Source: a virus
Reading direction: 5' to 3' (one strand)
Virus record (IMG/VR): IMGVR_UViG_3300043313_001243
Span: 1-47,767 of that record
Length of the DNA stretch: 47,767 bases
Numbering within the stretch: the stretch's first letter is position 1; each line of letters begins with the position of its first letter. Under the pieces are notes generated by a model, which was given only the letters and a program-made list of their open reading frames with translations, did not search any database and was not told the origin of the DNA. The translations under genes were made by a program, and so were the position numbers. Shown here piece by piece: positions 1-47,767 of the stretch.

Positions 1-133
1 GCTGGTACAGCGGGAACTCGCCCGACACGTCGGAGCGGCGCAGAGCGGGCGGCTGGATCTGGAACGGGGCAAGGTTCCGGGTGCGGTCGAGAACGTCGAC
101 CGTGGTGGCCTCGGGGTCAAACGTGCTGGTCAT
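1..133 (-). CDS. Unknown early protein, 3' end cut by window edge
   Basis: The reading frame opens at ATG (131-133) and is still open at base 1, giving 44 visible residues (MTSTFDPEATT... SGEFPLYQ). A purine-rich GAAAGG stretch lies about 10 nt before the start. The N-terminus is soluble, with no signal or membrane segment. I do not recognise the family. It is the last visible gene of the leftward early operon that begins near 1934, so a role in phage DNA metabolism or regulation is likely but inferred only from position. Joining the right window end to base 1 puts this frame out of register with the partial gene there, so the gene is truncated by the window rather than completed at the other end. 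Confidence 0.6.
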   Translation of the reverse strand, partial: MTSTFDPEATTVDVLDRTRNLAPFQIQPPALRRSDVSGEFPLYQ

Positions 134-174
134 GGCTATGGGCCTTTCGCAGGGAAGTCGTCAAGGGAGGTGGC

Positions 175-210
175 CCGGGGCCGCGGAAGCGGGGAGGCTC
201 GCGGCCCCGG
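175..210 (-). terminator. GC-rich hairpin between early genes
   Basis: A perfect 11-bp inverted repeat (CCGGGGCCGCG at 175-185, its complement at 200-210) with a 14-nt loop lies in the 163-bp gap between the genes ending at 297 and starting at 133. There is no T-tract. It could be a weak or partial terminator or an RNA stability/processing hairpin. I see no convincing gene in the rest of the gap 134-296. Confidence 0.4.
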
Positions 211-296
211 ACCGGCCCGGCCGCTAGGCGGGGCGGCTGGTGCGGCCGGGCAGTACAGGGGGATCGGCTACCGGGGAAGTGGTCGCCGAGCCCCGG

Positions 297-530
297 TCAG
301 GGCTGCGGAAGGCGCAGCGAGTCCTGGTAGCCGGGCAGCCCCTGCACCTTCGCGTCATGGGGCACGCAGGTCCGGACGGTCGTCTCGACGTCCTGGCCGT
401 CACGCTCGGCCCACACGACGGTGGCCCACACCGCGGACCGCTCGCACGGGTCGGTGTCGCCCAGGTCCGGGGTGTCGAACAGCGCGAGCACCTCGGCCAG
501 GTACGGCCAGCGGCAGGAGTAGGTGTGCAT
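297..530 (-). CDS. Small hypothetical early protein (77 aa)
   Basis: Start ATG at 530 overlaps the TGA of the upstream gene by one base (TGATG), implying translational coupling. The protein (MHTYSCRWPYLAEVLALFDT...) is rich in aromatic residues near the N-terminus and contains two Cys (in YSC and RTC), with no membrane segment. I do not recognise a family. It sits in the leftward early operon downstream of the two HTH genes. Coding evidence is moderate: GC-rich third positions, an operon-type overlap and a typical length. Confidence 0.55.
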   Translation of the reverse strand: MHTYSCRWPYLAEVLALFDTPDLGDTDPCERSAVWATVVWAERDGQDVETTVRTCVPHDAKVQGLPGYQDSLRLPQP

Positions 531-1171
531 CACAGCCGCCCGTCCGCGACCAGCCCGACGCCGTCGACCACGGAGCCGGAGCGCAGCGGCACCCGGGCGG
601 GCGACACCGGCGTCGGGTCGTCGGCGTCGGGTTCGCGGGAGTAGCTCAGGCCCGTCGGGTCGTCGGAGTTCTCCCAGCGCTCCTTGCGCTCGTTCCAGGT
701 CGCGGGGACTGCGGCCCGGATCGTTTCGTCACTGACGAGCGGCTTGCGGGCGCGCTCCAACTCGGCGACTCTCGCGCGGGCCTTCTCCAGCTCCGCCTCA
801 CGCTCGATCAGTTCGGCCTTGGCGGCAGCGACGTCGGTCCGGAGCGCCCACGGCCTCGATACGCCCTGGTAGACGACAACCTCGATCGGTCCCCGCGGGA
901 GGAGGTCGACGCCGTAGTGGTAGGCACCGCCGCTCATCTTCCGGACGCGACCGCGAATGCCGAGCAGGGCGCCCGCCATGGCGTCGACCGCGTCGGCCGT
1001 CACGTTGTCGTCATCCCGCGACCCCGGCTGGATGTTGAGTTGGAACTGGCGCGGCTTCGGCAGCCCGGAGCCAACGAGCGTCGCGATGTCGTCGGCGACC
1101 TTGCGCAGCTCGGCGGCGATCTCAGCGAAGTGGTCGGGCTGCTCTGCGGGCTGTACGTTCTCGGTAGTCAC
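530..1171 (-). CDS. Hypothetical early protein with coiled coil (213 aa)
   Basis: GTG start at 1171 with AAAGG about 9 nt upstream. Residues about 5-40 are helical. A globular middle part follows, then a strongly charged heptad-like helix at about 115-145 (AAAKAELIEREAELEKARAR) that looks like a coiled coil, then an acidic/Pro-rich tail. The C-terminus overlaps the next gene by one base. No enzymatic motif is visible. Multimerisation through the coiled coil is an inference. The gene is separated from the HTH genes by a 75-bp gap with a hairpin, so it may have its own promoter or be attenuated. Confidence 0.6.
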   Translation of the reverse strand: MTTENVQPAEQPDHFAEIAAELRKVADDIATLVGSGLPKPRQFQLNIQPGSRDDDNVTADAVDAMAGALLGIRGRVRKMSGGAYHYGVDLLPRGPIEVVVYQGVSRPWALRTDVAAAKAELIEREAELEKARARVAELERARKPLVSDETIRAAVPATWNERKERWENSDDPTGLSYSREPDADDPTPVSPARVPLRSGSVVDGVGLVADGRL

Positions 1172-1208
1172 TGGTCGGCCTTTCGTCAGAGTGGGTTGAT
1201 CGGTGTAC

Positions 1209-1238
1209 GGGCCGTCCGGGGTCAGAGCCGGGCGGCCC
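1209..1238 (-). terminator. Hairpin in gap between HTH gene and 1171 gene
   Basis: GGGCCGTCCGG (1209-1219) and CCGGGCGGCCC (1228-1238) pair as an 11-bp stem with one G-U pair and an 8-nt loop. It lies just downstream of the stop of the BldC-like gene (1247), so an attenuating terminator is plausible. There is no clear U-tract. Confidence 0.4.
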
Positions 1239-1246
1239 GATCTGGT

Positions 1247-1420
1247 TCAGGAGCCGGAGCCGTTCAGCAGGGCCAGCACCTCGGCCTCGCGGTAGCGGCG
1301 GTGGCCGCCGGGCGTGCGCAGCGACGAGATCCGGCCGCGGTTCGCCCACCGGTTGACCGTCTTCGGGTCCACCCGGAACATGCGGGCGACCTCGGACGGC
1401 GTCAGGAGCCGGTCGCTCAC
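1247..1420 (-). CDS. BldC/MerR-type small HTH protein, possible excisionase or regulator
   Basis: 57 aa. GTG at 1420 overlaps the previous stop in GTGA. The sequence LLTPSEVARMFRVDPKTVNR followed by WANRGRISSLRTPGGHRRYR is the signature of the MerR-like winged HTH of BldC and phage excisionase (HTH_17) families: helix-turn-helix at about residues 7-30, wing with the invariant GGHRRY at 38-43. Such proteins bind repeated DNA sites and bend DNA. Next to a repressor/integrase switch, roles as recombination directionality factor or as regulator of early genes are both possible. Confidence 0.8.
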   Translation of the reverse strand: MSDRLLTPSEVARMFRVDPKTVNRWANRGRISSLRTPGGHRRYREAEVLALLNGSGS

Positions 1421-1707
1421 GACAGCCGCCCCGCGCGACCGAGCCACGCCGTGCCGATCTGCAGTGACGGCCCGACCCCTCGCACCGGCGGCGACACGGG
1501 GGCACCGTCGCCGGGCGAGGGGTCGGAGATTGCGCGGGCGATCTCGTCCAGCAGCTCTGGCACCGACGGTGCCCAGCGCTCGAGGGGGTTCGCGCCCGCT
1601 CCGTCCGACGGACGGAGCGCGGCATCGGCCGGCCCGGGAGTGTGTGGGGCCTTCGGCGGGTGAGTCGGGCCCGGGTGCGTCGGGCCGGACGGCTTCGGGC
1701 CGGTCAC
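1417..1707 (-). CDS. Proline-rich hypothetical early protein (96 aa)
   Basis: GTG start at 1707 inside a GTGA overlap with the upstream HTH gene; the end overlaps the BldC-like gene in the same way. The first 45 residues are low complexity, rich in Pro, Gly, Thr and His (PTHPGPTHPPKAPHTPG). A short helical segment follows at about 55-75 (VPELLDEIARAISD). No known domain is evident. The start-stop overlaps on both sides support a real gene; the disordered N-terminus makes the function opaque. Confidence 0.5.
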   Translation of the reverse strand: MTGPKPSGPTHPGPTHPPKAPHTPGPADAALRPSDGAGANPLERWAPSVPELLDEIARAISDPSPGDGAPVSPPVRGVGPSLQIGTAWLGRAGRLS

Positions 1708-1934
1708 GCCGCGCTCCCCTGGCGCTGGATGTAGTCGAGGATCGCCTGCCGTGTGACCCGTCGCGCGGTGCCGATCGTGAACGAGTCCATCTCGCCGTCG
1801 TGCACGAGTTGCCACACCTTGCGCTCCCCCATGTCGAGGAGCCGGGCAGCGCGCGGGACCGTGTACGCGATCTGTTCAGGCTCTCCCGGGGCTGTGTCAA
1901 CGGGAGGAGCAAGGGGGGTTGTACTCTCATGCAT
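1704..1934 (-). CDS. HTH_17/excisionase-like DNA-binding protein, first early gene
   Basis: 76 aa from ATG 1934. An upstream GTG at 1997 would add 21 residues, but those are encoded by the operator repeats. Residues about 25-70 (YTVPRAARLLDMGERKVWQL followed by VHDGEMDSFTIGTARRVTRQ) form an AlpA/excisionase-type HTH. The ATG lies inside the operator CTCTCATGCATGGGAG and six bases after a TACGTT -10 element, so the mRNA is probably leaderless. As the first gene of the leftward operon, facing away from the repressor, it is the best candidate for Xis or a Cro-like early regulator. Confidence 0.7.
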   Translation of the reverse strand: MHESTTPLAPPVDTAPGEPEQIAYTVPRAARLLDMGERKVWQLVHDGEMDSFTIGTARRVTRQAILDYIQRQGSAA

Positions 1935-1966
1935 GGGAGTAACGTACGCGCTCTCATGCGTGGGAG
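1924..1966. promoter_or_regulatory. Tandem operators and leftward early promoter
   Basis: Two near-identical 16-bp imperfect palindromes, CTCTCATGCATGGGAG (1924-1939) and CTCTCATGCGTGGGAG (1951-1966), are spaced 27 bp centre to centre. Between them on the minus strand is TACGTT (1946-1941), matching the actinobacterial TANNNT -10, followed by 6 nt and the ATG at 1934. A protein bound to both palindromes would cover the promoter. The natural candidate is the divergently encoded repressor at 2188; autoregulation by the HTH_17 protein is the alternative. Confidence 0.65.
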
Positions 1967-2175
1967 CTACTCGTCCGTTCGGATGATTCTCTTGCACCCC
2001 TTACGGGCAGACGATGTAGGGCATGCAGCGCTATGCCAGAGGGGTGACGAATCAGGCCAGGGGCCGACATCGCGGTGATCCCCCGCCGCGTTCACCACGC
2101 GGGAGCGTAGGCCCTGGTCACAACCGTTGGCGGGAGTGCTCTCGTCCACGCGACAACAGGCCCACCGATGGGACA

Positions 2176-2187
2176 TACCGTGACGCC
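2176..2187 (+). promoter_or_regulatory. Probable leaderless promoter of the repressor gene
   Basis: TACCGT (2176-2181) fits the TANNNT -10 consensus and ends exactly 6 nt before the GTG start of the repressor at 2188, the spacing expected when transcription begins at the start codon. No convincing Shine-Dalgarno sequence precedes the GTG. A -35 element is not clear. The rest of 1967-2175 shows no supportable gene; open frames there lack plausible starts and protein-like composition. Confidence 0.45.
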
Positions 2188-2613
2188 GTGGCACCGACCC
2201 CTGAAGTCAATCGCATGCGGTTCGCGCAGTTCGTCGCGCGGACCCTCGCCGGTGCGCGCGACCGCGGCATGACTGACCGGGACATCCACGCCGCGACCGG
2301 GGTCCCGCCGAGCACCTTCCATCGCTGGCAGAAGGGGCAGGTCGCCACCGCGCCCGACCTCGACAAGGTCAAACGCTTCTGCGAAGGGCTCGGCGTCAGC
2401 GTCACGGCCGCCATGACCGCGCTCGGCCTGGCGCCCGGCCGCGACACCACCGAACCGGAGCCGCCGCTCCCGCCGGAGATCCGCACCATCCTGCGCCGGC
2501 TCGCCGACCCCAACGTCCCGGAGTCCGACAAGCTCGTCATCCGGGAGATGCTCAGGATGCTCGCGCAGCAGGCCCGGCGCACCGAGCCGCCGCCACGGGA
2601 GGGGACAGCCTGA
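2188..2613 (+). CDS. Lysogeny repressor candidate with Xre-type HTH (141 aa)
   Basis: GTG 2188 is chosen because TACCGT lies six bases upstream and because the region before it is not protein-like; ATG 2215 is possible. Residues about 10-75 hold a lambda-repressor-type HTH (GMTDRDIHAATGVPPSTFHR then WQKG), recognition helix around PPSTFHRW. The C-terminal part is a Pro linker plus a helix (VPESDKLVIREMLRMLAQQA) that could dimerise. The TGA overlaps the integrase ATG (TGATG), coupling repressor and integrase expression. It is divergent from the early operon across the 1924-1966 operators. Together with int this forms the immunity/integration switch. Confidence 0.75.
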   Translation: MAPTPEVNRMRFAQFVARTLAGARDRGMTDRDIHAATGVPPSTFHRWQKGQVATAPDLDKVKRFCEGLGVSVTAAMTALGLAPGRDTTEPEPPLPPEIRTILRRLADPNVPESDKLVIREMLRMLAQQARRTEPPPREGTA

Positions 2614-3851
2614 TGGCGCGCAAGCGGCAGCCGGTCATCAGCAAGGGCAGCGACGGGCAGTTCCACGCCTGGGTGACCGTCGGCACCAAGACGAACGGCC
2701 GCCCCGACCAGCGTCACGTCAAGCGGGCCACGGAGGCCGAGGTCGAGGAGCGCGTAGACGAGCTGCTCGACCAGGTGCGGGCGGGTGCGGTCGTCAAGGC
2801 GGGCCGCGGGATGACCGTCGAGCAGTGGCTGACGGTCTACCTGGAGACGGTCGCGCCGCGCCGCTGCGACCCGACCACGATCTACGACTACCGGTCCAAG
2901 ATGCGCAACTGGGTGTATCCGGTCGTCGGCGGCGTCCGGGTGGATCGCCTGCGGCCCGACCAGCTCGACGAGGTGTACCTGCGGATGGCGCGCGCGGGCA
3001 AGGCTGACAGCTCGACGTTGAAGGTGCACCGCATCCTCACCCGCGCCCTGGAGATCGCGTTCCGGCGGGGTCTGGTGCCGCGCAACGTCGCGAAGCTCAT
3101 CGACTCGCCCACGGTGAAGCGGGTCGAGATCCTGCCGCTGAGCGAGGCCGAGGCCGTCGCCGTGCTCGACAAGGCGATCGCGTCGCGTCGGCGCAACACG
3201 GCCCGCTGGTCGGTGGGGCTGGCGCTGGGCCTGCGTCAGGGTGAGGCGCTCGGCCTGCGCTGGCCGTACGTCGACCTGGAGCGCGGCGAAATCCGGGTGT
3301 GGTGGCAGCTGCACCGGCGAGCGTTCGAGCACGGCTGCGGCGGCACGTGCGGGCGCCGTCGCGGCGGGAACTGCCCGGCGAAGGTGCTGCCGCTGCGCTC
3401 CGGCGAGCAGGTCGCGACGGGCGGGCTGATCCTCAAAGAGCCGAAGGGTAAGAGCAAGCGGACGATCCCGATCCCGGTCGAGCTCGTCGAGGCGCTGAGG
3501 GTGCACCGGGAGGTGCAGGGGTTCGAGCGGCAGTACGCCGAGTCGGCCTACCTGAAGCACGGGTTCGTGTTCGCTCACCCCGACGGCCGGCCGCTGGACC
3601 CGGGTGACGACTTCGACGACTGGAAGGGTCTGCTCGCCGCGGCGGGTGTGCGTGACGCGCGGGTGCACGACGGGCGGCACACAGCGGCGACGCTTCTGCT
3701 GGCGCAGGGCGTGCGGCTGGAAGTGGTGCAGGAGATCCTCGGCCACTCCGACATCCGGGTGACGCGGGGCTACTCGCACGTGGCGTCGGCGATGGCCCGG
3801 GCGGCGACCGACGGCATGGGCGCGGCGCTGCTGCGCAAGCGGCTACCGTGA
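2613..3851 (+). CDS. int: Tyrosine recombinase, phage integrase
   Basis: 412 aa, ATG coupled to the repressor stop. Order of domains: basic N-terminal arm-binding region (1-65), core-binding SAM-like domain (about 67-165), catalytic domain (about 175-400). Catalytic residues visible: Arg208 (GLRQGEALGL), His352 and Arg355 (HDGRH), His378 (LGHSD) and nucleophile Tyr387 (TRGYSHV); Lys276 or nearby is the likely beta-hairpin lysine. A Cys-rich insert at about 240-256 (HGCGGTCGRRRGGNC) is common in actinobacterial integrases. It would recombine attP at 4600-4650 with a tRNA-Thr(CGT) gene; the arm repeats at 4505-4526 and 4720-4741 are the expected N-domain sites. Confidence 0.95.
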   Translation: MARKRQPVISKGSDGQFHAWVTVGTKTNGRPDQRHVKRATEAEVEERVDELLDQVRAGAVVKAGRGMTVEQWLTVYLETVAPRRCDPTTIYDYRSKMRNWVYPVVGGVRVDRLRPDQLDEVYLRMARAGKADSSTLKVHRILTRALEIAFRRGLVPRNVAKLIDSPTVKRVEILPLSEAEAVAVLDKAIASRRRNTARWSVGLALGLRQGEALGLRWPYVDLERGEIRVWWQLHRRAFEHGCGGTCGRRRGGNCPAKVLPLRSGEQVATGGLILKEPKGKSKRTIPIPVELVEALRVHREVQGFERQYAESAYLKHGFVFAHPDGRPLDPGDDFDDWKGLLAAAGVRDARVHDGRHTAATLLLAQGVRLEVVQEILGHSDIRVTRGYSHVASAMARAATDGMGAALLRKRLP

Positions 3852-3856
3852 CCGCC

Positions 3857-3895
3857 ATGCCCAACCTGACGGCAGCCGGGAGGCTCGCGCGATGA
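3857..3895 (+). CDS. Possible 12-aa leader peptide coupled to next gene
   Basis: ATG 3857 encodes MPNLTAAGRLAR and stops with a TGA that overlaps the ATG of the DUF5662-like gene (ATGA at 3892). The Shine-Dalgarno of the downstream gene (GGGAGG) lies inside this mini-frame. It may serve translational coupling from the integrase transcript, or may be chance. Confidence 0.3.
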   Translation: MPNLTAAGRLAR

Positions 3896-4515
3896 CCAGC
3901 TACGACAGCGTCCCCGACACGCTCAAGCACTCTCTGCGCGTCGGCAGGCTGATGGGCCAGCCGATCCGTGAGCTGGTCACCCGGTCCACAGAGCACGACC
4001 ACAGCAAGACGGTGATGCCGGAGCAGAGCGTCTTCGACGAGTTCACACCGAAGTTGAAGCACAGCACGTACGGCAGCGACGAATACAAGGGCTTCCTGGC
4101 TGCCATGAAGGTCGGGCTGGACCACCACTACGCGAGCAACCGGCATCACCCCGAGCACTTCGGCGAGGCCGGAATCAACGGCATGACGCTGGTCGACCTC
4201 ATCGAGATGCTGGCCGACTGGAAGGCGGCCACCGAGCGACACGACGACGGCAGCCTCTCGAAGAGCCTCACGATCCAGAAGGAGCGCTTCGGGATCTCCG
4301 ACCAGCTGCTCCAGATCCTGGAGAACACGGCCCGCTGGTTCGAGTGGCTGGACTGCGGCGCCGAGCACACCGCGCCGGACGGCACCAAGATGCGATGCAA
4401 CTTTGGAGCCCACCAGCCGCACGCTCTGCACTGCGACGGCCGGTTCGAACCGTACGACTGGCCGGTGACGGAAGGTGATGCACCGGTCGGTCGCGAGGCG
4501 GCCAATACACCCTGA
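3892..4515 (+). CDS. DUF5662-like protein (207 aa)
   Basis: ATG 3892 with GGGAGG 8-9 nt upstream. The sequence has the His/Asp-rich pattern of the DUF5662 family found in phages and bacteria: EHDHSK near residue 35, LKHSTYGSDEYK at about 57-70, then DHHYASNRHHPEHFGE at about 77-95 and GMTLVDLIEMLADWKAATER at about 100-120. The spaced H and D residues suggest a metal-binding, HD-like helical enzyme, but the substrate is unknown. The C-terminal region has Cys residues (LDCG, MRCN, HCDG). It sits between int and the attP core; the last codons overlap the first arm-type repeat. Likely a lysogeny-expressed accessory gene. Confidence 0.75.
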   Translation: MTSYDSVPDTLKHSLRVGRLMGQPIRELVTRSTEHDHSKTVMPEQSVFDEFTPKLKHSTYGSDEYKGFLAAMKVGLDHHYASNRHHPEHFGEAGINGMTLVDLIEMLADWKAATERHDDGSLSKSLTIQKERFGISDQLLQILENTARWFEWLDCGAEHTAPDGTKMRCNFGAHQPHALHCDGRFEPYDWPVTEGDAPVGREAANTP

Positions 4516-4548
4516 CGTACACCCTTGATCTTCACGGAGATCACGAAG

Positions 4549-4590
4549 AAGGCCCCGTGACCTTGGCTTAACGCCTGGTCACGGGGCCTT
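4549..4590. terminator. Strong bidirectional terminator hairpin
   Basis: Perfect 14-bp stem AAGGCCCCGTGACC (4549-4562) with its complement at 4577-4590 and a 14-nt loop. It lies 33 bp after the stop of the DUF5662-like gene and would end rightward transcription of the repressor-int transcript before the attP core. Confidence 0.75.
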
Positions 4591-4600
4591 CCGCTTACCC

Positions 4601-4646
4601 GAGCCGCCTGACGGAATCGAACCGTCGACCTACGCATTACGAGTGC
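4601..4646 (-). pseudogene. 3' half of tRNA-Thr(CGT), att core identity block
   Basis: Read on the minus strand this is anticodon loop CTCGTAA, the 3' side of the anticodon stem, variable loop AGGTC, a perfect T arm (GACGG TTCGATT CCGTC) and acceptor 3' strand AGGCGGC plus T. The 5' acceptor strand (expected GCCGCCT) and the D arm are absent, and upstream bases give a mismatch in the anticodon stem. It is therefore the partial tRNA carried by the phage to restore the host gene on integration, not a functional tRNA. Confidence 0.85.
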
Positions 4647-4766
4647 CTCCGAAGTTCCTGCACCACTATGCGTAGCCTGCAAATGTGTACCCCTGCGCAA
4701 GGGTGCGCAACGCTATGCAGTACACCCTGGGGTACACCCTGCCCCCTGTACGCAGGGTGACCACCG

Positions 4767-5165
4767 CTAATTCCCGCGCATCAACCGATGGGCGATCACG
4801 CGCGCCGACTCGATCGACTCGGAGTCGAGCCCACTCGCCCCACTCCCCCGCCGTTCCGACTCCAACGCATTCAGCCGCGCCTCGATCGACTCGAAACATC
4901 GGACCGTGCATTCCTGGGCGGCGTCGAAGCGCCGGCAGACCATGTGCACGGCGTAGACGGTGAAGAACGCGCCCCACACGATCGTGCAGGCGACCCGCAT
5001 GGTGATGACGGCCTGCTCGGCGGCGGGCCCGCCGGTCGCGTGCATCACCTGCACGACGATGGTTGCAGTGGTCAGGATCAACGCGAAGTTGAGGACCCTG
5101 TAGTGGGCAGGCGCCGGGGAGTGGTGCGGCGCGGGGATCTGCTCTTCGGTGTCCGGCATCGACAC
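4767..5165 (-). CDS. Two-TM membrane protein with charged C-terminus (132 aa)
   Basis: GTG 5165 has TGGAGG about 6 nt upstream. Hydrophobic segments at about 24-44 (VLNFALILTTATIVVQVM) and 56-78 (ACTIVWGAFFTVYAVHMV) are followed by a charged helix (FESIEARLNALESERRG) that may form a short coiled coil. Reads toward attP and ends close to the right arm repeats. No family recognised. A membrane protein beside attP and opposite to the structural genes could be a lysogenic-conversion or superinfection-exclusion gene, which is inference only. Confidence 0.6.
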   Translation of the reverse strand: MSMPDTEEQIPAPHHSPAPAHYRVLNFALILTTATIVVQVMHATGGPAAEQAVITMRVACTIVWGAFFTVYAVHMVCRRFDAAQECTVRCFESIEARLNALESERRGSGASGLDSESIESARVIAHRLMRGN

Positions 5166-5417
5166 GGGGGGCCTCCAGTGGCGTGGGCGGTGGGATCAGG
5201 GGGGCCGCGAGTGCACCGAGTTAACCCGCTCGTAACCCAATGATGTATCGGCCGTGACGGTTCGTGATCAAGACGGGTGGTCGATCACCGGCGATCCGAA
5301 CGGGCGAGAAGACTGCCGCTCCAGACAGATCGGTGACTGAGCGTTGCTAGATCATCACCTGTCACCCACACTGCGGTTCTCGCGGCCACCCCCTGCGACC
5401 TCGAAAGGCCCCTGACG
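5166..5417. other. Divergent intergenic region, 252 bp
   Basis: Separates the leftward membrane-protein gene from the rightward gene at 5418. It is less GC-rich in the middle (around 5220-5260 and 5340-5375) and should hold both promoters, but I see no clear -35/-10 pair. A short inverted GGTGA / TCACC pair occurs at about 5331-5369. No gene-like frame is visible. Confidence 0.4.
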
Positions 5418-5930
5418 ATGACCCTCCCTGAGTCCCAGTCGCCCATCCAGCCCGGCCAGTCGACGCCGCGGCCCCGCAGCACGTCGCGCCTGCCCTGGAT
5501 CATCGCCGGCGTCGTAGCGCTCGCCCTGCTCGCCGGCACCGCCCTGGGCGTCGCCCTCGCCGGCCGCGACACCGGGCAGCCGGCCGCGGCGAAGACCGCC
5601 TCGGCGTGGGAGCAGCAGCAGGCCGACACGAAGAACTCCCGGGCGTTCCCCGCCGCGCAGCGCGCCTGCGACGCCGAGCAGCTGGGCACGGTCGTCGACG
5701 ACGGCGGTAAGACGCTGGTGATCTCCGGCTCCGGCAACGAGGGCGACGGCGTCGATCAGCAGGCCCTCGAGTGCATCTTCAAACAGGTCGGCATGCCGAC
5801 GTCAGTGTCGGAGCAAGTCTGGGCGACCCGGGCGCTGGACGGCCGCGTGCAGCAGACGTGGCCGGGCTACACCGCGTCGTGGACGTACCACCCGGACAGC
5901 GGCCTGCAGATGGTCATCAAAGCCGACTAG
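5418..5930 (+). CDS. Single-pass membrane-anchored or secreted protein (170 aa)
   Basis: ATG 5418 with GAAAGG 9-12 nt upstream. A Pro/Ser-rich cytoplasmic N-terminus (1-27) is followed by a TM segment (about 28-49, PWIIAGVVALALLAGTALGV). The extracytoplasmic domain (about 50-170) has two Cys (RACDAEQ, LECIFKQ) that could form a disulfide, and an aromatic C-terminus. The topology resembles many actinobacterial proteins of unknown function. Monocistronic or first in a short run; it converges with the leftward pair ending at 5927, overlapping it by 4 bases. Confidence 0.65.
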   Translation: MTLPESQSPIQPGQSTPRPRSTSRLPWIIAGVVALALLAGTALGVALAGRDTGQPAAAKTASAWEQQQADTKNSRAFPAAQRACDAEQLGTVVDDGGKTLVISGSGNEGDGVDQQALECIFKQVGMPTSVSEQVWATRALDGRVQQTWPGYTASWTYHPDSGLQMVIKAD

Positions 5931-6187
5931 GCCCGGGCCTTGAGCTGGTCGCGCAGATCCTCGGCGGTCGGGGCGTACAGCTCGGTGCGGCGGTGGCGCA
6001 CCTCGCAGGTGGCCCGGTATCCGCGCTCCGGGCTGCGCGGCAGTCCGCCGCGGGTCCAGAACACGTGCCAGGCCGGAAACTCCGCCTCGAGAGCGGTGCA
6101 CGCGTCGAGGGCACCGTCGGGCCAGCCGAGACGCTCGGCGACCAGACGGCGGTTCAGAGCCGGGTCGACCGGCGGCAGCGCGCTCAC
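5927..6187 (-). CDS. Hypothetical 86-aa protein
   Basis: GTG 6187 overlaps the stop of the small gene upstream in GTGA, so the long upstream extension of this frame is not needed. The protein (VSALPPVDPALNRRLVAERL, GWPDGALDACTALEAEFP, then HVFWTRGGLP) looks globular with a Trp-rich centre and a basic C-terminal helix (AEDLRDQLKARA). I do not recognise a family with certainty. It forms a two-gene operon with 6184-6336. Confidence 0.6.
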   Translation of the reverse strand: MSALPPVDPALNRRLVAERLGWPDGALDACTALEAEFPAWHVFWTRGGLPRSPERGYRATCEVRHRRTELYAPTAEDLRDQLKARA

Positions 6188-6336
6188 CGCTGCGCCTCGG
6201 CGTCGTGCCCGTGCGCGGGACAGGGGCAGGTCCGCGGTTCCGGGCAGTCGCGGTGCCAGGCGGCCCGCCGCTCCGGCCGCTTCAGGCGCGCTTCGATGTC
6301 GCAGGGCATGGTGATACGGGTCTTGGTGTCGGCCAC
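6184..6336 (-). CDS. Small Cys/His protein (50 aa)
   Basis: GTG 6336, GAAGGGG about 10 nt upstream. Sequence MADTKTRITMPCDIEARLKR followed by a segment with CPEPRTCPCPAHGHD: four Cys and two or three His in 40 residues suggest a small zinc-binding fold. It overlaps the next gene by 4 bases (GTGA). Divergent from the AlpA-like gene at 6478, with about 140 bp between that must hold both promoters. Function unknown. Confidence 0.55.
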   Translation of the reverse strand: MADTKTRITMPCDIEARLKRPERRAAWHRDCPEPRTCPCPAHGHDAEAQR

Positions 6337-6477
6337 GAGAGGGCCCCTTCCGCCGCGATGGAAGGAAGGCGACGGCCACAGCTTCTCGCGGCCCTAGCCG
6401 CCGCCTCCGGCCGCTCACTTTACGCTCGCGCTAGGCGTGTGTGTAGTGCCTGCGTGAATACACGGACGCATAGTGTG

Positions 6478-6714
6478 ATGATCAGTAGCGTCCGGGCTGT
6501 GCCAGCGAAGAAGATCCGCCTCATGGGTTCGGCCGAGATCGCCGTACGCCTCGGTGGCGTGTCGCGGGCCCGCATCTACCAGATCACCCAGCGGCGCAGC
6601 TTCCCCGAACCGGTCGCGGCGCTGGCCATGGGCAATGTCTGGCTGGCCGAGGACGTCGAGGCGTGGATCGCCGAGCACCGGCCGGAGATCGCCGAGGCAA
6701 CCGAAGGAGGCTGA
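6478..6714 (+). CDS. AlpA-like HTH protein (about 78 aa)
   Basis: ATG 6478, GTG 6499 and ATG 6523 are all possible; a TAGTGT -10-like element at 6471-6476 would favour GTG 6499. The conserved part (IRLMGSAEIAVRLGGVSRAR, IYQITQRRSFPEPV, then VWLAEDVEAWIAEHRPE) is an HTH_17/AlpA-type wing-helix DNA-binding domain common in actinobacterial integrative elements. It could be a regulator or Xis for the transfer module, or a second directionality factor. The start of the gene is not settled; the domain call is firm. Confidence 0.7.
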   Translation: MISSVRAVPAKKIRLMGSAEIAVRLGGVSRARIYQITQRRSFPEPVAALAMGNVWLAEDVEAWIAEHRPEIAEATEGG

Positions 6715-6717
6715 CCG

Positions 6718-6900
6718 GTGGCCGAACACGACGACCTGGTGACGCGACTCGTCGAGAGCCTGGCCGACGACCCGGCGTACGAGGTGTACGGCGAGCTGGT
6801 CACCGACGCGTGGGGCGCCGGCCAGTGGGTGAAGTACACCGACCCCGACGGCCGCGAGCACTACCTGCGGATTGTCGTCGAGCCCTACCGGCGGACCTGA
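6718..6900 (+). CDS. Hypothetical 60-aa protein co-transcribed with AlpA-like gene
   Basis: GTG 6718, three bases after the stop of the AlpA-like gene, with a GGAGG-type site (AGGAGGCTGACC) about 8 nt upstream overlapping the previous stop. Acidic N-terminal helix (DDLVTRLVESLADDP) and a beta-like C-terminus (WVKYTDPDGREHYLRIVVEP). No family recognised. Followed directly by a strong terminator. Confidence 0.6.
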   Translation: MAEHDDLVTRLVESLADDPAYEVYGELVTDAWGAGQWVKYTDPDGREHYLRIVVEPYRRT

Positions 6901-6910
6901 GACGACAAGG

Positions 6911-6939
6911 AAGGCCCCGCCCGGGATGGGCGGGGCCTT
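6911..6939. terminator. Bidirectional terminator between convergent genes
   Basis: Perfect 12-bp stem AAGGCCCCGCCC (6911-6922) and GGGCGGGGCCTT (6928-6939), 5-nt loop, followed by CGTCGT. It lies between convergent genes ending at 6900 (plus) and 6955 (minus). Confidence 0.8.
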
Positions 6940-6954
6940 CGTCGTGTTCTCAGG

Positions 6955-7188
6955 TCATTCGCCAGCGTCGTCCTTGCGTTGAGGGAGCTTGGCATCGGGC
7001 TTCCTGAGGTACCAGCGCATGAATTCGCGGATGACACCTGACCGGCTGTCCTCGCCGCCGGAGGTCGCCTCGCCGAACTCGTCCCACAGGTCGGGTTCCA
7101 CCCGGATGGTTCGGCGGTCGGTGCCCTTCGACGTCACAAGGGACAGGGTGTCATGACCAACAAGGGGATCGTGCGTTGTAGGTGTCAT
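6955..7188 (-). CDS. Ribbon-helix-helix (Arc/MetJ-type) repressor of the transfer module
   Basis: 77 aa from ATG 7188; GTG 7137 would give a shorter 60-aa form starting just before the conserved part. The RHH fold is visible: beta strand TDRRTIRVEPDLWDEFGEA (about 23-41), helix 2 after a Gly-rich turn (SRSGVIREFMRWYLRKP, about 48-65). Such dimers bind palindromes through the paired beta ribbon. Two perfect GGTGTCATGACACC palindromes overlap this gene's start and that of the divergent membrane gene, and a third near-copy lies inside the coding region, so autorepression and control of the transfer-like operon are strongly indicated. Confidence 0.85.
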   Translation of the reverse strand: MTPTTHDPLVGHDTLSLVTSKGTDRRTIRVEPDLWDEFGEATSGGEDSRSGVIREFMRWYLRKPDAKLPQRKDDAGE

Positions 7189-7220
7189 GACACCATGCTA
7201 GCTTGGGTGTCATGACACCC
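7146..7220. promoter_or_regulatory. RHH operators with overlapping divergent leaderless promoters
   Basis: Perfect palindromes at 7181-7194 (GGTGTCATGACACC) and 7205-7220 (GGGTGTCATGACACCC), plus GGGTGTCATGACC at 7146-7158. The ATG of the minus gene (7188) and of the plus gene (7212) are the central ATG of the two perfect palindromes. The -10 elements TAGCAT (minus strand, 7200-7195) and TAGCTT (plus strand, 7199-7204) share bases and end 6 and 7 nt before the two ATGs. Neither gene has a Shine-Dalgarno sequence. Binding to both palindromes would block both promoters. Confidence 0.75.
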
Positions 7221-7496
7221 GCTAGTGCAAGCAAGCGGCGTCGCGTCGCGCTGTCATTCATCCGTCGTCACCGCCTCTCCCTAGCGGTCTCCACCGTCCT
7301 CGCCGGCCTCGCGCTGAACGTGCTGGTGCAGGACGGGGTGAAGCCGTTCCTGATCGTCGTGGCCGCCGGGGTCGGCTACGTGCTGGTGCTCGGCTCGGTC
7401 GGCTGGCTGACCGGCGCGCAGGTCGTGAGGCATTCCCGGCGTGAGGCTGCGGCGATCCAGGCGGGCAAGCACTCTGCGAAGGAGCTGACCCAGTGA
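7212..7496 (+). CDS. Small two-TM membrane protein, first gene of transfer-like operon
   Basis: 94 aa from ATG 7212 inside the operator; TTG 7203 and GTG 7209 are less likely. Basic N-terminus (SKRRRVALSFIRRHR), hydrophobic segments at about 22-38 and 45-68 (FLIVVAAGVGYVLVLGSVGWLTG), basic C-terminus. Its TGA overlaps the GTG of the DUF2637 gene in GTGA. Size and position resemble the small Spd membrane proteins that act with TraB in Streptomyces plasmids, but I cannot show homology. Confidence 0.65.
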   Translation: MTPASASKRRRVALSFIRRHRLSLAVSTVLAGLALNVLVQDGVKPFLIVVAAGVGYVLVLGSVGWLTGAQVVRHSRREAAAIQAGKHSAKELTQ

Positions 7497-8290
7497 CCGA
7501 CCTGCCGAAGCTGCGCCGGATCCGGTGGGCGGCGCGTGGCGTGCTCGTGCTGGGCCTGCTCGCGTCGACCGTCGGCAACGTGCTGCACGCGCAGCCGAAG
7601 TTCGTCAGCCAGGCGATCAGCGCGTGGCCGGTCCTCGCCCTGTATCTGACCATCGAACTGATCGCCCGCGTGCCGATGCACCGCACCGGCCTCGCGGTCG
7701 GGCGGGTCCTCGCTACGGCGGTCATCGCCGGGATCGCGGCGTGGGTCAGCTACTGGCACATGGCGGCGGTCGCGTCGGAGTACGGGGAGACGGCGCCGAG
7801 CCAGTACCTGCTGCCGTTCTCTGTCGACGGGCTGATCGTCATCGCGTCGATCTGTCTTGTTGAGCTGGGCGGCCGGATCGCGGCCGCCGAAACCGAAGGG
7901 GTCACCGATGGGCAAGAGACTGGAGAACCTCGGCCGGAAGGCGAACGCGGCGATCACCGCGATGGAGGCGAAGGAAGTAGCCGCCTACGCGAAGGTGACG
8001 CGGCGGGACGCGGACCGGCGGGAGGCGGAGATCCTGCGCCGGTCGGCGACGGTGCTGCGCCGGAAGTAACGCCCGCCGAGCGGGTCAAGTTGACCCGGCC
8101 GCGGAAGCGCCCGCCGACAGTCGCGGGGAAGGTCGCCCGCGCGCACAAGCAGAACCCGGACGCGTCGCACGCCGAGCTCGCGAGGCGGCTCGACTTGAGC
8201 CCCGCCACGGTGAAGCGGCACCGGCCGAAACCAGAGCAGATCAACGGCAACGTGCCGGCACTCGTCGGCACCAGCGAGGAGGAGAACTGA
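7493..8290 (+). CDS. DUF2637 membrane protein with C-terminal HTH, Spd-like
   Basis: 265 aa, GTG 7493 in a GTGA overlap. N-terminal domain (about 1-130) has four hydrophobic segments (ARGVLVLGLLASTVGNVL, WPVLALYLTIELIAR, VLATAVIAGIAAWVSY, VDGLIVIASICLVELGGR), the pattern of DUF2637 proteins of actinomycete plasmids and integrative conjugative elements. A low-complexity linker (about 131-195) follows, then a C-terminal HTH-like region (HAELARRLDLSPATVKRHRP, about 228-247). In plasmids such proteins accompany TraB in intramycelial spread (family knowledge). The linker codons have unusually low GC at third positions because a second gene runs through them in another frame. Confidence 0.8.
   Translation: MTDLPKLRRIRWAARGVLVLGLLASTVGNVLHAQPKFVSQAISAWPVLALYLTIELIARVPMHRTGLAVGRVLATAVIAGIAAWVSYWHMAAVASEYGETAPSQYLLPFSVDGLIVIASICLVELGGRIAAAETEGVTDGQETGEPRPEGERGDHRDGGEGSSRLREGDAAGRGPAGGGDPAPVGDGAAPEVTPAERVKLTRPRKRPPTVAGKVARAHKQNPDASHAELARRLDLSPATVKRHRPKPEQINGNVPALVGTSEEEN
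7908..8069 (+). CDS. Nested out-of-frame gene: 53-aa charged helical protein
   Basis: ATG 7908 with GAAGGGG ending about 8 nt upstream, TAA 8067, wholly inside the DUF2637 gene in another frame. The protein (MGKRLENLGRKANAAITAME, AKEVAAYAKVTRRDADRREA, EILRRSATVLRRK) is a continuous amphipathic basic helix. In this stretch the nested frame has about 90 percent G or C at third codon positions, while the DUF2637 frame has about half, the reverse of the rest of that gene. This says selection on codon use follows the nested frame. The DUF2637 frame encodes only a Gly/Glu/Arg linker here. Confidence 0.6.
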   Translation: MGKRLENLGRKANAAITAMEAKEVAAYAKVTRRDADRREAEILRRSATVLRRK

Positions 8291-8430
8291 TGACGCGTAC
8301 GGGTGGCCGGGTGAACGACGCCGGCAAGGTCGAGAAGGGGCGGATGCCGAAGGGTCACTGCGACCCGTGGGGCGAGCCGAGCACGTTCAAGGACGGACCG
8401 ATGCGGATCTTCCGGAAGAAAGGCAAGTAG
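8290..8430 (+). CDS. Small basic protein (46 aa)
   Basis: ATG 8290 overlaps the DUF2637 stop by one base (TGATG) and has a strong GAGGAGGAG site upstream. Sequence MTRTGGRVNDAGKVEKGRMP, KGHCDPWGEPSTFKD, then MRIFRKKGK. One Cys, Gly/Lys-rich, basic tail. No family recognised. First of five consecutive small charged proteins leading to the translocase gene. Confidence 0.6.
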   Translation: MTRTGGRVNDAGKVEKGRMPKGHCDPWGEPSTFKDGPMRIFRKKGK

Positions 8431-8550
8431 ATGCCAAAAGGCAGCGAGTACCGCCTACAGCAGGCAGCGGATCTACAGCGCAGGCTGGCAGAAGCCCGAC
8501 GCAAAGACCAGGAGCAGGCCCGCCGAGATCAGGAGAGCAGGAAGCGCTGA
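8431..8550 (+). CDS. Very small charged helical protein (39 aa)
   Basis: ATG 8431 follows the previous stop directly, with GAAAGG 8 nt upstream. Sequence MPKGSEYRLQQAADLQRRLA then EARRKDQEQARRDQESRKR is an Arg/Gln/Glu-rich single helix. Ends at TGA 8550, which overlaps the next ATG. Function unknown; composition suggests binding to nucleic acid or to the acidic parts of a partner. Confidence 0.55.
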   Translation: MPKGSEYRLQQAADLQRRLAEARRKDQEQARRDQESRKR

Positions 8551-8705
8551 TGGCGAACAGGTACGGCACACCTGACAGGGGCGACGCGGAACGAGCGCGC
8601 GCTGCGCGGCAGGCGGCCAAGGCGGCGGCGAAAGCCGAGGCGGCGAAGTCCCGGGCGGACCAGGTCAAGACGCTGGACAAGTGGCGCAAATGTGGATCGC
8701 ACTAA
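8550..8705 (+). CDS. Small Ala/Lys/Arg-rich protein (51 aa)
   Basis: ATG 8550 overlaps the previous TGA (TGATG), with AGGAAG 8 nt upstream. A central Ala/Lys/Arg helix (ERARAARQAAKAAAKAEAAK, about 14-33) resembles histone-H1-like or DNA-coating tails. One Cys near the end. Same operon as the translocase. Confidence 0.6.
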   Translation: MANRYGTPDRGDAERARAARQAAKAAAKAEAAKSRADQVKTLDKWRKCGSH

Positions 8706-8719
8706 CAGAGGGGCAAGTG

Positions 8720-8902
8720 ATGGCACGCACGACGGGCTGGGACGGCAAGCCGCTGTCCGAGAAGGACAAGAAGTTCTATGCCCTGCGCGACTCGGGCTAC
8801 AAGGGCCCGATCGACCAGGACGGCAACAAGGACACCACGAGCGAGGGTGCCGCGATCCTGCGCCGGATGGCCCAACGTCGCGGCGAGAAGACGGACTGGT
8901 GA
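8720..8902 (+). CDS. Small conserved-looking protein (60 aa)
   Basis: ATG 8720 has GAGGGG 6 nt upstream. Sequence MARTTGWDGKPLSEKDKKFY, ALRDSGYKGPIDQDG, AAILRRMAQRRGEKTDW. Hydrophilic, probably folded around YALRDSGYKGPID. The TGA overlaps the next ATG (TGATG). Family not recognised. Confidence 0.6.
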   Translation: MARTTGWDGKPLSEKDKKFYALRDSGYKGPIDQDGNKDTTSEGAAILRRMAQRRGEKTDW

Positions 8903-9090
8903 TGGGGATCTTCGGCAATGACAAGCAGGTCAGCCAGCGTGCCGACGGCGCGAAGGTGACCGAGACGAAGAACAAGACCCGGGTTAAGTACCCGAACGGC
9001 GACTTCGAGGTCCACGACAAGAAGCGCGGCACCAGCACGTCGTGGTCGCTGACCCGGGCGGACGGCAAGCGCGAGCGCGACGGCCAGTAA
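8902..9090 (+). CDS. Small hydrophilic beta-type protein (62 aa)
   Basis: ATG 8902 overlaps the previous stop. Sequence MGIFGNDKQVSQRADGAKVT, ETKNKTRVKYPNGDFEVHDK, RGTSTSWSLTRADG. Alternating charged/hydrophobic residues suggest a small beta-sheet protein. It ends just before a strong hairpin that separates the small-peptide run from the translocase gene. Confidence 0.6.
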   Translation: MGIFGNDKQVSQRADGAKVTETKNKTRVKYPNGDFEVHDKKRGTSTSWSLTRADGKRERDGQ

Positions 9091-9097
9091 CAGCAGC

Positions 9098-9128
9098 GGG
9101 CGCGACCGGTAGCGGACCGGTCGCGCCC
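9098..9128 (+). terminator. Hairpin before the translocase gene
   Basis: Perfect 13-bp stem GGGCGCGACCGGT (9098-9110) with its complement at 9116-9128, loop AGCGG, followed by TTATCC. It is likely to attenuate transcription into the FtsK-type gene, lowering translocase relative to the small proteins. Confidence 0.7.
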
Positions 9129-9156
9129 TTATCCCTCTGCAAGGAGCAGCAACATC

Positions 9157-11217
9157 ATGGCAGAGATCCAGGCGGGGCCGCCCGAACCCGACGACGCCGG
9201 CCCGCGCCCGGACGACGCCGAGTCGTACGTGCAGGAGCCGACCGTGCACGTCAAGGTGACGTCGCAGCCGGAACCGCCGACGGTGTACGCGACCGTCACG
9301 CAGCTCGCCACGTCCGAGCGGCGGCCGATCATCCCGGCGTGGATGCGGACCTCCGACGCCCGCCGGGTGTTCCTCGCGCAGATGTGGGGCCTGTTCTGGT
9401 ACTCGGTCATGCTGCAAGCCTGGTCAACCCCGGGGTATCTCGCGAAAGCCGCCTACTACGCGCCGTGGGGGTTGCTGAAGTTCACCGGCCGGCAGCTGCG
9501 CTGGATGTGGCATCCGGAACTCACGCAGATGATGCAGCACTCGGCGACCGCGAACGACGTCACCGAGGGCATGAGGGCGGCCGACAAGGTCTCAGCCGCG
9601 CGTAAGGCCCGCGCGTACCTACTGCTCGCCGAGCTGGTCGCCGCGGTCGTCGGGGGGCTGCTGCTCTGGTACATGGCGCCGTGGTGGGTGTTCTGGCTGG
9701 CGGTGGCGGTCGCTGTGCCGGTGTTCGCCCGGATCGGCCGGCCGGAGGAGAAGCCGATCATCCAGCACGTGACGGTCGGAAAGCGGTTCACCCGCCTCAC
9801 GCAGGAGCAGGTCCGTAACGCGCTGGTGGCGCTACGGCTGACCGGGCTCACGAAGCCGGGCGACATCTCGTTTCCGCCGCCGGGTGTACGCGGCGATGGG
9901 CCGGGGTGGCTGGCTCGGTTCGACCTGCCGCCGGGGCTCGTTGCCTCCGACGTGCTCGCCAAGCGCGACCGCCTGTCCGGTGCGCTGCGCCTGCCGCTCG
10001 ATCAGGTGTGGCCGGAGGTCGGGCCCGAGCACCTCGCGCAGGTCGACCTGTGGGTCGGGTTCAAGCCGGCGTCAGCGATGGGCGAACCGAAATGGGACCT
10101 GGCCAAGCCGACCGCGGCGACCAGCATCTTTGAGCCGCACGCGTTCGCCACCGACGCCCGCGGCCGGCCGATCGACATCATCCTGTTCCAGCGCAACATC
10201 CTCATGGGCGGGCAGCCGGGCGCGGGGAAGTCGTTCGGTGCCCGCGCCATCATGACGATCGCCGGGCTGGATCCGACGTGTGAGATGAAGGTCGCCGAGT
10301 TCAAGGGCGTCGGCGACTTCCTCGACCTGGAGCCGCTGTGCACCGACTACGCGTGCGGGGTCGACGACGAGGCATTCGACATCGGCGAAGCCATCATCGA
10401 CTGGGCGCTGGCCGAGTGTGAGCGGCGCGGCGCCCGGATCAAGAAGCTGCGGCAGACCGGGGTATGCCCGGACGGGATGCTCACCCCGGAAATCGTGCGC
10501 AAGGTCCGCGGCCTGCACCCGGTGGTGATCCTGATCGACGAGCTGCACGAGCTGCTACTGAACCGCAAGGGCGTCGCCGAGAAGCTGGAACGGGTGCTGC
10601 GCCGCGGCCGCGCCATGGGCATCATCTTCATTCTGGCCACGCAGATCCCGGACGCGAACACCATCCCGACCGGCATCACGAAGATGGTCTCGATCCGGAT
10701 CTGCATGTCGGTCGCGGACTGGCAGTCGAATGACCAGATCCTTGGCACCGGCGCCTACAAGCGCGGCCACACCGCCACCATGTTCCGGCCCGGCTACGAC
10801 CAGGGGTGGGGCGTCATGCAGGGCCTGCGCCGCGACGGCGAAACCGGCCGCACCTACTTCCCGGACCCGGAAGCCCGGGCGGCGATCGTCGAGCGGATGC
10901 GGGTGCTGCGCGGCGGCAAGGTTGTCGGCGACCAGGGCGAGAAGCTGAAGGCGCGGGACATGTTGGCCGACGCCCGGTCGTGCCTGCGCAACCACGAGGC
11001 CGGCGTGCCGTGGGGCGTCCTCGCCGATCGGCTCGCCGAGTTGGACCCGGAGACGTACGCGGGCATCACCGGGGACATGGTCCGGACGGCGCTCGAGCGG
11101 TACGACATCGTCACCGACGACGTGAAGGTGAAGGTCGACGGGAAGTGGACCAACCTTAAGGGGATGCGCCGCAAGGCCCTCGAGGACGCGATCGCCAAGC
11201 GTGCGATCGAGGGCTGA
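9157..11217 (+). CDS. FtsK/SpoIIIE-type DNA translocase, TraB/TraSA-like
   Basis: 686 aa, ATG 9157 with AAGGAG 9 nt upstream. Layout: acidic Pro-rich N-terminus (1-50), hydrophobic pair (about 150-190, LLLAELVAAVVGGLLLWYMA and WWVFWLAVAVAVPVFA), linker domain (200-340), RecA-like motor with Walker A GQPGAGKS (352-359) and Walker B VVILIDE (456-462), then ILATQ and a C-terminal winged-helix-like domain (about 610-686). This is the plan of the hexameric double-stranded-DNA pumps of Streptomyces-type conjugation (TraB) and of FtsK. In TraB the C-terminal wing recognises 8-bp repeats in clt (family knowledge); a cluster of 9-bp repeats follows this gene. In a phage it could move phage DNA between mycelial compartments, or help resolve recombination near attP. 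Confidence 0.9.
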   Translation: MAEIQAGPPEPDDAGPRPDDAESYVQEPTVHVKVTSQPEPPTVYATVTQLATSERRPIIPAWMRTSDARRVFLAQMWGLFWYSVMLQAWSTPGYLAKAAYYAPWGLLKFTGRQLRWMWHPELTQMMQHSATANDVTEGMRAADKVSAARKARAYLLLAELVAAVVGGLLLWYMAPWWVFWLAVAVAVPVFARIGRPEEKPIIQHVTVGKRFTRLTQEQVRNALVALRLTGLTKPGDISFPPPGVRGDGPGWLARFDLPPGLVASDVLAKRDRLSGALRLPLDQVWPEVGPEHLAQVDLWVGFKPASAMGEPKWDLAKPTAATSIFEPHAFATDARGRPIDIILFQRNILMGGQPGAGKSFGARAIMTIAGLDPTCEMKVAEFKGVGDFLDLEPLCTDYACGVDDEAFDIGEAIIDWALAECERRGARIKKLRQTGVCPDGMLTPEIVRKVRGLHPVVILIDELHELLLNRKGVAEKLERVLRRGRAMGIIFILATQIPDANTIPTGITKMVSIRICMSVADWQSNDQILGTGAYKRGHTATMFRPGYDQGWGVMQGLRRDGETGRTYFPDPEARAAIVERMRVLRGGKVVGDQGEKLKARDMLADARSCLRNHEAGVPWGVLADRLAELDPETYAGITGDMVRTALERYDIVTDDVKVKVDGKWTNLKGMRRKALEDAIAKRAIEG

Positions 11218-11218
11218 C

Positions 11219-11374
11219 GTGTCGCGGCGACCCCACCCCCTCACACCCGCGTTTCAGGCCGTTTCCGGGGGGTTGGCGCACGGGCCGCGACACGCGACAT
11301 CTGGCCGTTTCCGCAGGCCATGCCGTGTCGCGGCCCGTGTCGCGGAACCGCGACAAGATTCTGGTCCGCGACAC
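11219..11374. repeat. Cluster of GTGTCGCGG repeats, clt-like or operator array
   Basis: Copies of GTGTCGCGG: plus strand at 11219-11227, 11325-11333 and 11337-11345; minus strand (CCGCGACAC) at 11285-11293, 11348-11356 (one mismatch) and 11366-11374; a degenerate copy overlaps 11293-11300. All lie in the 171-bp gap directly downstream of the translocase gene. Repeats of similar length at the 3' end of traB are the TraB-binding clt site in Streptomyces plasmids (known for that family). A regulator operator for the gene at 11389 is the alternative. Confidence 0.7.
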
Positions 11375-11388
11375 GGAATCGGGGACCG

Positions 11389-11628
11389 ATGATCGGCTGG
11401 CTGATCCTCGCCGGGGTGGTCTGGATCGTCCTGTACGCCGGGGTGTGTGCGGTGTGGCCGTGGGGCCGGTGCGGTCGCTGCGACGGCAGCGGGCGCAAGT
11501 ATCAGCCGCTGTCCCGCAAGAAGAACTGGCGGGACTGCCGCAAGTGCGGCGGCACTGGTCGGCGGGTCCGCCTCGGCCGCCGGTTCTGGTCCTGGGTCGG
11601 CAAGCGCAAGCACGACGCGGTCGGATAG
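11389..11628 (+). CDS. Membrane-anchored zinc-finger protein (79 aa)
   Basis: ATG 11389. One TM segment (MIGWLILAGVVWIVLYAGVC, residues 1-20) is followed by two DnaJ-type half fingers, CGRCDGSGRK (about 30-39) and CRKCGGTGRR (about 50-59), with a basic C-terminus. The CxxCxGxG pairs should bind one zinc. Last gene of the transfer-like module, after the repeat cluster and before a terminator. Such small CxxCxGxG membrane proteins occur in actinomycete plasmids; the role is unknown. Confidence 0.65.
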   Translation: MIGWLILAGVVWIVLYAGVCAVWPWGRCGRCDGSGRKYQPLSRKKNWRDCRKCGGTGRRVRLGRRFWSWVGKRKHDAVG

Positions 11629-11646
11629 TTGCCGGACAGCAAGAAG

Positions 11647-11670
11647 CGCCCCCCGCCGAAGCGGGGGGCG
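11647..11670. terminator. Bidirectional terminator between convergent modules
   Basis: Perfect 10-bp stem CGCCCCCCGC (11647-11656), loop CGAA, complement at 11661-11670, followed by TT. It separates the rightward transfer-like operon from the leftward late operon. Confidence 0.8.
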
Positions 11671-11702
11671 TTCTGCGTGCCGGGCCTGCTGTCGAATTGA
11701 GG

Positions 11703-12002
11703 CTAGTGCAGGTAGGTGGTGGTCAGCACCTCGGACCAGGCGATGCGGGGCTGGCCGTACGCGTGAGCCACCTCGGGCAGCGTCTCCTGCAGCCGGCCGG
11801 CGACCCCGGCGTGGATCTCCACCCAGAAGTTGCAGCCGGTCCAGTGCGCGACCGGCTGCGAGTACCAGTCGGCGAGGATGCGGCCGCCGCCGCGGATCAG
11901 TTCCTCGACGATGGCGTCGTGGTACTGGATCCACTGGACCTGGCTCAGACCGGTGTCGTTGCCGATCGCGACGAAGACGGTGATCGGCGGCTCCGGGGTC
12001 AT
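11703..12002 (-). CDS. Hypothetical 99-aa late protein
   Basis: ATG 12002 overlaps the holin stop in ATGA. Sequence begins MTPEPPITVFVAIGNDTGLS; globular, with Trp residues and the segment CNFWVEIHAGVAGRLQETLP. No signal or TM. Last gene of the leftward late operon, immediately after the holin. It may be a lysis accessory or a moron gene; I cannot assign a family. Confidence 0.6.
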   Translation of the reverse strand: MTPEPPITVFVAIGNDTGLSQVQWIQYHDAIVEELIRGGGRILADWYSQPVAHWTGCNFWVEIHAGVAGRLQETLPEVAHAYGQPRIAWSEVLTTTYLH

Positions 12003-12376
12003 ACCGCGATGTGCGTCGGAGTGTCAGAGCCCCAGCCGACTGCGGTGGCGGTCTTCGGCGACACGGCCGGCGCGAGGGTGATGCCCAGGGCGGACAGCAC
12101 GGCGAACGCGATCAGCAGCCAGTCGTTGCTGTCGACGCCGCCGACGATGACCGTGGTCGCGATCTGCAGCCCGGCGAGCACAGCGCCGATGGCGGTCTTG
12201 ACCCAGGTGGCGGACGGCACCAGCGGGACGAGGTAGGTCAGCAGCGCGGTGCATATCGCGATGGCGATCGCGACGCCCTCGGACGGGTCGACGTGGTGGT
12301 CGCCGGAGAACTGCGGCACCGCGACGATGGCGACCGCGTAAAGCGCGGCCATGATGCTCTTGCCGTATTCCTGCAT
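11999..12376 (-). CDS. Putative holin (125 aa, several TM segments)
   Basis: ATG 12376 with CAGGAG 6 nt upstream; the long upstream extension of this frame runs through the tRNA-like element and is spurious. Hydrophobic segments at about 8-24 (IMAALYAVAIVAVPQF), 37-57 (VAIAIAICTALLTYLVPLVP), 62-82 (VKTAIGAVLAGLQIATTVIV) and 88-106 (WLLIAFAVLSALGITLAPAV). The order and spacing match actinophage holins, where GVxVAIAxxTALxTYLVP is typical. Works with the endolysin at 13292. Confidence 0.7.
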   Translation of the reverse strand: MQEYGKSIMAALYAVAIVAVPQFSGDHHVDPSEGVAIAIAICTALLTYLVPLVPSATWVKTAIGAVLAGLQIATTVIVGGVDSNDWLLIAFAVLSALGITLAPAVSPKTATAVGWGSDTPTHIAV

Positions 12377-12424
12377 GTCAACTCCTGACAACATTGCGTG
12401 AGGGAATGATTGCGGAGCGAACTG

Positions 12425-12446
12425 CACCATAATGGTAATTATGGTG
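12425..12446. promoter_or_regulatory. AT-rich palindrome upstream of the holin gene
   Basis: Perfect 9-bp inverted repeat CACCATAAT (12425-12433), GGTA, ATTATGGTG (12438-12446), in an AT-rich island (12420-12460) that is strikingly different from the flanking 70 percent GC. It sits 50 bp upstream of the holin start and just downstream of the tRNA-like gene. A regulated promoter for the lysis gene or a short RNA hairpin are the options. Confidence 0.5.
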
Positions 12447-12485
12447 TCGTCATATATTGGGGCGATACGGACAGCGCGCCGGGCG

Positions 12486-12573
12486 CCAGGGGGCGGCGAT
12501 TTGAACCCGCGTCCTCCGGCCGTCGTCGGTCTCAGACCTAGGCCGGTGCTCTGCCGAGCTGAGCTACCCCTGA
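12486..12573 (-). tRNA. tRNA-like gene with enlarged anticodon loop, identity unclear
   Basis: Minus-strand elements in order: acceptor TCAGGGG, TA, D arm GCTC...GAGC, anticodon stem CCGGC(C)/(G)GCCGG, variable loop AGGAC, T arm GCGGG TTCAAAT CGCCGC with one bulged base, acceptor CCCCTGG. All joints have canonical spacing except the anticodon loop, about 21 nt instead of 7, with an inner GGTC-TGA-GACC hairpin. If T33 follows the stem directly the anticodon would be AGG, but this is uncertain. CCA is not encoded. Could be a degraded tRNA, a tRNA with an insertion, or a tRNA mimic. Confidence 0.5.
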
Positions 12574-12588
12574 ACGCCCGGCGCGGGA

Positions 12589-12882
12589 TCAGGTGATCAG
12601 CCCGGACGGGTACGGCGGTGGCGGTGGCGGCCGGCCGTCGGCGATGTGCCGGCGCAGCTCGCCGATGTAGTCGCCCTGGACGCGGGCCACCCGCTCGAGT
12701 TGGTTGATCCGGCCCCACTGCGCAGCCGTCTCGGTCCGCAGCGCGGCGATGTCCTCCTGGTGCTGGTCGATCATCATCATGCCCGCGTCGGACTTCTGCT
12801 TGCGGGCCGACGCCCGGTAGGTAAACAGGGCGGCGACGATGGCGGCGAGCGCGGCCAGCGCAGCGGTCAGGATCGCTTCCAT
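12589..12882 (-). CDS. Single-TM coiled-coil protein of the lysis region (97 aa)
   Basis: ATG 12882. N-terminal TM segment (ILTAALAALAAIVAALFTYR, about 4-23), basic stop-transfer, then a long helix (MIDQHQEDIAALRTETAAQW, INQLERVARVQGDYIGELRR, about 36-80) and a Pro-rich tail (PPPPPPYPSG). This topology is common for accessory lysis proteins in actinophages, either a second holin/antiholin or a spanin-like component. It overlaps the upstream membrane gene by 16 bases. Confidence 0.65.
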   Translation of the reverse strand: MEAILTAALAALAAIVAALFTYRASARKQKSDAGMMMIDQHQEDIAALRTETAAQWGRINQLERVARVQGDYIGELRRHIADGRPPPPPPYPSGLIT

Positions 12883-13286
12883 CGACGTTCCCTCACCGGT
12901 CGCGGCGGCGGGGCGGGGATGCCACCGGCGATCAGGTACACGAACGCCGCGAACGCCAGCCAGATGGCGGCGATGAAGTACCCGCGCTCGACCTGCCCGC
13001 TCACCCAGCCGATGCCGAGCACCCCGCCCCATAGCACCTTGATCGACACGGCGGCGGTGAACGCCGGGGTGTCGTGGCGCAGGAACGCGTACACCAGGCA
13101 GGTCAGCCCCACCGCAGCCCACGCGGCTGCCCACACCCACAGCGGCGCCATCGTGGCAGGCCACGTGTATGTGGCGGTGATCGGCCGGGGCGGGTTCAGC
13201 AGCGCGAACGCAGACACCGCGTCGAGCAGGAAGAAGAACAGCAGGGCGGCCCCGCGCCTGCCGATGCGCTGCAGTAGCTGCGGCAC
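12867..13286 (-). CDS. Four-TM membrane protein of the lysis region (139 aa)
   Basis: GTG 13286, 5 nt after the endolysin stop; the longer upstream frame overlaps the endolysin gene and is not needed. Hydrophobic segments at about 12-30 (AALLFFFLLDAVSAFALL), 42-66 (MAPLWVWAAAWAAVGLTCLV), 78-98 and 106-126 (FIAAIWLAFAAFVYLIAGG). Located between endolysin and the single-TM protein, so a holin-like or membrane-remodelling function is likely; no family recognised. Confidence 0.6.
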   Translation of the reverse strand: MPQLLQRIGRRGAALLFFFLLDAVSAFALLNPPRPITATYTWPATMAPLWVWAAAWAAVGLTCLVYAFLRHDTPAFTAAVSIKVLWGGVLGIGWVSGQVERGYFIAAIWLAFAAFVYLIAGGIPAPPPRPVRERRWKRS

Positions 13287-13291
13287 CCCGC

Positions 13292-13960
13292 TTAGCTCGC
13301 AGGCGGGGGCGGCGGGGGCACGTCCTGCTCGGCGCGCTCCTGGTCGACGGACCGGTCGATCTCGAACAGCTTGCGGGCGGTGTAGCCGACCGCGTTGCCG
13401 TAGGGCCACTTCTCGGCGCCGACCGGCACCGGGCTCGCCATGATCGCCGCAGCGATCTCCTTCGCCAGCGCCTTCATCTCCAGGGGTGTCATCGGTGCCT
13501 CTCCCACTTCGTCGAGCCGGTAGTCGAAGGTCGTGTTGTTGTCGGCGGCCTGCGTCCAGGCGCCCTCGAAATGGATGTGCTCGGTGTGCGGGCTCGGCCC
13601 GCTGTACGGCTCAGGGTCGTAGCCGGTCCGGACGTGGTAGATCTTCCGGTCATAGATCATGTAGCGCAGCACGGTGGCGACGTTCGGGAGCCGGCGGATG
13701 TGGTCGACGATCTGCTGGGCGGTGGTGCCTTCCTCGCGCAGGTCGTTGTCCATGTCCCACGACCGGACCTCCTGCTTGGTGTCCGGGTCGCCGTTCCATG
13801 CGGGCTTCGACCCGGCGGTGTCGTCCGGGTTGTGCCCGGACGTGCCCAGCGAGTGGATGAGGTTGCCGACCGAGCCGTCGGACTGCTTGTCGCGGTCCGG
13901 CCAGCGGCGATTGACCTGCTCGCGCAGGTTGTTCAGGCCGTCGGTGAGCACCCAGGCCAT
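13292..13960 (-). CDS. Endolysin, probable M15-type peptidase
   Basis: 222 aa, ATG 13960 with AAGGAG upstream. The N-terminal domain has the pattern of M15/VanY-like zinc peptidases: SLGTSGHNPDDTAGSKPAWN (about 37-56), SWDMDNDLREEG (about 67-78) and HTEHIHFEGAW (about 124-134), giving candidate zinc ligands His, Asp and His. These would cleave peptidoglycan stem peptides. The C-terminal part (about 150-222) is helical and ends with Pro residues; it may bind the wall. No signal peptide, so export depends on the holin. First gene of the lysis cassette. Confidence 0.8.
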   Translation of the reverse strand: MAWVLTDGLNNLREQVNRRWPDRDKQSDGSVGNLIHSLGTSGHNPDDTAGSKPAWNGDPDTKQEVRSWDMDNDLREEGTTAQQIVDHIRRLPNVATVLRYMIYDRKIYHVRTGYDPEPYSGPSPHTEHIHFEGAWTQAADNNTTFDYRLDEVGEAPMTPLEMKALAKEIAAAIMASPVPVGAEKWPYGNAVGYTARKLFEIDRSVDQERAEQDVPPPPPPAS

Positions 13961-13975
13961 CGCGTTCTCCTTCCG

Positions 13976-14428
13976 TCAGGCGGCGAGCCGCAGATAGCCG
14001 AGGATCCACAGGTTGCCGGTCGGTGAGACGACCTCGGCCGGGTCGAGCGGCGGCGTGCCGGCGTCGCCCTCGTAGAGGTAGATGTTGGACAGCGCGAGCC
14101 CGACGGACGCGCCGCAGCGCATCCCGGCCCGGGCGAACGTCTCGTCGGTGGCGACAATCAGGCTGACCACGGCGACGGCGCCGACCGCGTGCTGCAGCTC
14201 GAGGTGATCCGGGTACTCGACCAGGCCGGTACAGCCGGACGGCACGTGCGCTGAGTTGGACAGGATCGCCCAGCCGGCGCCGGTGTTGCGGATCGTGCAG
14301 GAGATCAGCGCCAGGCGCTGACCGGCCTCGGTCACGGTCACGTCGGGCTTGCGCAGGACGACGGCGGCGGCAGCCGGGATGGCGAGGAACACGGGCAGGG
14401 CTGCGAGAATGGCCAGGGCGCGGCGCAT
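13976..14428 (-). CDS. Secreted or membrane-anchored hypothetical protein (150 aa)
   Basis: ATG 14428 with GAAGGGG 8 nt upstream. N-terminal hydrophobic stretch after MRR (ALAILAALPVFLAIPAAAAVV, about 4-24) looks like a signal peptide ending near AAA. The remainder is beta-rich (VTVTEAGQRLALISCTIRNT) with three Cys. It lies between the tail hub gene and the endolysin. Could be a virion-associated or wall-targeted lysis accessory. Family unknown. Confidence 0.6.
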   Translation of the reverse strand: MRRALAILAALPVFLAIPAAAAVVLRKPDVTVTEAGQRLALISCTIRNTGAGWAILSNSAHVPSGCTGLVEYPDHLELQHAVGAVAVVSLIVATDETFARAGMRCGASVGLALSNIYLYEGDAGTPPLDPAEVVSPTGNLWILGYLRLAA

Positions 14429-14454
14429 GATGGCCCCTTCAGGTGAGTAGGCCG

Positions 14455-16089
14455 CTACCTGCGGCGGGTGATGGGGCGGCGGGCCAGCGCCGCCACCGCA
14501 CGCGCCATCGACGGCGCGTACGAATCCAGCTCGAGCGTCGCTTCCGCCTCGGCCGCGGAGTACGTAGTCCCGGCGACGCGGAACACGGTCACGCCGTCAC
14601 GGCCGGACTGGTTGAGCGAGTCGGGGTAGGGCTGCACGCCCCGGACCCGGATCAGGTTCCCGGCGCGCAACTGCCAGGGCATCACCATGCGGCCGGTCAG
14701 GTGGTCGACGATCGGCCGGCGAACGGTGAGGCGGCCTGCGTTGACCGGTTGCCGGTGCTCAGCGAGGAACTGGTCACCGGCCTGAATGGCGTTGGCCGAA
14801 CTGGCGGCGTCGTCGCCCAGGTCGATGAACGAGGTGCGGGTGAGGCCTGCGGCGGTCAGCGCGGGCACGGTCGAGGTGCGGGTCGTGATGCGGATCTTGT
14901 TGTTCATGTCGCGCCACCTGATCACGACCTTGTTGAACAGGGTGTTGCCCGACTCCTGGGTGGAGAAGCCGTCGATGACGTCGGCCTCGTACCGCACGGT
15001 GCTGGGCCAGGGCAGCCACTCGAAGCGGAACTTCGAGTTCAGCGGATTCGATTCCCACAGGTGCCAGGTGTAGCCCGGCTCGAAAACCTGCAGATCCTCG
15101 AGGACTTTCGCCGGCGTGACGCCGTCGGAGTAGGCCAGCTGCTCGATCGCGTACGTCGTCGCCGTGATCGTGGCGTTCGCGCCGTCGACGGTGGCGGTGA
15201 GGATCCGGCCGAGCAGGTCCGCGACGACCGTCGACGCGAGGATCGTCTGATCCGACACGGTGTAGCCGGAGGTCTTCTTCGTGCCGTCGGCGTTGTAGGT
15301 GATCGCCCGGACGCAGATGTTCTTGAACGCCGCCCAGACGGTACCGCCGGTGCCGGTCGAGGACGCACCACCCGCCCATTTGAGTTGCAGCAGCGGCCGA
15401 GCGTCGCCGAGGGGGAAGCTGGTGCCGACCAGGGCGACGCTGCCCCCGCCGCCCGCGGTGTTCGCGTTGTTCGCGCGGACCTGGGTCGCGCCGGAGGAGT
15501 AGCCGACGAGGTCCCAGAGGGCGTTGGTCAGGCCCGCATCCCAGCTGTAGTCGAAGACGGCCAGCTCCTGCCCGGCCTCCTCCAGTCCGTAGTAGCCCGC
15601 AGTGCACGCCGCGCCGAGGGTCACGTCCATCGTCGGGAACGAGTTGACCAGCGCGGGGCTGCCGTCCGACGGCGCCTCACCGGCGTTCACCGTCGCGATC
15701 TGCCGCTCGCCGGTCGCCGTCCTGGCTTTGATCCACGGGTCGAAGCGGCGGTCGATGTAGACGAGCAGCCGGGTGTCGTCCTGCAAGTGGGCCGAGCCGC
15801 CGAATGCAGCGAGCTGGTAGGTCTGCCCGGTGTCACCGGCGGTCCGCCCGGGGTCCTGCAGCCTGCCCTCCCACACCGTCTCGGCGGTGCGGCCGTCGTA
15901 CACGTACACCCGGCCGAACTGGGCGACCTCGCCGGGCGTGAACGAGATCGGCCGGTACAGGGTCAGTGTGCAGTTGGTGTACCCGCCCGGCGACGCCGAG
16001 CCGAAGGTCAGGTCGCTGACCTCGGCGGTGATGTGCATGTCCCGCAGCGACGTCTTCAGCCGCACCGACAGCGGCACCCGCAGGCTCAC
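14455..16089 (-). CDS. Tail hub / minor tail protein (544 aa)
   Basis: GTG 16089 in a GTGA overlap with the previous gene. The N-terminal half is beta-rich with the phrases GEVAQFGRVYVYDGRTAETV and WEGRLQDPGRTAGDTGQTYQ, typical of the phage baseplate hub proteins (ReqiPepy6 Gp37-like group) that follow the distal tail protein in actinophages. A Gly/Ala-rich segment occurs at about 220-260. The C-terminal part (RPIVDHLTGRMVMPWQLRAG, then GNLIRVRGVQ) resembles the hub OB-like region. Expected to cap the tail tube and bind receptor-binding modules. Confidence 0.7.
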   Translation of the reverse strand: MSLRVPLSVRLKTSLRDMHITAEVSDLTFGSASPGGYTNCTLTLYRPISFTPGEVAQFGRVYVYDGRTAETVWEGRLQDPGRTAGDTGQTYQLAAFGGSAHLQDDTRLLVYIDRRFDPWIKARTATGERQIATVNAGEAPSDGSPALVNSFPTMDVTLGAACTAGYYGLEEAGQELAVFDYSWDAGLTNALWDLVGYSSGATQVRANNANTAGGGGSVALVGTSFPLGDARPLLQLKWAGGASSTGTGGTVWAAFKNICVRAITYNADGTKKTSGYTVSDQTILASTVVADLLGRILTATVDGANATITATTYAIEQLAYSDGVTPAKVLEDLQVFEPGYTWHLWESNPLNSKFRFEWLPWPSTVRYEADVIDGFSTQESGNTLFNKVVIRWRDMNNKIRITTRTSTVPALTAAGLTRTSFIDLGDDAASSANAIQAGDQFLAEHRQPVNAGRLTVRRPIVDHLTGRMVMPWQLRAGNLIRVRGVQPYPDSLNQSGRDGVTVFRVAGTTYSAAEAEATLELDSYAPSMARAVAALARRPITRRR

Positions 16090-17999
16090 GACGACACCGG
16101 CCGCACCGGCGACAGGTAGCGCGGGAAGTACGACGGGGTCACGGTGATCGATCCGGCGATGTCGTCGCCGGCGCCGGTGATCGCGGTGCCCGTGCCGGTG
16201 TCGCGGGCGACGAAGATCCGGTTGGTGCGCCCGGGGCTGACCATCAGGCCCTGACCGGCGATCTCCACCGCCTCGGTCGAGATGACCTGGCCGGCCGCAC
16301 CGCGCCCGTACGCGGCCGGGCTGGTGCCGCCCACCGCCATGTAGTCCACCACGGTCGGGCCTCCGGCCGCGGCGGGCCACGTGATCATTTCGAGGGTGTC
16401 GTCGGCGGGGACGAACAGCAGTAGGTCGACGTCCAGGCTGCCGGCGCCGGACACCCGCTGCGCGTCGAAGGCCACGAACAGGCCCTCGGCGGCGATCTCC
16501 ACCCCCGACGGGCCGCGATAGACGGGGTCGTAGTCGACGGGCACCTGGATGACGTCCAGCTCGACGTACTTGATCGTCGGCGTGCTGGGCCCGGTGTCGG
16601 CCGGCAGGCGCACCGTCGTGCCGGTGCGCTGCACGTCGATGCCGCCCCAGCGCAGCCGCACGTCGATGACGTCGGTGGAGGTGTTCTGCCGCACCCGGGC
16701 CAGCACCCGGTAGGTGCCGCGGGCGTCGATGCTCGCCGACGGCGGGAAGGTGCCCGACAGCCGCTGCGTCATCGACGTCGACGCGACAAACGTGGTCCGG
16801 CTGAAGTTGTTACCGGCCGGGCCGGACATCAGCGCCGAGTTCGGCTGCGTGGTGGTCACCGCGCCCTGGGTCATGTCCTCGGCCTGCAACACGATCGGCA
16901 ACGCCGACGGGGTGCCGCGCCGGCGGACGGCGAGCATCGTGCGGCGGCGTCCGGTGGCCACCACCCCACCGGAGGCGATCTGCAGGTGCAGGGGCGTCTC
17001 GACGTCGCCTTTCGGGCTGGCCACGTCGAAGCACATGCCGCCGAGGTCACCGGCCCGCCGGATCCGAGCCTCGTCGATGTGCAGGGTGTTGCCCGCGGGC
17101 GGCGTGCCCGTCATCGCCACGGTCAGCCCGATCCGGCCGGTCAGGGCCGGGCTTGTGCCGCCGGCCTGGATCAGGGTCCAGGTGTTCAGCGTGACCGCCG
17201 AGCTTTGGATCGTGTTGGAGATGAACCCGTCGGCGGCGGTGTAGTAGTCGATGCGGACTTCGACGTTGCGGGACGCCGCGCAGCGCACCCATACCGACGC
17301 CCGGTATGCCGTGGCCGGGGTCGCGCCGGTCAGGTGCGGGTTGGTCTCCGTCTGCGCCGTCCCGCTGACGCCGTTCGGGGTGAGCAGGCCCGACGCGGCG
17401 CCCTCATGGAACTGCGCCGTCGACCTGACGAACGTGCCGCCGGTGGCGACCCAGCCGGACACGTCCGTCTCGAAGTACGGGTTCGGGTTGAGCGTCGTGC
17501 CCTCGACCGGGTCGTTGTACACGGTCACCGCGGACAGGGTTTCCTCGATGCCGTACGCGAACGGCTCGGCGAGCAGCGAGATGGTGGCCTCGCGGTTCAC
17601 CGGATCCCAGTCGATGGCATCCGGGCCCGAACGGTACGTCCGGAAGAACACCGGCGCGCTCGTGCCTGCCTGCAGTCGCAGGATATTCGACGGCCGGTCC
17701 AGCTCCCGCATGAGCAGCTGCATCTGGGCCGCGCCCGGATCGGCGGCCGTTTGCACACCGCCGGACAGCAGTTGCAGCTTCAGGAAGATCGTCCGGTTGT
17801 CGTATGCGGCGCTGGTCGGGATTCCCCCGTCGCCCATCAGTGACTGGGGGATCGCACGGCGCAGCGGCGGCGGATCGAACCGGGACGCATCGCGCAGATT
17901 CCACGGGCCGCGGGTGCCCTGGTGCACGTCCAGTCGGACCGCCGGCGAGGCGGTGATCGAGTCGACGAACGCCAGCTGCCACTTCTCGACGGCGGTCAC
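16086..17999 (-). CDS. Distal tail-type protein with carbohydrate-binding module (637 aa)
   Basis: GTG 17999 overlaps the tape-measure stop in GTGA. The N-terminal region (1-160) fits a Dit-type hub ring protein. A module beginning NPNPYFETDVSGWVATGGTF (about 170) and running to about 320 (LHIDEARIRR) has the jelly-roll pattern of CBM4/9-like carbohydrate-binding domains. A second beta-rich region (about 370-540, SRTTFVASTSMTQRLSGTFP... LDVDLLLFVP) follows. Order TMP - Dit - hub is standard. The binding module suggests recognition of a cell-wall or capsule glycan. Confidence 0.75.
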   Translation of the reverse strand: MTAVEKWQLAFVDSITASPAVRLDVHQGTRGPWNLRDASRFDPPPLRRAIPQSLMGDGGIPTSAAYDNRTIFLKLQLLSGGVQTAADPGAAQMQLLMRELDRPSNILRLQAGTSAPVFFRTYRSGPDAIDWDPVNREATISLLAEPFAYGIEETLSAVTVYNDPVEGTTLNPNPYFETDVSGWVATGGTFVRSTAQFHEGAASGLLTPNGVSGTAQTETNPHLTGATPATAYRASVWVRCAASRNVEVRIDYYTAADGFISNTIQSSAVTLNTWTLIQAGGTSPALTGRIGLTVAMTGTPPAGNTLHIDEARIRRAGDLGGMCFDVASPKGDVETPLHLQIASGGVVATGRRRTMLAVRRRGTPSALPIVLQAEDMTQGAVTTTQPNSALMSGPAGNNFSRTTFVASTSMTQRLSGTFPPSASIDARGTYRVLARVRQNTSTDVIDVRLRWGGIDVQRTGTTVRLPADTGPSTPTIKYVELDVIQVPVDYDPVYRGPSGVEIAAEGLFVAFDAQRVSGAGSLDVDLLLFVPADDTLEMITWPAAAGGPTVVDYMAVGGTSPAAYGRGAAGQVISTEAVEIAGQGLMVSPGRTNRIFVARDTGTGTAITGAGDDIAGSITVTPSYFPRYLSPVRPVSS

Positions 18000-20900
18000 G
18001 CGAACCCCCTAAGAATGTGGTCGAACGATGCGCCCAGGCGCCGGTTGACTTCGGCGGCGATCTGCTGCGGCGACTGGTTGGCGCCCTGGATGACGATGGT
18101 CGGCGCGACCGTCACCTGGTTGACGACGGTCCTGCCGCCGCCGGCCGAGGCCATCGGCTGGGCGATGCCCGGCGTGACCGTCTCGGGCCGGCCGCCCTCG
18201 CCGAACTCGTAGGTGGCGCCGGACGCGCCGACGCCGAACACCGGCTCGCGGATCACACCGCCGTTGGCCATGGCCACGTGCACGTGATTTCTGTGCTGCT
18301 GCATCAATGTGTTGTTGAAGCTGCCCTTGTTGCGGCCGCGGGTGTAGGCGTAGTCGCGGTGCTTCGTCCGGTGGATCAGCTCGAGGGGACGCTTCGACGC
18401 GAGGAACGTGGCGAGGGCGTCCTGGTTGTAGCCCATCCAGTCGACGGCGCGACCGGAACCGTGCCAGAGCGGGTCACCCGCTCTGTAGCCGTTGCCAAAA
18501 CTGCCGGACAGCGGGCCGGTGGACTTGATGAGGCGGACCACGTCGCGCCAGACGCCGGAGTCGCCGCGCTGCGCGCTCGGTGAGGACGGCCAGTTGCCGA
18601 ACGACGGGGCCACCTTCGACAGCGCCTCCGCCATCGTGATGACCTTCGTCATGCTGGCGTTGACCCGGAACGGCATGGTGGCGACCCGACCGCCGCCGGC
18701 GTACCCGGGCAGCTGCCCAGTGGCGTGCACCTCGTCGAGGAAGCCCGGCGCCTGACGGTCGATCTTCCGGACCGTCTTGGCGTTGAACACCATCTCCTGG
18801 CCGTGCACGATGCCGGCCGGCTCGTGCTCGCCCATGTTGCCGGTGCGGCCACCGGCGCGGAATCCGCTCGCGTTCTTGTTGAACGCGGAGTTCGCGGCGC
18901 TGATGGAGATGCCCTTCTGGGCGGCCTGCTGTGCGACGAGGAGCTTCTTCAGCCGGGCGTACGCGGCTGCGTCGCCGGTGACTGTGACCTTGGTGTTGAC
19001 CTTGCCGGGGATGTCCTCGTACTTGCCGATGAGCTTCTGGACCTCTTTGCGGGTGAAGCCCATCTTCTCGGCGGTCTTGCCCAGCGTGCCGATCTGGTTG
19101 CGGTACTTCTTGTCCGCGTCGTCGACCGACATGCCGTTGCGGATGTTCGCCTCACGCTGATCCTTGATGCTCTTGATCAGATCCAGCACTGAGGAGCGGT
19201 TCTTGCGGCCTGCTTCCGAGTTGGCCGACAGCGTCTTCGTGCCGCTCTTCAACTCCTTGTTGGTGGCGGCCAGCGTCTCCTGGTAGTTCATGGCCGCCTG
19301 ATCGGCGGACATGTACCTGTCGAACAGGTCGTCGAAGGCCTTCTCGACCGCCTCGGCGGCCTCCTTCTCCTTCTCGAGCTGCTCCGTCGTCTTGCCGGTC
19401 TGCGCGGCCAGCTGACCCTGCGCGCCGGCGCTGCTGTGCGCGGTCTCCTGCAGCTTGGTCATCGCCGCTGACGTCTGCGGCAGCAACTGCTGCAGCTGCT
19501 GGGTGTCCAGGCCGGACTTGAGCAGGATCTCGTTCCAGAGCTCGCCGGCCTTCTTTGCGTCCTTCTGCGTCGCGATGAACGCGGTGAACGACTCGTCGAG
19601 GGCCCGCATCTTGTCTGTGGCGTCGTTGAAGCTGGTCCCGGTCAGGGACTCGTTCATCGAGTCGACGACGGACGAGACGCCGGGGACGGCGCTGGTCAGG
19701 TCGTTGAGCTGCTTCCAGAAGCCGTGCGTGGCAGCCTCGGCGGACCCGGCGATCAGCGACAGATCCTCGAGGTTGGCACCGAACTCGTCGGTGATCCCCT
19801 GGGTCATCTTGCCGGTGGTGGAGTAGTCCTGCAGGGCGGCGGTCAGCTTGTCGACGTTCACCGCCGAGTTGCCCAGCTGGTCGAAGACGGCGCCGGCGAC
19901 CTCGAGTCCGACGAACGCGACCGCGGCCCGACCGGCCCACTTCGACGCCGCCTGCAGCCCGACCGCCGCCTTCGCGCCGGCTGGGCCGACCGCGTTCAGC
20001 TCGGTGACGGTCGCCGCGATCGCGGTCCGGGCCTTCACCCAGGCGACACCGGCCAGCGTCAGCGCGCCGCCGACCGCGGCCATCACGGTCAGCGTGCCTG
20101 TGAGTGCCGGCGGCAGTTGGCCGACAGTCCCGACGAATGCGTCCGCGGACTTGGTGAGCACCCGCAGGCCCTCGGTGAGGCCGCCGCCGGCCTGGATCGC
20201 CTGCGTCTCCAGCGAGCCCTTGAGTCGCTCGAGGTCGCCGGCGAGGTTGTCGGTCTTCATCGCCGCGGTCTCGGCGGCGTAGCCGGCGTCGTTCGTCTTG
20301 TCGATCCACGCCTGGATCCCGTCGGCGCCCTGCTCATACAGGATGTTCGCGGCGCGGGTGGCGTCGGAACCGAAGATCTGCGCCATGGCGTTGGCGCGCA
20401 GCTCCGGGGTCAGCTTGGACAGCTGCGTCTTCAGCTGCCCGGCTAGCGCGGTGATGCCGATGAAGTTGCCCTGGACGTCGTAGGCGGACACGCCCAGGTC
20501 GTCCATCAGCTCCTTGGTCTTGCCCGACGGTGCCTGCAGCGCCTGCAGCATCGTCTTGAAACTGGTACCCGCGTCGGAGCCGATCAGCCCGGCCGAGGCG
20601 AACGCGGCCAGCGTGCCGGTGGTGTCCTCGATGCTCAGCCCTGTACCGGCGGCGATGAGACCGGCCTGGTTCAGGGCGGCGGACATGTCCTGCACCGAGC
20701 CCTGCGCCTTACCCGCCGCAGCCGACAGCAGGTCCGCGACGTGCGGAACGTCCTGGCCCTTGAGCTTGAACTGGGTCAGGGCGGATGCTGCGGTCTCCGC
20801 GGCCTGGCCGACGTCGAGCTGCCCGGCCGCCGCCAGGTCGAGGGCGCCCTTCAGGCCACCACCGAGGATGTCGGCGGTGGAGACGCCCGCCTTGGCCAGC

Positions 20901-21244
20901 TCCTCGACACCCTTGGCCGCCTCGGTCGCTGAGAACTGGGTGTCCTTGCCCGCCTTCAGCGACGCCTGCCGCAGCGCGTCGATCTCGGCGGAGCTGGCGT
21001 GCGTGGCCGCCTTCACCGACGACATCTGCTTCTCGAAGTCCATCGAGAACTTCACGGCCATGCCGGCGGCGCCGACCAGGCCCAGACCGAGGCCGGTCGC
21101 GGCGCCGGTCAGCTTGTCGAGGTTGCCCTTCTTGTCGGCCGCCTGCAGCTCGTGGGTCAGGCCTTTGACGTCGTTGCTGGCGCCCTGCACGCTGCGCCGG
21201 AACTGGGTGGCGTCGGCCATGAGCTTGACGGAGACGGTGCGCAC
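17996..21244 (-). CDS. Tail tape measure protein with C-terminal peptidase-like domain
   Basis: 1082 aa, GTG 21244. Residues about 55-380 show the TP901-type tape-measure core (FEKQMSSVKAATHASSAEID, LRQASLKAGKDTQFSATEAA, GVEELAKAGVSTADILGG). Two hydrophobic stretches at about 370-450 (LTVMAAVGGALTLAGVAWVK, AVAFVGLEVAGAVFDQL) could help membrane passage. A Lys/Glu coiled coil lies at about 600-640. The C-terminal domain (about 880-1010) with GSGRAVDWMGYNQDALATFL and HRNHVHVAMANGG resembles D-Ala-D-Ala carboxypeptidase/M15-type peptidases. The protein sets tail length and probably digests peptidoglycan during injection. Preceded by frameshifted chaperone genes. Confidence 0.9.
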   Translation of the reverse strand: MRTVSVKLMADATQFRRSVQGASNDVKGLTHELQAADKKGNLDKLTGAATGLGLGLVGAAGMAVKFSMDFEKQMSSVKAATHASSAEIDALRQASLKAGKDTQFSATEAAKGVEELAKAGVSTADILGGGLKGALDLAAAGQLDVGQAAETAASALTQFKLKGQDVPHVADLLSAAAGKAQGSVQDMSAALNQAGLIAAGTGLSIEDTTGTLAAFASAGLIGSDAGTSFKTMLQALQAPSGKTKELMDDLGVSAYDVQGNFIGITALAGQLKTQLSKLTPELRANAMAQIFGSDATRAANILYEQGADGIQAWIDKTNDAGYAAETAAMKTDNLAGDLERLKGSLETQAIQAGGGLTEGLRVLTKSADAFVGTVGQLPPALTGTLTVMAAVGGALTLAGVAWVKARTAIAATVTELNAVGPAGAKAAVGLQAASKWAGRAAVAFVGLEVAGAVFDQLGNSAVNVDKLTAALQDYSTTGKMTQGITDEFGANLEDLSLIAGSAEAATHGFWKQLNDLTSAVPGVSSVVDSMNESLTGTSFNDATDKMRALDESFTAFIATQKDAKKAGELWNEILLKSGLDTQQLQQLLPQTSAAMTKLQETAHSSAGAQGQLAAQTGKTTEQLEKEKEAAEAVEKAFDDLFDRYMSADQAAMNYQETLAATNKELKSGTKTLSANSEAGRKNRSSVLDLIKSIKDQREANIRNGMSVDDADKKYRNQIGTLGKTAEKMGFTRKEVQKLIGKYEDIPGKVNTKVTVTGDAAAYARLKKLLVAQQAAQKGISISAANSAFNKNASGFRAGGRTGNMGEHEPAGIVHGQEMVFNAKTVRKIDRQAPGFLDEVHATGQLPGYAGGGRVATMPFRVNASMTKVITMAEALSKVAPSFGNWPSSPSAQRGDSGVWRDVVRLIKSTGPLSGSFGNGYRAGDPLWHGSGRAVDWMGYNQDALATFLASKRPLELIHRTKHRDYAYTRGRNKGSFNNTLMQQHRNHVHVAMANGGVIREPVFGVGASGATYEFGEGGRPETVTPGIAQPMASAGGGRTVVNQVTVAPTIVIQGANQSPQQIAAEVNRRLGASFDHILRGFA

Positions 21245-21248
21245 CCGG

Positions 21249-21668
21249 TCACCCCTTCTCTTGCATGGAGATGGCCCAGAACCCGGCGCTGTTGTCCTTC
21301 TTGCGGTCGGCGTCGGCCTTCTGCGCCTCGACCAGCGCGGCCCGCGCCCGGCAGGTGGTGTGCGTGGCGTCGAACTCGGGGCCCGTCTCCCACCGCGAGG
21401 TTGTGTCGGCGGCCAGGTAGCCGCAGCCGCACGGGCACAGCAGCGACTGCCGGTAATCGGCGAGGGCCAGCTGCTCGGCGCGGTCCTGCTCGGTCCACTC
21501 CGGCTCGCGGGTCGTCACCGACCGGACGAGGCGGCCGGCGGCGTCGTACTCGTACTCGGTCGTCTCGCGCGGCTCCCGGCCGTCGAACCTCGACCCCGGG
21601 ATACGCAGCCGGTCCGCCGCCTCTACTCGCCGGCGGAACTCCGCTTCGCCAGCGATGCGGCGAGCGAG
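21249..21668 (-). CDS. gpT part of tail assembly chaperone, made by -1 frameshift
   Basis: 139 codons open in the -1 frame from the slippery site to TGA 21249. The sequence after slippage, LARRIAGEAEFRRRVEAADR then LRIPGSRFDGREPRETT, is protein-like without a start codon, as expected of the T part of a lambda G-GT type pair. A Cys cluster CPCGCGYLAADTT and later TTCRARAAL could bind zinc. The fusion protein would span 21249-22234. Together G and GT chaperone tail tube and tape measure assembly; the T part binds the major tail protein. Confidence 0.85.
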   Translation of the reverse strand, partial: LARRIAGEAEFRRRVEAADRLRIPGSRFDGREPRETTEYEYDAAGRLVRSVTTREPEWTEQDRAEQLALADYRQSLLCPCGCGYLAADTTSRWETGPEFDATHTTCRARAALVEAQKADADRKKDNSAGFWAISMQEKG

Positions 21669-22234
21669 AAAGGGACGCTCACCTCGTCACGCTGCACGAA
21701 CCAGGCCGCGTCAGTGAGATCGCCGTACTGCCGATCGATGATCTTCTCGAACAGTTCCGGCCAGTCGCCGTCGGGCAGCACCGGCTTCTCGCCGGCGAGC
21801 AGCGCCTTGAAGTACGCCTCGACATCCACGCCCATGTCGGGCTCGACGGTGGACACCTTCAGCAGCGCCTCGAAGAACGTGGAACGGTCGAAGCCGGTCT
21901 TGGCGTCGCCGAGGTCCATCTCCCCGTCGATCTCGCGGGGTGGGTGGGCGTTCGTCAGCGCCCTGAACCGCACGCGGGGCAGCGCGCGGATCACGAAGGT
22001 GAAGGTGCTCTCGCGCATCCGCTCCTGGATGCTCTCGACCTCGGCGATGAGCTGCTCGACGCCGCCCCCTTCCTTGCTGTCACCAGCCGTGCGCTGCGCA
22101 TCGAGCAGCGCCTTCTCGGCGGCCTGGTGTGCCGTCGCGAGGTCGCCGCGTAGGCAGATGTCGACGGTGCGCTCCGGCAGCCTCGCCTGGCTGAGCATCG
22201 TCTTGAAGCTGTTCATGGTGCTCTTGCCGCTCAT
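21623..22234 (-). CDS. Tail assembly chaperone gpG
   Basis: 203 aa, ATG 22234 with AAGGAG 6 nt upstream. Helical protein: MSGKSTMNSFKTMLSQARLP, VEQLIAEVESIQERMRESTF, then RFRALTNAHPPRE and a C-terminal part ending in VQRDEVSVPFSLAASLAKRS. The RALTxAHPP motif is common in actinophage tail chaperones. Sits between major tail protein and tape measure, its invariant place in siphophages. A fraction of ribosomes shift at CCCTTTC to give gpGT. Confidence 0.8.
   Translation of the reverse strand: MSGKSTMNSFKTMLSQARLPERTVDICLRGDLATAHQAAEKALLDAQRTAGDSKEGGGVEQLIAEVESIQERMRESTFTFVIRALPRVRFRALTNAHPPREIDGEMDLGDAKTGFDRSTFFEALLKVSTVEPDMGVDVEAYFKALLAGEKPVLPDGDWPELFEKIIDRQYGDLTDAAWFVQRDEVSVPFSLAASLAKRSSAGE
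21668..21674 (-). promoter_or_regulatory. Slippery heptamer CCCTTTC for -1 frameshift
   Basis: Minus-strand CCCTTTC fits the X XXY YYZ rule and lies in the right phase of the G gene (codons GTC CCT TTC). It is 43 nt before the zero-frame stop at 21623-21625, and the -1 frame is open from here through 21249. Confidence 0.8.
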
Positions 22235-22300
22235 GGTTCTCCTTCCCGAACGTCCCGAACGAAGCGCCCGGCCACCGGTTCGGGACGGCGGCCGGGCACG

Positions 22301-22320
22301 AAAAAACCGCACGCGGGCGG
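22301..22320 (-). terminator. Possible weak terminator after the major tail gene
   Basis: On the minus strand a small CCGC/GCGG stem is followed by six T (22306-22301), the only such T run in the late operon. A larger stem, GCCCGGCC (22266-22273) with its complement at 22290-22297, lies just beyond. Partial termination here would raise major tail protein above the chaperone and tape measure. Confidence 0.4.
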
Positions 22321-22340
22321 CGGAGGAGGTTGGTCAGATA

Positions 22341-22826
22341 TCAGACGACGGCGACGTCGAAGCGCGGCTGGGAGGTGATCTTCACCGGCACCTCGTACAG
22401 CTCCGGCATGTTGTCGGCCTGGTCGACCTTCGCCTTCTGCGAGAACTGCACCGGGAAGACGTCGACGACCTGCGTAGCCGAGTAGCTGGTCGCTGCGGTG
22501 ACGGAGTTACGGCGGACCGCAAAGGCGGTGCCGTCGGTCGGCATGGCGTTGAACGCCGCGTCCGAACCCAGCGGCGTCTGCCGCTTGACCTTGAACTTCG
22601 GGCCGTTGAGGCTGATCATGCCGTTGACCGCCGTCTGGAACGTCGACTCCTTCGAGCTGGTCGGCGCATCCGCGGTGTCCGCGACGAAGCCCGTCGCACC
22701 GTCCTTGGTCATCCACTGCGAGATCCGCACGCCCGCGTTCAACTCCGCCGCGGTGGGCGCTGCGATGTTGGCGATGGTGGTGACGATGTCCCACCGCTCT
22801 TTGCCGTCGCCGATGATGTCAGCCAT
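22341..22826 (-). CDS. Major tail protein (tail tube)
   Basis: 161 aa, ATG 22826. Sequence MADIIGDGKERWDIVTTIAN, then APTAAELNAGVRISQWMTKD, with later VNGMISLNGPKFKVKRQTPL. The phrase APTxAELNAGxxxS is a hallmark of actinophage major tail proteins, and the beta-rich remainder fits the tail-tube fold. Directly upstream of the G/GT chaperones. It should be one of the two most abundant virion proteins. Confidence 0.85.
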   Translation of the reverse strand: MADIIGDGKERWDIVTTIANIAAPTAAELNAGVRISQWMTKDGATGFVADTADAPTSSKESTFQTAVNGMISLNGPKFKVKRQTPLGSDAAFNAMPTDGTAFAVRRNSVTAATSYSATQVVDVFPVQFSQKAKVDQADNMPELYEVPVKITSQPRFDVAVV

Positions 22827-23150
22827 CTACTTCTCCTCCGTGCTGCCGCCGGCGGCGGACCTGGACTTGGGCTTGCTCTCCGGCTCGGCCGGCGGCTCAG
22901 GGGCGAACGGGTGCACGCCGCCCGGCGGCGGACCGGCGACCCATGCACGGGCTGCCCACAGGTCACGCAGGGCGGCCACGGTGACACGGCCCGGCTGCTC
23001 GATGCCCTCATGCCAGATGTGCACCCAGCCCTCGGTGGGCTCCTCGGCCAAGGCCCAGTCCCCGCGAACCCACCGGTCGCGCTCGTCGGCGCCGGTCACG
23101 AGGGCGTGCGTGCCGACCTCATCGGCGATCCAATACGTCTGCTTCGTCAT
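22827..23150 (-). CDS. Small tail-region protein (107 aa)
   Basis: ATG 23150. N-terminus MTKQTYWIADEVGTHALVTG with DERDRWVRGDWALAEEPTEG: Trp-rich, acidic; C-terminal low-complexity tail (APEPPAEPESKPKSRSAAGG). It stops one base before the major tail ATG. Unknown family; similar small proteins next to the major tail gene are seen in actinophages. Confidence 0.6.
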   Translation of the reverse strand: MTKQTYWIADEVGTHALVTGADERDRWVRGDWALAEEPTEGWVHIWHEGIEQPGRVTVAALRDLWAARAWVAGPPPGGVHPFAPEPPAEPESKPKSRSAAGGSTEEK

Positions 23151-23159
23151 TGCGCCGCC

Positions 23160-23501
23160 TCAGCCCGGGATCAGTCGGTAGGTGACCGTCGTGACGGTGC
23201 TGAGCGTGAGCAGCGCGTAGCCGGTGGCCGGATCGATGTTGGCGGGCAGGATCCGGAACCACCGGTCGGAGCCGTTCGTGATCGACTGCGCCGGCTCGCT
23301 CGGGGCGTTCCCGGCGCCGGTGAACGTCGGGTCCTCCACGGTGACCGTCATCGAGCTGCCCGACCCGTTCAGGATCTGCACCAAGGCGCCGTTGGCGCCG
23401 ATGCTGCCGGGGGCGATCTGGGTAGGTGCGGTGCCGACGGACACGGCGGCCACGTTGACCGCCGTGTTGTTCGGCACCGCCGTTGCGGTGAGTACCGTCA
23501 T
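23160..23501 (-). CDS. Small beta-rich structural protein (113 aa)
   Basis: ATG 23501 with GGAG upstream. Sequence MTVLTATAVPNNTAVNVAAV, SVGTAPTQIAPGSIGANGAL, then SSMTVTVEDPTFTGAG. The VTVEDP and RWFRIL phrases fit a beta-sandwich virion protein, possibly a decoration or tail accessory protein. Located between tail terminator and major tail protein genes. Confidence 0.6.
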   Translation of the reverse strand: MTVLTATAVPNNTAVNVAAVSVGTAPTQIAPGSIGANGALVQILNGSGSSMTVTVEDPTFTGAGNAPSEPAQSITNGSDRWFRILPANIDPATGYALLTLSTVTTVTYRLIPG

Positions 23502-23528
23502 GCGACGCGCTCCAATCAGGTTTGATGA

Positions 23529-23957
23529 TCAGCCCGGCAGGCTGGTGAACTCGTACGTGTCGATCTGGTCGAAGACGGGCCGCTGCGACTTCTCGTCCCG
23601 GCTCGTCGGCGGCCCGGCCGAGTGCACGATCGGGAAGCACGTCCGGCCGGAGATCACCGGGATGACGCCGCGCAGCTGTGACCGGACCCGACCGGCGACA
23701 CCGAGCGCCGCGTCGGGGGTGTCGTAGCCGACCGAATGGCAGTAGGCGGTGGTGACGATCACGTCCGAGGTCTGCTCCAGCGACACCATCTCCGGCACCT
23801 CGAGACCGGTCGGGGTCCGCAGCGCGAAGTACACGAGCACGTACGGCGGCACCACGTCTGCCAGCACCTGGCCGTTGCAGACGACCAGCGGGGGCGAGGC
23901 GTTGTCAGCGTCGAGCAGCGCCAGCACGGCGCGGGTGTGCGCCTGCAGGACGTTCAC
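23529..23957 (-). CDS. Tail terminator-type protein (142 aa)
   Basis: GTG 23957 in a GTGA overlap. Sequence MNVLQAHTRAVLALLDADNA, PPYVLVYFALRTPTG, then DVIVTTAYCHSVGYDTPDAA and ALGVAGRVRSQLRGVIPVIS. The pattern (N-terminal helix, central strand, VRSQL) matches lambda gpU/DUF3168-like tail terminators that close the tail tube. Position after the HK97 gp10-like gene supports this. Confidence 0.7.
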   Translation of the reverse strand: MNVLQAHTRAVLALLDADNASPPLVVCNGQVLADVVPPYVLVYFALRTPTGLEVPEMVSLEQTSDVIVTTAYCHSVGYDTPDAALGVAGRVRSQLRGVIPVISGRTCFPIVHSAGPPTSRDEKSQRPVFDQIDTYEFTSLPG

Positions 23958-24352
23958 CGGCGGCCTTCCAGCAGCCGCACCTCGAGGTCGGACAGCGCCC
24001 GCTCGAACCTCGGCCGCTCGCGGTCCAGGGCGGGAGCGCCGCCCGGGATCGGCGCGGAGTGCACGCTGCCGAACTCGTACTCGATGAGGTTCGCCAGGGC
24101 CGCGCCGGTGCGGCCTCGTTCGGGGCCGATCTCGGCGGACACCCTGTCGCCGACCACCTCAGTGTCGTACGTGACCGTGTTCGGCAGCATCCGGATCCTC
24201 GGGTGCCCGGACCAGGCTGCCTGCCAGTCCTTCTTGATATTCAGCGCGCCCTTCTGGTGCACCTTGCGGACCTCGGCGGGCGTCGCCCGGGCGGCGCGTT
24301 CCAGGTCGTCGGCCAGATCCTCGACCTCTTCGATGCCGGTGAAGTAGACCAT
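23954..24352 (-). CDS. HK97 gp10-like head-tail/tail completion protein (132 aa)
   Basis: ATG 24352 overlaps the previous TAA (TAATG). Helical N-terminus (VEDLADDLERAARATPAEVR, KVHQKGALNIKKDWQAAW), then a beta part ending in NLIEYEFGSVHSAPIPGGAP. The IEYG/EFGS-type motif preceding the C-terminal helix is the classical HK97 gp10 signature. Joins head and tail. Confidence 0.8.
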   Translation of the reverse strand: MVYFTGIEEVEDLADDLERAARATPAEVRKVHQKGALNIKKDWQAAWSGHPRIRMLPNTVTYDTEVVGDRVSAEIGPERGRTGAALANLIEYEFGSVHSAPIPGGAPALDRERPRFERALSDLEVRLLEGRR

Positions 24353-24747
24353 TACGATCCGGTCCTCTCCGCAGCTCCGACCCGGCGGGCCGTCTCATCG
24401 GTCTTGTGCATCAGGTCCCGGATCAGGAACACCCGGCCGACCAGGTCCGGGTCACGCGACGCGGTCATGGTGATCTCGTCGCCGACCTCTAGCCCGGTCA
24501 CCGACACCGGAAGCTGCACGACCAGTCGCAGCCGAAGCTGGTAGTCCTCGCCGGTGTCCTGCTCGTCCGCCTGCGCGATGCCCTGCTGCACCCGGCACTT
24601 CCCGGCGTACAGGGCGGTCCGCGCCGGCGTGCTCGTGCCGGAGAAGTCGTCCAGCACGGGGGTGCCCGGCCGACCGATGGTGCAGGCGTCGACCATGCCC
24701 GCCTCGGCGGCGGCCTGACCGCGGGCGAGCAGGCTGGCCCGGGACAT
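24352..24747 (-). CDS. DUF6093-like head-closure protein (131 aa)
   Basis: ATG 24747. Sequence ARGQAAAEAGMVDACTIGRP (about 7-26) then YAGKCRVQQGIAQADEQDTG and VQLPVSVTGLEVGDEITMTA. These features, an N-terminal helix followed by TIxR and a KCRVQ strand, match DUF6093/head-tail stopper proteins of actinophages. Follows the connector gene block and precedes the gp10-like gene. Confidence 0.7.
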   Translation of the reverse strand: MSRASLLARGQAAAEAGMVDACTIGRPGTPVLDDFSGTSTPARTALYAGKCRVQQGIAQADEQDTGEDYQLRLRLVVQLPVSVTGLEVGDEITMTASRDPDLVGRVFLIRDLMHKTDETARRVGAAERTGS

Positions 24748-24748
24748 G

Positions 24749-25177
24749 TCAGGCGAGACCGATGGAGATGCCGGCGACCGCGATGGTGAAGGTATTGCCG
24801 TTCGCGATCGAGATCGGCGCGCCGTTGAAGTCGCCGAACCAGGACCGGGCCGCAGCGCTGTCGGTCAGGTCGAACGACTGGATCGACCAGGCGCCGCCGG
24901 ACCCGTTCGTCCAGGACAGGGCGCTCGACGCCGGCAGGGTGACGTTGCTGCCCGAACTGGACGCGGTCGACGCTGCCGGGACGGCGGTGCCGCCGGCGGT
25001 GTAGCCGGTGCCGGTCAGCTGCGTGCCCTGCGCGGACGCCGTCGACGACGTCGAGTTGAGCCGGACCTTCATCGCCGAGCCGGCGAACGCCGTGAACGAT
25101 CCGGGCGCGCCGGACGTGCCGGTCGGGGTGGTGGCGTTGAGGACGTTCGAGGCCATCGACTGCGGGATACCGGCCAT
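24749..25177 (-). CDS. Structural protein, fibre or decoration type (142 aa)
   Basis: ATG 25177 with AAGGAG 7 nt upstream, overlapping the TAA of the small upstream gene by one base. Begins MAGIPQSMASNVLNATTPTG; Thr/Ser/Gly/Ala-rich beta protein ending in FTIAVAGISIGLA. NVLNAT at the start is a motif of actinophage proteins often annotated as tail fibre-like. No catalytic motif. Part of a run of surface-type genes in the neck region. Confidence 0.65.
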   Translation of the reverse strand: MAGIPQSMASNVLNATTPTGTSGAPGSFTAFAGSAMKVRLNSTSSTASAQGTQLTGTGYTAGGTAVPAASTASSSGSNVTLPASSALSWTNGSGGAWSIQSFDLTDSAAARSWFGDFNGAPISIANGNTFTIAVAGISIGLA

Positions 25178-25335
25178 TACTGCTCTCCTTCGTTGCGGGC
25201 GGCCTCGGCGAGCAGTTCGCCGATCCACGCGGTGGCCTTGGCCTCGGTGACGCCGCCGGAGTCGACGACGTTGCCGTCCGGGTCGGTGACGACCCAGCCG
25301 ACCTGGATGCACTCCGACTGCGGTTCGTCGGTCAT
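25177..25335 (-). CDS. Small acidic protein (52 aa)
   Basis: ATG 25335; MTDEPQSECIQVGWVVTDPD, GNVVDSGGVTEAKATAWIGE, LLAEAARNEGEQ. A small alpha-beta protein ending exactly at TAATG with the following structural gene, whose AAGGAG site is inside this gene. Function unknown. Confidence 0.65.
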   Translation of the reverse strand: MTDEPQSECIQVGWVVTDPDGNVVDSGGVTEAKATAWIGELLAEAARNEGEQ

Positions 25336-25343
25336 GTCGCTCC

Positions 25344-26240
25344 TCACGGCCTGGCGGTGGTGCCGGCGAACGGGCGGGTGGTGCGGCCTGAGTTCGGCCG
25401 GGCGGTGGTGCCGGTGTACGGCCGGGGGGTGATGCGTGAGCCGGCCGCGGCGGTGACGGCGCCCAGGCCGGCGACGGTGGCGGTGCCGAGGACGACCGTG
25501 CCTGCTGCGGCGGTGACCGAGCCGGAACCGGCGACGGTCGCGCCTGCCTGCGTCCGGGACAGTGCTGCGACGGTGCCGGCTCCGGTGGCGGTGACAGTGC
25601 CCAGCACTGCGCCGGTCGCCGTGACTGCGCCGGCGCCCGTGACGGTGGACCCGGCGCGGACGGTGGCCGTGGCGGTGACCGACCCGGTGCCGGTGACCGT
25701 GGATCCGGCTGCCTGCGTTGCGGTCGCCGAGGTGGCACCGACGCCGGCCACGGTCGCGCCGGCGCGGACGGTGGCCAGGCCGGTGACAGACCCGGCGCCG
25801 GCTACCGAAGCGGTCGCCGTGACGGCGGCCAGCGCGGTGACCGTCCCTACGCCGGTGACCGTGGCCGAACCGGACCCGGTGGCACCAGAGTTCGCGGTGA
25901 CCGACCCGGCGCCGGTGACCGACGATCCGGCCTGCGTCGCCGCGAGCCCGGACGTCGTGCCCGCGCCGGCGACGGCCGCGCCGGCCGACTGCCCAGCCAG
26001 CGCGACGACCGAGCCCGCGCCGGTGACCGTGGCGGTTGCGGTGATCGTGGCTGCGGTGCTGACCGCACCCGTGCCGGTAGGGGTGCTACCAGCCGCCTGG
26101 GCGGCGGTCGCCGATACCGAGCCCGCGCCGGTGACGGTCGCGGTGCCGTTGGTCGTGCTGCCCGCGGTGGCGCCTGAGACGAGGCTGCGGCGGCGGTTGA
26201 CTACCCGGCCGCGGGGGCGGCCGCGGCGCGGCCAGCCCAC
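25344..26240 (-). CDS. Tandem-repeat surface protein, 13 units of about 18 aa
   Basis: 298 aa, GTG 26240. After a basic N-terminus come 13 imperfect repeats of consensus VTGAGSVTATATVRAGST, each 17-20 residues (roughly 54 bp in DNA), almost purely Ala, Gly, Thr, Val, Ser. A short Arg-Pro-rich tail with GTTARP-type repeats closes it. The alternating small/beta-branched pattern suggests a beta-helix or extended fibre. Repeat number could vary by recombination. Located among neck/decoration genes, so a capsid or neck fibre is likely. The opposite strand is also open here, a by-product of the repeats. Confidence 0.7.
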   Translation of the reverse strand: MGWPRRGRPRGRVVNRRRSLVSGATAGSTTNGTATVTGAGSVSATAAQAAGSTPTGTGAVSTAATITATATVTGAGSVVALAGQSAGAAVAGAGTTSGLAATQAGSSVTGAGSVTANSGATGSGSATVTGVGTVTALAAVTATASVAGAGSVTGLATVRAGATVAGVGATSATATQAAGSTVTGTGSVTATATVRAGSTVTGAGAVTATGAVLGTVTATGAGTVAALSRTQAGATVAGSGSVTAAAGTVVLGTATVAGLGAVTAAAGSRITPRPYTGTTARPNSGRTTRPFAGTTARP

Positions 26241-26243
26241 CGG

Positions 26244-26720
26244 CTAACCCTGCTCACGGACGTAGAGGGTGCCGGACATGGTCAACGAGTCGGCAGGAGC
26301 GGCCATCAACCGCACCACGATCGTCGTGTCGGTCTGGCTCGCTTCCCATTCGCAACTCTCGGGTAACCACAGCTGCAGACCGGTCGCGATGTTGAACGCG
26401 TCGGAGTGCAGGTTGAGCGGCGTCCCGGCCGAGGCAATAGTCGTGTTGCACGTCTCCGCGGTGAACCCGGCTGCGGCGCCGGACCGGTTCAGCGGCCGAG
26501 GAGTCGGGGCGGCACCGCCGGACCCTGACGTGGCGTGCCCGCGGATCACCCGGTACCGCAGGATCTCCGACGCCGCGTCGCCGAGGTCGGACGACTGGGC
26601 GATGAAGATGCCCATAATCTCGATCGGCTTGTCATCGGCCGGGGTCAGCTCGAAGAAGTCCACCGCAGCCGTGACCGCGACGCCCTCAAATTCAACGGTG
26701 TAGATCCGGTCCTGCCCCAC
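26244..26720 (-). CDS. Beta-rich structural protein (158 aa)
   Basis: GTG 26720 with AGGAG 9 nt upstream. Sequence begins MGQDRIYTVEFEGVAVTAAV, DFFELTPADDKPIEIMGIFI; later WLPESCEWEASQTDTTIVVR and LTMSGTLYVREQG. A jelly-roll-type beta pattern typical of virion surface proteins, without recognisable enzymatic residues. Followed after 3 bases by the repeat protein gene. Confidence 0.65.
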   Translation of the reverse strand: MGQDRIYTVEFEGVAVTAAVDFFELTPADDKPIEIMGIFIAQSSDLGDAASEILRYRVIRGHATSGSGGAAPTPRPLNRSGAAAGFTAETCNTTIASAGTPLNLHSDAFNIATGLQLWLPESCEWEASQTDTTIVVRLMAAPADSLTMSGTLYVREQG

Positions 26721-26729
26721 GAGGCGCTC

Positions 26730-27437
26730 CTATCGCATGATGAGGCCGCGCGACGGGCGGCGGGGAAAGGCGGGCGCACCGGCGGCGGGCGCGGCGGCCT
26801 TGAACCCGATGATCAGTTGCTGTTTGTTGGAGCAGCTGGTCGTCCAGGATGCCGACGTGGACTTTGACCCGGCGGTGCCCGCATCGAGCAGGTCGGCATA
26901 GAACGTCACGCAGTCCTGGAAGGTGACGCCGCCGGTCTGCGCGGTGAGTTGGTTGACGAAAGAGTTCGTCCAGCTGGGCCCCGACGGGATCGTGGTGCCG
27001 TTCAGCCCGTGCAACAGCGCAGCGACAACGATCAGGTCACCGTCCTGGGTGGTGGTGACACTCGTCGCGGTGGTGGTAGTACCCGCAGTGCTGACGATGG
27101 TCGACGAGTTCTGCACGTCGAAAGGGGTGCCGGTGGTGCCGGAGTACTCCGCCACCGCAAGAATCGTGTTCGCTGTCACCGACGGCGACACGGTGACTGT
27201 GGTCTCGGTCCCCGTAGCGACCTTGTGCCAGGAGTAAGTGCCGTTGCCGTCGACCACGGACGGCCCGGCGGACCATGTGCCGGCGCCGGTCGGGGCGGGC
27301 ACGGTCGCGTCGGAGTTGACGAAGGCGACCAGCAGGTTGCCGGCGGTCGGCGCCGCCCACCCGTCGCCGACGCCGATCGCCACGGACGCCGCAGCGGCGG
27401 TCGCCTTGATCTTGCGCTGAACCGCCGCGATCGCCAT
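26730..27437 (-). CDS. Beta-sandwich structural protein (235 aa)
   Basis: ATG 27437. Phrases AGNLLVAFVNSDATVPAPTG, TYSWHKVATGTETTVTV, NTILAVAEYSGTTGTPFDVQ and DGDLIVVAALLHGLNGTTIP form the repeated strand pattern of a phage/viral adhesion domain often found in actinophage tail fibres and decoration proteins. Basic, Pro-rich C-terminus. In the same cluster of surface proteins. Confidence 0.65.
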   Translation of the reverse strand: MAIAAVQRKIKATAAAASVAIGVGDGWAAPTAGNLLVAFVNSDATVPAPTGAGTWSAGPSVVDGNGTYSWHKVATGTETTVTVSPSVTANTILAVAEYSGTTGTPFDVQNSSTIVSTAGTTTTATSVTTTQDGDLIVVAALLHGLNGTTIPSGPSWTNSFVNQLTAQTGGVTFQDCVTFYADLLDAGTAGSKSTSASWTTSCSNKQQLIIGFKAAAPAAGAPAFPRRPSRGLIMR

Positions 27438-27441
27438 GAGG

Positions 27442-27801
27442 TCAACTCAGGTCGAACGTCAGGCCGTTGAAATCGGCGGCGGTCGTGTACGGGCCGTCCG
27501 GTGCGGGCGCGTTTGCCAGCTGGGTGGTGGTGAGCGCGCCGCCACCCGCCGGGATGCTCACCTTGCGAACCTGGTTACCGGCGGTGTCGTTGACGCGGAC
27601 CTTCACCGTGCGGCCCAGCTGGTTCGCGGCGATCAGCGCGCCCGACCCGATCGGCCACACCGTGCCGTCCGGCGACGTCCAGACGGTCGGGTTGTTGCGC
27701 AGGTTGCCGTTCGCCGGGTTGAAGAACCACGTCACGGTGACTGCGGGAGCGCCGGTGCCGTCGGTGATGGTGGTGATGACCTGACCGTTCAAGGCGGGCA
27801 T
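27442..27801 (-). CDS. Beta-rich structural protein (119 aa)
   Basis: ATG 27801 with GGAGGAG upstream. MPALNGQVITTITDGTGAPA, VTVTWFFNPANGNLRNN, then RTVKVRVNDTAGNQVRKVSI. Bacterial Ig-like or decoration-type beta protein. It begins after a hairpin that follows the connector gene, so it may be transcribed as part of a separate late sub-operon. Confidence 0.65.
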   Translation of the reverse strand: MPALNGQVITTITDGTGAPAVTVTWFFNPANGNLRNNPTVWTSPDGTVWPIGSGALIAANQLGRTVKVRVNDTAGNQVRKVSIPAGGGALTTTQLANAPAPDGPYTTAADFNGLTFDLS

Positions 27802-27829
27802 GACAGCTCCTCCGGTCAGTTCTTGACGA

Positions 27830-27850
27830 GCAGCACCGAGCCGGTGCTGC
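27830..27850 (-). terminator. Hairpin after the connector gene
   Basis: Perfect 9-bp stem GCAGCACCG (27830-27838), 3-nt loop, CGGTGCTGC (27842-27850), directly downstream of the stop at 27853. No U-tract; possible partial terminator or RNA end. Confidence 0.4.
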
Positions 27851-27852
27851 GG

Positions 27853-28449
27853 CTAGACGGCGCTGACCATGCGGGCCTTCGGCCCGTACTGCTTGCGGAG
27901 CAGGGCCTTCAGGCTCGGCGAGGCGTCGAGCGCTTCGGTCGCCTTCTCGTAGGCCACGGCGTAGTCGTCGATCTGCTCGCGGGCCACACCGTCGGGGTTG
28001 ACGAACAGGCCCCGCGACAGGTTCAGCACGACGCCGCGGCCCAACTGGGTCGCCTGCACGTCAGACGCGGAACCGTTCGGGTCGTAGCCGTGGGTGTAGA
28101 CGACCTGCACCGGCGACGGCTCCGACGAGCACTCCGTCCACCCCAGGTCGCGCCACAGGCCGTACTTCGCCCGGCGCCACGTGCCCGACGCGGTGCCCTG
28201 CGACAGCAGCGAACCGCCATAGGTCACCGAGCCGATCGACACAATCGGGGCGTTCTTCAGGCGCAGCACCCGGTCGGTGCCGCCCCAGACCTCTTCGAGG
28301 TCGTCGACGACCCGCACGATCCGGCGGCCGCCGCACGCGGCCTGCACCACCGCCGTGCAGATCTCCAGCGCCAGAATCGCGCTCGCTGTGTCGACGTCCT
28401 GCTGCAGCAGGGAGGCGAGGTCCTCGTCGGATGCCAACAGGTCAGCCAT
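27853..28449 (-). CDS. Head-tail connector adaptor (198 aa)
   Basis: ATG 28449. N-terminal helices MADLLASDEDLASLLQQDVD and TASAILALEICTAVVQAACG, followed by VEEVWGGTDRVLRL-type strands and VVYTHGYDPNGS. The arrangement (two helices, LALExCTAxVQxxCG, VVYTHG) fits gp6/gp15-like head completion adaptors of siphophages that dock on the portal. Located after the capsid gene. Confidence 0.75.
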   Translation of the reverse strand: MADLLASDEDLASLLQQDVDTASAILALEICTAVVQAACGGRRIVRVVDDLEEVWGGTDRVLRLKNAPIVSIGSVTYGGSLLSQGTASGTWRRAKYGLWRDLGWTECSSEPSPVQVVYTHGYDPNGSASDVQATQLGRGVVLNLSRGLFVNPDGVAREQIDDYAVAYEKATEALDASPSLKALLRKQYGPKARMVSAV

Positions 28450-28470
28450 GAGAACCCCGCCCCTCGTCGA

Positions 28471-29028
28471 TCAGCTGCGGTTACGGGCGCGGGACGGCGC
28501 GGAGGCCGGGGCCTCGTCGGCGGTCTTGCCGTCCACAGCCGAGTCGTCGACCGGGGTGACCACTCCGCCGGCCGGGGCCGGCTGGGTGTTCGGGTCGTAC
28601 GCCTCCGGCACCGCCGGCGGCTCCGACTCGAGCGACTGCTTCACCTCGTCGAGCTTGGCCAGCAGGGTGGCGCGGGCCTTCGGCCCCTTCGCCTCTTCCA
28701 TCTCCCGCGCCACGCGGGCGCGGGCCAGGTCGTCGCCGACCCAACCGAGGATCTGCTCGACCGAACCGGCCGGGATGATGTCCTTGTCGATCTCGTCCGG
28801 CTCGACCTCGCCCGGCACCGGCCGGGCCGCGACCGCGTACGCGGCGTCGTCGGACTTGCCGATCGCCCCGGACGCCAGCAGGCGCTCGCGGGTCTCGTCG
28901 TCGAGGTCGCCGACCGGCGCGCCCTGCGCCACATCGACGTAGGCCATGCCCGCGCCGACCTGCCGCTTGACGGTCACGGAACCGGCCTTGACGACCAGCT
29001 CGTCGGTGCTCTTGTTCTCGTCGCTCAT
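28471..29028 (-). CDS. Acidic head-region protein (185 aa)
   Basis: ATG 29028 chosen over 29037 because GAGAGGG is 9 nt upstream of it. Residues 1-90 are mixed (ELVVKAGSVTVKRQVGAGMA, DETRERLLASGAIGKSDDA), then a charged helix (LARARVAREMEEAKGPKARA) and a Pro/Ala tail. Similar proteins occur between capsid and connector in actinophages without known function, perhaps head completion or decoration. Confidence 0.65.
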   Translation of the reverse strand: MSDENKSTDELVVKAGSVTVKRQVGAGMAYVDVAQGAPVGDLDDETRERLLASGAIGKSDDAAYAVAARPVPGEVEPDEIDKDIIPAGSVEQILGWVGDDLARARVAREMEEAKGPKARATLLAKLDEVKQSLESEPPAVPEAYDPNTQPAPAGGVVTPVDDSAVDGKTADEAPASAPSRARNRS

Positions 29029-29042
29029 GCTGGTCATCCCTC

Positions 29043-30230
29043 TCAGGCCGCGAGGCCGGTGATCTTGGCGTGGGTGAGCTGGTTGTCGTAGGCCAGGCCG
29101 ACCTCGCCGTACAGCTGGTTGCGCTCGGACGCACCGACCTTCGCCAGGGGCTCCTCGAAGAAGTGGCCCTTGCCGGGCACCTCGAGAAACACCGGGGCGA
29201 GTCCGCCCATCGTCACGATCGCGATCGTGTCCTGCGGCATCGCCCGGTCGAGCATGATGCCCATCGGGCCGAAGTCGGTCTGGATCTGGTCGACCACGAC
29301 GCCGCCGACATTGCCCTGCATCTCTTTGGTGACGTACCCGGCCGCGGTGTACGCCGCGGTGATCCGCAGCTTCTGCGCCGAGCCGACCAGCATCGTCGGC
29401 ATGCCGCCGGTCAGGCCGCCGTTGTCGTACGCGAGCTGCGCGGTCGTGTCGATGATCGCCTTCGTCAGGGCGGTGCCCTTGTTCCAGTTCACGGTGCCGT
29501 CGACGGTGATGTTGACGATGGTGCCGCCCTTGGTCAACGACACCGAGTAGGTGTTCGCGGCCAGGTTCGTCGAGATGACGTAGTACACGTCGGTGGTGGT
29601 CAGCGGCGTGGCGGTGCCGACCGAGTTGAAGCGGACCGTGTCGCCGGCGACCAGGCCGTGCGCGGTGGCGGTGATGATGTCGGTCGCCGCGGCGGCGGCA
29701 CCGGTCGTGCCCGCACCGCCAGCGTTGGTGACGTTCGAGGTGATCGCCGCGAGCAGGCCCCGGGTCTTGCGGGCGGTGGTGTTGTCGACCGGCAGCTGGT
29801 ACGTGCCGTTGATGAACGACCAGTTGATGTCGCGCACCATCTGGGTCAGCATCACCCTGGTCTGCCAGTCCAACTCATTGGTCACCGCATTCGCGGTGCC
29901 CTGGCTGGCCAGACCACCGAGACGGGCGGTCGCGGCCTGCTTGGTGTACGAGACCGCCACCGCTTCCTGGTGGATCTGCAGGACGTTCTTCGCCGTCCCA
30001 CGGACCCGCTCCTGCGGGGTCGGCGCGTCCTGGCCCTCGAGGGCGACGTTCTGCCCGGCGGAACGCAGGTCGTAGGTGCCCCACTCGAACTCGGTGTCGG
30101 TGGTCTGCTTGCCGCCGGACAGGCCGCCGATCGCCGAGAAGAACGGCGTATCGGCCGGGGTGAGCCCGAACAGCAGGCCCGTGTAATTGGGCAGGTTATA
30201 GGTGGTGCCGAGCGCGGAAATGCCAGCCAT
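29043..30230 (-). CDS. Major capsid protein, SU10/DUF5309-like
   Basis: 395 aa, ATG 30230. N-terminal GLLFGLTPADTPFFSAIGGL and TEFEWGTYDLRSAGQNVALE are typical of SU10-type (DUF5309) capsid proteins with the HK97 fold. An inserted beta domain at about 180-250 (TDIITATAHGLVAGDTVRFN ... NTYSVSLTKGGTIVNITVDG) interrupts the fold. The C-terminus has FLEVPGKGHFFEEPLAKVGA and the P-domain strand QLYGEVGLAYDNQLTHAKIT. Preceded by scaffold and MuF-like genes. Should be the most abundant virion protein. Confidence 0.85.
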   Translation of the reverse strand: MAGISALGTTYNLPNYTGLLFGLTPADTPFFSAIGGLSGGKQTTDTEFEWGTYDLRSAGQNVALEGQDAPTPQERVRGTAKNVLQIHQEAVAVSYTKQAATARLGGLASQGTANAVTNELDWQTRVMLTQMVRDINWSFINGTYQLPVDNTTARKTRGLLAAITSNVTNAGGAGTTGAAAAATDIITATAHGLVAGDTVRFNSVGTATPLTTTDVYYVISTNLAANTYSVSLTKGGTIVNITVDGTVNWNKGTALTKAIIDTTAQLAYDNGGLTGGMPTMLVGSAQKLRITAAYTAAGYVTKEMQGNVGGVVVDQIQTDFGPMGIMLDRAMPQDTIAIVTMGGLAPVFLEVPGKGHFFEEPLAKVGASERNQLYGEVGLAYDNQLTHAKITGLAA

Positions 30231-30284
30231 GGCTGACGGCTCCCTTCAGTGGTTCCGGGGCACGGCCCGCGCCGGCCCTTCGGT

Positions 30285-30896
30285 CTAGGTGGGTCGTGGA
30301 ATGGCCTGGAGCTTCGAGCGCTCCAGAGCGATCGCCCGCAGAATGTCGCCCTTGCTCCGTGCTTCGTCGATCTGTGCCTGCAGATCCGGTCCCGGCTGGC
30401 CGCCGCGGGCGCCCTGCGACGGGTCCGGCGCCGGGTTGCGTGGGCCGGTCGCCGCGGCCGGGAACAGCGTCAGCAGTTCGTCGGCGTCGGCGAGGAGTTC
30501 GTCACGGGTGGTGCCGTTGAGCCGGGCCGCCTGCTGCGCCGACAGGCCCTTCTCGGCGGCGATCTCAGCCCGCCAGCGGGCGCTGCGTTCCTCGGCCAGC
30601 TGCTTCTCGTAGGTGTCGAACCGCTCGTTGAGCAGGTCAGCCTCGGACTTGCCGTCCTTCGGCTTCTGGCCGCCGTTGATGACGTCGGCGAGCTGCTTCA
30701 GCGGGGCGAGTTCGGCGATCTGCCGCTCGAGGGCCTTGCGGGCCTCGCGCTCGGTGGCCAGGGCCTTCTCGCCGGCGGGGCCCAGCGGCTTGTCGTCGGT
30801 CGGTGCCGGGTCGGCGGGAGCCGGGCTGGGCGACGGTGTCGGGACCGGAGCCGGGTCGCCCGGCGGCGGCGTAGGGACGGGGGCGGGCTGGGTCAT
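30285..30896 (-). CDS. Capsid scaffolding protein (203 aa)
   Basis: ATG 30896 with GAGG 8 nt upstream. The N-terminal 40 residues are Pro/Ala repeats (PAPVPTPPPGDPAPVPTPSP). A long charged coiled coil follows at about 40-140 (ATEREARKALERQIAELAPL, LLNERFDTYEKQLAEERSAR), then ALTLFP-type and a Pro/Gly linker, with a basic C-terminal helix (KGDILRAIALERSKLQAIPR) that would bind the capsid protein. This is the standard scaffold layout immediately before the major capsid gene. Confidence 0.8.
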   Translation of the reverse strand: MTQPAPVPTPPPGDPAPVPTPSPSPAPADPAPTDDKPLGPAGEKALATEREARKALERQIAELAPLKQLADVINGGQKPKDGKSEADLLNERFDTYEKQLAEERSARWRAEIAAEKGLSAQQAARLNGTTRDELLADADELLTLFPAAATGPRNPAPDPSQGARGGQPGPDLQAQIDEARSKGDILRAIALERSKLQAIPRPT

Positions 30897-30933
30897 CGCG
30901 ACCTCTTCGTGTGTCGACCGGCATCGCGCCAGG

Positions 30934-31830
30934 TCAGCGGATGTATCCGTGCAGCCGGAGCAACCTGACGGCCTCATCGCGAGAACCGTCGGCCTCCCGG
31001 AAGATCTGTTCAGGCATGAGTCGCGGCCGTCTGCCGGCGGCCTCCGTGGTGTAGAGCCGCCCATCGGTGGCGGTCTGCATGCCGCGGCGCGCGTTGACGA
31101 CCTTCGCGATGTCAGCGCCCTCACGTACTGCCTGCGCGCCGGCGTGGCCGAGCAGGTCGTCCTGCTCGTCGCCGGACAGCGAGTCGAAGTAGGCCCTCGG
31201 GTTGACCGTCACGTCGTCGGGTACCGCCTCAGCGACCGGGATGTGCCTGCAGTCGCAGCGGGGGTGACGCTGAAAGCCCTGGTTCCAGCGGTAGCGCCGG
31301 CCGGCGAGGATCAGGCACCGCGAGCACGTCTTGCCGACGATCATCCGCACGTAGCCGCCGACGTCCGGCCGAGCGGCGATCGCCGTTCCCACCGCGACGC
31401 GGCCGGCGTCGGCCACCTGCGTGCGGCTGATCAGGTCCAGGGTGAACCGGCCCGCCGACAGAGCCCGGGCCGGGCTCGCGCCCTGTTTGATCTGGTCCAG
31501 CGTCGTCAGCGCCGGCTGCAGCAGCAGCGACGCCAGCGGCCGGCCGTCTGATGCGATCCCGGCGAACATCTCCGGAGCGACCCGGCCCGCCGGTGCCGCC
31601 GCGGTGCCCTGCGCCTCGAGGGCGTCGTCGACATAGGTGCCGGCCGACGCGGCCGCGGTCGCCTGTGAGGTGCCGAGCACCGCCAGGGCCTGCGGCAGCA
31701 GCGCACCCCACGACGCGGCGATCCGGTTCCGGTCGACCAGCTGCCACAGCCGGCCCAGTTCCGTCGCGGTCCGCCTGGCCAGGATCACCTGGCGCTCGGC
31801 GTGCTGCGCGGCGATCGGCTCGACCGCCAC
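30934..31830 (-). CDS. MuF/VG15-like minor head protein (298 aa)
   Basis: GTG 31830. N-terminal helical region (MAVEPIAAQHAERQVILARR, TATELGRLWQLVDRNR) followed by a C-terminal zinc-type motif TCSRCLILAGRRYRWNQGFQ then HPRCDCRHIP (about 175-207), characteristic of VG15/MuF-like minor capsid proteins of actinophages. It follows the portal directly and is probably packaged with it. A role in portal-capsid nucleation or ejection is known for the family. Confidence 0.75.
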   Translation of the reverse strand: MAVEPIAAQHAERQVILARRTATELGRLWQLVDRNRIAASWGALLPQALAVLGTSQATAAASAGTYVDDALEAQGTAAAPAGRVAPEMFAGIASDGRPLASLLLQPALTTLDQIKQGASPARALSAGRFTLDLISRTQVADAGRVAVGTAIAARPDVGGYVRMIVGKTCSRCLILAGRRYRWNQGFQRHPRCDCRHIPVAEAVPDDVTVNPRAYFDSLSGDEQDDLLGHAGAQAVREGADIAKVVNARRGMQTATDGRLYTTEAAGRRPRLMPEQIFREADGSRDEAVRLLRLHGYIR

Positions 31831-31833
31831 GGC

Positions 31834-33315
31834 CTACCCCTCGACGGGCTGCGGAACACCCGGGTCGCCGGGCACCCCGGGAACCTGCTCGGGCAGTCCG
31901 CGCCCGGCGGCCTGGGTCAACTGGCCGAGCGGGTCGAGCGCCGCGTTCGCCTGGTCGAAGGCCGCCATACGGCGCTGCTGACCCGGCGTATAGCCGAGAT
32001 CCTCGCGGGCCTGCTGCTTCGGGATGATCATCGACGTGACCAGCTTCGTTGCGGCGTCCGCGGCCTGCGCCCGGGTCGGCGTCGCCGCGTCACGCCACAC
32101 GGCCTCGAGGCGCTTCGCGGCCGGGTCCCAGTCGCCCTCCTGCAGCCGCCGGACCAGGCGCATCGCCCGTTCCCAGCCGCCGCCGAAGGCCTTCTGCCGC
32201 CGCTCCGCCTTCTTGATCAGTCGGACCTCGCGGGACTTCAGGGCCTCCGCGCTGGCCGGGTTGTCGCCGGTGGCCATGCCCAGTACCGACGGGTCGACGC
32301 CGATCAGGCCGGACGCGTGCCGGGCGAGCTGGTTCATGGTGTCGTGGAAGTTCGTCAGCGAGCTCGAGGTGAACTCGTGCGCCGTCACCGGCGGCTCGCC
32401 CGGGCCGCCGCCGGGCACGGCCAGCAGTCGGCCCATGAGGATCTGTAGCTTGGACTGCTTGTTGCCGTGCTCGTCCTCGAAGTCCTCCGGGCCCACGCCG
32501 AAGATCGCCCGCAGCGGCATCATGTGGAACTCGGCGCCGACCATCATGTCCGTCGCGATCTTGTTCGCCGCGTCGGACAGCGACAGCAATGCCGGCGTCA
32601 GCTCCGACTGCCCGTACCGGGCGGCGAGCCGGCCACGGTTCGTCAGGGCGGCCACGAGCGGCTTACCGACCCGGTGCGTGTCCCGGCCGGTCTCGCGCCA
32701 GCCGTTCGGGCCGCGGTCGAACCAGCTCGTCGAGTTCGGCAGGTACAGCGTCGCGTATTGGCTCTGCTGCTGGGTGGCGAAGTCGTAGTCGTCGGTCCAC
32801 CGGCGCAGCGCCGCCCGCACCTCCCGCGTACGCGGGTCGATCAGGGCGAACATCTCCAGCGGCGACTCGACCGTCACCAGCGGCACATCCGCGTCGGCCT
32901 CGTTGACGCCGACGGTGGCGTAGGCGCGTTTCATGACCAGCGCGTCGAGGTGCCCCATCTGGGATTCCTCGTCGAGGTCGTTGTCCTGCCACACCTGCTG
33001 CAGGTTCTCGTCGCCGGCGAACGACGCGAGTTCCTCCGGCGCTGCGTCCGGGTCGGGCTTGCCGTCCTCCGGGTACCGGAAGGCCAGGACGTCGAGGCGC
33101 TCCTCGAGGGGCTCGACCGCCAGCATCGGCCAGCCCAGCGCCACGCACCTGATGCGGTCCTCGACCTCGCGCAGCACGTCCGGGTGCATGTAGTTCAGCC
33201 GGGCGGTGCCCTTGAACAGGCTGTCGTACTCCTTCAGCAGCGGCAGGTCACCGTCGTGCACCCGGGCCAGGTGGTTCACCCAGGCGATCGGGTCCGAGTC
33301 TGCGGGCAGCGCCAC
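31834..33315 (-). CDS. Portal protein, SPP1 gp6-like
   Basis: 493 aa from GTG 33315, which has GAAGGGAG 6 nt upstream; a longer frame overlaps the terminase end and is not supported. Features: NYMHPDVLREVEDRIRCVAL near 45, wing/clip region with HLDALVMKRAYATVGV, and the helix-tunnel part GLIGVDPSVLGMATGDNPAS followed by ALKSREVRLIKKAERRQKAF, a strong portal hallmark. The dodecamer forms the DNA channel. Located between terminase and MuF-like genes as expected. Confidence 0.9.
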   Translation of the reverse strand: MALPADSDPIAWVNHLARVHDGDLPLLKEYDSLFKGTARLNYMHPDVLREVEDRIRCVALGWPMLAVEPLEERLDVLAFRYPEDGKPDPDAAPEELASFAGDENLQQVWQDNDLDEESQMGHLDALVMKRAYATVGVNEADADVPLVTVESPLEMFALIDPRTREVRAALRRWTDDYDFATQQQSQYATLYLPNSTSWFDRGPNGWRETGRDTHRVGKPLVAALTNRGRLAARYGQSELTPALLSLSDAANKIATDMMVGAEFHMMPLRAIFGVGPEDFEDEHGNKQSKLQILMGRLLAVPGGGPGEPPVTAHEFTSSSLTNFHDTMNQLARHASGLIGVDPSVLGMATGDNPASAEALKSREVRLIKKAERRQKAFGGGWERAMRLVRRLQEGDWDPAAKRLEAVWRDAATPTRAQAADAATKLVTSMIIPKQQAREDLGYTPGQQRRMAAFDQANAALDPLGQLTQAAGRGLPEQVPGVPGDPGVPQPVEG

Positions 33316-33329
33316 GGGGGGTGCTCCCT

Positions 33330-34961
33330 TCAACTCATCACGATGACCTTGCGGCGCACTCGCGGCCTCGGCCACACCCCGGCGGCGGTGACGTCGCCCG
33401 CAGCCTCGTTGGCGAGGATCGACGAGACGGTGCCGTCGATCTTCTGCTGCTGCGACGGCTTGCCGAGCACGTACCGCATCCCCGGCCGGGCCAGCTTGCG
33501 GGTGTTACGGATCATGACCGCGATCTGCGCGTCACCGTCGTGCGTAAAGCCGGTGTCGGCCTTGACCACGTCGGTGTGCAACCGCACCGCCGCGGCGTGC
33601 ATCTGCGTCAGCCGGTAGGTCTCCCAGCGGATGACGACCTTCTCGCCGTACCGGGCTTCCCAGTCCTGACCCTCGGACTTCCAGCCTGGCGGGTCGTAGT
33701 AGAACCGGCCGACCAGGAACGTCTCGAAGATCTCCTCGACGGCCGCGGCGACCTCGAGTCGTGGCACCTGCCCGCCGTGCTCGGCCGGGTTCCAGATGCA
33801 CGGGCGCCGGTCGGGGCCGTACCGCGGGGTGAACTGGTAGCCGTCCTCGGTCTGCAGCCGGATGGCCGTCCAGTCGTCGGTGTCGGAGCCGTCGAAACCA
33901 CCGACCACCGCAGTTCCGGCCGGAACGTCCCGCGGACGCGCCCGGGCGTCCCACAGGTCACCGTCGAGCCACGAACCGGCGCCGTAGACGATCATGTTGC
34001 CGAAGAATCGCTGCGCCTGGCTGATGTCGCGGGCCGCCAGGTCGGCGGCCTCGGCCTCGATCGAGTCGAGGTCGATGTGCCCGCCGCGGGACTTCAGCGA
34101 GTCGCCGTAGACGATCCGGTGAATCCGCCGGCGCTCGACCTTGTTGCCATACGACAGGTTTCCCGGCGCCTGCACGAAGTCGCGCAGGATGTCCTCGGCC
34201 GGCGACTCGTACTGCAACTGCGCCACGGACGCCTCGGCCGGATCCCAGCCGTTCGTCGTCAGGCCGGCGCGGCCGCCCATGCCCGCGAGGCCGCGGTACT
34301 GCGTGTCGGCCACCTTGAGCATCTTGTTGACGGCGCTCCATAGGCCGACCTCGTCCTGCGCGGCGAACGTGATGCGCTGACCGAGGCGGGACTGCGCCGA
34401 GCTCGTCACCGTGCTGATCATCCCGCCGCCCGGCAGACGGATGAACTCCTCGCCGGTGCGCGGGATGATCTCGGCGAGTGGCCCGTACTCGATCATCGGC
34501 CGCAATGCGTCGTAGATGTTGCCGGTCTGCTCCTCCGAGAGCGCGGTGACCTGGATCAGCGGTGTCGGCCAGGGCCGGCCCATCGGCTCGCCCGGCTCGT
34601 ACTCGTAGACGAATCCGCAGCCGCAGCCGTGGTCGCGGCAGTCGTAGACCTCGCCACCGACTGCCCAGCCCGCGAATAGAACCGGACCGACACCCTCCGC
34701 GCAGATTTGCGCGGCCGTGAGCGGACCTTTGCCCCACTTCTGCGGGCGCACCAGCAGCGAGCGGCGGTACCGAAAGGCGGGTGCCAGCTGGCCAATCTCG
34801 GCGGCCGGCTTCAGCTCGTAGTGGCCGTCGAAGAAGCGCAGCTGCTCGTCGTAAAGCCGGAACTGCTTGCCGCGATCGTCCCGGTCCGGGATGACGCAGT
34901 GCGCCTCGATCCAGCAGGAAACGAGCGTCCCGAGCGACGGCCTACTGGCCGGCGGCGCCAC
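33330..34961 (-). CDS. terL: Terminase large subunit
   Basis: 543 aa, GTG 34961 overlapping the small-subunit end by 20 bases. ATPase: Walker A-like RPQKWGKG (72-79), a variant common in actinophage TerL, and Walker B ITFAAQDE (197-204), coupling LTTNGW near 233. A Cys-rich insert (DCRDHGCGCG, 107-116) is unusual. Nuclease domain: GGFDGSDTDDW (353-363) and later DGDAQIAVMIRN supply acidic residues. It packages DNA into proheads through the portal and cuts concatemers, probably at a cos site upstream of the small subunit. Confidence 0.9.
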   Translation of the reverse strand: MAPPASRPSLGTLVSCWIEAHCVIPDRDDRGKQFRLYDEQLRFFDGHYELKPAAEIGQLAPAFRYRRSLLVRPQKWGKGPLTAAQICAEGVGPVLFAGWAVGGEVYDCRDHGCGCGFVYEYEPGEPMGRPWPTPLIQVTALSEEQTGNIYDALRPMIEYGPLAEIIPRTGEEFIRLPGGGMISTVTSSAQSRLGQRITFAAQDEVGLWSAVNKMLKVADTQYRGLAGMGGRAGLTTNGWDPAEASVAQLQYESPAEDILRDFVQAPGNLSYGNKVERRRIHRIVYGDSLKSRGGHIDLDSIEAEAADLAARDISQAQRFFGNMIVYGAGSWLDGDLWDARARPRDVPAGTAVVGGFDGSDTDDWTAIRLQTEDGYQFTPRYGPDRRPCIWNPAEHGGQVPRLEVAAAVEEIFETFLVGRFYYDPPGWKSEGQDWEARYGEKVVIRWETYRLTQMHAAAVRLHTDVVKADTGFTHDGDAQIAVMIRNTRKLARPGMRYVLGKPSQQQKIDGTVSSILANEAAGDVTAAGVWPRPRVRRKVIVMS

Positions 34962-35478
34962 GAAGCGCCTTCATCCGGTCGCGGGCGCTCGGTGCCGACG
35001 TTGGCGCCTTCTCGGCGCGCTTCTCGGCCAGCTGGTCGGCGGCGATCTTCCAGCCGTTGTACGCCAGGCCGGCCGGCGTGAGCCCGATTTGGTCGGCGAA
35101 GCGGTGGAGTGAGTTCTTGTCGGCCGCGGTCGCGTCACCGGACTCGCAGATCGCGGCGGTGCGGACCCACAGCGCGACGGAGTTCTGCCGCCACGGCTCC
35201 TTCGCCCAGGCGGCGGCCTGTGGGGTGCGCCAGGCCCACTCCCAGAGCACCAGCTCGCGGTCGTGACGGGCCTCGGTGGCCTCTTCGTCGAACTCCTTGA
35301 CGCGCTTCTTGTCCTCGAACCAGACGTCGTACACCGGGACGGCCGGCAGCGGGAACGGGGGGATTTCGCCGTCGTAGCCGGCGGCCGGCAGGGCGGTGAA
35401 GGTCAGGCCGCGCTTGGCGGTCTTCAGGGAATTCGGGTCCGGCGCGGGGCCAGAGTTTGCGTGTCCACCACTTGGCAT
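34942..35478 (-). CDS. Terminase small subunit (178 aa)
   Basis: ATG 35478 with GAGGAG 9 nt upstream; TTG 35484 is less likely. Sequence includes VWFEDKKRVKEFDEEATEAR, HDRELVLWEWAWRTPQAAAW and the C-terminal helix LTPAGLAYNGWKIAADQLAE. The WxWAWRTPQAxAW and LTPxGLxxxxWKIA phrases match small terminase subunits of actinophages. Binds the packaging site and recruits TerL. First gene of the late operon. Confidence 0.75.
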   Translation of the reverse strand: MPSGGHANSGPAPDPNSLKTAKRGLTFTALPAAGYDGEIPPFPLPAVPVYDVWFEDKKRVKEFDEEATEARHDRELVLWEWAWRTPQAAAWAKEPWRQNSVALWVRTAAICESGDATAADKNSLHRFADQIGLTPAGLAYNGWKIAADQLAEKRAEKAPTSAPSARDRMKALRGAAGQ

Positions 35479-35484
35479 CGTCAA

Positions 35485-35651
35485 TCACTCCTCAGCCGCA
35501 TCGCGCGGCAGCGGGTGGCCATCACGTCGCGTGACAGTCCGTAGTCGTTCCGTGCACTTTGACCCTGCGGACCAGCGGGAGCCCTCCCCGGCGGTCCCTG
35601 GCTCCCCGGGCTGAGGGGGTCACCCCCCACCCCTTGTCACGCTGGGTGACG
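35485..35651. other. Non-coding region, candidate cos / terminase-binding site
   Basis: No plausible gene in 167 bp. It contains a perfect palindrome GGGGGTCACCCCC (35615-35627) and an inverted pair GTCAC (35636-35640) / GTGAC (35646-35650), plus several GC-rich direct repeats. Location between HNH-endonuclease genes and the small terminase subunit is where cos sites of siphophages lie. I cannot identify the overhang. Confidence 0.35.
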
Positions 35652-35858
35652 TCAGGCGCAGGCGTGCCAGGCAGTGGGGATCGCGTCTGCTTCGAGTACT
35701 GCGGCGGCGAGGCCTTCGGGGTCTGGATGTCCCCCTGCGATGGCCTTGAGCACGTCGGCTCGGGCTTGGTCAATGAAGCCGTGCCATGCCTCAGGGTCGC
35801 CCTGTGCCATGGCTTGGCATGCGGTGATGGAGCTACGCACCACGTGCGGAGTGATCAT
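35652..35858 (-). CDS. Small helical protein next to HNH endonuclease (68 aa)
   Basis: ATG 35858 with GAGGAG 7 nt upstream and an ATGA overlap with the HNH gene. MITPHVVRSSITACQAMAQG, DPEAWHGFIDQARADVLKAI, AGGHPDPEGLAAAVLEADAI. All-helical. Unknown; could be a packaging accessory given the position just before the candidate cos. Confidence 0.6.
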   Translation of the reverse strand: MITPHVVRSSITACQAMAQGDPEAWHGFIDQARADVLKAIAGGHPDPEGLAAAVLEADAIPTAWHACA

Positions 35859-36199
35859 GCTCGGCTCCTCGTGTGTGCTGCTCGTCCACCTGCACTGCGG
35901 TTACACACGCTGTGCTCTGGCCCTGTCCATGCTGTGCGGTCTGGCGTGTGGCCCAGATCCCATGCCTGGCCGAGCAGGATCAACCGTGCCGGCATCAGGC
36001 ACCGGGCAGCGTGGCAGTGCACACCACCGAGCTGGACCTTGGGTGCCCACCTGGCACGCAGCCTGTCGTGCTCTGCGTCGTAGCCTCTGGCCTGTCTGCT
36101 GCCTCGTGCTCGCTCGGCCTGGGCTCGGTGCTCGTCGCATCTGCGCTGGGTGCTGAGCTCGGGACATCCGGGTTGTGAGCACACGCGCATGCGGGCCAT
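35855..36199 (-). CDS. HNH endonuclease (114 aa)
   Basis: ATG 36199, two bases after the upstream stop. N-terminal zinc knuckle CSQPGCPELSTQRRCDEH (about 6-23). Central basic helix (GYDAEHDRLRARWAPKV). HNH core at about 85-110: AWDLGHTPDRTAWTGPEHSV then CNRSAGGRAA, with His in DLGH as general base and H/N in EHSVCN. HNH proteins beside the terminase are required for DNA packaging in several cos phages (family knowledge), which suits this location. Confidence 0.85.
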   Translation of the reverse strand: MARMRVCSQPGCPELSTQRRCDEHRAQAERARGSRQARGYDAEHDRLRARWAPKVQLGGVHCHAARCLMPARLILLGQAWDLGHTPDRTAWTGPEHSVCNRSAGGRAAHTRSRA

Positions 36200-36201
36200 G
36201 G

Positions 36202-36393
36202 TCAGCTCGCTGCGTCTTCTGCCCGTGCTGATTGCCATGCACCGAAATGCGACGCGAAATTCGCCCACACGCTGAGCAGGATGATCCACAGGATGGAGTC
36301 TTTCCACCAGAGCAGTGAGGGTATGGCGAGGGCCAGCCAGGCCAGGGTCATGACGGCGTGGAAGCGACGCAGGTAGCGGACGGGGATGTGCAT
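36202..36393 (-). CDS. Small two-TM membrane protein (63 aa)
   Basis: ATG 36393 with GAGG 9 nt upstream; the upstream Pro/Gln-rich extension is non-coding. MHIPVRYLRRFHAVMTLAWL, ALAIPSLLWWKDSILWIILL, SVWANFASHFGAWQSARAED. Two closely spaced TM segments. Function unknown. Confidence 0.6.
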   Translation of the reverse strand: MHIPVRYLRRFHAVMTLAWLALAIPSLLWWKDSILWIILLSVWANFASHFGAWQSARAEDAAS

Positions 36394-36495
36394 GGTCACC
36401 GCCTCGTGCCAGGGCGTCAGGGCGGGCCGGCTGTGTCGGACCTGCCCGCCCTGCCGTTCCCCCTGCGTTCCCGTCCCCGGGTCTGGGTACGACGA

Positions 36496-36518
36496 AGCCC
36501 CCGCCGTGGGCGGGGGCT
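36496..36518 (-). terminator. Strong terminator after the GIY-YIG-type gene
   Basis: Perfect 10-bp stem AGCCCCCGCC (36496-36505), GTG loop, GGCGGGGGCT (36509-36518), with TTCGTC following on the minus strand. It lies in the 171-bp gap 36394-36564, 47 bp past the stop at 36565, and should separate early from late-region transcripts. A promoter for the HNH gene should lie between it and 36393. Confidence 0.75.
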
Positions 36519-36564
36519 GGGTCGTTGTCTGGGCTGGTCGAGGCTGAGTCGACCTTGGCACAAA

Positions 36565-37251
36565 CTAGCTCTGAGATGCTCTTGACGCAAGCCCCGAGGT
36601 CTGATCGGCGAGTCGCGCCGCCAGTTCGTACGGGTTGCCGTGCTCGGCGGCGACGGCTTCGACGTGCGCCCGCAGGACCTCGTCGACCCGGAAGTCTTCG
36701 CGTTGTCCAATGCGCTGGTCTGCGAACTGGCGGTGCCGAGTCTTCTCGACGTCGTACGTGCCCGGCTCGGCGGCGATGACCGAGGCGGGCGGGATGTGCA
36801 GCCCGTTCATCCGGGCGACCAGGTTGAGCGTGGTGCCGATCTTCACGATGCCGGGTCGCAGCTCGGCGTAGTAGACCACCCCGCACTTCGGCGCGTCGGG
36901 CCGCCGATCGACTCGCGTCAGGTCCATGGCCAGTAGGCGCTCGGTCTCTGCCTGGCGGGCCAGGCTGAACTCGACGGCCCCCTGGTCGGTGCCGAGCTGG
37001 CAGGCCACGGCTGGGTTGGCCAAGGCCAGCTTGGCGATGAGGATGGTGCACGGTCGACAGGCCATGGCGTCGGGCAGTTTGGCTCCACGGCATGTGCGCT
37101 TGTCGACCCGAATCGGGCAGCGGCGGGCGTCATTGTCGGGCAGCCCGGACAGCGCTACGCGGGCTCCGCACCCGCATCGGTAGCTACCGGGTCCCGCGAA
37201 CGTGTCGGGTCGCATGGTGCGCGTGCAGCCGCATCGGACGGTAATCTCCAC
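36565..37251 (-). CDS. T5orf172/GIY-YIG-type nuclease with zinc fingers (228 aa)
   Basis: GTG 37251. N-terminal Cys clusters (RCGCTRTM, YRCGCGARVALSG, CPIRVDKRTC, MACRPC; residues 6-70) form one or two zinc ribbons. The C-terminal half contains VVYYAELRPGIVKIGTTLNL then VARMNGLHIPPASVIAAEPG and the ERxxHxxFxxxRxxxEWF-like line VEKTRHRQFADQRIGQREDF, the T5orf172 variant of the GIY-YIG fold with Tyr, Lys/Arg and Glu candidates. DNA-binding or nicking is expected. Last gene of the initiator operon. Confidence 0.75.
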   Translation of the reverse strand: MEITVRCGCTRTMRPDTFAGPGSYRCGCGARVALSGLPDNDARRCPIRVDKRTCRGAKLPDAMACRPCTILIAKLALANPAVACQLGTDQGAVEFSLARQAETERLLAMDLTRVDRRPDAPKCGVVYYAELRPGIVKIGTTLNLVARMNGLHIPPASVIAAEPGTYDVEKTRHRQFADQRIGQREDFRVDEVLRAHVEAVAAEHGNPYELAARLADQTSGLASRASQS

Positions 37252-37254
37252 TGG

Positions 37255-38127
37255 TCAGCCTCCTGCAGGGTTGGCCATGTCCCGGGGCGGTTGCAGCCGT
37301 CGCCGGGGCGTCTTCGTTGCTGCCATTCTAAGATCCAGAACGTCGCCGATGCGGTACAGCGGGCGCTCTTTCTGGTCGTGTCCGTGTGGCACCAGTTGGC
37401 CCTTGCTGGCGTACGCGGCGATGGTCGAGTAGCCGATCGGGAAGCCGAGCCGCATCAGCACGCTGGCGATCTCGACGGGCCGGGCGAGGTGGTCCTCGAT
37501 CTCGCCGCGCATCCACGCCTGGCGCTCTTCGACGTCGTACCGGCTGCCGCACGCCCGGCAGGTGGCGTAGTTCGAGCCGGGCCGGGCTTCGACGTCCTCA
37601 CCGCACAGCTCGCCGCCCTCGTCGACGTAGCCGCAGGGCCCGGCGTAGCGGCCGGGCTCGCGGCCATTGACCATGCCTCGCAGCCGGGTCGTACACCTGG
37701 AGATCTCCTCGAAGGCGTGCACGGCGTACGCCTCGCCCTGATCATCAACGGCATGCCGCAGCCACTCCAGGCTGACGCTCAGCTCCTCTGCGGCCCGGAC
37801 GAGGGGGTCGGGGAGCATGCGGACGCCCAGAGGCGCAGAGGGGCGCTGAAGGCCTCGCGTCTCGGCGATGTCCCGGGCCAGCGTCGTCAGCGCGTTCTGC
37901 ACGGCGTCGACCACATCGGTGGCGCCGTCGTTCAGCGGTGGCCGTGAGCCGGGTTTGCCGCCACCACCGCCACCACCGCGCCGCACCTCGCCGCGGGCGA
38001 CGGCCCGGGCGTCGTCGGCCAGGTCGACGATCGCGGCGAGGTGGCCGGCGGCCCGGTCAGCGCAGTGCTGGCAGACCCACCCGTCGAGCGTGGGCCTGCC
38101 GTCGATGGCGCACGGCTCGGCTGTCAT
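37255..38127 (-). CDS. Zinc-ribbon protein with C-terminal HTH (290 aa)
   Basis: ATG 38127 overlaps the 30-aa membrane gene in ATGA. N-terminal knuckle CAIDGRPTLDGWVCQHCADR; a helical middle (VVDAVQNALTTLARDIAETR); a second four-Cys ribbon GPCGYVDEGGELCGEDVEAR then TCRACGSRYDVEER (about 175-212). The C-terminal segment IASVLMRLGFPIGYSTIAAY then PLYRIGDVLDLRM is an HTH_17/MerR-like domain. Similar architectures are widespread in actinobacteria and their phages as proteins of unknown function. Probably a DNA-binding regulator or replication accessory. Confidence 0.65.
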   Translation of the reverse strand: MTAEPCAIDGRPTLDGWVCQHCADRAAGHLAAIVDLADDARAVARGEVRRGGGGGGGKPGSRPPLNDGATDVVDAVQNALTTLARDIAETRGLQRPSAPLGVRMLPDPLVRAAEELSVSLEWLRHAVDDQGEAYAVHAFEEISRCTTRLRGMVNGREPGRYAGPCGYVDEGGELCGEDVEARPGSNYATCRACGSRYDVEERQAWMRGEIEDHLARPVEIASVLMRLGFPIGYSTIAAYASKGQLVPHGHDQKERPLYRIGDVLDLRMAATKTPRRRLQPPRDMANPAGG

Positions 38128-38216
38128 GCCATCGCCCACTGGCCGATGGCGAGGATCGCCCCTGCCATGCACAGCAGGTACACGGCGATGAGCAGCAAGC
38201 GGATAACGGGGGACAC
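38124..38216 (-). CDS. 30-aa single-TM micropeptide
   Basis: GTG 38216, one base after the upstream TGA; stop overlaps the next ATG (ATGA). VSPVIRLLLIAVYLLCMAGA then ILAIGQWAMA is one transmembrane helix with a single Cys. Start-stop coupling on both sides supports a real gene. Confidence 0.55.
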   Translation of the reverse strand: MSPVIRLLLIAVYLLCMAGAILAIGQWAMA

Positions 38217-38217
38217 G

Positions 38218-38670
38218 TCAGATCACCTCGCCGTGGCGTGGGCAGGCCCAGCCCGGCGGGCGGCTGGCGGTGCCGTTCTTCGGCTTGTCGACGGTGGGCG
38301 GCGGGTCGTTGCAGATGCAGCGCCGTTCGGCCCAGCCTTCGGCGTCGGCGCAGGGCTCGCACACGCCGTACCGGCCGGTCGGGGCGTCCGCGCCGCACCT
38401 GGGGCAGTCGGTGGGCTTGCGCCGCGCCTCGCGCTCCTCGCGGCCCTCCCGGGTGAGTCGGTCGACGGCGGCAGCGAGGGCGAACGCCATGCGTGAGGGT
38501 GTCCAGGTCTTCTGGACGAAGGCGGCGACCAGTGCGAGGTCGACCTCACGGCTGGCAGCGTCAGGGGCGCCGCGCAGCCTGCGGAAGCCGTCGATCAGCT
38601 TGCCCAGGTCGTCTGCCGCTCCGGCCTGGACGCGGTCAAGGCGGGCCACGAAGGCGGGGTCGGTGCTCAC
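38218..38670 (-). CDS. Zinc-ribbon protein (150 aa)
   Basis: GTG 38670 in a GTGA overlap. Helical N-terminal half (MSTDPAFVARLDRVQAGAAD, MAFALAAAVDRLTREGREER), then a zinc ribbon DCPRCGADAPTGRYGVCEPC (about 88-107) and a further RRCICND and WACPRHGEV. Eight Cys in total. Typical of actinophage early proteins of unknown function; DNA or RNA binding likely. Confidence 0.65.
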   Translation of the reverse strand: MSTDPAFVARLDRVQAGAADDLGKLIDGFRRLRGAPDAASREVDLALVAAFVQKTWTPSRMAFALAAAVDRLTREGREEREARRKPTDCPRCGADAPTGRYGVCEPCADAEGWAERRCICNDPPPTVDKPKNGTASRPPGWACPRHGEVI

Positions 38671-38888
38671 GCGTCCTCCCGGGGGATGAGGGCCAGGTCG
38701 TAGCCGAGGGCGTCGGCGATGCGGATCAGGTTGGCCACGCCGGGTGTGCGGCCGCCGAGTTCGTACCGCCCGTACTGCTGCTCGCTCATGTCGACGGCGT
38801 CAGCAACGCTGCGCCTGGTGCGTCGGGCGTTCATGCGCATGGCGGCGATGGCGTAGGCCGCCGCGTCGGCTCGGGCCAGGCGGATCAC
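38667..38888 (-). CDS. Xre-family HTH protein A (73 aa)
   Basis: GTG 38888 in a GTGA overlap. AIAAMRMNARRTRRSVADAV, DMSEQQYGRYELGGRTPGVA, NLIRIADALGYDLALIPRED: a complete five-helix Xre/lambda-repressor HTH, recognition helix around SEQQYGRYE. The C-terminus LGYDLALIP is shared with the adjacent gene, indicating tandem paralogues. Probable regulator of early or replication genes. Confidence 0.8.
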   Translation of the reverse strand: MIRLARADAAAYAIAAMRMNARRTRRSVADAVDMSEQQYGRYELGGRTPGVANLIRIADALGYDLALIPREDA

Positions 38889-39136
38889 GCCGGCCACCCC
38901 GTTCCGGTGTCGCGGGTGTCGGCATCCCGGTGCGGGATGAGCGCGACGGTGTAGCCGAGGACGCCGACGTGCTGGGCGAGCATGGCCAGGTACCCGGCGC
39001 GGCTGGCCTCGCGCTTATGGACGCCGTTGGGCGAGATGTGGGCGCGGCGGGCGAGTTGGCGGATGGTGAGCCCGGCGCCGAGCCGGAGCTGGCGCAGGGT
39101 GGGTCCGATCTCGCGATCGGCGGGCAGGGGGATCAC
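38885..39136 (-). CDS. Xre-family HTH protein B (83 aa)
   Basis: GTG 39136 in a GTGA overlap. IGPTLRQLRLGAGLTIRQLA, RRAHISPNGVHKREASRAGY, LAMLAQHVGVLGYTVALIPH: Xre-type HTH, recognition helix near SPNGVHKRE. Paralogous to the next gene (both end LGYxxALIP). Directly downstream of the initiator gene and a Cys protein. Confidence 0.8.
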   Translation of the reverse strand: MIPLPADREIGPTLRQLRLGAGLTIRQLARRAHISPNGVHKREASRAGYLAMLAQHVGVLGYTVALIPHRDADTRDTGTGWPA

Positions 39137-39354
39137 GGGTTCCTCCGGGACTTGATCGGGATGACGGGGGCGAGGCGGGCCGGGCGGTCGCGGAACTCGG
39201 CGGCGGGCGAGTTCTCGGGCTCGCGGTCCGGGTCGGCGATGGCTTCGCTACGGCAGAGACGGCAGTTGGTGCCCAGCTCGGACGAGTGGATGCGGCAGCG
39301 CGGGTCGTCGCGGTCGAGGTAGGGGCTGGGCTCGTCGAGCCAGTGGTCGGTCAC
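39133..39354 (-). CDS. Small Cys/His protein (73 aa)
   Basis: ATG 39354 overlaps the initiator stop in ATGA. MTDHWLDEPSPYLDRDDPRC, RIHSSELGTNCRLCRSEAIA; CRIHSxxxxxNCRLC looks like a C-H-C-C zinc knuckle (residues 20-34). The rest is a basic disordered tail. Unknown function. Confidence 0.55.
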   Translation of the reverse strand: MTDHWLDEPSPYLDRDDPRCRIHSSELGTNCRLCRSEAIADPDREPENSPAAEFRDRPARLAPVIPIKSRRNP

Positions 39355-40151
39355 ATCGCCTCCCGCGTGAAGAAATCGACGAGGACGCCGCTCGGTCCGC
39401 GCGTGTGCGGGAGTGAGTTGCGCTGTAGGTCTTGGGCCGGGTGAGGGGTCGCTGAGATTTCCTGTTTCGCTTCGATCCGGGCACCCGACGAAGGAGGGGG
39501 TTCGGGCCGTCGGGGGCCTGGGGGCGGCGCGCCCCCAGTGGGAGGTGATCTTTTACTGAGAGGTGGGGGCTCACTCATGGGTGAGCGCAGATAGCCGCTT
39601 CTGCGCTCACTTCTTTGCGTGAGCGCAGAAGGGTCGTCGTCGAACCCGTCGGAATCCCTAGGATCTGCGCTCACTTCAGGGGTGAGCGCAGATAGGCGGG
39701 CGTCGTCCGTATCGGCATCGCTGGTTTCTGCGCTCACCTTGTCTGAGCGCAGACGGCGACCCTTCTCGCCGACGCGGTTGGTGGCCTTCATGCCGTCGAC
39801 AAGATCCCGGTACTCGCCCTCGTCGAGGACGTTCAGGGCCTTCTCGGTGTCTGGCCCGATGGTCAGCCGGTACTCGTCGGCGCGCTTGGCCTTGCGGTTA
39901 CCGACCCGCACCAGCTCGATCAGGCCGACCTCGCGCAGCCAGGCGAGGTAGCGGCGGGCGGTGCTGTAGCCCATCTCGCAGTCGACGGCCAGGCGGGCGA
40001 TGCCGCACTTGACGCTCGTGCCGTCGGTGGCCGCGTACGACGCGATGACCAGCGCGGCGGACTTCTTCCTGGCGTCGCCGATGCGGGCACGGCGCACCAG
40101 GCGGTACCACGTGCCGAGTGGCACGCCATAGTCCTCGCTATCGGTGCCCAT
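39351..40151 (-). CDS. Winged-helix replication initiator candidate (266 aa)
   Basis: ATG 40151. Residues about 25-105 (ARKKSAALVIASYAATDGTS, VKCGIARLAVDCEMGYSTAR, RYLAWLREVGLIELVRVGNR) form a winged helix of the type found in phage O-like and plasmid initiators. Residues about 140-260 are disordered and Pro/Ser-rich (SEPPPLSKRSPPTGGAPPPG). The DNA encoding the disordered part contains seven copies of an 11-bp repeat in alternating orientation, as iterons or origins do (compare lambda ori inside O). Start is coupled to a leader peptide and preceded by a hairpin. A transcriptional regulator is the alternative. Confidence 0.6.
   Translation of the reverse strand: MGTDSEDYGVPLGTWYRLVRRARIGDARKKSAALVIASYAATDGTSVKCGIARLAVDCEMGYSTARRYLAWLREVGLIELVRVGNRKAKRADEYRLTIGPDTEKALNVLDEGEYRDLVDGMKATNRVGEKGRRLRSDKVSAETSDADTDDARLSALTPEVSADPRDSDGFDDDPSALTQRSERRSGYLRSPMSEPPPLSKRSPPTGGAPPPGPRRPEPPPSSGARIEAKQEISATPHPAQDLQRNSLPHTRGPSGVLVDFFTREAM
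39569..39753. repeat. Iteron-like array inside the initiator gene, candidate replication origin
   Basis: GTGAGCGCAGA at 39581-39591, 39619-39629, 39682-39692 and (one mismatch) 39743-39753; the inverse TCTGCGCTCAC at 39600-39610, 39664-39674 and 39727-39737. Orientation strictly alternates. Spacings are 19, 19, 45, 18, 45, 16, so like copies recur at 63 bp, six helical turns. An extra half-site GGCTCAC precedes at 39569-39575. The array lies in the part of the gene encoding a disordered linker, which tolerates such DNA constraint. Confidence 0.75.
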
Positions 40152-40225
40152 CAACCACCCGCCAGGGTGGCGAGAAGACGCACCGCGTTGCGGGCATGCG
40201 ACAGAGGGGTAGGCCGTGGCAGCAT
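40151..40225 (-). CDS. Leader peptide coupled to the initiator gene (24 aa)
   Basis: ATG 40225 has an ideal Shine-Dalgarno GGAAGGAGG (40243-40235) with 9-nt spacing. It encodes MLPRPTPLSHARNAVRLLAT then LAGG and its TGA overlaps the initiator ATG (TGATG). The leader frame runs through the hairpin at 40155-40170. The initiator itself has only a weak site, so its translation probably depends on the leader. Confidence 0.5.
   Translation of the reverse strand: MLPRPTPLSHARNAVRLLATLAGG
40155..40170 (-). promoter_or_regulatory. Hairpin immediately before the initiator start codon
   Basis: CCACCC (40155-40160), GCCA, GGGTGG (40165-40170): a 6-bp stem whose base is four nucleotides from the ATG at 40151. 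It would occlude ribosome entry at the initiator unless opened by ribosomes translating the leader peptide. Confidence 0.5.
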
Positions 40226-40443
40226 AGGGCCAGGCCTCCTTCCGGCTAGCGCGGATAGGGGCTTAGGTCGGATGGGGAGGTCAGAGCCCCCATTCGGCCG
40301 AACCCATTCTCCCAGCTCACGCCGCATGGAAATGCGCGACGCGCCGGATTCCCCTGCCTTGTGGATCACAATTACCTCGCGCTATTCGGTGCGGATATCG
40401 GTGCGGCCGGGCCGCTATTTCGTGACGCATTCCGGCCCCGGTG
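40226..40443. promoter_or_regulatory. Intergenic regulatory region of the initiator operon
   Basis: The only long non-coding gap (about 218 bp) in the right-hand early region. It holds a 13-bp palindrome TTGTGGATCACAA (40359-40371) in a locally AT-richer stretch (40357-40395), and the near-repeat GTGCGGATATCGGTGCGGC. A promoter for the initiator gene is expected here, possibly controlled by one of the Xre proteins; no clear -35/-10 pair. The 72-codon frame through 40151-40369 has poor codon bias and is not called. Confidence 0.45.
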
Positions 40444-40737
40444 TCAGGCGACCTCCTCCAGTCGGTCCAGCGCCTCGAAGAGGTCGAGCTGGATGACCCG
40501 TGCAGCTGGCACCCCTTCGACGTGCCCCGCAGCTCGGCAGGCATCGGCGATCAGGTCCATCTGGAACTTGACCGTCGAGCGCCACTCCTCGAACCGCGAA
40601 CGCTGCCGGTCCCGGATTCCGGCGGGCGAGGTGTCGTAGGGCGCACCGGATCCGTGCTGGAAACCGAGCACCGGCGGCAGGCGATAGTCGAGCCACGCCA
40701 CTCGGGCGGCGTGGCAGGGCGAGCAGAGCGGCCGCAT
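40444..40737 (-). CDS. Hypothetical early protein (97 aa)
   Basis: ATG 40737 overlaps the upstream TAA by one base (TAATG). MRPLCSPCHAARVAWLDYRL: N-terminal CSPCH knuckle, then a helical C-terminus (FQMDLIADACRAAGHVEGVP, AARVIQLDLFEALDRLEEVA). Last gene of the 25-gene overlapping chain. Function unknown; DNA-related role inferred from the Cys/His motif. Confidence 0.65.
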   Translation of the reverse strand: MRPLCSPCHAARVAWLDYRLPPVLGFQHGSGAPYDTSPAGIRDRQRSRFEEWRSTVKFQMDLIADACRAAGHVEGVPAARVIQLDLFEALDRLEEVA

Positions 40738-40916
40738 TAGTCCTCCCGTTCTCCGGCCCACCGCCGCGCCTCGGCCTGTTCGGCGTCCAGCTCGGCGGTG
40801 TCGTGGTGGGCGTCCCCGGGCTCCCCGACCAGCCCGCACCGGCACACCCGCCGGCCGGTCATGTCCGGCGGCAGGTCGGGGTCGGGCACGAACGGGTGTG
40901 CGACGCGGGCCTTCAC
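40737..40916 (-). CDS. Small Cys protein (59 aa)
   Basis: GTG 40916 in a GTGA overlap. VKARVAHPFVPDPDLPPDMT, GRRVCRCGLVGEPGDAHHDT, then an acidic helix. CRCG and HH could bind a metal. Coupled on both sides. Unknown family. Confidence 0.6.
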   Translation of the reverse strand: MKARVAHPFVPDPDLPPDMTGRRVCRCGLVGEPGDAHHDTAELDAEQAEARRWAGERED

Positions 40917-41104
40917 GGCTTGCCCCCGTTCGCGCAGCGGTGATCGGCGTAGACGCGCTCAGCCGTCGCCTTGCTGTCGAGCCCCGTGCGCCAGTGGCCC
41001 GGGCACATCGGGTGCGTGCACTGACTGGACCAGCCCGGCTCGGGCGTGACCGTGGTGGACCGGTCACCGTGCCGGATAAGGCGGTACGGGTAGCGGTCAG
41101 CCAT
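40913..41104 (-). CDS. Small zinc-type protein (63 aa)
   Basis: ATG 41104, overlapping the upstream gene by 8 bases. MADRYPYRLIRHGDRSTTVT, PEPGWSSQCTHPMCPGHWRT, then YADHRCANGG. CTHPMCPGHW...HRC is a probable Cys/His zinc site. Ends in GTGA with the next gene. Unknown function. Confidence 0.65.
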   Translation of the reverse strand: MADRYPYRLIRHGDRSTTVTPEPGWSSQCTHPMCPGHWRTGLDSKATAERVYADHRCANGGKP

Positions 41105-41249
41105 GGTCGCCTCCTTGCTCGCGCGCGGCCTTCAGCCGGCGTTTGCGTTCCGGCCTGGGCAGGTCCAGGTATTCGGTGACCGGCATGCCGCACCGGTCGG
41201 CGTTGGCCCGTTGCTTGGCGGTGAGGCGGTAGCCGTGGCGGGGCTTCAC
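41097..41249 (-). CDS. Small basic protein (50 aa)
   Basis: GTG 41249 in a GTGA overlap. VKPRHGYRLTAKQRANADRC then GMPVTEYLDLPRPERKRRLK: a short helix-turn-helix-like arrangement with strongly basic ends. Possibly nucleic-acid binding. Unknown family. Confidence 0.6.
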   Translation of the reverse strand: MKPRHGYRLTAKQRANADRCGMPVTEYLDLPRPERKRRLKAAREQGGDHG

Positions 41250-41668
41250 CGGAGCGCCTGCACGGGTCGGCGTGCGGCGGCCTCGTCGGCGATGTGGTCG
41301 GCGAAGACCTCGAACATGTCGATCTGGCCTTCGATGACCGGCGGCGGGCCGGGGTCCGGCTCGGGCTCGTCGCCGCCGCCGCCTCCGTCGTCGTCGGGGC
41401 GGCGGTCGAACTCGGTGCATTCGCCGACCCGCTCGAAGCTGCCGGACTTGTCGCCGATCGTCCATTCATGCTGCTCGCGCAGCCATTCCTTCGGCCAGAC
41501 GCCGAGCAGTGCGGCGCTGAGGATCGGGCAGAACTTCTCGGCCTCCGGGTCGTCGTTGGCGCAGTCGTAGCAGCCCCGGCCGCGTCCGGCCCACATCTCG
41601 TACTCGGTGCCGTTGCTGAACGGGCTCCGCTTTTCGGCGTCGGCGCTGATCTCGTCGTATGTCCTCAC
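41246..41668 (-). CDS. Acidic Cys-containing early protein (140 aa)
   Basis: GTG 41668 in a GTGA overlap. Residues 15-60: FSNGTEYEMWAGRGRGCYDC then ANDDPEAEKFCPILSAALLG, a CxxC...C cluster. A Gly/Asp linker (DDDGGGGGDEPEPDPGPPP) separates a C-terminal helix (GQIDMFEVFADHIADEAAAR). The pattern EYExWxxxxCYxC occurs in actinophage early proteins of unknown role. Confidence 0.65.
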   Translation of the reverse strand: MRTYDEISADAEKRSPFSNGTEYEMWAGRGRGCYDCANDDPEAEKFCPILSAALLGVWPKEWLREQHEWTIGDKSGSFERVGECTEFDRRPDDDGGGGGDEPEPDPGPPPVIEGQIDMFEVFADHIADEAAARRPVQALR

Positions 41669-41784
41669 CGCAGCCTCATCCCGACGATCAGGCCGAGGGA
41701 GAACACGCCGCCGCCCATGAGCGCCCAGCCGAGCCACCACGGGGCGCGGGCGGTCATCCAGACGGCCTCGAAGAGCAGGTTCAC
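41665..41784 (-). CDS. 39-aa membrane peptide
   Basis: GTG 41784 in a GTGA overlap; stop again in GTGA. VNLLFEAVWMTARAPWWLGW then ALMGGGVFSLGLIVGMRLR: one TM segment, basic C-terminus. Unknown function. Confidence 0.55.
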   Translation of the reverse strand: MNLLFEAVWMTARAPWWLGWALMGGGVFSLGLIVGMRLR

Positions 41785-42062
41785 CACTTCACCACCCCGT
41801 CCGGCCCCGAATGCGCGTGCTGGCCGGGGTGCTCCGGTCCGCGCTGGCAGTGCGCCCACCGCGGCCCGCCTGCGCCGCAGCGCGTCTGTACGCGCTCGGC
41901 GACGTCGTAGTCCCGCTCGACGAGGGCGAGGACGGCGGCCAGGCCTGCGCGAGCGATGTCCCGGGTCGCGGTCAGTGGCGCGTCCTTCCTCACTGCCTCA
42001 GCGGCAGCGGCGGTCATGCCGTCGCGCCACGCCGTCACCATCTCGTCGGTCACCTCGATCAC
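41781..42062 (-). CDS. Hypothetical early protein (93 aa)
   Basis: GTG 42062 in a GTGA overlap. VIEVTDEMVTAWRDGMTAAA, AEAVRKDAPLTATRDIARAG, LAAVLALVERDYDVAERVQT: mostly helical; C-terminal GxxxHCQRGPEHPGQHAHSG is His-rich. The N-terminal IEVTDEMVxAW motif recurs in many small actinophage proteins. Unknown function. Confidence 0.65.
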   Translation of the reverse strand: MIEVTDEMVTAWRDGMTAAAAEAVRKDAPLTATRDIARAGLAAVLALVERDYDVAERVQTRCGAGGPRWAHCQRGPEHPGQHAHSGPDGVVKW

Positions 42063-42256
42063 GACCACACCGCCGGGCGGCGGCCGAGGTGGCGGTTGTC
42101 GTCGTACCAGCCGAAGCAGAGCTGGCAGGACGTGCCGGACCAGTCGTCGGGGACGAACGGGTGCCCGGTGACGGTCCCTGCGAGCACGCCGAGCGGCACC
42201 AGAGTGCTCCCGACCCGGACGCGCCGGATCTCGCGCTCCACCACGGCGGCGGTCAC
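42059..42256 (-). CDS. Small CxxC protein (65 aa)
   Basis: GTG 42256 in a GTGA overlap. VTAAVVEREIRRVRVGSTLV, then HPFVPDDWSGTSCQLCFGWY with DNRHLG: the HPFVPDxxxxTxCxxC pattern is a small zinc knuckle repeated in actinobacterial phage and host proteins. Unknown function. Confidence 0.65.
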   Translation of the reverse strand: MTAAVVEREIRRVRVGSTLVPLGVLAGTVTGHPFVPDDWSGTSCQLCFGWYDDNRHLGRRPAVWS

Positions 42257-42435
42257 GGCGCACCGTCCTCGGGGCAGCGCTCCAATGAGCCGCCGAGAGC
42301 GAGGAGCCGCCGCTCGATCTCGCGGACGTAGTCGACGCAGATCGACTCAGCTGCCGCGTCGTCGTCCCACGATTCCGGCATGCCGGCCATGAGTCGTTCG
42401 ACCAACTCGTCTCGAGTGACCTCCCACTCGCTCAC
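42253..42435 (-). CDS. Small acidic helical protein (60 aa)
   Basis: GTG 42435 in a GTGA overlap. VSEWEVTRDELVERLMAGMP, ESWDDDAAAESICVDYVREI, ERRLLALGGSLERCPEDGAP. All-helical and acidic. Unknown function. Confidence 0.6.
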   Translation of the reverse strand: MSEWEVTRDELVERLMAGMPESWDDDAAAESICVDYVREIERRLLALGGSLERCPEDGAP

Positions 42436-42890
42436 GGCGCACCTCGATCGGGGCAGTAGATGTGCTGGATGAGCCCGCCGGTGCCGGGCTGTACGTCGTA
42501 GGCGTGGCCGCGTTTGACTTCCTGCTCGCAGCATTCGCAGTACCGGCCGCCGTCGCGGGCGACGGCCCATTGGCGTGCGGCGCGCAGCCGCTCCAGTTCG
42601 GCCTGCGCGGACGCCAACTCGGCCCGGGCGAGGTCGAGCATTTCCAGGGAGCCCTTAAGCTGACCGGTCCGAACCGCGAGGGTCGCGCCCAGCTCGTCGC
42701 GCTCCTTCTCGACGCGGGTCAGGTCGGCCTGCGACGCGGCGAGGGCGGTCTGCGCCTCCCGCAGCTGCGCCGAGGTGGACTTGCTGGGCACGTCGTTGCG
42801 GTGCAGCCAAGGGGTGTGCCGGACCGAGTGCTCGTAGCTCGGGTCACCCGGCCGGAAGTCGCCGCACGGGCAGCGCAGTTCGTCGGTCAT
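42432..42890 (-). CDS. Zinc knuckle / coiled coil / zinc knuckle protein (152 aa)
   Basis: ATG 42890 with GAGGAG upstream and ATGA overlap. N-terminal CPCGDFRPGDPSYEHSVRHT, a long coiled coil (residues about 40-110, LREAQTALAASQADLTRVEK, ERDELGATLAVRTGQLKGSL), and a C-terminal CECCEQEVKRGHAYDVQPGT then HIYCPD. A dimeric rod with metal-binding ends. Role unknown; could bridge two DNA or protein partners. Confidence 0.7.
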   Translation of the reverse strand: MTDELRCPCGDFRPGDPSYEHSVRHTPWLHRNDVPSKSTSAQLREAQTALAASQADLTRVEKERDELGATLAVRTGQLKGSLEMLDLARAELASAQAELERLRAARQWAVARDGGRYCECCEQEVKRGHAYDVQPGTGGLIQHIYCPDRGAP

Positions 42891-43063
42891 GACTCTCCTC
42901 GGTTCGCGCGGCGGCCACGGATGACCCGGTTCCCATGCGGCTGATCGCGCGGGCCCTCGCCGCTGACGGAGTTGACGCAGGCCTTGCCGGGCGGCTGGTC
43001 GCAGAGCCCGCACCGGACCAGCAGGGCGTCCACGTAGTTCTGGTCCTCGCCGGTGGCGCTCAC
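42887..43063 (-). CDS. Small zinc knuckle protein (58 aa)
   Basis: GTG 43063 in a GTGA overlap. VSATGEDQNYVDALLVRCGL, CDQPPGKACVNSVSGEGPRD then QPHGNRVIRGRRANRG. CGLCDQPPGKACVN...PH matches a zinc-finger-like motif common in actinophage proteins (CxxCxxxxGxxC...H). Probable nucleic-acid binder. Confidence 0.65.
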   Translation of the reverse strand: MSATGEDQNYVDALLVRCGLCDQPPGKACVNSVSGEGPRDQPHGNRVIRGRRANRGES

Positions 43064-43404
43064 GACGCGCCACCTGGAGTCTTCGCGCACTCGCGGCACA
43101 CGCATTCGTGCCCCGGGGCCCCGCGTTCGAACGGCAGCACGCACGGGTTGACGCCGTGGCAGAAGCTGCCGCAGATGCCGAACGAGGTGGCCGTGAAGTC
43201 GTCGCGTTCGATAGCGCAGGTAGCGCATTCCCGGATCGAGAACGGCCGCTCCAGGGCGTCGAAGCCGTCATCGCGCGGAAATGCGGTCCACAGCAGGTAG
43301 CGGTGCCCGGGGAGGATTGATTTCGTGCCCCGCAGCGATGGCACCCAGTGGCAGTTTTCGCAGGCGTGGGCGATGCGTGCGGTGACGCCCTTGACGTGGC
43401 TCAC
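43060..43404 (-). CDS. Cys-rich early protein with several knuckles (114 aa)
   Basis: GTG 43404 in a GTGA overlap. IAHACENCHWVPSLRGTKSI, RECATCAIERDDFT, GICGSFCHGVNPCVLPFERG, HECVCRECAKTPGGAS: about twelve Cys arranged as CxxC pairs, so two or three zinc sites. CENCxWVPSLRGxKxIxPGxxY with ERPFxIxECAxCA suggests a conserved actinobacterial small-protein family of unknown role. Confidence 0.7.
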   Translation of the reverse strand: MSHVKGVTARIAHACENCHWVPSLRGTKSILPGHRYLLWTAFPRDDGFDALERPFSIRECATCAIERDDFTATSFGICGSFCHGVNPCVLPFERGAPGHECVCRECAKTPGGAS

Positions 43405-43748
43405 GACGCACCGCCTGGGATGACCGGCACCGGGTAGCGGATGCCGACCGGCGGCACCTCGCGCAGCGTCTGCGGCGGCGACGGCTGCAGTGCCGATCGG
43501 ACCTCCAGGGCCAGGTCCGCCAGGTCCCGGTTCCGCGTGCCGGTCTTGCGCGCCCTCTCCGACTCCCGGTCCAGGGCGTCCCCGACCAGGCGCAGAGCCT
43601 CGGCGACGCGGGCGGCGTCCTCCAGCTCGGCCGCCTCCGGGGTGTCCTCCAGGGCGGGGAAGCCGGGGATGATGTCGGCGGGCGGCACGGTGGGCTGCCG
43701 GTCGATCTCGGTGACGAGTCGGCTGAAGAAACGCTGCCACGTGGTCAT
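43401..43748 (-). CDS. Hypothetical early protein (115 aa)
   Basis: ATG 43748 in an ATGA overlap. MTTWQRFFSRLVTEIDRQPT, then a long helix TPEAAELEDAARVAEALRLV, GDALDRESERARKTGTRNRD. No Cys; Pro-rich C-terminus. Unknown function. Confidence 0.6.
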   Translation of the reverse strand: MTTWQRFFSRLVTEIDRQPTVPPADIIPGFPALEDTPEAAELEDAARVAEALRLVGDALDRESERARKTGTRNRDLADLALEVRSALQPSPPQTLREVPPVGIRYPVPVIPGGAS

Positions 43749-43963
43749 CGGGTGCCGCCCCGGTGCAGGTGCAGGGCCAGAGCGGCGGTCGCAGCGGCGA
43801 GCTTGTCCGCGGGGACCATGAGGAGCAGGAAGTTGGTGAGGTCGACGTTGGCCTCGATCAGGTCCTTGCCGTCGTGCTCGGCCGCAATGCTCCGCAGGCT
43901 TTCGACGGCGCTGCTCAGCTCGCGGTCCAGTTCGGCGCGGAAGGCGGGATGGATTTCAGGCAC
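43745..43963 (-). CDS. Small helical protein (72 aa)
   Basis: GTG 43963 overlapping the upstream gene by 8 bases. VPEIHPAFRAELDRELSSAV, ESLRSIAAEHDGKDLIEANV, DLTNFLLLMVPADKLAAATA: all-helical, amphipathic. Stop in ATGA. Unknown function. Confidence 0.6.
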   Translation of the reverse strand: MPEIHPAFRAELDRELSSAVESLRSIAAEHDGKDLIEANVDLTNFLLLMVPADKLAAATAALALHLHRGGTR

Positions 43964-44135
43964 GGTCGCTCTCCTTCTCGGTGAAGCGGCGGCAGTCGCA
44001 GTTGGAGTTGGAGCACGCGCCGCGCACGCCGGTGGTCGGGTTGGGCTTGTGCAGGGTCGACAGGCAGCCGCAGGTGCAGCGGGTCGGCTCGTACGGCGTC
44101 TGACCGGTCGCGGCACCCGGGTCCTGGGCGCTCAC
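43956..44135 (-). CDS. Small Cys cluster protein (59 aa)
   Basis: GTG 44135 in a GTGA overlap. VSAQDPGAATGQTPYEPTRC, TCGCLSTLHKPNPTTGVRGA, CSNSNCDCRRFTEKESDRA. Six Cys plus His: CTCGC-x4-H ... CSNSNCDC is a compact metal-binding knuckle. This CxCGx8HxxxxxxGxxGxCxxCxC pattern is widespread in actinobacterial small proteins. Unknown function. Confidence 0.65.
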   Translation of the reverse strand: MSAQDPGAATGQTPYEPTRCTCGCLSTLHKPNPTTGVRGACSNSNCDCRRFTEKESDRA

Positions 44136-44392
44136 GGCGTGCCGCCCTGGTCGGGCCACTCGCGGTAGATCTCCTCGAACAGCGCCTCGGTATGGGCGCG
44201 TTCGGGGTCGGTTTCCTGGTCGGACAAATCGACGGCGACCCGCTCGTGCCGTCTCGACGCATGGGCGTGCTCGTCGCGGGGCCGTCCGCAGTTCATGTAG
44301 TCGCACGGCCGCTCACGGATCGGCGTCTGCTGCGCCAGCTGCGCACCGACCGGGGGCCGCCACACGTGCGAGGTGATCAGCGGGGCGGTCAC
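44132..44392 (-). CDS. Small Cys/His protein (86 aa)
   Basis: GTG 44392 in a GTGA overlap. MTAPLITSHVWRPPVGAQLA, RERPCDYMNCGRPRDEHAHA, then acidic helix RAHTEALFEEIYREWPDQGG. CxxxxCGxxxxxH resembles the previous protein's knuckle. Unknown function. Confidence 0.6.
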   Translation of the reverse strand: MTAPLITSHVWRPPVGAQLAQQTPIRERPCDYMNCGRPRDEHAHASRRHERVAVDLSDQETDPERAHTEALFEEIYREWPDQGGTP

Positions 44393-44712
44393 CGGAGCCG
44401 CCTCGGCCAGAGCGCGAGTGACAGGTCCGTGACGCCGTCACGGTCGACGGTGTAACGGACGTACTGGCCGTCCGGGCGGCGGATCACCAGCCCTGCCTCG
44501 GTGAGCACGTCGAGGTGGTGGGAGATCGTCGGCTGCGTCAGGGTGCCCAGCGCCCGCATCACCTCGCCGGCGCACATGTCAGGCCGGGCGGCGATCAGGG
44601 CAAGGATCTGCACACGTGCCGGCGCGGTGATGGCCTTCGCGACGTCGGCGAGGCGGCGGGCGTCCCAGTCGTCGAGGGGCCCAGCGGTGAACAGGCGCGG
44701 CAGGTCAGGCAT
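44389..44712 (-). CDS. ArsR-family winged HTH regulator (107 aa)
   Basis: ATG 44712 (GTG 44721 is an alternative). LADVAKAITAPARVQILALI, AARPDMCAGEVMRALGTLTQ, PTISHHLDVLTEAGLVIRRP, DGQYVRYTVD: a full ArsR winged helix; recognition helix TQPTISHHLDVL, wing GQYVRY. One Cys (DMCAGE) where metal-sensing ArsR proteins have CxC, so metal sensing is unlikely. A phage-encoded regulator of early or host genes. Overlaps the previous gene by 8 bases. Confidence 0.85.
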   Translation of the reverse strand: MPDLPRLFTAGPLDDWDARRLADVAKAITAPARVQILALIAARPDMCAGEVMRALGTLTQPTISHHLDVLTEAGLVIRRPDGQYVRYTVDRDGVTDLSLALWPRRLR

Positions 44713-45247
44713 CGGAGCCACCGCCGGTCGGCAGGTCCGCCATGTCCAGGTGGCCCTGCGGCTCGGCCGGCGGAGCCAGCAGTTCCTCGAGGGTGCGCTC
44801 GCCCATGGCGGCGAACACCACCCGGGCGGCGTGCGTGGGGCGGACCGTCAGCGACTGCGGCACACCGCCGGGCCGCACGCCCAGCCCGGGGATGACCTCG
44901 CCGGTGGTGGCTTCGGCGACGCTGTCCCCGGACAGAATGCCAGTCGCGAGCAGGTGACCGCGGAACGCGCCGCGGACCTGCTCCACCGTCTCCACCTCAT
45001 CCGGGTGGCGCTGCTTGCACCACGTCAGGAGCAGGTGCTCGTCGAGGACGTAGGGCGTCTCCCGGGACACGGACAGGCTGATCGTTGCCAGATCGGGGAT
45101 GCGCCACGTCGGCGCGGATCCTTCGCGCTTGAGTTCGTCGCGTGCCTCGAGGGCGAGTTCGTCGCGGTAGTACTTGGCGCGGGTGGTGGCGGCGGCGGCG
45201 AGACCCTCGAGGCGCAGCACTTCCTGTAGCCGTTCGGTCCGGTTCAT
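44705..45247 (-). CDS. Hypothetical partner of AAA ATPase (180 aa)
   Basis: ATG 45247 overlaps the ATPase stop in ATGA. N-terminal helix MNRTERLQEVLRLEGLAAAA, TTRAKYYRDELALEARDELK; middle ISLSVSRETPYVLDEHLLLT; C-terminal TLEELLAPPAEPQGHLDMAD. Resembles the small helical proteins that accompany phage recombination ATPases; a recombination or single-strand annealing accessory is inferred from linkage only. Confidence 0.6.
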   Translation of the reverse strand: MNRTERLQEVLRLEGLAAAATTRAKYYRDELALEARDELKREGSAPTWRIPDLATISLSVSRETPYVLDEHLLLTWCKQRHPDEVETVEQVRGAFRGHLLATGILSGDSVAEATTGEVIPGLGVRPGGVPQSLTVRPTHAARVVFAAMGERTLEELLAPPAEPQGHLDMADLPTGGGSDA

Positions 45248-46137
45248 GCGGTCTCCTCGGTGGGCTGGTCGGGGGCGAACTCGGCGGCCCGCTGCTTCCA
45301 CGCGCTGGCCAGGCCGTCGCCCTGCAACTCGGTGAGCTGCCCGGACTTCACCGCGCCGACAATCTGCTTCCAGATCCCCGCAAGCGCCGTCCGGTCGGTG
45401 GCCTCGTAGATCTGCGCGATCAGCAGCTCGTGGGCGGACGGCCCCGCCTGCTCGCCGTCGTCGAGCCAGGACTTGAACGTCTCGGCGAAGTCGCGGCCCG
45501 GCCGGGCGACGATCTCGCCGGACAGTGCCGGGCAGCGGGACTTGACCACGGTCAGCTCGTTGGACAGGTCCATCGACGCGACGAGGTCGAACTCGTACTC
45601 CAGGCCCTCACGCTGCTCGGCCTTCGTGCCGACCTTCTGCATGACCCGCTTGCCGCGGGCGTTCTCACCCTCGACCCAGTCGGTCTTGACCCGCAGGGTG
45701 CAGATGACGTGCCCGGGGTAGGCAAGCAGCGCCTCGACCATCTGCCGCTCGACCGGGCGCATCTCCTTCCAGCCGGACATCCCGTGCCCGCCGGAGCGTT
45801 TCGCGGCCTTGTCGACCTGCTCGAGCATCCCGTCGGTGCCCATCCAGAAGTGCGACAGCGAGTCGACGACGACGACCTCGTAACCGCCCTCGCCGGCGGC
45901 GGCCAGGGCGTCGATGAGGATCTGCGGGCTGTACCTGTGCAGGCCGAGGGTGTCGAAGTCGAACAGGTCGGCGTACTTGGAGGCGCTGCCGTGCTCGGTG
46001 TCGATGACGGCGATCCGCTCGCCGAGCGTCGTGGCGATGGTCAGCGCGGTGTAGGTCTTGCCGGACCCGGACGGCCCGTCGAGGGCGATGCGGCCCTTGG
46101 CAGCCTTCTTCGTGGCCTTGCTGAACGCGAGGGTCAT
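45244..46137 (-). CDS. Phage AAA/RecA-like ATPase (297 aa)
   Basis: ATG 46137 in an ATGA overlap. Walker A DGPSGSGKTYTALTIATTLG (P-loop 21-28), AVIDTEHGSASKYADLFDFD (43-62), Walker B EVVVVDSLSHFW (87-98), then a RecA-type core with GWKEMRPVERQMVEALLAYP. This is the AAA_24-type phage ATPase seen with recombination and replication genes. Residues about 225-297 add a helical C-terminus (HELLIAQIYEATDRTALAGI, WKQIVGAVKSGQLTE), like the domain found in phage recombination proteins. Probably loads or remodels DNA in replication/recombination. Confidence 0.8.
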   Translation of the reverse strand: MTLAFSKATKKAAKGRIALDGPSGSGKTYTALTIATTLGERIAVIDTEHGSASKYADLFDFDTLGLHRYSPQILIDALAAAGEGGYEVVVVDSLSHFWMGTDGMLEQVDKAAKRSGGHGMSGWKEMRPVERQMVEALLAYPGHVICTLRVKTDWVEGENARGKRVMQKVGTKAEQREGLEYEFDLVASMDLSNELTVVKSRCPALSGEIVARPGRDFAETFKSWLDDGEQAGPSAHELLIAQIYEATDRTALAGIWKQIVGAVKSGQLTELQGDGLASAWKQRAAEFAPDQPTEETA

Positions 46138-46340
46138 GACTCCACCTCGGCGATCGGCAGGTCGGTGGACCACTGCGAGCGCGAACCGTCGGCGTGCTCG
46201 ATGACCAAAGACGGCGCCGGGCAGTATCCGATGACCTTGCCCTCGGCCATGACGTGGTGCTCTAGGCCGATCGCACCGGCGTGGACCCGGACGTACGCGG
46301 CGCGGCCGACGAACTCGCGCGCCTGCTCGGAGCTCAGCAC
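46134..46340 (-). CDS. Small beta protein (68 aa)
   Basis: GTG 46340, overlapping the upstream gene by 7 bases. VLSSEQAREFVGRAAYVRVH, AGAIGLEHHVMAEGKVIGYC, PAPSLVIEHADGSRSQWSTD: barrel-like beta pattern. Stop in ATGA with the ATPase. Unknown function. Confidence 0.6.
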   Translation of the reverse strand: MLSSEQAREFVGRAAYVRVHAGAIGLEHHVMAEGKVIGYCPAPSLVIEHADGSRSQWSTDLPIAEVES

Positions 46341-46609
46341 GACGCCACCGCCCCGTGCCAGTCGATCCGGGCGTCCGTGACCCGCCACACTGCGGCCATC
46401 ACCTGCACTTCCTGCTCGGTGGTCGTCGGCGTCATGGCGGTGATGTGCACCGTCGGGCCGGGGCGGATCGCGAGGTGGATGCCGAGGTTGTGGAACTTGT
46501 CGACGAGGCCTTGTGCGGTGGCGAGGGTCAGCGGCCGCTTGACGACGCCGACGGTGCGGTAGCGGCCGAAGCCGTGCACGCCGGTCGGGCGGTAGACGCG
46601 GGTCCTCAT
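46334..46609 (-). CDS. Hypothetical early protein (91 aa)
   Basis: ATG 46609 in an ATGA overlap. MRTRVYRPTGVHGFGRYRTV, KRPLTLATAQGLVDKFHNLG, IHLAIRPGPTVHITAMTPTT. Mixed alpha-beta. Unknown function. Confidence 0.55.
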   Translation of the reverse strand: MRTRVYRPTGVHGFGRYRTVGVVKRPLTLATAQGLVDKFHNLGIHLAIRPGPTVHITAMTPTTTEQEVQVMAAVWRVTDARIDWHGAVASC

Positions 46610-46974
46610 ATCGAGCCCGTCCCCTCGGTGAAGTCAGGCAGGGCGGGTTTGCCGTCGAGGCGGCCGAAGAGGTGTAGCGCGTTCTCGTGGATGTTCACGT
46701 GATCCGCTGGCGGCGCGAACACCTGATACGCCCAGCCGTCACCGAACACGGCCTGATGCAGCAACTTCAGGTCGTCATAGGTGGGCATCTGCGACGGGCG
46801 CGCGATAGAGCCGTGCACCCACTCCTCGCCGTCGTGAGGAGCAACCGAGAGGATCACCGTCGCGGTGCCGTCGAGGGCCTTGAACGCCCACCCGTCCGGA
46901 CCGAACGGGATCGGCGCTGACCAGTTCGAGCGACCGAGAATGCGACGGACGTGCAGCGCATTTATGCTGCTCAC
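46606..46974 (-). CDS. DUF7694-like protein (122 aa)
   Basis: GTG 46974 in a GTGA overlap. VILSVAPHDGEEWVHGSIAR, PSQMPTYDDLKLLHQAVFGD, YQVFAPPADHVNIHENALHL: the order W-HxS, R-P-TYDDL, F-GD, Q-x-F-P, H-x-N-IH-x-LHL is the DUF7694 pattern of phage proteins. Function of the family is unknown. Call from memory of the motif. Confidence 0.65.
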   Translation of the reverse strand: MSSINALHVRRILGRSNWSAPIPFGPDGWAFKALDGTATVILSVAPHDGEEWVHGSIARPSQMPTYDDLKLLHQAVFGDGWAYQVFAPPADHVNIHENALHLFGRLDGKPALPDFTEGTGSI

Positions 46975-47228
46975 GACTCGGCCTTTCGCACGGTGTAGTG
47001 GGTGCGGCCGACCTGGGTGCGCTGCTTGTTCTCCCAGCGGCGGCGGCACCAGATCGCGCCGACCTCGAAGCGGTGGGAGCAGATGATCCGCTCGGCGTCG
47101 AGGTTCGGGAGGTGCCCGACGACCAGCCACGGGAACGGCTTCGCGGCGGCCAGCTCGGCGAGGAGTTCGTCACGCGGCCGGGCGTTCTCGGCCAGCCTCT
47201 TGGCGGCGGCGGTCAGGTCGGCGGTCAT
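46971..47228 (-). CDS. Hypothetical early protein (85 aa)
   Basis: ATG 47228 in an ATGA overlap. MTADLTAAAKRLAENARPRD, LLAELAAAKPFPWLVVGHLP, ICSHRFEVGAIWCRRRWENK. Helical N-terminus, basic Trp/Arg-rich C-terminus with two Cys and a His. Unknown function. Confidence 0.6.
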   Translation of the reverse strand: MTADLTAAAKRLAENARPRDELLAELAAAKPFPWLVVGHLPNLDAERIICSHRFEVGAIWCRRRWENKQRTQVGRTHYTVRKAES

Positions 47229-47521
47229 CGGTCCTCACCGCCCTTCGCGGCGGGGTGAACCGTGGCCAGCGCCATGCGCAGCAGACCGGCGAGCAGGACG
47301 GCCCACCAGTAGCCGATCGTGGGGCACCCGGCGATCCACTCGTGGTGCACGATGCCGACGGCGAGCATCAGCCATAGGCCTCCGAACAGCCACCGTCCGG
47401 CCATCTGGAAGAGCGCGTTCCCGACCTTGCCCCACGCCTTACGGCGGGACTTGCGACGCTGGTCCCTGCGGACGAGGTCGATCAGTGAGGCGGCCAGGTC
47501 CGAGCGGGTAGCGGCGGTCAC
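47225..47521 (-). CDS. Membrane protein (98 aa)
   Basis: GTG 47521 in a GTGA overlap. Basic N-terminal helix (DLVRRDQRRKSRRKAWGKVG), then hydrophobic segments at about 35-58 (FQMAGRWLFGGLWLMLAVGI) and 70-88 (GYWWAVLLAGLLRMALATVH). Unknown function; possibly anchors replication or is an exclusion protein. Confidence 0.6.
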   Translation of the reverse strand: MTAATRSDLAASLIDLVRRDQRRKSRRKAWGKVGNALFQMAGRWLFGGLWLMLAVGIVHHEWIAGCPTIGYWWAVLLAGLLRMALATVHPAAKGGEDR

Positions 47522-47766
47522 CACGACACCACCGCGAGCACGAGCAGCAGCACGGCTGCGAGCAGTCCAGCGCCGCGGGCCTCACGCCACCACGGCGACG
47601 CGGCCTTGCGGTGCTTGGACCGGTACGGCACCGGCCGGGCCTGCTCGCCGGCGTAGACGGACGGGGCCGGGCTGCGGACCTCGGCGGGCAGAGAGTCCAG
47701 CGGCAGCAGCGGCGCCTCATGCACCAGCGTCGCCTCGAGGGCGGCCCGCGGCTGGTCGACGACCGC
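47518..47766 (-). CDS. Membrane-anchored protein, 5' end beyond window
   Basis: The frame is open to the right edge (AVVDQPRAALEATLVHEAPL...). ATG 47724 could start a 68-aa form, but the upstream codons are coding-like, so the gene probably begins outside the window. Soluble, Pro-rich part followed by a C-terminal TM segment (GAGLLAAVLLLVLAVVSW). Stop in GTGA. Unknown family. Confidence 0.55.
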   Translation of the reverse strand, partial: AVVDQPRAALEATLVHEAPLLPLDSLPAEVRSPAPSVYAGEQARPVPYRSKHRKAASPWWREARGAGLLAAVLLLVLAVVSW

Positions 47767-47767
47767 G

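Follow-up and report, generated by a model that had tools for sequence, protein, structure and literature searches.

Organization of the locus

The DNA analysed here, called the window throughout, is an entire virus record of IMG/VR, 47,767 bp long and classed as linear, from a phage predicted to have a Micromonospora-like host. A tyrosine integrase of 412 aa (2613-3851, + strand; PF00589, E 1.8e-22; phrog_1, E 7e-57) is directly preceded by a helix-turn-helix regulator (2023-2613, + strand; Pfam HTH_23, E 8.5e-6, and PHROG transcriptional repressor families). Divergent to the integrase gene, int, is a candidate Xis/RDF, a 97-aa helix-turn-helix protein of the HTH_17 type (1704-1997, - strand; Pfam PF12728, E 2e-8). 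Homologues of this protein occupy the equivalent spot upstream of int in six related loci (L002, L003, L004, L008, L041 and L112), and it is likely to be Xis. Six residues of the integrase, R208, K278, H352, R355, H378 and Y387, are invariant when the protein is aligned with those of relatives (eight sequences), and we take their role to be catalytic. The N-terminal ~60 residues are conserved in the same alignment, Pfam giving only the SAM-like and catalytic domains. Around residues 240-255, a Cys-rich insert (HGC...C...C-P), invariant in the eight aligned proteins, is possibly metal-binding.

Between int and the attachment site lies a DUF5662 ORF (3892-4515, + strand; PF18907, E 5.7e-33), the TGA stop of which (4513-4515) falls within the first arm repeat. 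The int stop codon itself lies within the P arm (the protein ending in ...TP*) in L002, L003, L004, L008, L010, L034 and L041; the DUF5662 gene of the window is inserted exactly between int and attP, and uses the arm stop that the int of these relatives uses. On the far side, the P' arm is adjoined by a 132-aa ORF (4767-5165, - strand) with a weak resemblance to DUF5134, under the family cut-off.

The P arm (4505-4526, + strand) is made of the direct repeats ATACACCCTG (4505-4514) and GTACACCCTT (4517-4526), and the P' arm (4720-4741, + strand) of two copies of GTACACCCTG (4720-4729 and 4732-4741), both with a period of 12 bp. The four copies of the GTACACCC(T) motif are two pairs with a single orientation throughout 4505-4741. 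The pattern TACACCC-N5-TACACCC has exactly two matches in the 47,767 bp, both of them the attP arms, and none when the window was shuffled 100 times by dinucleotides; comparing one 150-bp flank with the other gives a best 23-mer match of 20/23, the top of 100 shuffles being 18. Enclosed by the arms are a terminator-like hairpin (4547-4592), a core of 46 bp (4601-4646) and a P' module (4644-4719), a spacer of constant length, aligned in 11 elements, with TGCA-type repeats that are candidate Xis sites. The gap from the second left repeat to the core is 74 bp, and that from the core to the first right repeat 73 bp. The initial annotation, made from the sequence alone, had placed paired repeats 12 bp apart and 70-75 bp off the core, exactly as they stand; the repeats themselves are present as well, except that the first left copy begins ATACACC and not GTACACC.

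A nucleotide search of the attP region against annotated phage records returned one match, in an unrelated Xanthomonas phage, where a tRNA-Thr gene matches the core and nothing else. Taken as a whole, the description of 4505-4741 as an unrecombined attP was largely right, and we hold with high confidence that it belongs to a temperate phage with a lambda-type (arm- and core-binding) tyrosine integrase, a predicted Micromonosporaceae host and tRNA-Thr(CGT) as its target.

Target gene and probable site of exchange

Read on the - strand, the core (4601-4646) is the part of tRNA-Thr(CGT) that runs from the anticodon arm to the 3' end, so that it is antisense on the + strand. A search of host genomes located the identical 46 bp in a complete tRNA-Thr(CGT) gene of Micromonospora chokoriensis (G001; L037:1466-1542), which bears out the target that had been predicted, the 3' end of this tRNA. 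When the host 5' part is joined in silico to the phage core at the anticodon loop, ARAGORN recognizes a whole 75-base tRNA-Thr(CGT); it recognizes no tRNA in attP alone, in the reciprocal junction or in the whole 47,767-bp window. The encoded CCA of the host gene is replaced by CGG in the phage block, so that the tRNA of a lysogen would need CCA addition, an established step at tRNA 3' ends.

Unrelated elements at tRNA-Thr(CGT) share this block up to TTACGAG, or about one base past it, and then diverge. Because identity between elements ends at this complement of the anticodon loop, or a few bases beyond, the loop (CTCGTAA, 4637-4643, - strand; TTACGAG on the + strand) would be the 7-bp overlap region, and the crossover is likely to take place there. 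Identity from the loop up to the 3' end of the tRNA, together with the tRNA rebuilt in silico, places the site among the tRNA islands of the anticodon class, for which the overlap region is described as the loop (PMC4383910).

Integration can be pictured as follows. The paired arm repeats, with their 12-bp spacing, would be bound by the N-terminal domain of Int (2613-3851), and strands would be exchanged within the anticodon loop of tRNA-Thr(CGT), 7 bp that attP and attB have in common. At one junction, the host 5' half and the phage 3' half would form a complete tRNA-Thr(CGT), followed by the phage terminator-like hairpin, which would substitute at the rebuilt tRNA for the displaced host hairpin; at the other, the displaced host 3' half would adjoin the P' arm. 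The likely directionality factor is the HTH_17 protein (1704-1997), which perhaps acts via the TGCA repeats of the P' module. In two places (L010/L029 and L028) elements of differing arm types (GTACACCC and TGTCCTCA) are adjacent at one tRNA-Thr(CGT), which makes this gene an integration hot spot.

Relatives that share the arms

A scan for relatives across 84,980 species genomes gave three loci, two of them in Micromonospora, and among 300 Micromonosporaceae genomes 73 have an integrase match with E <= 1e-40. In the integrase tree, built from 39 of 40 rows (L010, with a partial integrase, was omitted), the window groups with L002 (98/98) within a group of 11 members (support 93/90) whose targets are tRNA-Thr(CGT), Thr(TGT), Met(CAT) or Arg(TCT). 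The arm motif that the initial annotation had predicted for the integrase recurs beside these related integrases, as expected if it were the arm-binding site of Int. The exact 18-letter arm pattern GTACACCCTNNNGTACACCCT has 11 matches in 9 of 354 genomes of the family, the reversed control having none; eight are beside tRNA genes or fragments, one is in a CRISPR-like array, and two (in G223 and G017) are without a tRNA recognized by eye or by ARAGORN. In the last two (L100 and L108, respectively) the arm pairs are followed by a similar stretch, perhaps a relic or another target. Allowing one mismatch was tried and abandoned in favour of the exact pattern: 332 of the 354 genomes then matched, and the matches listed were mostly unrelated. 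The CRISPR-like array, in G211 (L101, ~1345-1562), has a repeat spacing of 61-62 bp, and one of its spacer-like stretches contains the P' arm, which points independently to the arm as part of an invading element.

The attL and attR to be looked for in related prophages are seen in two genomes. The integrated form in G001 has a complete tRNA-Arg on the int side and the displaced half at the far end, 30 kb apart; that in G002 is spread over two contigs, one with a complete tRNA-Thr(CGT) and the other with int and, next to it, the displaced 3' half. A second clade of integrases, found at tRNA-Val(TAC), Ser(CGA/GGA) and Phe(GAA), has an arm pair of its own, (AAC)TGAGAC(C/G), mostly also with a period of 12 bp and at the int stop codon, in 13 of 40 loci (L047, L050, L052, L053, L056, L058, L059, L061-L064, L066 and L069).

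Constant and variable spacings

The geometry was compared over 11 P and 11 P' entries, that is, the loci in which the core is readable and the arms are recognizably of the GTACACCC type, drifted forms included; the set excludes other arm types (L005-L007, L009, L023, L026, L027, L030, L031 and L033) and L032, which has a GTAC(G/A)CCC P arm and was recovered without an integrase. Measured from where the anticodon loop ends, the P' arm is 76-77 bp away in all 11 elements (five at Thr(CGT), one at Thr(TGT), four at Met and one at Arg). The distance between the loop and the second P repeat is 120, 121, 118, 119 and 118 bp in the window, L008, L010, L041 and L042, 96 bp in L004, 74, 74, 74 and 73 bp in L003, L045, L046 and L034, and 62 bp in L043. 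All six elements with a P distance of at least 96 bp have a hairpin (z -4.7 to -8.1); among those with a shorter one, L003, L046, G001 (= L034) and G027 (= L043) have none, and L045 (74 bp) has a fold z of -3.2 across a stretch that includes the arms. The P distance varies between 62 and 121 bp, mainly because a terminator-like hairpin adjoins the tRNA 3' end, and the symmetry noted in the window is thus a coincidence due to the length of the hairpin: it exists about the 46-bp block and vanishes about the likely crossover, with the second P repeat 120 bp away on one side and the P' arm 76-77 bp away on the other. No clear multiple emerged by eye when the P distances (62, 73-74, 96, 118-121) were considered for helical phasing.

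The tRNA target changes in this small natural series while the arms and the P' geometry are constant, so that core specificity can be told apart from arm specificity. The relatives suggest an integrase lineage that moves among tRNA genes with the remainder of the site unchanged, the type of site itself being well known. When integrase domains were compared with targets, all four domain ranges were more similar in pairs sharing a target, so that no one target-choosing domain is singled out. On the P side the loop reads CTNNTAA in 11 of 11 elements (tRNAs for A-initial codons), a regularity noticed post hoc on four distinct tRNAs. This leads us to put forward, tentatively and at somewhat under even chances, that a single integrase lineage retargets by swapping the core alone, among tRNAs with a CTNNTAA loop (U36-A37-A38), the arm motif and the 76-77 bp P' spacer being kept constant and each element replacing what it displaces, be it a 3' half with its hairpin, a 5' half or an entire tRNA. 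If true, integrase retargeting within a defined tRNA subset would become predictable. At a more practical level, the arm motif, core and target are now mapped for a Micromonosporaceae phage integrase, and could serve an integration vector.

The hairpin and three apparent ways of sparing the tRNA

The hairpin between the P arm and the core, absent from the initial annotation, is a perfect 15-bp inverted repeat (4548-4562/4577-4591) with a 16-bp stem in the fold (fold z -6.8 and -6.5). A scan around attP for sigma-70-type promoters and T-run terminators found neither, the hairpin included. Out of 40 loci, 27 have a T-arm-like motif, and four of these were set aside (L007, with the motif inside the arm; L034, a 5'-half carrier; L035, inverted; L054, without an ARAGORN tRNA); of the 23 int-adjacent tRNA 3' ends that are left, 20 have a fold z <= -3, and the three exceptions (L003, L046 and L053) indicate that the hairpin is not obligatory.

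A stem-loop terminator between core and arm is reported for mycobacteriophage CrimD with no link to a tRNA (PMC3203893), and the hairpin of the window might simply serve int or the DUF5662 gene, which lie directly upstream of it, and have nothing to do with the tRNA. We find this rather unlikely in view of the G002 element, in which the hairpin (z -6.0) immediately follows the rebuilt tRNA, at the end distal to int, and the int side has none (z 0.0); the 5'-half carrier G001 also lacks one on the int side. More generally, the arm-to-core or arm-to-tRNA stretches that contain no tRNA 3' half are without a hairpin in three cases out of three (z -1.0 in G001, 0.0 on the int side of G002, -0.1 in G027). 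On the host side, a hairpin follows the tRNA at the empty site, attB (z -7.4, the window's own being -6.5), and the displaced host fragment in G002 retains its hairpin (z -5.4). The hairpin tracks the tRNA 3' end and not int. It may be a replacement for the terminator of the tRNA, and elements that insert at the 3' end of a tRNA may bring a terminator of their own.

The relatives appear to spare their target in three ways. The window and most relatives carry the 3' half with a hairpin. G001 carries the 5' half: its element spans 30 kb, each end has a copy of the block CACGCGCCCGTAGCTCAGCGGATAGAGCAGGGGACTTCTAAT, and the tRNA-Arg(TCT) is complete at the end near int; such a carrier would need a putative phage-supplied promoter. 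The third way, a whole tRNA gene, is found on a 3.7-kb contig of G027 (C129; L112/L103, 2139-2430), where a tRNA-Thr(TGT) abuts the int stop and, after int and this tRNA, P and P' arms surround just a short anticodon-arm core. Pattern searches for a host tRNA-Thr(TGT) in the G027 assembly gave only the copy beside int, or nothing. With G027 as a candidate, tRNA-dependent lysogeny may extend beyond Mycobacterium and Gordonia. The same was considered for the window phage and rejected, since the window contains no tRNA and its target tRNA is rebuilt in silico.

Free, circular or integrated

The terminase gene (33330-34961, - strand) lies ~620 bp from a probable genome end (cos) upstream of it, at position 35584. 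In related contigs the terminase is repeatedly 0.5-0.7 kb from the contig end, and the BLAST coordinates of L122, L124, L125, L126 and L129 begin at window position 35584 (L124 and L125, with identical match coordinates, may be one phage), those of L121 and L127 beginning ~11 bp away. These recurrent contig ends point to a defined genome end, which is read through in the window and also in L120, L123 and L131. The two ends of the window are neighbours in relatives: the L002 homologue of a gene at 45.2-46.4 kb ends ~3.1 kb from xis, the same ~3.1 kb that separate them across the window ends, and the matching gap in L025 is 4.4 kb. No convincing gene spans the window ends in a search for ORFs across them, and the gene order of relatives was used for circularity instead. 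Reading through cos, together with an intact attP and ends that are neighbours in relatives, argues for a circularly permuted, near-complete and unintegrated form.

The initial annotation had likewise concluded that the phage is free or circular, and two arms about one core agree with it, to which the joined cos and the ~3.1 kb spacing in a relative now add; a tandem prophage or a concatemer would look alike. Indeed, where two tandem prophages meet, or two units of a replicating concatemer, the sequence is that of attP, and the two contigs with side-by-side elements at tRNA-Thr(CGT) indicate that such arrangements deserve consideration. However, the record has no host junction and the data do not need a tandem, and we judge this origin improbable. 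That the segment is attL or attR of an integrated prophage, with host DNA on one flank, is far more improbable still: related elements do integrate, with attL and attR observed, but here paired arms lie on both sides of one core, phage genes stand on either side (int 5', the P'-side ORF 3'), the window ends are neighbours in relatives, and the host tRNA gene adjoining 4650 that the initial annotation had named as the mark of such a junction is absent, the window being without any tRNA. The record is best read, from its sequence, as a circularly permuted, near-complete genome with a joined cos and an intact attP.

Comparison with known systems

Paired arms, cores of 30-45 bp, hairpins adjacent to arms, crossovers in the anticodon loop and islands carrying 5' fragments are all published already; about the present Micromonosporaceae attP, we found no literature among open-licence papers. 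Among the closest counterparts is the attP of mycobacteriophage CrimD and its Cluster K1 relatives, described with two short arm-repeat pairs about a common core, an adjacent int and a stem-loop terminator between the core and one arm pair (PMC3203893). It differs in that the CrimD core is in tmRNA, with exchange near the T-stem, whereas the target here is a tRNA anticodon loop; its P3/P4 repeats are inverted relative to P1/P2, whereas the four repeats of the window are all direct; and its attP is reported 5' of int, that of the window being 3' (PMC3203893). Another is the AICE pACPL of Actinoplanes SE50/110, a related actinomycete, with a 43-nt identity with a tRNA 3' end and two flanking 21-nt repeats that its description compares with the arm-type sites of pSAM2 (PMC3364876). 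It differs by its tRNA-Pro, its repeat sequence and its nature, that of a conjugative element and not a phage (PMC3364876).

The tRNA-dependent lysogeny described for other phages has in common with the window a tyrosine integrase, paired arm sites and a host tRNA (PMC10865867). The relative in G027, which carries a tRNA-Thr(TGT) of its own along with a short core, resembles that system, while the phage of the window, unlike those described there, rebuilds the tRNA and encodes none (PMC10865867). Finally, the window is like the class A (anticodon-loop) tRNA islands of Islander, for which the crossover is assigned to the anticodon loop; 3' fragments are far commoner there than 5' fragments (3760 vs 159 islands) (PMC4383910). 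On the features reported for that class we see no difference in kind, and the window is a further instance of it, with its arm sites mapped (PMC4383910).

Follow-up and report, generated by a model that had tools for sequence, protein, structure and literature searches.

A predicted TraB/clt-like DNA transfer module in the genome of a temperate siphophage

The window analysed in this study is the entire IMG/VR record IMGVR_UViG_3300043313_001243, a stretch of viral DNA of 47,767 bp. Genes were called by codon composition, and the encoded proteins were searched against Pfam and PHROG. The window carries the gene set of a temperate siphophage, comprising a tyrosine integrase of 412 aa (2613-3851, plus strand; Pfam Phage_integrase, E 2e-22; phrog_1 integrase, E 7e-57) and, on the minus strand, a tape measure protein (17996-21244; PhageMin_Tail, E 7e-48; phrog_1533), a major capsid protein (29043-30230; SU10_MCP, E 2e-77; phrog_1328), a portal protein (31834-33375; SPP1_portal, E 4e-33; phrog_104) and the terminase large subunit (33330-34961; phrog_19179, E 2e-133). 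The attP core at 4599-4649 duplicates the 3' portion of tRNA-Thr(CGT), with 98% identity over 51 bp to Micromonospora genomes, in which the match is located within tRNA-Thr(CGT). Because of this match the host probably lies in or near Micromonosporaceae, and the Micromonosporaceae-like attB suggests mycelial growth. A DUF5662 protein (Pfam, E 6e-33) is encoded at 3892-4515, between the integrase gene and attP. No known phage was matched in a megablast search with the first 25 kb of the window. An initial reading made from the sequence only (the sequence-only reading) had described a complete siphophage genome; the integrase, head, tail, portal and terminase genes agree with the siphophage assignment, but no terminal repeat was found in the 47,767-bp record and a minus-strand ORF at 1-134, beginning MTSTFDPEATTVDVLDRTRNLAPFQIQ, is truncated by its first base, so that completeness and circularity are unproven.

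The region of interest starts with an RHH (Arc-like) regulator of 77 aa (6955-7188, minus strand; phrog_6506 Arc-like repressor, E 9e-5), which is divergent from the remaining genes of the module. Two identical 14-bp exact palindromes, GGTGTCATGACACC, situated 25 bp apart and with no further copies in the window, cover both divergent start codons, and are the putative binding sites of the RHH protein. Operator 1 (7181-7194) overlies the start codon of the RHH gene, and operator 2 (7206-7219) overlies ATG 7212 of a small protein with two TM segments predicted from hydropathy (94 aa; 7212-7496, plus strand). The latter gene had been listed from TTG 7203; ATG 7212 is the likelier start because it lies inside the operator. 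The dedicated RHH switch postulated earlier is supported in the window by the repressor match and the operators at the divergent starts. A search for a repeated 10-bp palindrome in stretches of the relatives L086 and L088 found none there, which speaks against an operator common to these phages.

The small membrane protein is followed by a DUF2637 membrane protein of 265 aa with a C-terminal HTH (7493-8290, plus strand; PF10935, 39.2 bits at a cut-off of 22.8; HTH_24 over its cut-off). This protein also matches PHROG 733, named excisionase, a label that may be wrong for the DUF2637 family. Comparison with SpdB2 of plasmid pSVH1, which is itself without a Pfam match, gave an hhalign probability of 5%, and this profile comparison gives an SpdB2 identity no support. 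Five small charged ORFs, read from the sequence, occupy 8290-8430, 8431-8550, 8550-8705, 8720-8902 and 8902-9090 on the plus strand, and phage G004 encodes, at the matching place, a relative of the stretch 8681-8902 with 75% identity. All these components of the module, namely the DUF2637 protein, the second small membrane protein and the charged peptides, are present as had been described.

Downstream of the pump gene, which is discussed below, a small protein of 79 aa with one TM segment and a CXXCXGXG-type zinc ribbon is encoded at 11389-11628 (plus strand; predicted start; Pfam DnaJ_CXXCXGXG below cut-off), and its homologues follow the pump in 69 loci. A holin-like protein with four TM segments by hydropathy (11999-12430, minus strand) is a portion of the 11999-12718 frame and matches phrog_565 holin weakly (E 0.002). 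Of the proposed location of the module between attP and a lysis cassette, the attP side stands; on the other side there is this weak holin match and, further on, the tail genes, and a 222-aa protein earlier assigned to the cassette has no family match in profile searches.

The largest gene of the module (9157-11217, plus strand) encodes a TraB/FtsK-type dsDNA translocase of 686 aa, recognised by Pfam, PHROG and hhalign searches, an AlphaFold2 model and structure matches. Its Walker A (GQPGAGKS, aa 352-359) and Walker B (VVILIDE, aa 456-462) motifs are both intact, and two hydrophobic TM segments (aa 155-173 and 176-194) also form helices in the model. A profile of 72 pump relatives was aligned by hhalign with pSVH1 TraB at a probability of 100% and E 4e-49 over 523 columns, the match spanning the motor and the C-terminus. 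The AlphaFold2 model (pLDDT 89) matches the FtsK motor fold with Z 31.8 and TcpA, the conjugation coupling protein of pCW3, with Z 27. The NCBIfam plasmid_TraB model did not match the pump, and pSVH1 TraB itself scores far below the cut-off of this model. The hhalign and structure comparisons support a place for the pump among the TraB-like members of the FtsK superfamily, in line with the FtsK/TraB-type pump of the sequence-only reading. The dN/dS values of 0.29 and 0.27 relative to the closest phage copies indicate purifying selection and a pump that is in use.

The last 89 residues of the pump (aa 598-686; 10948-11214, plus strand) are modelled as a winged helix (pLDDT 90) with the order helix-strand-helix-helix-wing, in which aa 655 is predicted to read the base. 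The fold matches of this domain are mostly winged-helix proteins and are weak (Z 7.9 or less). In 9 of the 72 family members the C-terminal domain has a sequence link to DUF3631, which is the Rep domain of pMEA300-type AICEs (actinomycete integrative and conjugative elements); in view of this relation, the pump and the replication initiator may have a DNA-binding domain in common.

The repeat cluster noted behind the pump proved to consist of seven copies of TGTCGCGG within 11220-11373, located at 11220 (plus), 11285 (minus), 11292 (minus, one mismatch), 11326 (plus), 11338 (plus), 11348 (minus) and 11366 (minus). Against these six exact copies and one near copy, the remaining 47.6 kb of the window contain 8 exact copies. 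The array fills the gap between the pump stop codon and ATG 11389, and is considered intergenic because the zinc-ribbon gene most likely starts at this ATG. Inside the array, a conserved box, ATGGCCTGCGGAAAC (11307-11321, minus strand), matches CTGACCTGCGCAAAC of pSVH1 at 12 of 15 positions. The latter plasmid served as a positive control, in which GACCCGGA, the TRS known from the literature, was found 16-110 bp after the TraB stop codon, followed by the box CTGACCTGCGCAAAC.

Enrichment of such repeats is family-wide as well as local. At least 6 copies of an 8-mer occur within 200 bp 3' of the pump gene at 100 of 152 loci, compared with 7.3% of 4,560 control windows, and a pSVH1-type box matching at 12 of 15 positions or better was found at 16 of 52 phage loci, compared with 2.2% of controls. 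Arrays with at least 6 copies were present in 55 of 62 AICEs and 24 of 52 phages, and the lower regularity in phages may reflect loss of the array from some phage copies. The repeat type varies by lineage (TGTCGCGG, GGTCGCGG, GGTAGCGG, GGTAACGG and CTAGC) while the spacing is conserved. The CTAGC-type arrays lie behind most AICE pumps of the family (L003, L023, L026, L031 and others), and look like undescribed clt sites. With respect to the pump, the entire array (11218-11388) is flipped in the window and likewise in L086, L088, L090, L092, L093 and L075, and its spacing is kept despite the inversion, being about 18-10-12-34-7-65 for the reversed window and 18-12-12-41-7-69 for L012.

The clt of plasmid pWTY27 begins within the 3' end of traA, includes 159 bp downstream and is bound by TraA (PMC3583192). 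By its TRS-like repeats and position, the set of repeats behind the phage pump is a clt-like array, newly recognised here. Other roles of the repeats were considered and rejected: attP is the tRNA-Thr copy about 6.6 kb distant; a terminator could account for the inverted pairs, but not for the number and spacing of the copies or for the covariation seen across the family; and genome-wide guide sequences are ruled out by the clustering of the repeats in one locus. The view of a plasmid-like module within a phage is borne out by the combination of a TraB-side pump with a clt-like cis site.

The sequence of the repeats is correlated with that of the pump. In a covariation set of 28-31 loci with the single repeat class [GT]GTXYCG, the base Y tracks pump residue 655, located at the base of the wing. 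Where Y is G, this residue is D (16), N (6) or S (1); where Y is A, it is G, T or V; and where Y is C, it is K or R. Residue 655 (D655 in the window) ranks 1 of 659 columns, and keeps this place with the set reduced to 19 or 11 rows, the associated shuffles being ones that ignore relatedness. The phage loci obeying this rule are the window, L087, L088, L089, L092, L097, L104 and L163. The chemistry of residue 655 fits a contact with the complementary base, Asp/Asn with cytosine and Lys/Arg with guanine, and on the basis of the covariation the pump is predicted to bind its own repeats.

Relatives of the pump are encoded in 94 IMG/VR stretches. Among 50 records with a pump relative that were searched whole, a terminase accompanies the pump in 37 and a DUF2637 protein in 25. 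The terminase-encoding records include pPaSha2, a closed circular plasmid of Pseudonocardia alni. In phage G002 the DUF2637, pump, zinc-ribbon and tail genes are ordered as in the window, and the pump is 76% identical. Among cultured phages only distant partial matches to the pump were found. Related pumps are also encoded in Micromonospora sp. ATA32 and Microtetraspora glauca. AICEs that carry primase-polymerase or Rep clusters make up most of the best 80 genome loci. Phage and AICE labels are intermixed in a tree of 147 pumps, with at least 8 changes forced by well-supported branches; the position of pSVH1 TraB in this tree is unreliable owing to its long branch. The clade of the window comprises phages L086, L087 and L088 and is nested in a larger clade with AICEs. 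Some pump-bearing phage records (G003, G016, G019, G020, G023, G036, G040 and G044) contain a stop inside the terminase match, for which reason some of them may be decaying prophages that lost virions and retained the pump.

Two findings had been named in advance as grounds for dismissing the module. An assembly chimera with a separate integrated plasmid is ruled out by the G002 synteny and by the same arrangement in independent records, including the closed pPaSha2. A degenerate pump is ruled out by the intact motifs and the dN/dS values, close relatives keeping an intact pump.

Based on homology, the clt-like array and the covariation of base and residue, the module likely moves phage DNA between hyphae. 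We consider it rather probable that the region is a working TraB/clt-type dsDNA transfer module owned by a temperate siphophage, with loading at the array and operating alongside virions. We infer binding, regulation, motor action, transfer and the form of the DNA moved as follows. In the lysogen, the RHH protein on its two operators would hold the divergent operon and its own gene low, and relief of this repression would lead to synthesis of the pump, the DUF2637 protein and the small membrane proteins. Pump hexamers, anchored via the N-terminal TM helices, would be loaded at the array that immediately follows the pump gene, where the C-terminal winged helix would read the 8-bp TGTCGCGG-type repeats and residue 655 would contact one base pair. 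The FtsK-type motor would drive excised circular phage dsDNA through septal cross-walls, perhaps into neighbouring hyphae, and integration into tRNA-Thr would fix the transferred DNA. Virions would constitute the second route, with the same genome packaged.

The sequence-only reading had listed segregation, recombination at attP and exclusion of other elements as alternatives. The main rival to transfer is a role in inheritance, in which the pump would clear phage DNA from septa as they close or place it on one side of them, such as in prespores, as FtsK/SpoIIIE do for the chromosome. The motor fold is indeed that of FtsK, and the functions of plasmid spread and stability overlap (PMC4170104). 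However, the repeats form one 154-bp cluster in both orientations, whereas KOPS-like guides would be genome-spread and skewed; the array resembles proven clt; and a partition pump is unneeded by an integrated prophage. Since the repeats are confined to one locus and the module is common to integrating AICEs, transfer is favoured, and inheritance appears unlikely, if still worth serious consideration. A function of the pump in packaging or replication of phage DNA or in attP recombination, not in cell-to-cell movement, has a precedent in phage Geonosis, for whose FtsK-like protein a replication role has been suggested (PMC11536984). Given that the phage encodes its own terminase and that the array is not part of attP, this function has very little probability.

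Exclusion, in which the clt-bound pump or the membrane proteins would keep related plasmids, AICEs or phages from entering or spreading, would agree with the lineage-specific repeats, as the pump would act only on elements bearing its own repeats. Exclusion alone would require neither a functional motor nor a cis array belonging to the element, yet both are kept under selection, and this explanation is regarded as similarly improbable. The many AICE pumps in the pump clade could also point to a hitch-hiking AICE fragment that landed in a phage and is now decaying. Its pump would hardly be expected to keep intact motifs and dN/dS of 0.27-0.29, to share position and neighbours with G002 at 76% identity, or to recur across phages with different terminases, and a decaying fragment is the least probable of the explanations considered.

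The transfer reading can be extended to a general one, for which we see the balance as even: many temperate actinomycete phages would be dual-mode elements, possessing virions and also a TraB/clt module that is exchanged with AICEs and moves prophage DNA through the mycelium and into neighbours without lysis, and in which a winged-helix base code ties each pump to its own clt. Some phages, at least, may spread both as particles and via direct DNA transfer. If true, virions and TraB-type conjugation, the two main gene-transfer routes of actinomycetes, are joined in one widespread kind of element, which would account for the spread of a prophage throughout a mycelium that stays alive. A direct, testable means to find clt in AICEs is offered by the residue-655 code together with the predicted clt arrays, and the sharing of pumps between co-resident elements becomes testable.

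Elements combining phage and conjugation functions are already known. The Streptomyces plasmid-phage pZL12/phiZL12 has phage structural genes and conjugal transfer in one element (cited in PMC3583192 and PMC4487206), and phiNon1 is another plasmid-phage (PMC5431353). Unlike the phage of the window, pZL12 is a plasmid that encodes ParA and ParB for its own partition, and it was rejected as a relative of the pump: a tblastn search of a phage collection that includes pZL12 did not match it, which places its transfer genes outside the pump family. The present case differs in its route: many records show integrating siphophages that carry a TraB/clt module of AICE type, for which both a clt and a recognition rule are predicted. 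No earlier report of such a module was found in the open-access literature searched, most subscription papers lying outside this scope. Streptomyces phage Gilgamesh likewise has an FtsK-type motor in its genome, but this protein is 31% identical over only 42% of the pump and forms a long branch outside the family. The closed circular pPaSha2 (41.9 kb) carries terminase, portal, capsid and integrase genes and then DUF2637, pump and holin genes in the order of the window. Its pump, in contrast, is 33% identical, and no regular repeat array is evident behind it.

With AICEs the window shares an integrase with a tRNA attP and the same pump subfamily, the nearest clades including AICE pumps. Unlike AICEs, it has terminase, portal, capsid and tail genes, and blastp clustering found no AICE replication clusters (primase-polymerase/Rep) in the window, including beside the pump, where an AICE would combine integrase and tra genes with a replication gene (RepSA, RepAM or Prim-Pol). 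The TraB/clt systems of pSVH1 and pWTY27 differ from the module in being located on Streptomyces plasmids and not within a phage having head and tail genes, and in the regulator, which is GntR in Streptomyces plasmid TraB systems and RHH in the window. The window pump is about 24% identical to pSVH1 TraB, the repeat sequence is different, and the array orientation is inverted compared with many relatives. The systems have in common an FtsK-type pump with an N-terminal TM region and a winged helix at its C-terminus, a gene for this pump that is followed at once on its 3' side by 8-bp repeats, membrane-protein genes upstream and a divergent regulator (PMC3583192), and the gene order is alike in pSVH1, which runs from a divergent regulator through small ORFs, the SpdB2 membrane protein and a small ORF to TraB.

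Follow-up and report, generated by a model that had tools for sequence, protein, structure and literature searches.

Paired palindromes centred on the ATGs of two divergent and probably leaderless genes in an actinomycete virus are predicted operators of an RHH repressor

In the viral DNA analysed here two identical palindromes lie between two divergent genes, and the ATG of each gene forms the centre of one of them. The best explanation for this arrangement is an autoregulating RHH repressor acting on two divergent leaderless promoters. Judging from the sequence we give this reading a probability of roughly 75%, with binding, repression, RNA start and leaderless translation all being predictions. 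The window, i.e. the whole stretch that was analysed, is a 47,767-base IMG/VR virus record with a GC content of 70.1%. Its terminase shares 60.7% identity with the terminase of Streptomyces phage Kromp, the remaining matches are mostly to actinophages, and an integrase gene is located at 2613-3851. The window is a bacterial virus infecting soil actinomycetes.

The operator pair sits between a minus-strand gene for a 77-aa RHH protein (6955-7188, predicted leaderless start at 7188) and a plus-strand gene for a 94-aa membrane protein (7212-7496, predicted leaderless start at 7212). The latter heads a gene run that continues with a DUF2637 protein (7493-8290) and an FtsK-like ATPase (9157-11217); used as a query, the 94-aa protein gave no confirmed relative in the viral contigs. 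Operator 1 (7182-7193) and operator 2 (7207-7218) are exact matches to the perfect palindrome GTGTCATGACAC. They are centred on the ATG of the RHH gene (7188-7186, minus strand) and on the ATG of the plus-strand gene (7212-7214), respectively, and both genes open with ATGACACC. The initial annotation had described each ATG as the middle of a perfect palindrome, which these coordinates bear out; the module is smaller than the 40 bp given there, as we measured 37 bp between the outer edges. The two centres are 25 bp apart (24-27 bp in relatives). A third, imperfect copy with two mismatches is found at 7148-7159, within the RHH reading frame, where it is read in frame as His-Asp-Thr, and its centre lies 34 bp from the centre of operator 1. 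The GTGTCATGACAC pair was the sole case in the window of identical perfect 12-bp palindromes less than 60 bp apart, and none of 200 first-order Markov copies of the window contained any such pair.

According to the accessible portions of two studies, actinobacteria use TANNNT -10 elements and 21-26% of their mRNAs are leaderless (PMC3898074, PMC4895711). Our -10 assignment is based on this consensus. The plus-strand element TAGCTT (7199-7204) and the minus-strand element TAGCAT (7195-7200) stop 7 and 6 nt, respectively, ahead of the ATG on their own strand and share the bases 7199-7200, so that the overlap and spacing given in the initial annotation were recovered exactly. Across the 857 ATGs of the window four have a TAnnnT ending 6 or 7 nt upstream, and two of these are the operator ATGs. 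A weak possible -35, TTGTAG (7176-7181, plus strand), can be read from the sequence 17 nt before the plus -10, and operator 1 takes up most of the spacer between them. A generic sigma-70 scan (TTGACA/TATAAT) reported no promoter at the locus and did not pick up TTGTAG. No AGGAGG-like Shine-Dalgarno precedes either ATG, as had been claimed; the nearest match is the GGT/GGTG of the operator arm itself. Both ATGs thus combine a -10 six to seven nt ahead with the lack of a Shine-Dalgarno, which we took as the mark of a leaderless start. The GGTG of the operator arm lies 2 nt ahead of the ATG and could allow weak pairing with the 16S rRNA if the transcript started further upstream. A second likely leaderless start was noticed at 1934 (minus strand), where TACGTT stands 6 nt before the ATG of a 76-aa reading frame.

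Exact-pattern scans recovered paired palindromes in 36 other stretches, mostly adjoining an RHH gene, an association that in CATG-pattern loci is partly by construction because the seed profiles were built mostly from them; protein-first loci and GTGTACGTACAC-pattern loci were chosen otherwise. The pairs were found in 10 genome contigs (Streptomyces, an Aeromicrobium MAG and a Geodermatophilaceae bacterium) and 26 viral contigs, and some loci were present in both sets. The spacer of the first pair measured 12-15 bp in all 36 cases, with 5-25 or 5-30 bp permitted. With looser spacing, 50 of the 90 successive pairs less than 70 bp apart had a centre-to-centre distance of 24-27 bp, a count that includes redundant loci. 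Five genomes were scanned whole and held one such pair apiece, which points to a local operator and not to a global regulon. Within the phylum, two of the 396 genomes searched showed the pair pattern, and the same two alone had RHH matches of ~1e-20 or better (next-best match among the 396: 7.8e-8). Searches by tblastn with the window RHH protein against named phages, and with a 57-aa Streptomyces RHH protein against named phages and plasmids, returned no match.

The promoter geometry is also shared. A TAnnnT 6 or 7 nt before at least one operator ATG was present in 32 of 33 non-redundant RHH-associated loci and in both directions in 10 of them; L022 is without an exact TAnnnT. When the spacers were shuffled (5000 times), a mean of 1.56 loci had the element in at least one direction (maximum 7) and 0.09 in both directions (maximum 2). 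The 33 loci were drawn from 44 non-redundant pairs. We dropped two extra pairs of an array at L040 and nine pairs with no RHH relative nearby (L036, L044, L046, L052, L053, L058, L059, L061 and L064; the RHH gene is ~1.4 kb off at L052 and 5.8 kb off at L053, and L036 reaches the contig end), while L040 was retained although its RHH gene is 1.3 kb distant. Three of the nine dropped pairs have a matching TAnnnT, and with them the count becomes 35 of 42. The loci with TAnnnT both ways are referred to as class A (the window, L003, L004, L017, L019, L023, L024, L031, L032 and L035), with L023 and L035 closely related to each other. In all 10 class-A loci the third operator copy lies at the 34-bp distance seen in the window. 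Larger arrangements also occur: at L040 four copies of TGTCATGACA (3529-3610), repeating every 24 bp exactly, precede a DNA methylase gene, and genome G978 (L145/L154) carries four RHH relatives, of which two are arranged in tandem and have a GTGTCATGACAC pair apiece.

Repressors of the RHH/MetJ-Arc type (Arc, Mnt, omega, CopG, VapB) are strand-helix-helix proteins that bind short palindromic or repeated operators and autoregulate. By sequence profile the window protein belongs to this superfamily: it matches the Arc-like repressor phrog_6506 (PHROG, 8.7e-5), and the family profile matched the PDB sequences of AvtR (8.3e-5), VapB26 (1.7e-4) and omega (4.7e-3) as well as MazE6. The window protein differs from the known repressors in that it matched no Pfam or NCBIfam model and in that most operators of its family have a variable core within a GTG....CAC frame. 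An AlphaFold monomer model was poor (pLDDT 69.5), with helices at 32-42 and 49-60 and no strand, and a PDB structure search with this low-confidence model gave Mnt as the best match (E 2.9).

Protein-first searches covered 1,579 actinobacterial genome entries (396, 295, 298, 196 and 394; some genomes repeat) and found relatives with other upstream palindromes in the same layout, namely GTGTACGTACAC, GTGTAGCTACAC, GTGTGGCCACAC, GTGGTTAACCAC and GTGCATATGCAC. In most family operators the frame is constant and the core varies, tracking the strand of the protein. We compared the core with three residues of the RHH strand across 49 members (proteins <90% identical, with a repeated palindrome and a gap of 19-27 bp; members without a repeated palindrome, e.g. 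L117, L121, L122, L126, L127 and L146-L153, were omitted). The partial correlation was 0.71 with overall protein similarity removed, and 0 of 5000 permutations reached this value, the maximum being 0.30. CATG cores go mostly with RQT, RRT, QRT or a close variant, ACGT with HRS, and AGCT with ARQ or PRQ; the covarying positions presumably correspond to the DNA-contacting residues of Arc. From 30 viral contigs chosen solely for paired GTGTACGTACAC, 29 had an RHH relative no more than 83 bp away whose strand resembles HRSVR or ARPVR, in a check that still used the same profile. It is very probable that the RHH protein of the window has the GTGTCATGACAC palindromes as its cognate operators, and we expect it to bind them. 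RHH relatives with the cores ACGT, AGCT, GGCC and TTAA in the same paired layout (L114-L125, L158-L169 and L170-L199) form a natural specificity series.

In the mechanism that we propose, a dimeric RHH repressor encoded at 6955-7188 would bind both GTGTCATGACAC palindromes and, more weakly, the third copy at 7148-7159. As each palindrome would overlap both the RNA start of one gene and the stretch between -10 and -35 of the opposite gene, binding would shut both divergent promoters and thereby repress the repressor's own promoter and the DUF2637/FtsK-like gene run. Once the repressor falls, RNA polymerase would initiate at the palindrome centre, at the A of the ATG, a start that is suggested by the back-to-back -10s between the operators at leaderless spacing. 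Ribosomes would initiate on the 5'-terminal AUG without a Shine-Dalgarno, and in CATG-type members the operator would provide the start codon together with the opening residues Met-Thr.

We lean towards the view that the RHH gene starts mainly at the operator ATG, though not in every relative. In L022, L053 and L070 the operator ATG is the sole ATG, GTG or TTG before the DNA-binding strand of the protein. In the CATG-type loci L041 and L045 the frame of the RHH-side operator ATG hits a stop after 12 codons, so the RHH genes there cannot use it. Codon 18 of the window reading frame (7135-7137, minus strand) is a GTG and a possible alternative start. The codon is GTG in 8 and ATG in 2 of the 10 class-A loci, compared to a GTG share of 37% among the other Val codons of these loci. 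A start-capable codon in 10 of 10 cases is too regular to ignore, and the RHH gene may use it as a further start or in place of the operator ATG. In the class-A loci codon 18 is followed by AC, and as a result an out-of-frame mini-ORF from the ATG of the third operator often ends in a TGA overlapping codon 18. The regular codon 18, together with a length from the operator ATG to His-Asp that is constant in 11 of 11 aligned sequences, would fit a gene with two starts: the leaderless operator ATG would give a long protein and codon 18 a shorter one, and the third operator would lie between the two starts. However, inspection of the class-A sequences by eye showed neither a Shine-Dalgarno nor a -10 preceding codon 18. 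The fixed length may be fully explained by the 34-bp spacing of the operators, and the GTG might belong to another half-site. We regard two starts as a tentative possibility.

Another explanation is that the layout serves repression only: the operator would be centred on +1, the ATG within CATG would be incidental and the genes would start downstream, in the case of the RHH gene at the GTG of codon 18, the regularity of which would agree with this. It holds for most of one clade (mostly Streptomyces, RHH proteins beginning with MPNVEKTP), which shares the operator/-10 layout, yet the operator ATG is not the usual gene start there. Reading frames of at least 48 codons opened at the operator ATG in 3 of 11 cases and in the control frame likewise in 3 of 11, so the genes of this clade are probably leadered. 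Relatives with the cores ACGT, AGCT and GGCC also keep the paired operators with no ATG in them. Outside the MPNVEKTP clade, in contrast, the presence of a reading frame follows the presence of a promoter: where a -10 is present, 29 of 31 directions have a frame of at least 48 codons opening at the operator ATG, compared to 4 of 13 where it is absent (control frame: 9 of 31 and 4 of 13). By blastp the 18 non-RHH frames that open at operator ATGs sort into ~13 groups unrelated to one another, and the proteins behind these ATGs include an HNH endonuclease, a DNA methylase, DUF6011 proteins and small membrane or secreted-looking proteins; the divergent frame of L032 resembles a wrong frame (Arg/His-rich). 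The repression-only layout is further opposed by the lack of any other RHH start in the three loci named above and by the position of the TAnnnT end, which is tight in the CATG loci (6-7 nt from the ATG) compared to the ACGT set (4 and 6-9 nt from the operator centre). For the plus-strand gene of the window the operator ATG is the only ATG or GTG before the conserved part, and a TTG at 7203 falls within the -10. A homologue in L024 (67% over 73 residues) also begins at its operator ATG, with no other ATG or GTG ahead of the homologous part. The start of the plus-strand gene at the operator ATG is well supported, and a layout for repression only appears unlikely.

The initial annotation had gone further and equated the sites of repressor binding, transcription start and translation start. 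The covariation that predicts the operators, the conserved -10/ATG geometry and the ATG of the plus-strand gene speak for this. It is weakened at the RHH start by codon 18 and across the family by the MPNVEKTP clade and the ATG-free cores, so that an operator doubling as start codon fits many CATG-type members and not the whole family. Of 40 family members, nearly all of which had come from the protein searches, 18 have an in-frame start preceding the RHH strand with a TAnnnT that ends 6-7 nt ahead of it, and often another operator copy comes first. It therefore looks as if the repressor is commonly leaderless even where the operators are ATG-free.

The RHH protein could alternatively be the antitoxin of an autoregulating type II toxin-antitoxin pair, given the profile matches to VapB26 and MazE6 and the mostly leaderless toxin-antitoxin genes of M. 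tuberculosis described in the accessible part of PMC3898074. We found no toxin-like gene beside the RHH gene in the list of open reading frames, Pfam searches of the neighbouring minus-strand frames and PADLOC were empty, and the divergent partners are of many kinds; we consider this reading very improbable. That the palindromes are a product of chance, which the Markov copies rule out, or a non-regulatory repeat such as replication iterons is hardly credible in view of the conserved spacing, promoter geometry and covariation, even though some contigs (L049 and L064) contain TGTCATGACA arrays with other spacings (42-45 bp steps) and no RHH relative found, which are probably unrelated.

Returning to the autoregulating repressor, the material as a whole slightly favours a broader picture, in which a mobile-element RHH family would travel with a ~36-39 bp cassette comprising the operator pair, two divergent promoters, the RNA starts and the start codons. 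Unrelated genes would be captured behind it and inherit the Met-Thr of the operator, and strand and core would have diverged in step to give a natural recognition series (CATG, ACGT, AGCT, GGCC, TTAA and others). If true, this is an extreme packing in which a single palindrome determines where the repressor binds and where RNA and protein begin, in both directions. The module would offer a compact portable regulated leaderless promoter, and the RHH/operator pairs of differing specificity a ready set for studying how the RHH strand reads DNA. It also calls for caution, as the start codons and N-termini of such genes may be set by DNA-binding constraints.

Several known systems share parts of this arrangement. 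Like the window, the cI/cro regions of phages PY54 and lambda have a phage repressor in a divergent pair. Their repressors are HTH proteins, and the partner in the window is a small membrane protein and not the divergent second repressor of a cI/cro-type switch. In PY54, as far as the accessible text describes it, the cI and cro mRNAs are both leaderless and start at the AUG, as proposed here; unlike in the window, the 16-bp Cro operator OR3 stands apart, upstream of cI, the cro promoter lies up to 40 bp from OR3 and the start codons are not operator centres (PMC4488713). CvkR and cas12k of type V-K CRISPR transposons also are a mobile-element regulator and a divergent target that are both leaderless, with a palindromic motif (there with an ACATnATGT core), and Arc-like RHH regulators are found in some of these transposons (PMC9938897). 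However, CvkR is of the MerR type, 82 nt separate the start codons, the results point away from autoregulation, and the accessible portion of that report does not describe a coincidence of operator and start codon. In the E. coli 5'-uAUG mRNAs a 5' AUG is followed by a downstream leadered start, as transcripts of the MPNVEKTP clade would have, whereas no operator at the 5' AUG is described in the accessible part (PMC4965119). In actinobacterial leaderless genes the centre of the TANNNT lies 7-12 bp upstream of the RNA start, which coincides with the start codon, according to the same portions of PMC3898074 and PMC4895711; in the window the start codon is, in addition, the centre of the operator dyad, in both directions. 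Literature searches with the operator strings GTGTCATGACAC/TGTCATGACA, GTGTACGTACAC, GTGTAGCTACAC, TGTAGCTACA and GTGTGGCCACAC gave no operator paper recognisable by title or abstract among the matches listed, and we found no report, in mainly open-access literature, of operators whose centres serve as the leaderless start codons of two divergent genes. Thus leaderless mobile-element repressors (lambda cI and Tn1721 tetR in the accessible parts of PMC3848588 and PMC9938897), divergent leaderless pairs and the TANNNT element are already known, and what appears to be new is that both start codons are operator centres.

Follow-up and report, generated by a model that had tools for sequence, protein, structure and literature searches.

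A seven-site repeat module behind a TraB-type translocase gene is a probable clt-type locus in a temperate actinobacterial phage

A cluster of short repeats at 11219-11374 in a temperate actinobacterial phage is, on comparative sequence grounds, very probably a cis-acting recognition locus of the clt type for the translocase encoded just upstream. Its layout is conserved across relatives, and its repeat word is lineage-specific.

Phage and transfer block

The window, the whole 47,767-nt stretch analyzed here (IMG/VR record IMGVR_UViG_3300043313_001243, 47.8 kb), reads as a temperate actinobacterial phage by gene content. It encodes tape-measure, major head, large terminase, portal, HNH, and O-like replication genes. 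A transfer-type block separates the integrase from the lysis and tail genes.

2613-3851: integrase (gene match)
7493..8290, + strand: DUF2637 protein with a C-terminal HTH, member of the transfer block (gene match)
9157..11217, + strand: TraB/FtsK-type translocase, 686 aa (weak FtsK/SpoIIIE and AAA matches)
11389..11628, + strand: small membrane protein carrying CxxC zinc motifs (DnaJ zinc-motif match that misses the Pfam cut-off, E 2e-4)

The CxxC gene is the usual next gene among relatives and lies within 900 nt of traB in 116 of 163 loci. Among the nearest published phages there was no close match at the DNA level and only an FtsK match of 31%, in Streptomyces phage Gilgamesh. A candidate minus-strand tRNA at 12487-12572, reported by Rfam with no ARAGORN call, sits among the lysis-side genes.

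The translocase has a Walker A motif GQPGAGKS (352) and a Walker B motif VVILIDE (456). N-terminal hydrophobic stretches at about residues 70-195 were taken as membrane segments by reading the sequence. The protein is 30% identical to pSVH1 TraB over 374 aa, in the motor (E 7e-32). The window protein combines the features of the TraB family: membrane segments, a Walker A/B motor, and a predicted C-terminal winged helix.

Repeat cluster

The cluster fills the gap between the traB stop at 11217 and the next gene start at about 11389. The original prediction described six copies, three per strand, plus a degenerate one. Five copies of GTGTCGCGG are exact (11219+, 11285-, 11325+, 11337+, and 11366-); the supposed sixth is TTGTCGCGG at 11348-, with one mismatch, and the degenerate copy is present as ATGTCGCGT at 11292-. 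TGTCGCG is the better repeat unit, with seven copies in 155 bp, three on the plus strand and four on the minus strand. Seven copies in 160 bp compare with 0.04 expected (Poisson p 3e-14), and five GTGTCGCGG in the cluster with 0.017 expected (p 1e-11). Confinement of the repeat to the gap held insofar as 11219-11374 is the sole clustering of the word within the window, but five further exact GTGTCGCGG are scattered outside it over the 47.8 kb (shuffle expectation for the whole window, 2.6).

11219..11374: putative clt-type module of seven 7-9 bp sites at fixed spacing, reversed relative to traB when compared with most relatives
11219..11227, + strand: site 7 (outlying), GTGTCGCGG
11250..11270, - strand: second AAAC-like stretch (CGTTTCAGGCCGTTTCCGGGG on the plus strand), conserved in L009
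11285..11293, - strand: site 6, GTGTCGCGG
11292..11300, - strand: site 5, ATGTCGCGT, with two bases shared with site 6
11303..11319, - strand: spacer AAAC box, located between sites 4 and 5, GGCCTGCGGAAACGGCC in the minus-strand reading
11325..11333, + strand: site 4, GTGTCGCGG
11337..11345, + strand: site 3, GTGTCGCGG
11348..11356, - strand: site 2, TTGTCGCGG (one mismatch)
11366..11374, - strand: site 1, GTGTCGCGG

Sites 3 and 2 form a palindromic core, TGTCGCGG-AA-CCGCGACA. The spacer between sites 4 and 5 holds the second conserved element of these modules, roughly CTGACCTGCGNAAAC, which also occurs behind pSVH1 traB; the window's AAAC box GGCCTGCGGAAACGGCC resembles the CTGACCTGCGCAAAC found there. 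The AAAC box, the seven-site layout, and the inversion of the module described below were absent from the original prediction.

Conservation behind traB

A single-protein query of viral contigs returned one relative only, and an alignment query was used instead. The alignment-query scans yielded 80 loci from genomes and 79 from virus contigs. A repeat cluster (p<=1e-6) was present in the 220 bp after traB at 135 of 164 testable loci, compared with 674 of 15,203 control windows (4.4%). The closest homologue, L009 (86% identity over a 292-residue fragment), has retained the cluster, with more divergence in the CxxC gene that follows. L009, L093 (76%), and L095 (51%) carry the same word, TGTCGCG, at the same positions as the window, with L093 partly degenerate. 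Loss of the repeats beside close homologues, which would have spoken against a recognition locus, was looked for in these loci and not found. Of the more distant homologues, most have a word of their own in the same gap, and the nearer of these also share the layout.

Other lineage words include GGTCGCG, GGTAGCG, GGTAACG, TGCTAGCG, TGCTTCCG, and TGTTCCG. Most lineage words fit NNN-T-NN-CG-N, the window being GTG-T-CG-CG-G, with the motif register partly set by hand (eight GGTAACG-type loci and L093). Forward modules place site 7 within the opening codons of the CxxC gene, as in L016, where it lies some 157 nt past the traB stop. These codons track the lineage word (CGCTACC, CGTTACC, and CGCGACC) and therefore point to a DNA-level constraint inside the coding sequence.

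Seven-site layout and its inversion

Layouts were compared with a template of sites at 0, 18, 29, 41, 74, 82, and 148, with orientations fixed. Counted from the traB stop, the window sites lie at 2>, 68<, 75<, 108>, 120>, 131<, and 149<, and those of L013 at 11>, 29>, 40<, 52<, 85>, 93>, and 160<. Read backwards, the window becomes 0>, 18>, 29<, 41<, 74>, 81>, and 147<; L013, rebased, is 0>, 18>, 29<, 41<, 74>, 82>, and 149<. The reversed window matches the template at seven of seven sites, and 234 other stretches of the window reach at most four. Most relatives in the window's clade match six or seven. The window module is a mirror image, across all seven matched sites, of the module in Micromonospora relatives.

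The reversed orientation is common to the window, L009, L093, L095, L027/L099, L097, and L100, and most of the clade is forward. Inverted modules are spread over several distinct branches of the TraB tree. The idea that inversion is specific to phages was rejected, since the L094 and L096 records have a terminase yet carry forward modules. A module that inverts with its layout intact is a unit independent of the direction of traB transcription. Because it flips whole, with its internal geometry preserved, it behaves like a cis-acting site and not a promoter.

C-terminal winged helix as candidate reader

10924..11214, + strand: C-terminal domain of the translocase, residues 590-686, predicted winged helix (AlphaFold2) with candidate specificity residue D655

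The AlphaFold2 model of residues 590-686 has a mean pLDDT of 85.7 and the order H-E-H-H-E-E-H, with D655 at the point where the first wing strand begins. Structure searches returned generic, low-scoring winged-helix DNA-binding proteins, with a best Foldseek E of 0.02 and a Z of about 6; the matches listed did not include FtsK gamma. A profile search of the domain against PDB gave nothing meaningful.

Association between word and protein was scanned over 82 non-redundant loci and 588 alignment columns. For the central dinucleotide, 17 of the 25 best-associated TraB columns lie in the C-terminal domain, which holds 88 of the 588 columns, and the top column is D655. When only the window's clade is considered, D655 is well ahead of the other columns for the second central base, with D or N accompanying G and T, G, or V accompanying A. 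The pattern at residue 655 had been noticed by eye before the scan, which took in all columns. The G/A base change occurred in three independent events, residue 655 never being opposite to the pattern, which is too few for significance. The link of D655 to the site base is suggestive only.

With core distance taken into account, the partial Mantel correlation between word and C-terminal domain was 0.37 (0 of 500 permutations as high), compared with 0.06 for the N-terminal region (69 of 500). In the clade nearest the window it was weaker, 0.18 (3 of 500), and core distance still accounted for part of the word (0.34). Given the C-terminal domain, the correlation with the word was -0.06 for DUF2637 and 0.11 for the CxxC protein (21 of 500), and the C-terminal association stayed at 0.63 and 0.50 in the two tests, respectively. 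On the motor-core tree, the 7-mer changed at least 31 times. As far as the alignments tell, the word tracks the pump's predicted C-terminal winged helix, not its other domains or the two neighboring proteins. A word matched to the protein's winged C-terminal domain had been proposed, and the co-variation, together with the fold predicted by AlphaFold2, agrees with that proposal.

Comparison with known loci

Streptomyces TraB is reported to assemble at clt on 8-bp repeats (PMC4170104), and pSVH1 TraB is described as recognizing 8-bp motifs via helix alpha3 of its C-terminal winged helix (PMC3583192). Streptomyces plasmid pSVH1 (NC_007431) resembles the window in having short repeats directly behind a homologous traB, in the same gap, and resembles the window's relatives in that a CTGACCTGCGCAAAC element follows the repeats. 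It differs in its word, GACCCGGA, present in four direct copies and one inverted copy, and lacks the seven-site convergent layout. This TRS word is not that of the window, whose sites are GTGTCGCGG.

In Streptomyces plasmid pWTY27 (NC_013667), clt, mapped by footprinting, runs from the last part of tra to 159 bp beyond the gene (PMC3583192); it occupies the same position as the window's module and likewise contains short repeats, direct and inverted. Unlike the window, pWTY27 has a TraB of a different branch with a different C-terminal sequence, and its words are TGACACC and CCCGCCC. It was rejected as a direct homologue; its TraB matched pSVH1 TraB only marginally (E 2e-4), and no match to the window's was listed. 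In this known conjugative plasmid (L212, 3643-3801), traB and clt are followed closely by a gene annotated as a phage major capsid protein. The pJV1 clt has nine repeats of CCGCACA[C/G][C/G] (quoted in PMC3583192), a sequence near the window's CCGCGACAC on the other strand; unlike those of the window, the pJV1 repeats are direct.

Integrative elements and plasmids of Nonomuraea, Micromonospora, and other actinomycetes combine a homologous traB and a CxxC gene with a cluster that occupies the same gap and has similar site positions. Unlike the window, they use TGCTAGCG as the word, arranged in palindromic pairs. The literature searched contained no published clt for these elements. FtsK and SpoIIIE are translocases with a C-terminal winged helix that reads 8-bp sites, KOPS and SRS, respectively. 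KOPS are dispersed and polar along the chromosome, whereas the window sites form one compact module in both orientations.

Search from the palindromic core

Virus contigs were scanned with the bare palindromic core of three classes and no protein reference, giving 38 stretches. At least five sites lie close together in 10 of the 38, and 8 of these 10 adjoin a traB; none of the 28 stretches with at most four sites lies beside one. L199 is the record of L097. Of the two remaining stretches with at least five sites, L204 is an unrelated arrangement, and L195 (IMGVR_UViG_2619619047_000002) has a complete GGTCGCG-class module at about 560-900 and no traB in its 15,986-base record. It is possibly an element that borrows foreign pumps. 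Its module adjoins a second cluster, of GGCTAGC-type repeats.

Interpretation and alternatives

The cluster adjoins an FtsK/TraB-type translocase gene and consists of multiple short repeats whose word co-varies with the translocase's C-terminal domain, as a clt would. Counter-points are the limited identity to pSVH1 TraB (about 30%, in the motor), the different site sequences and mostly direct repeats of pSVH1, the small number of base changes behind the D655 link, the weaker correlation in the nearest clade, the partly hand-set register, and the L195 module that stands without traB in its record. A clt with its own recognition word, as the original prediction had it, gains support from the layout, the conservation by gene, the inversion, and the co-variation of word and C-terminal domain. 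In the proposed mechanism, the C-terminal winged helix of each TraB subunit would read one 9-bp site, and the spaced convergent sites would load membrane-anchored TraB rings onto excised circular phage DNA. A loaded ring would then pump double-stranded DNA into a neighboring cell or hyphal compartment, as Streptomyces TraB does, which would offer the phage a second, conjugative route of spread; this step is less certain, at about even chances. A word specific to its lineage would confine each pump to its own element.

Transfer of the phage genome by conjugation would be the natural reading, with plasmid-like segregation of the prophage as its main rival. The module may load TraB in a non-conjugative phage, serving septal movement or segregation of a circular prophage or plasmid, or a role in the lytic cycle; this is a real but lesser possibility. 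The phage genomes that carry TraB and the module also encode head, tail, and packaging functions, and a terminase is present in 29 of 37 virus records carrying traB relatives. The Pseudonocardia plasmid pPaSha2, a 41.9-kb circle encoding terminase, portal, capsid, integrase, DUF2637, and TraB, with TGTAGCG-type repeats behind the CxxC gene, is a phage-plasmid that shares this transfer block, which makes a maintenance role conceivable. On the other side, plasmids and bacterial genomes carry loci of this type next to the same transfer-type genes, and in another actinobacterial plasmid one tra gene and clt are enough for transfer (PMC3583192).

Readings without TraB as the binding protein fare less well. 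The DUF2637 HTH protein and the CxxC protein are both encoded nearby, and SpdA2 binds palindromic sps sites in pIJ101 that lie in or near spdA (PMC4170104); site 7 of forward modules lies in the CxxC gene start. It is nevertheless very unlikely that the repeats bind the DUF2637 protein or a CxxC protein acting like SpdA2: once the TraB C-terminal domain is considered, DUF2637 divergence fails to explain the word and CxxC divergence explains it only weakly, and several loci keep the cluster with no CxxC gene detected. Set beside the conserved 12-bp palindrome of sps, the family shows no common word. The cluster is also directly upstream of the CxxC start codon, where a repressor might bind the repeats. 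It is nonetheless highly improbable that the cluster is an operator or promoter region for the CxxC gene or the tra operon, given the whole-module inversions with intact layout in several relatives, and a separate palindrome, GGTGTCATGACACC, is the more likely operator, with two copies near 7180-7220. Replication origin iterons are the least probable reading. The cluster does look iteron-like, being made of short repeats on both strands close to a mobile-element gene, but iterons would be adjacent to or inside an initiator gene, and the window's initiator-like gene is at 39351-40154 and holds separate repeats. Clusters also accompany elements with different replication genes, such as the primase/polymerase of L011.

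7147-7220: two GGTGTCATGACACC palindromes with an additional half site, in the stretch separating the divergent gene 6955-7188 from 7203, at the front of the transfer block
about 39584-39751: inverted TGAGCGCA repeats (CTGCGCTCAC/GTGAGCGCAG) within the minus-strand O-like gene for replication initiation, 39351-40154

The GGTGTCATGACACC palindromes are a likely operator at the head of the tra block, and the TGAGCGCA repeats are a likely phage origin. Because these repeats suggest roles of their own, an origin or operator role for the cluster behind traB is unlikely.

Implications

The clt loci known so far are, to our knowledge, a small and dissimilar set from Streptomyces plasmids. The putative loading site described here belongs to a set of more than 100 natural pump and site pairs with one layout and changing words, which offers a route to how a winged helix reads its address. 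Such pairs could predict which element mobilizes which. Pump and putative loading site together would make a complete conjugation core inside phages, including an isolate's circular phage-plasmid, and conjugative transfer of phage genomes is therefore directly testable. Many temperate actinobacterial phages may also be conjugative, with TraB moving their double-stranded genome between cells from a lineage-private module and some elements, such as L195, carrying just the module and borrowing pumps; this broader proposal is tentative, at somewhat below even chances.

Follow-up and report, generated by a model that had tools for sequence, protein, structure and literature searches.

Origins of replication that lie inside the gene of their own initiator are textbook knowledge from phage lambda, and iteron origins in general work through repeats bound by the initiator next to an AT-rich tract. 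To our knowledge, few replication origins of actinobacterial phages have been mapped. In Stx phages, according to one report, extra iterons lengthen O in frame by 13 aa (PMC7466680). For the RepA-dependent extrachromosomal prophages of mycobacteria (Miko, Rachaly and others), another report describes an initiator with a helix-turn-helix, and its authors suggest that repA may itself contain the origin, as gene O does in lambda (PMC7157519). The same report gives no repeated motifs in the region examined near the repA genes, and describes phages of this type as being maintained as plasmids with parABS (PMC7157519).

The window analysed here, i.e. the whole stretch of 47,767 nucleotides, is a virus sequence with a GC content of about 70%. 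It encodes a tyrosine integrase and terminase, portal, major head and tape-measure proteins, an inventory typical of temperate tailed phages, and its host group is probably the actinobacteria. The tyrosine integrase gene is located at 2613-3851 (PF00589, E 1.8e-22). On the integrase side, the plus strand also encodes a DUF2637 membrane/HTH protein (7493-8290) and an FtsK/SpoIIIE-like ATPase (9157-11217), a pairing reminiscent of actinobacterial conjugative elements. An earlier note on this DNA had described seven alternating 11-bp iterons within an initiator gene as a candidate origin. The gene and its product are laid out as follows.

39351-40151, minus strand: initiator gene, 266 aa from the ATG at 40151 (267 aa from an alternative TTG at 40154)
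Product of this gene: winged-helix domain at about residues 10-100, then a Pro-rich part with the array, then a short conserved tail, VDFFTREAM

Profiles matched by the whole protein are phrog_391 ("replication initiation O-like", E 3.5e-5) and phrog_26991 (no function assigned, E 3.4e-7). Both matches are located in the first hundred or so residues, and the homology of the initiator to O-like replication proteins is thus one of the domain only. The same profiles are matched by 10 and 11, respectively, of 11 domain sequences from the family of relatives described below. An AlphaFold model of residues 1-132, weak at a pLDDT of 63, features helices followed by two strands, as in a winged helix. 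A Foldseek search with the model gave no match below E 0.001, and the best structural matches in VIA-align were generic winged helices (top Z 8.3), among them MarR/CRP-like regulator folds and one plasmid centromere protein, with no initiator standing out.

Six perfect copies of GTGAGCGCAGA and one copy with a single mismatch are found between 39581 and 39753, in strictly alternating orientation, as had been described. Together with a degenerate eighth half-site they form four palindromes, which read TCTGCGCTCAC-N5 to N8-GTGAGCGCAGA on the coding strand. In gene order, the half-sites are:

39743-39753, plus strand: half-site 1, one mismatch
39727-39737, minus strand: half-site 2, exact; palindrome partner of half-site 1 across a 5-nt spacer
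39682-39692, plus strand: half-site 3, exact
39664-39674, minus strand: half-site 4, exact; palindrome partner of half-site 3 across a 7-nt spacer
39619-39629, plus strand: half-site 5, exact
39600-39610, minus strand: half-site 6, exact; palindrome partner of half-site 5 across an 8-nt spacer
39581-39591, plus strand: half-site 7, exact
39564-39574, minus strand: half-site 8, degenerate (GTGAGCCCCCA, three mismatches); pairs with half-site 7 as the terminal palindrome, and is identical in the relative L007

The start-to-start steps of the seven sites are 19, 19, 45, 18, 45 and 16 bp, in agreement with the alternation of 16-19 and 45 bp noted earlier. Copies of the same orientation follow each other at 38, 63 and 61 bp on the plus strand and at 64 and 63 bp on the minus strand, so that the proposed recurrence every 63 bp holds for four of the five steps (61-64 bp) and fails for the first (38 bp). 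Two TCTGCGCTCAC-N4..10-GTGAGCGCAGA palindromes occur in the window, compared to none in 100 dinucleotide shuffles of it, and the 7 sites with at most one mismatch in the gene compare to a mean of 0.37 and a maximum of 3 in 2000 synonymous recodings. The iterons occupy all three reading frames and encode SALT, VSAE/VSAD, SERR or LRSP, and no peptide repeat can therefore account for them. When two mismatches are allowed, the motif is not enriched across the window (17 found, 28 expected), and a generic repeat count also reaches 7 in a gene for a repeat-rich protein at about 25.5-25.9 kb; the case is therefore carried entirely by the exact cluster, the reading frames and the conservation. The latter gene (25344-26240, minus strand) encodes a protein rich in VTGAGSV-like repeats. 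In a DNA scan of viral contigs, no match to the exact 7-nt-spaced palindrome was found, and the array region had no DNA match in the phage collection.

Conservation at the level of DNA beyond that imposed by the protein, which the earlier note had suggested looking for in relatives, was evident from comparison with L007, another virus contig whose initiator is 72% identical to that of the window. Its array equals that of the window minus one 63-bp unit, a difference visible between the aligned proteins as a 19-residue gap in frame. Fourfold degenerate sites are identical at 14/14 positions within the iterons and at 12/12 in the next 52 nt, at 2/8 between the iterons, at 9/17 in the remaining C-terminal part, and at 40/53 in the winged-helix part. 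Pooled, iterons and adjoining 52 nt are identical at 26/26 such sites, against 11/25 for the sequence between iterons and the rest of the C-terminal part (Fisher test, 3e-6). The iterons and the adjoining stretch are thus constrained as DNA within the initiator coding sequence, presumably as binding sites. Elsewhere in the C-terminal part, silent changes have accumulated in the manner of coding DNA. In L007, a perfect orphan iteron (2980-2990) also overlies the GTG start codon of the initiator gene.

Relatives of the initiator were found in prophages of M. abscessus, 10.9-kb Mycolicibacterium phages, a Micromonospora "plasmid", further virus contigs, and Nocardia genomes. Domain-alignment searches of genomes yielded relatives in 32/401 and 6/394 (E 1e-10). 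A scan of genome contigs with the winged-helix core returned 71 stretches with no relative among them, a second such scan with a query from the Micromonospora clade gave 3 Nocardia loci, and no relatives came from a viral scan that used the JSGardenL2 protein as query. Repeat counts are based on 49 loci, in which M. abscessus-type loci are represented by L014, L023, L035, L037, L039, L040 and L042, with near copies of this type (L024, L025, L028-L034, L036, L038, L041) left out. L047-L049 are repeats of L043-L045; L050 and L051, both weak matches, and five further matches without a locus were also left out. Nine loci with fewer than 4 copies (L022, L060, L066, L067, L070, L076, L079, L082, L083) were dropped to give the 40 loci used for DnaA boxes and G content, and removal of near-identical proteins (L023, L035, L037, L042, L052) gave the 35 loci used for Mantel tests, coding status, upstream sites, the tree and the downstream box.

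Several of these loci have gene contents of their own. The Micromonospora "plasmid" (L046, CP108834.1) is linear, 58.7 kb in length, and carries terminase, minor head, gp10-like and integrase genes; it is probably a phage genome or a prophage assembled apart. The 10.9-kb phages of Mycolicibacterium aichiense (L021, OR387117.1) have serine integrase, scaffold and capsid genes and a family initiator with CTSACGGGACAT repeats. In the M. abscessus prophages L014 and L023-L025, the neighbourhood of the initiator includes genes for a DNA polymerase sliding clamp and for a second HTH protein.

At 34 of the 49 loci, the best 10-mer repeat within 350 nt behind the domain exceeds every control window of the same locus. 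The 15 loci that do not beat all their controls include remote ones without a visible array. This count replaced an 8-mer score that proved too noisy in GC-rich DNA, and it is a weak detector of lambda-type iterons, giving 3 copies for lambda, where each of 12 control windows already gave 2. A search for relatives that keep the protein and lose the repeats found that, at domain scores of at least 80 bits, 20/27 loci beat every control and the other seven hold 3-5 copies; arrays are weak or missing mainly in remote relatives (below 60 bits). Copies inside one locus share one sequence, and this sequence varies by lineage (TCTGGGGATCAC, TCTGGGTCTCAC, CGACCGGACAC, CTCACGGGACAT and others), while its location just behind the domain is constant. 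Same-orientation spacings in the family peak at 22, 33 and 45 bp, near whole helix turns, and half-sites without a partner, as well as direct repeats at 22-bp steps, also occur in relatives. The alternating geometry had been called distinct: paired inverted half-sites are in fact common in the family, and what is special to the window and L007 is the period of 61-64 bp without single half-sites in 22-bp steps. Across the 35 non-redundant loci, those with more dissimilar recognition helices also have more dissimilar iterons (Mantel r 0.51), and part of this association persists when the remainder of the domain is controlled for (partial r 0.26, p 0.0004). Correlations of similar strength are seen for other segments of the domain (Mantel r 0.43-0.56), so that ancestry explains much of this pattern and contact between protein and DNA is indicated by the partial value only.

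Beyond the array, three further elements are embedded in the window gene:

39538-39569, minus strand: G-poor, locally AT-rich strand (CCCCCACCTCTCAGTAAAAGATCACC...), adjoining the terminal palindrome; candidate unwinding element
39518-39538: perfect GC-rich hairpin CTGGGGGCG-CGC-CGCCCCCAG (= CTGGGGGCGCGCCGCCCCCAG), next to the G-poor tract and unchanged in L007
39413-39422, minus strand: CGCAACTCAC box, encoding RNS; counterpart of a box that is conserved in relatives, where it is noncoding and lies downstream of the array

On the coding strand, the last palindrome is followed immediately by CCCCCACC and then by the G-poor stretch, which contains TAAAAGATC. The 40 nt next to the array have an AT fraction of 0.47, a value reached by 0.4% of locus windows and modest compared to the tract of lambda. 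Between 39000 and 39800, the GC skew of the plus strand drops from roughly +0.25 to almost zero as the array is crossed. In 37/40 loci, the G content of the coding strand right after the array is in the lowest 5% of the locus, a rank which takes the best of 60 start positions and is not a p-value. The G-poor strand after the last palindrome is rich in ACCA or CACC in most loci, e.g. CCCCCACCATATTTACCAACCC (L027) and ACACCACCAACCCATACCAACCAAG (L044). The CGCAACTCAC box is present in exact form, and in the same order, within the coding sequence of both the window and L007. With at most one mismatch it is found at +232 to +309 nt behind the domain in 13/16 loci with noncoding arrays, and over all 35 loci it occurs 16 times in 15,750 nt behind the domain versus 12 times in 133,395 nt elsewhere.

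The DnaA-box consensus TTRTCCACA occurs 27 times in the 17,778 nt lying within 450 nt behind the domain at the 40 array loci, and not once in the remaining 154,858 nt, a count inflated by near copies; 12 of the 35 non-redundant loci have at least one box. The window has none, and in this it departs from DnaA-assisted iteron origins. In 16 of the 35 loci, the initiator is barely longer than the winged-helix domain, and the stop codon is reached before the array is complete, often within its first palindrome, so that the array is noncoding. DnaA boxes are present at 11 of these 16 loci versus 1 of the 19 with in-frame arrays (Fisher p 1.6e-4), a link that comes down to few independent changes, with 2 to 4 independent pairs and significance out of reach.

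Our preferred reading, which as a whole explains these observations best and which we regard as very likely, is that the array is the replication origin of the phage, bound by the winged-helix protein of the gene that surrounds it. Dimers of this protein would bind the four palindromes (eight half-sites) and wrap the DNA, and the resulting nucleoprotein complex would open the adjoining G-poor, AT-rich strand. A helicase would then be loaded at the opened strand, leading to theta replication after induction or infection. In relatives with DnaA boxes, the helicase may be brought in by DnaA; in the window, it may be brought in by the C-terminal part of the initiator itself or by an unrecognised phage protein. 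Known types of helicase loader include lambda P, DnaC and DnaD; none of lambda P or DnaC/DnaD type was recognised among the scanned genes downstream of the initiator gene. The lambda-like candidate origin inside an initiator gene is well supported by the family comparison, i.e. by array position, DnaA boxes, the O-like domain and DNA-level constraint. The earlier note had further taken it to imply plasmid-like replication. This does not follow, since such an origin serves the lytic replication of any theta-replicating phage, and since the phage, quite unlike a plasmid-like prophage with partition genes and no integrase, has an integrase, and a scan of 24 window proteins (a subset of its genes) against a library of protein families recognised no ParA.

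Four other explanations were considered. The palindromes could be an operator cluster through which the protein, as a transcription regulator, represses or times its own operon, as its resemblance to MarR/CRP regulators and the extra perfect copy over the start codon in L007 would have it. We consider this unlikely: the sites are located well within the gene or behind it, away from the promoter, the array is accompanied by an AT-rich, G-poor tract and, in relatives, by DnaA boxes, the domain matches O-like replication families, and a site upstream of the gene was found in L007 only, with none in the other 34 of the 35 loci, the window included. The array might also be a partition site, a centromere of the parS kind with the winged-helix protein as its binding partner, given that repeat arrays beside a gene for a DNA-binding protein typify centromeres too and that one such plasmid protein is among the structural matches; the integrase, the lack of ParA among the scanned proteins, and DnaA boxes in relatives, which fit an origin rather than a centromere, make a partition site very improbable. 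Slighter still is the chance of RNA hairpins in the mRNA that would act in attenuation, processing or translation control. The strand does fold far better than shuffles (z -7.7), as any inverted repeat would, but relatives have unpaired half-sites, direct repeats in 22-bp steps and, in many cases, an array outside the gene, and copies share one sequence per locus that differs between loci. That the repeats stem from a repetitive linker peptide or from chance can practically be dismissed, since the equal crude count in the repeat-rich gene elsewhere in the window is outweighed by the use of three frames and several peptides and by recodings that yield at most 3 copies versus 7.

If the array is an origin, as we favour, its position in the relatives, just behind the gene, suggests that the gene of the window grew across it. 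In the tree of the 35 loci, the window and L007 fall within a group of 20 rows with mostly noncoding arrays (support 93/96, unstarred), and their nearest neighbour, L055, has a noncoding array without DnaA boxes (fork support 89/70, unstarred). As far as sequences can tell, an extension of the frame over a formerly noncoding origin is probably the simplest account; with unstarred branches and few independent changes as its basis, the comparison suggests a direction from noncoding to embedded arrays. The ancestor would have had a short gene with the origin just behind it and DnaA boxes, and in the lineage of the window the frame would have been extended over iterons, unwinding tract and conserved downstream box, the DnaA boxes being gone. 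It is tempting to speculate, although we give it rather less than an even chance, that a short initiator with a noncoding, DnaA-assisted origin became a long one whose C-terminal half overprints iterons, unwinding tract and box, and recruits the helicase in place of the lost DnaA boxes.

The window thus very likely contains a lambda-O-type iteron origin, in a little-known actinobacterial family, that has probably been overrun by its own reading frame. Judged by the open-licence literature searched, the actinobacterial family, the geometry of paired half-sites, the terminal palindrome with its G-poor tract, and the downstream box are new, as is the observation that DnaA boxes go with noncoding arrays and not with embedded ones. 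The family offers a rule for locating such origins, namely to search just behind the winged-helix domain, and a collection of naturally varied iterons, each with its presumed binding protein, useful for the study of joint change in initiator and origin. It also supplies small segments that are candidates for replicons in actinobacterial genetics, and it allows origins that have DnaA boxes to be compared with natural counterparts that lack them. The window itself is a case of a gene that appears to have grown across its own origin.

Among the systems compared are the gp16-like proteins of M. abscessus prophages in phrog_26991, a family with no function assigned (domain match E 6e-8). These also have repeats inside the gene, in 33-bp steps, and end in GTGTCCTCCCACC; their identity to the window protein, about 39%, extends over some 85 residues only, and the C-terminal parts are unlike. 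Phages of the Miko/Rachaly type, likened here by description only, share with the window phage an actinobacterial host (a probable one for the window), a temperate lifestyle and a helix-turn-helix initiator, and differ from it in that no repeats are reported for them and in their maintenance as plasmids with parABS. Iteron plasmids and other DnaA-assisted origins combine iterons, DnaA boxes and an AT-rich tract, as do the relatives with short initiators, whereas in the window the iterons are coding and stand without a DnaA box. The likeness to lambda ori in gene O, and to those of the Stx phages P27 and 933W, is one of architecture: iterons and an AT-rich tract lie in the middle of the initiator gene, the tract occupies the same place relative to the iterons, and the initiator O is a dimer. 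Moreover, the lengthening of O by extra iterons in Stx phages resembles the in-frame 63-bp unit of the window. No partner like that of lambda gene P was recognised downstream of the window initiator. The repeats themselves are organised differently, with four directly repeated 18-bp iterons in 20-24-bp steps in lambda (from the features of its record), and 11-bp half-sites paired head to head across 5-8-bp spacers and recurring mostly every 61-64 bp in the window.
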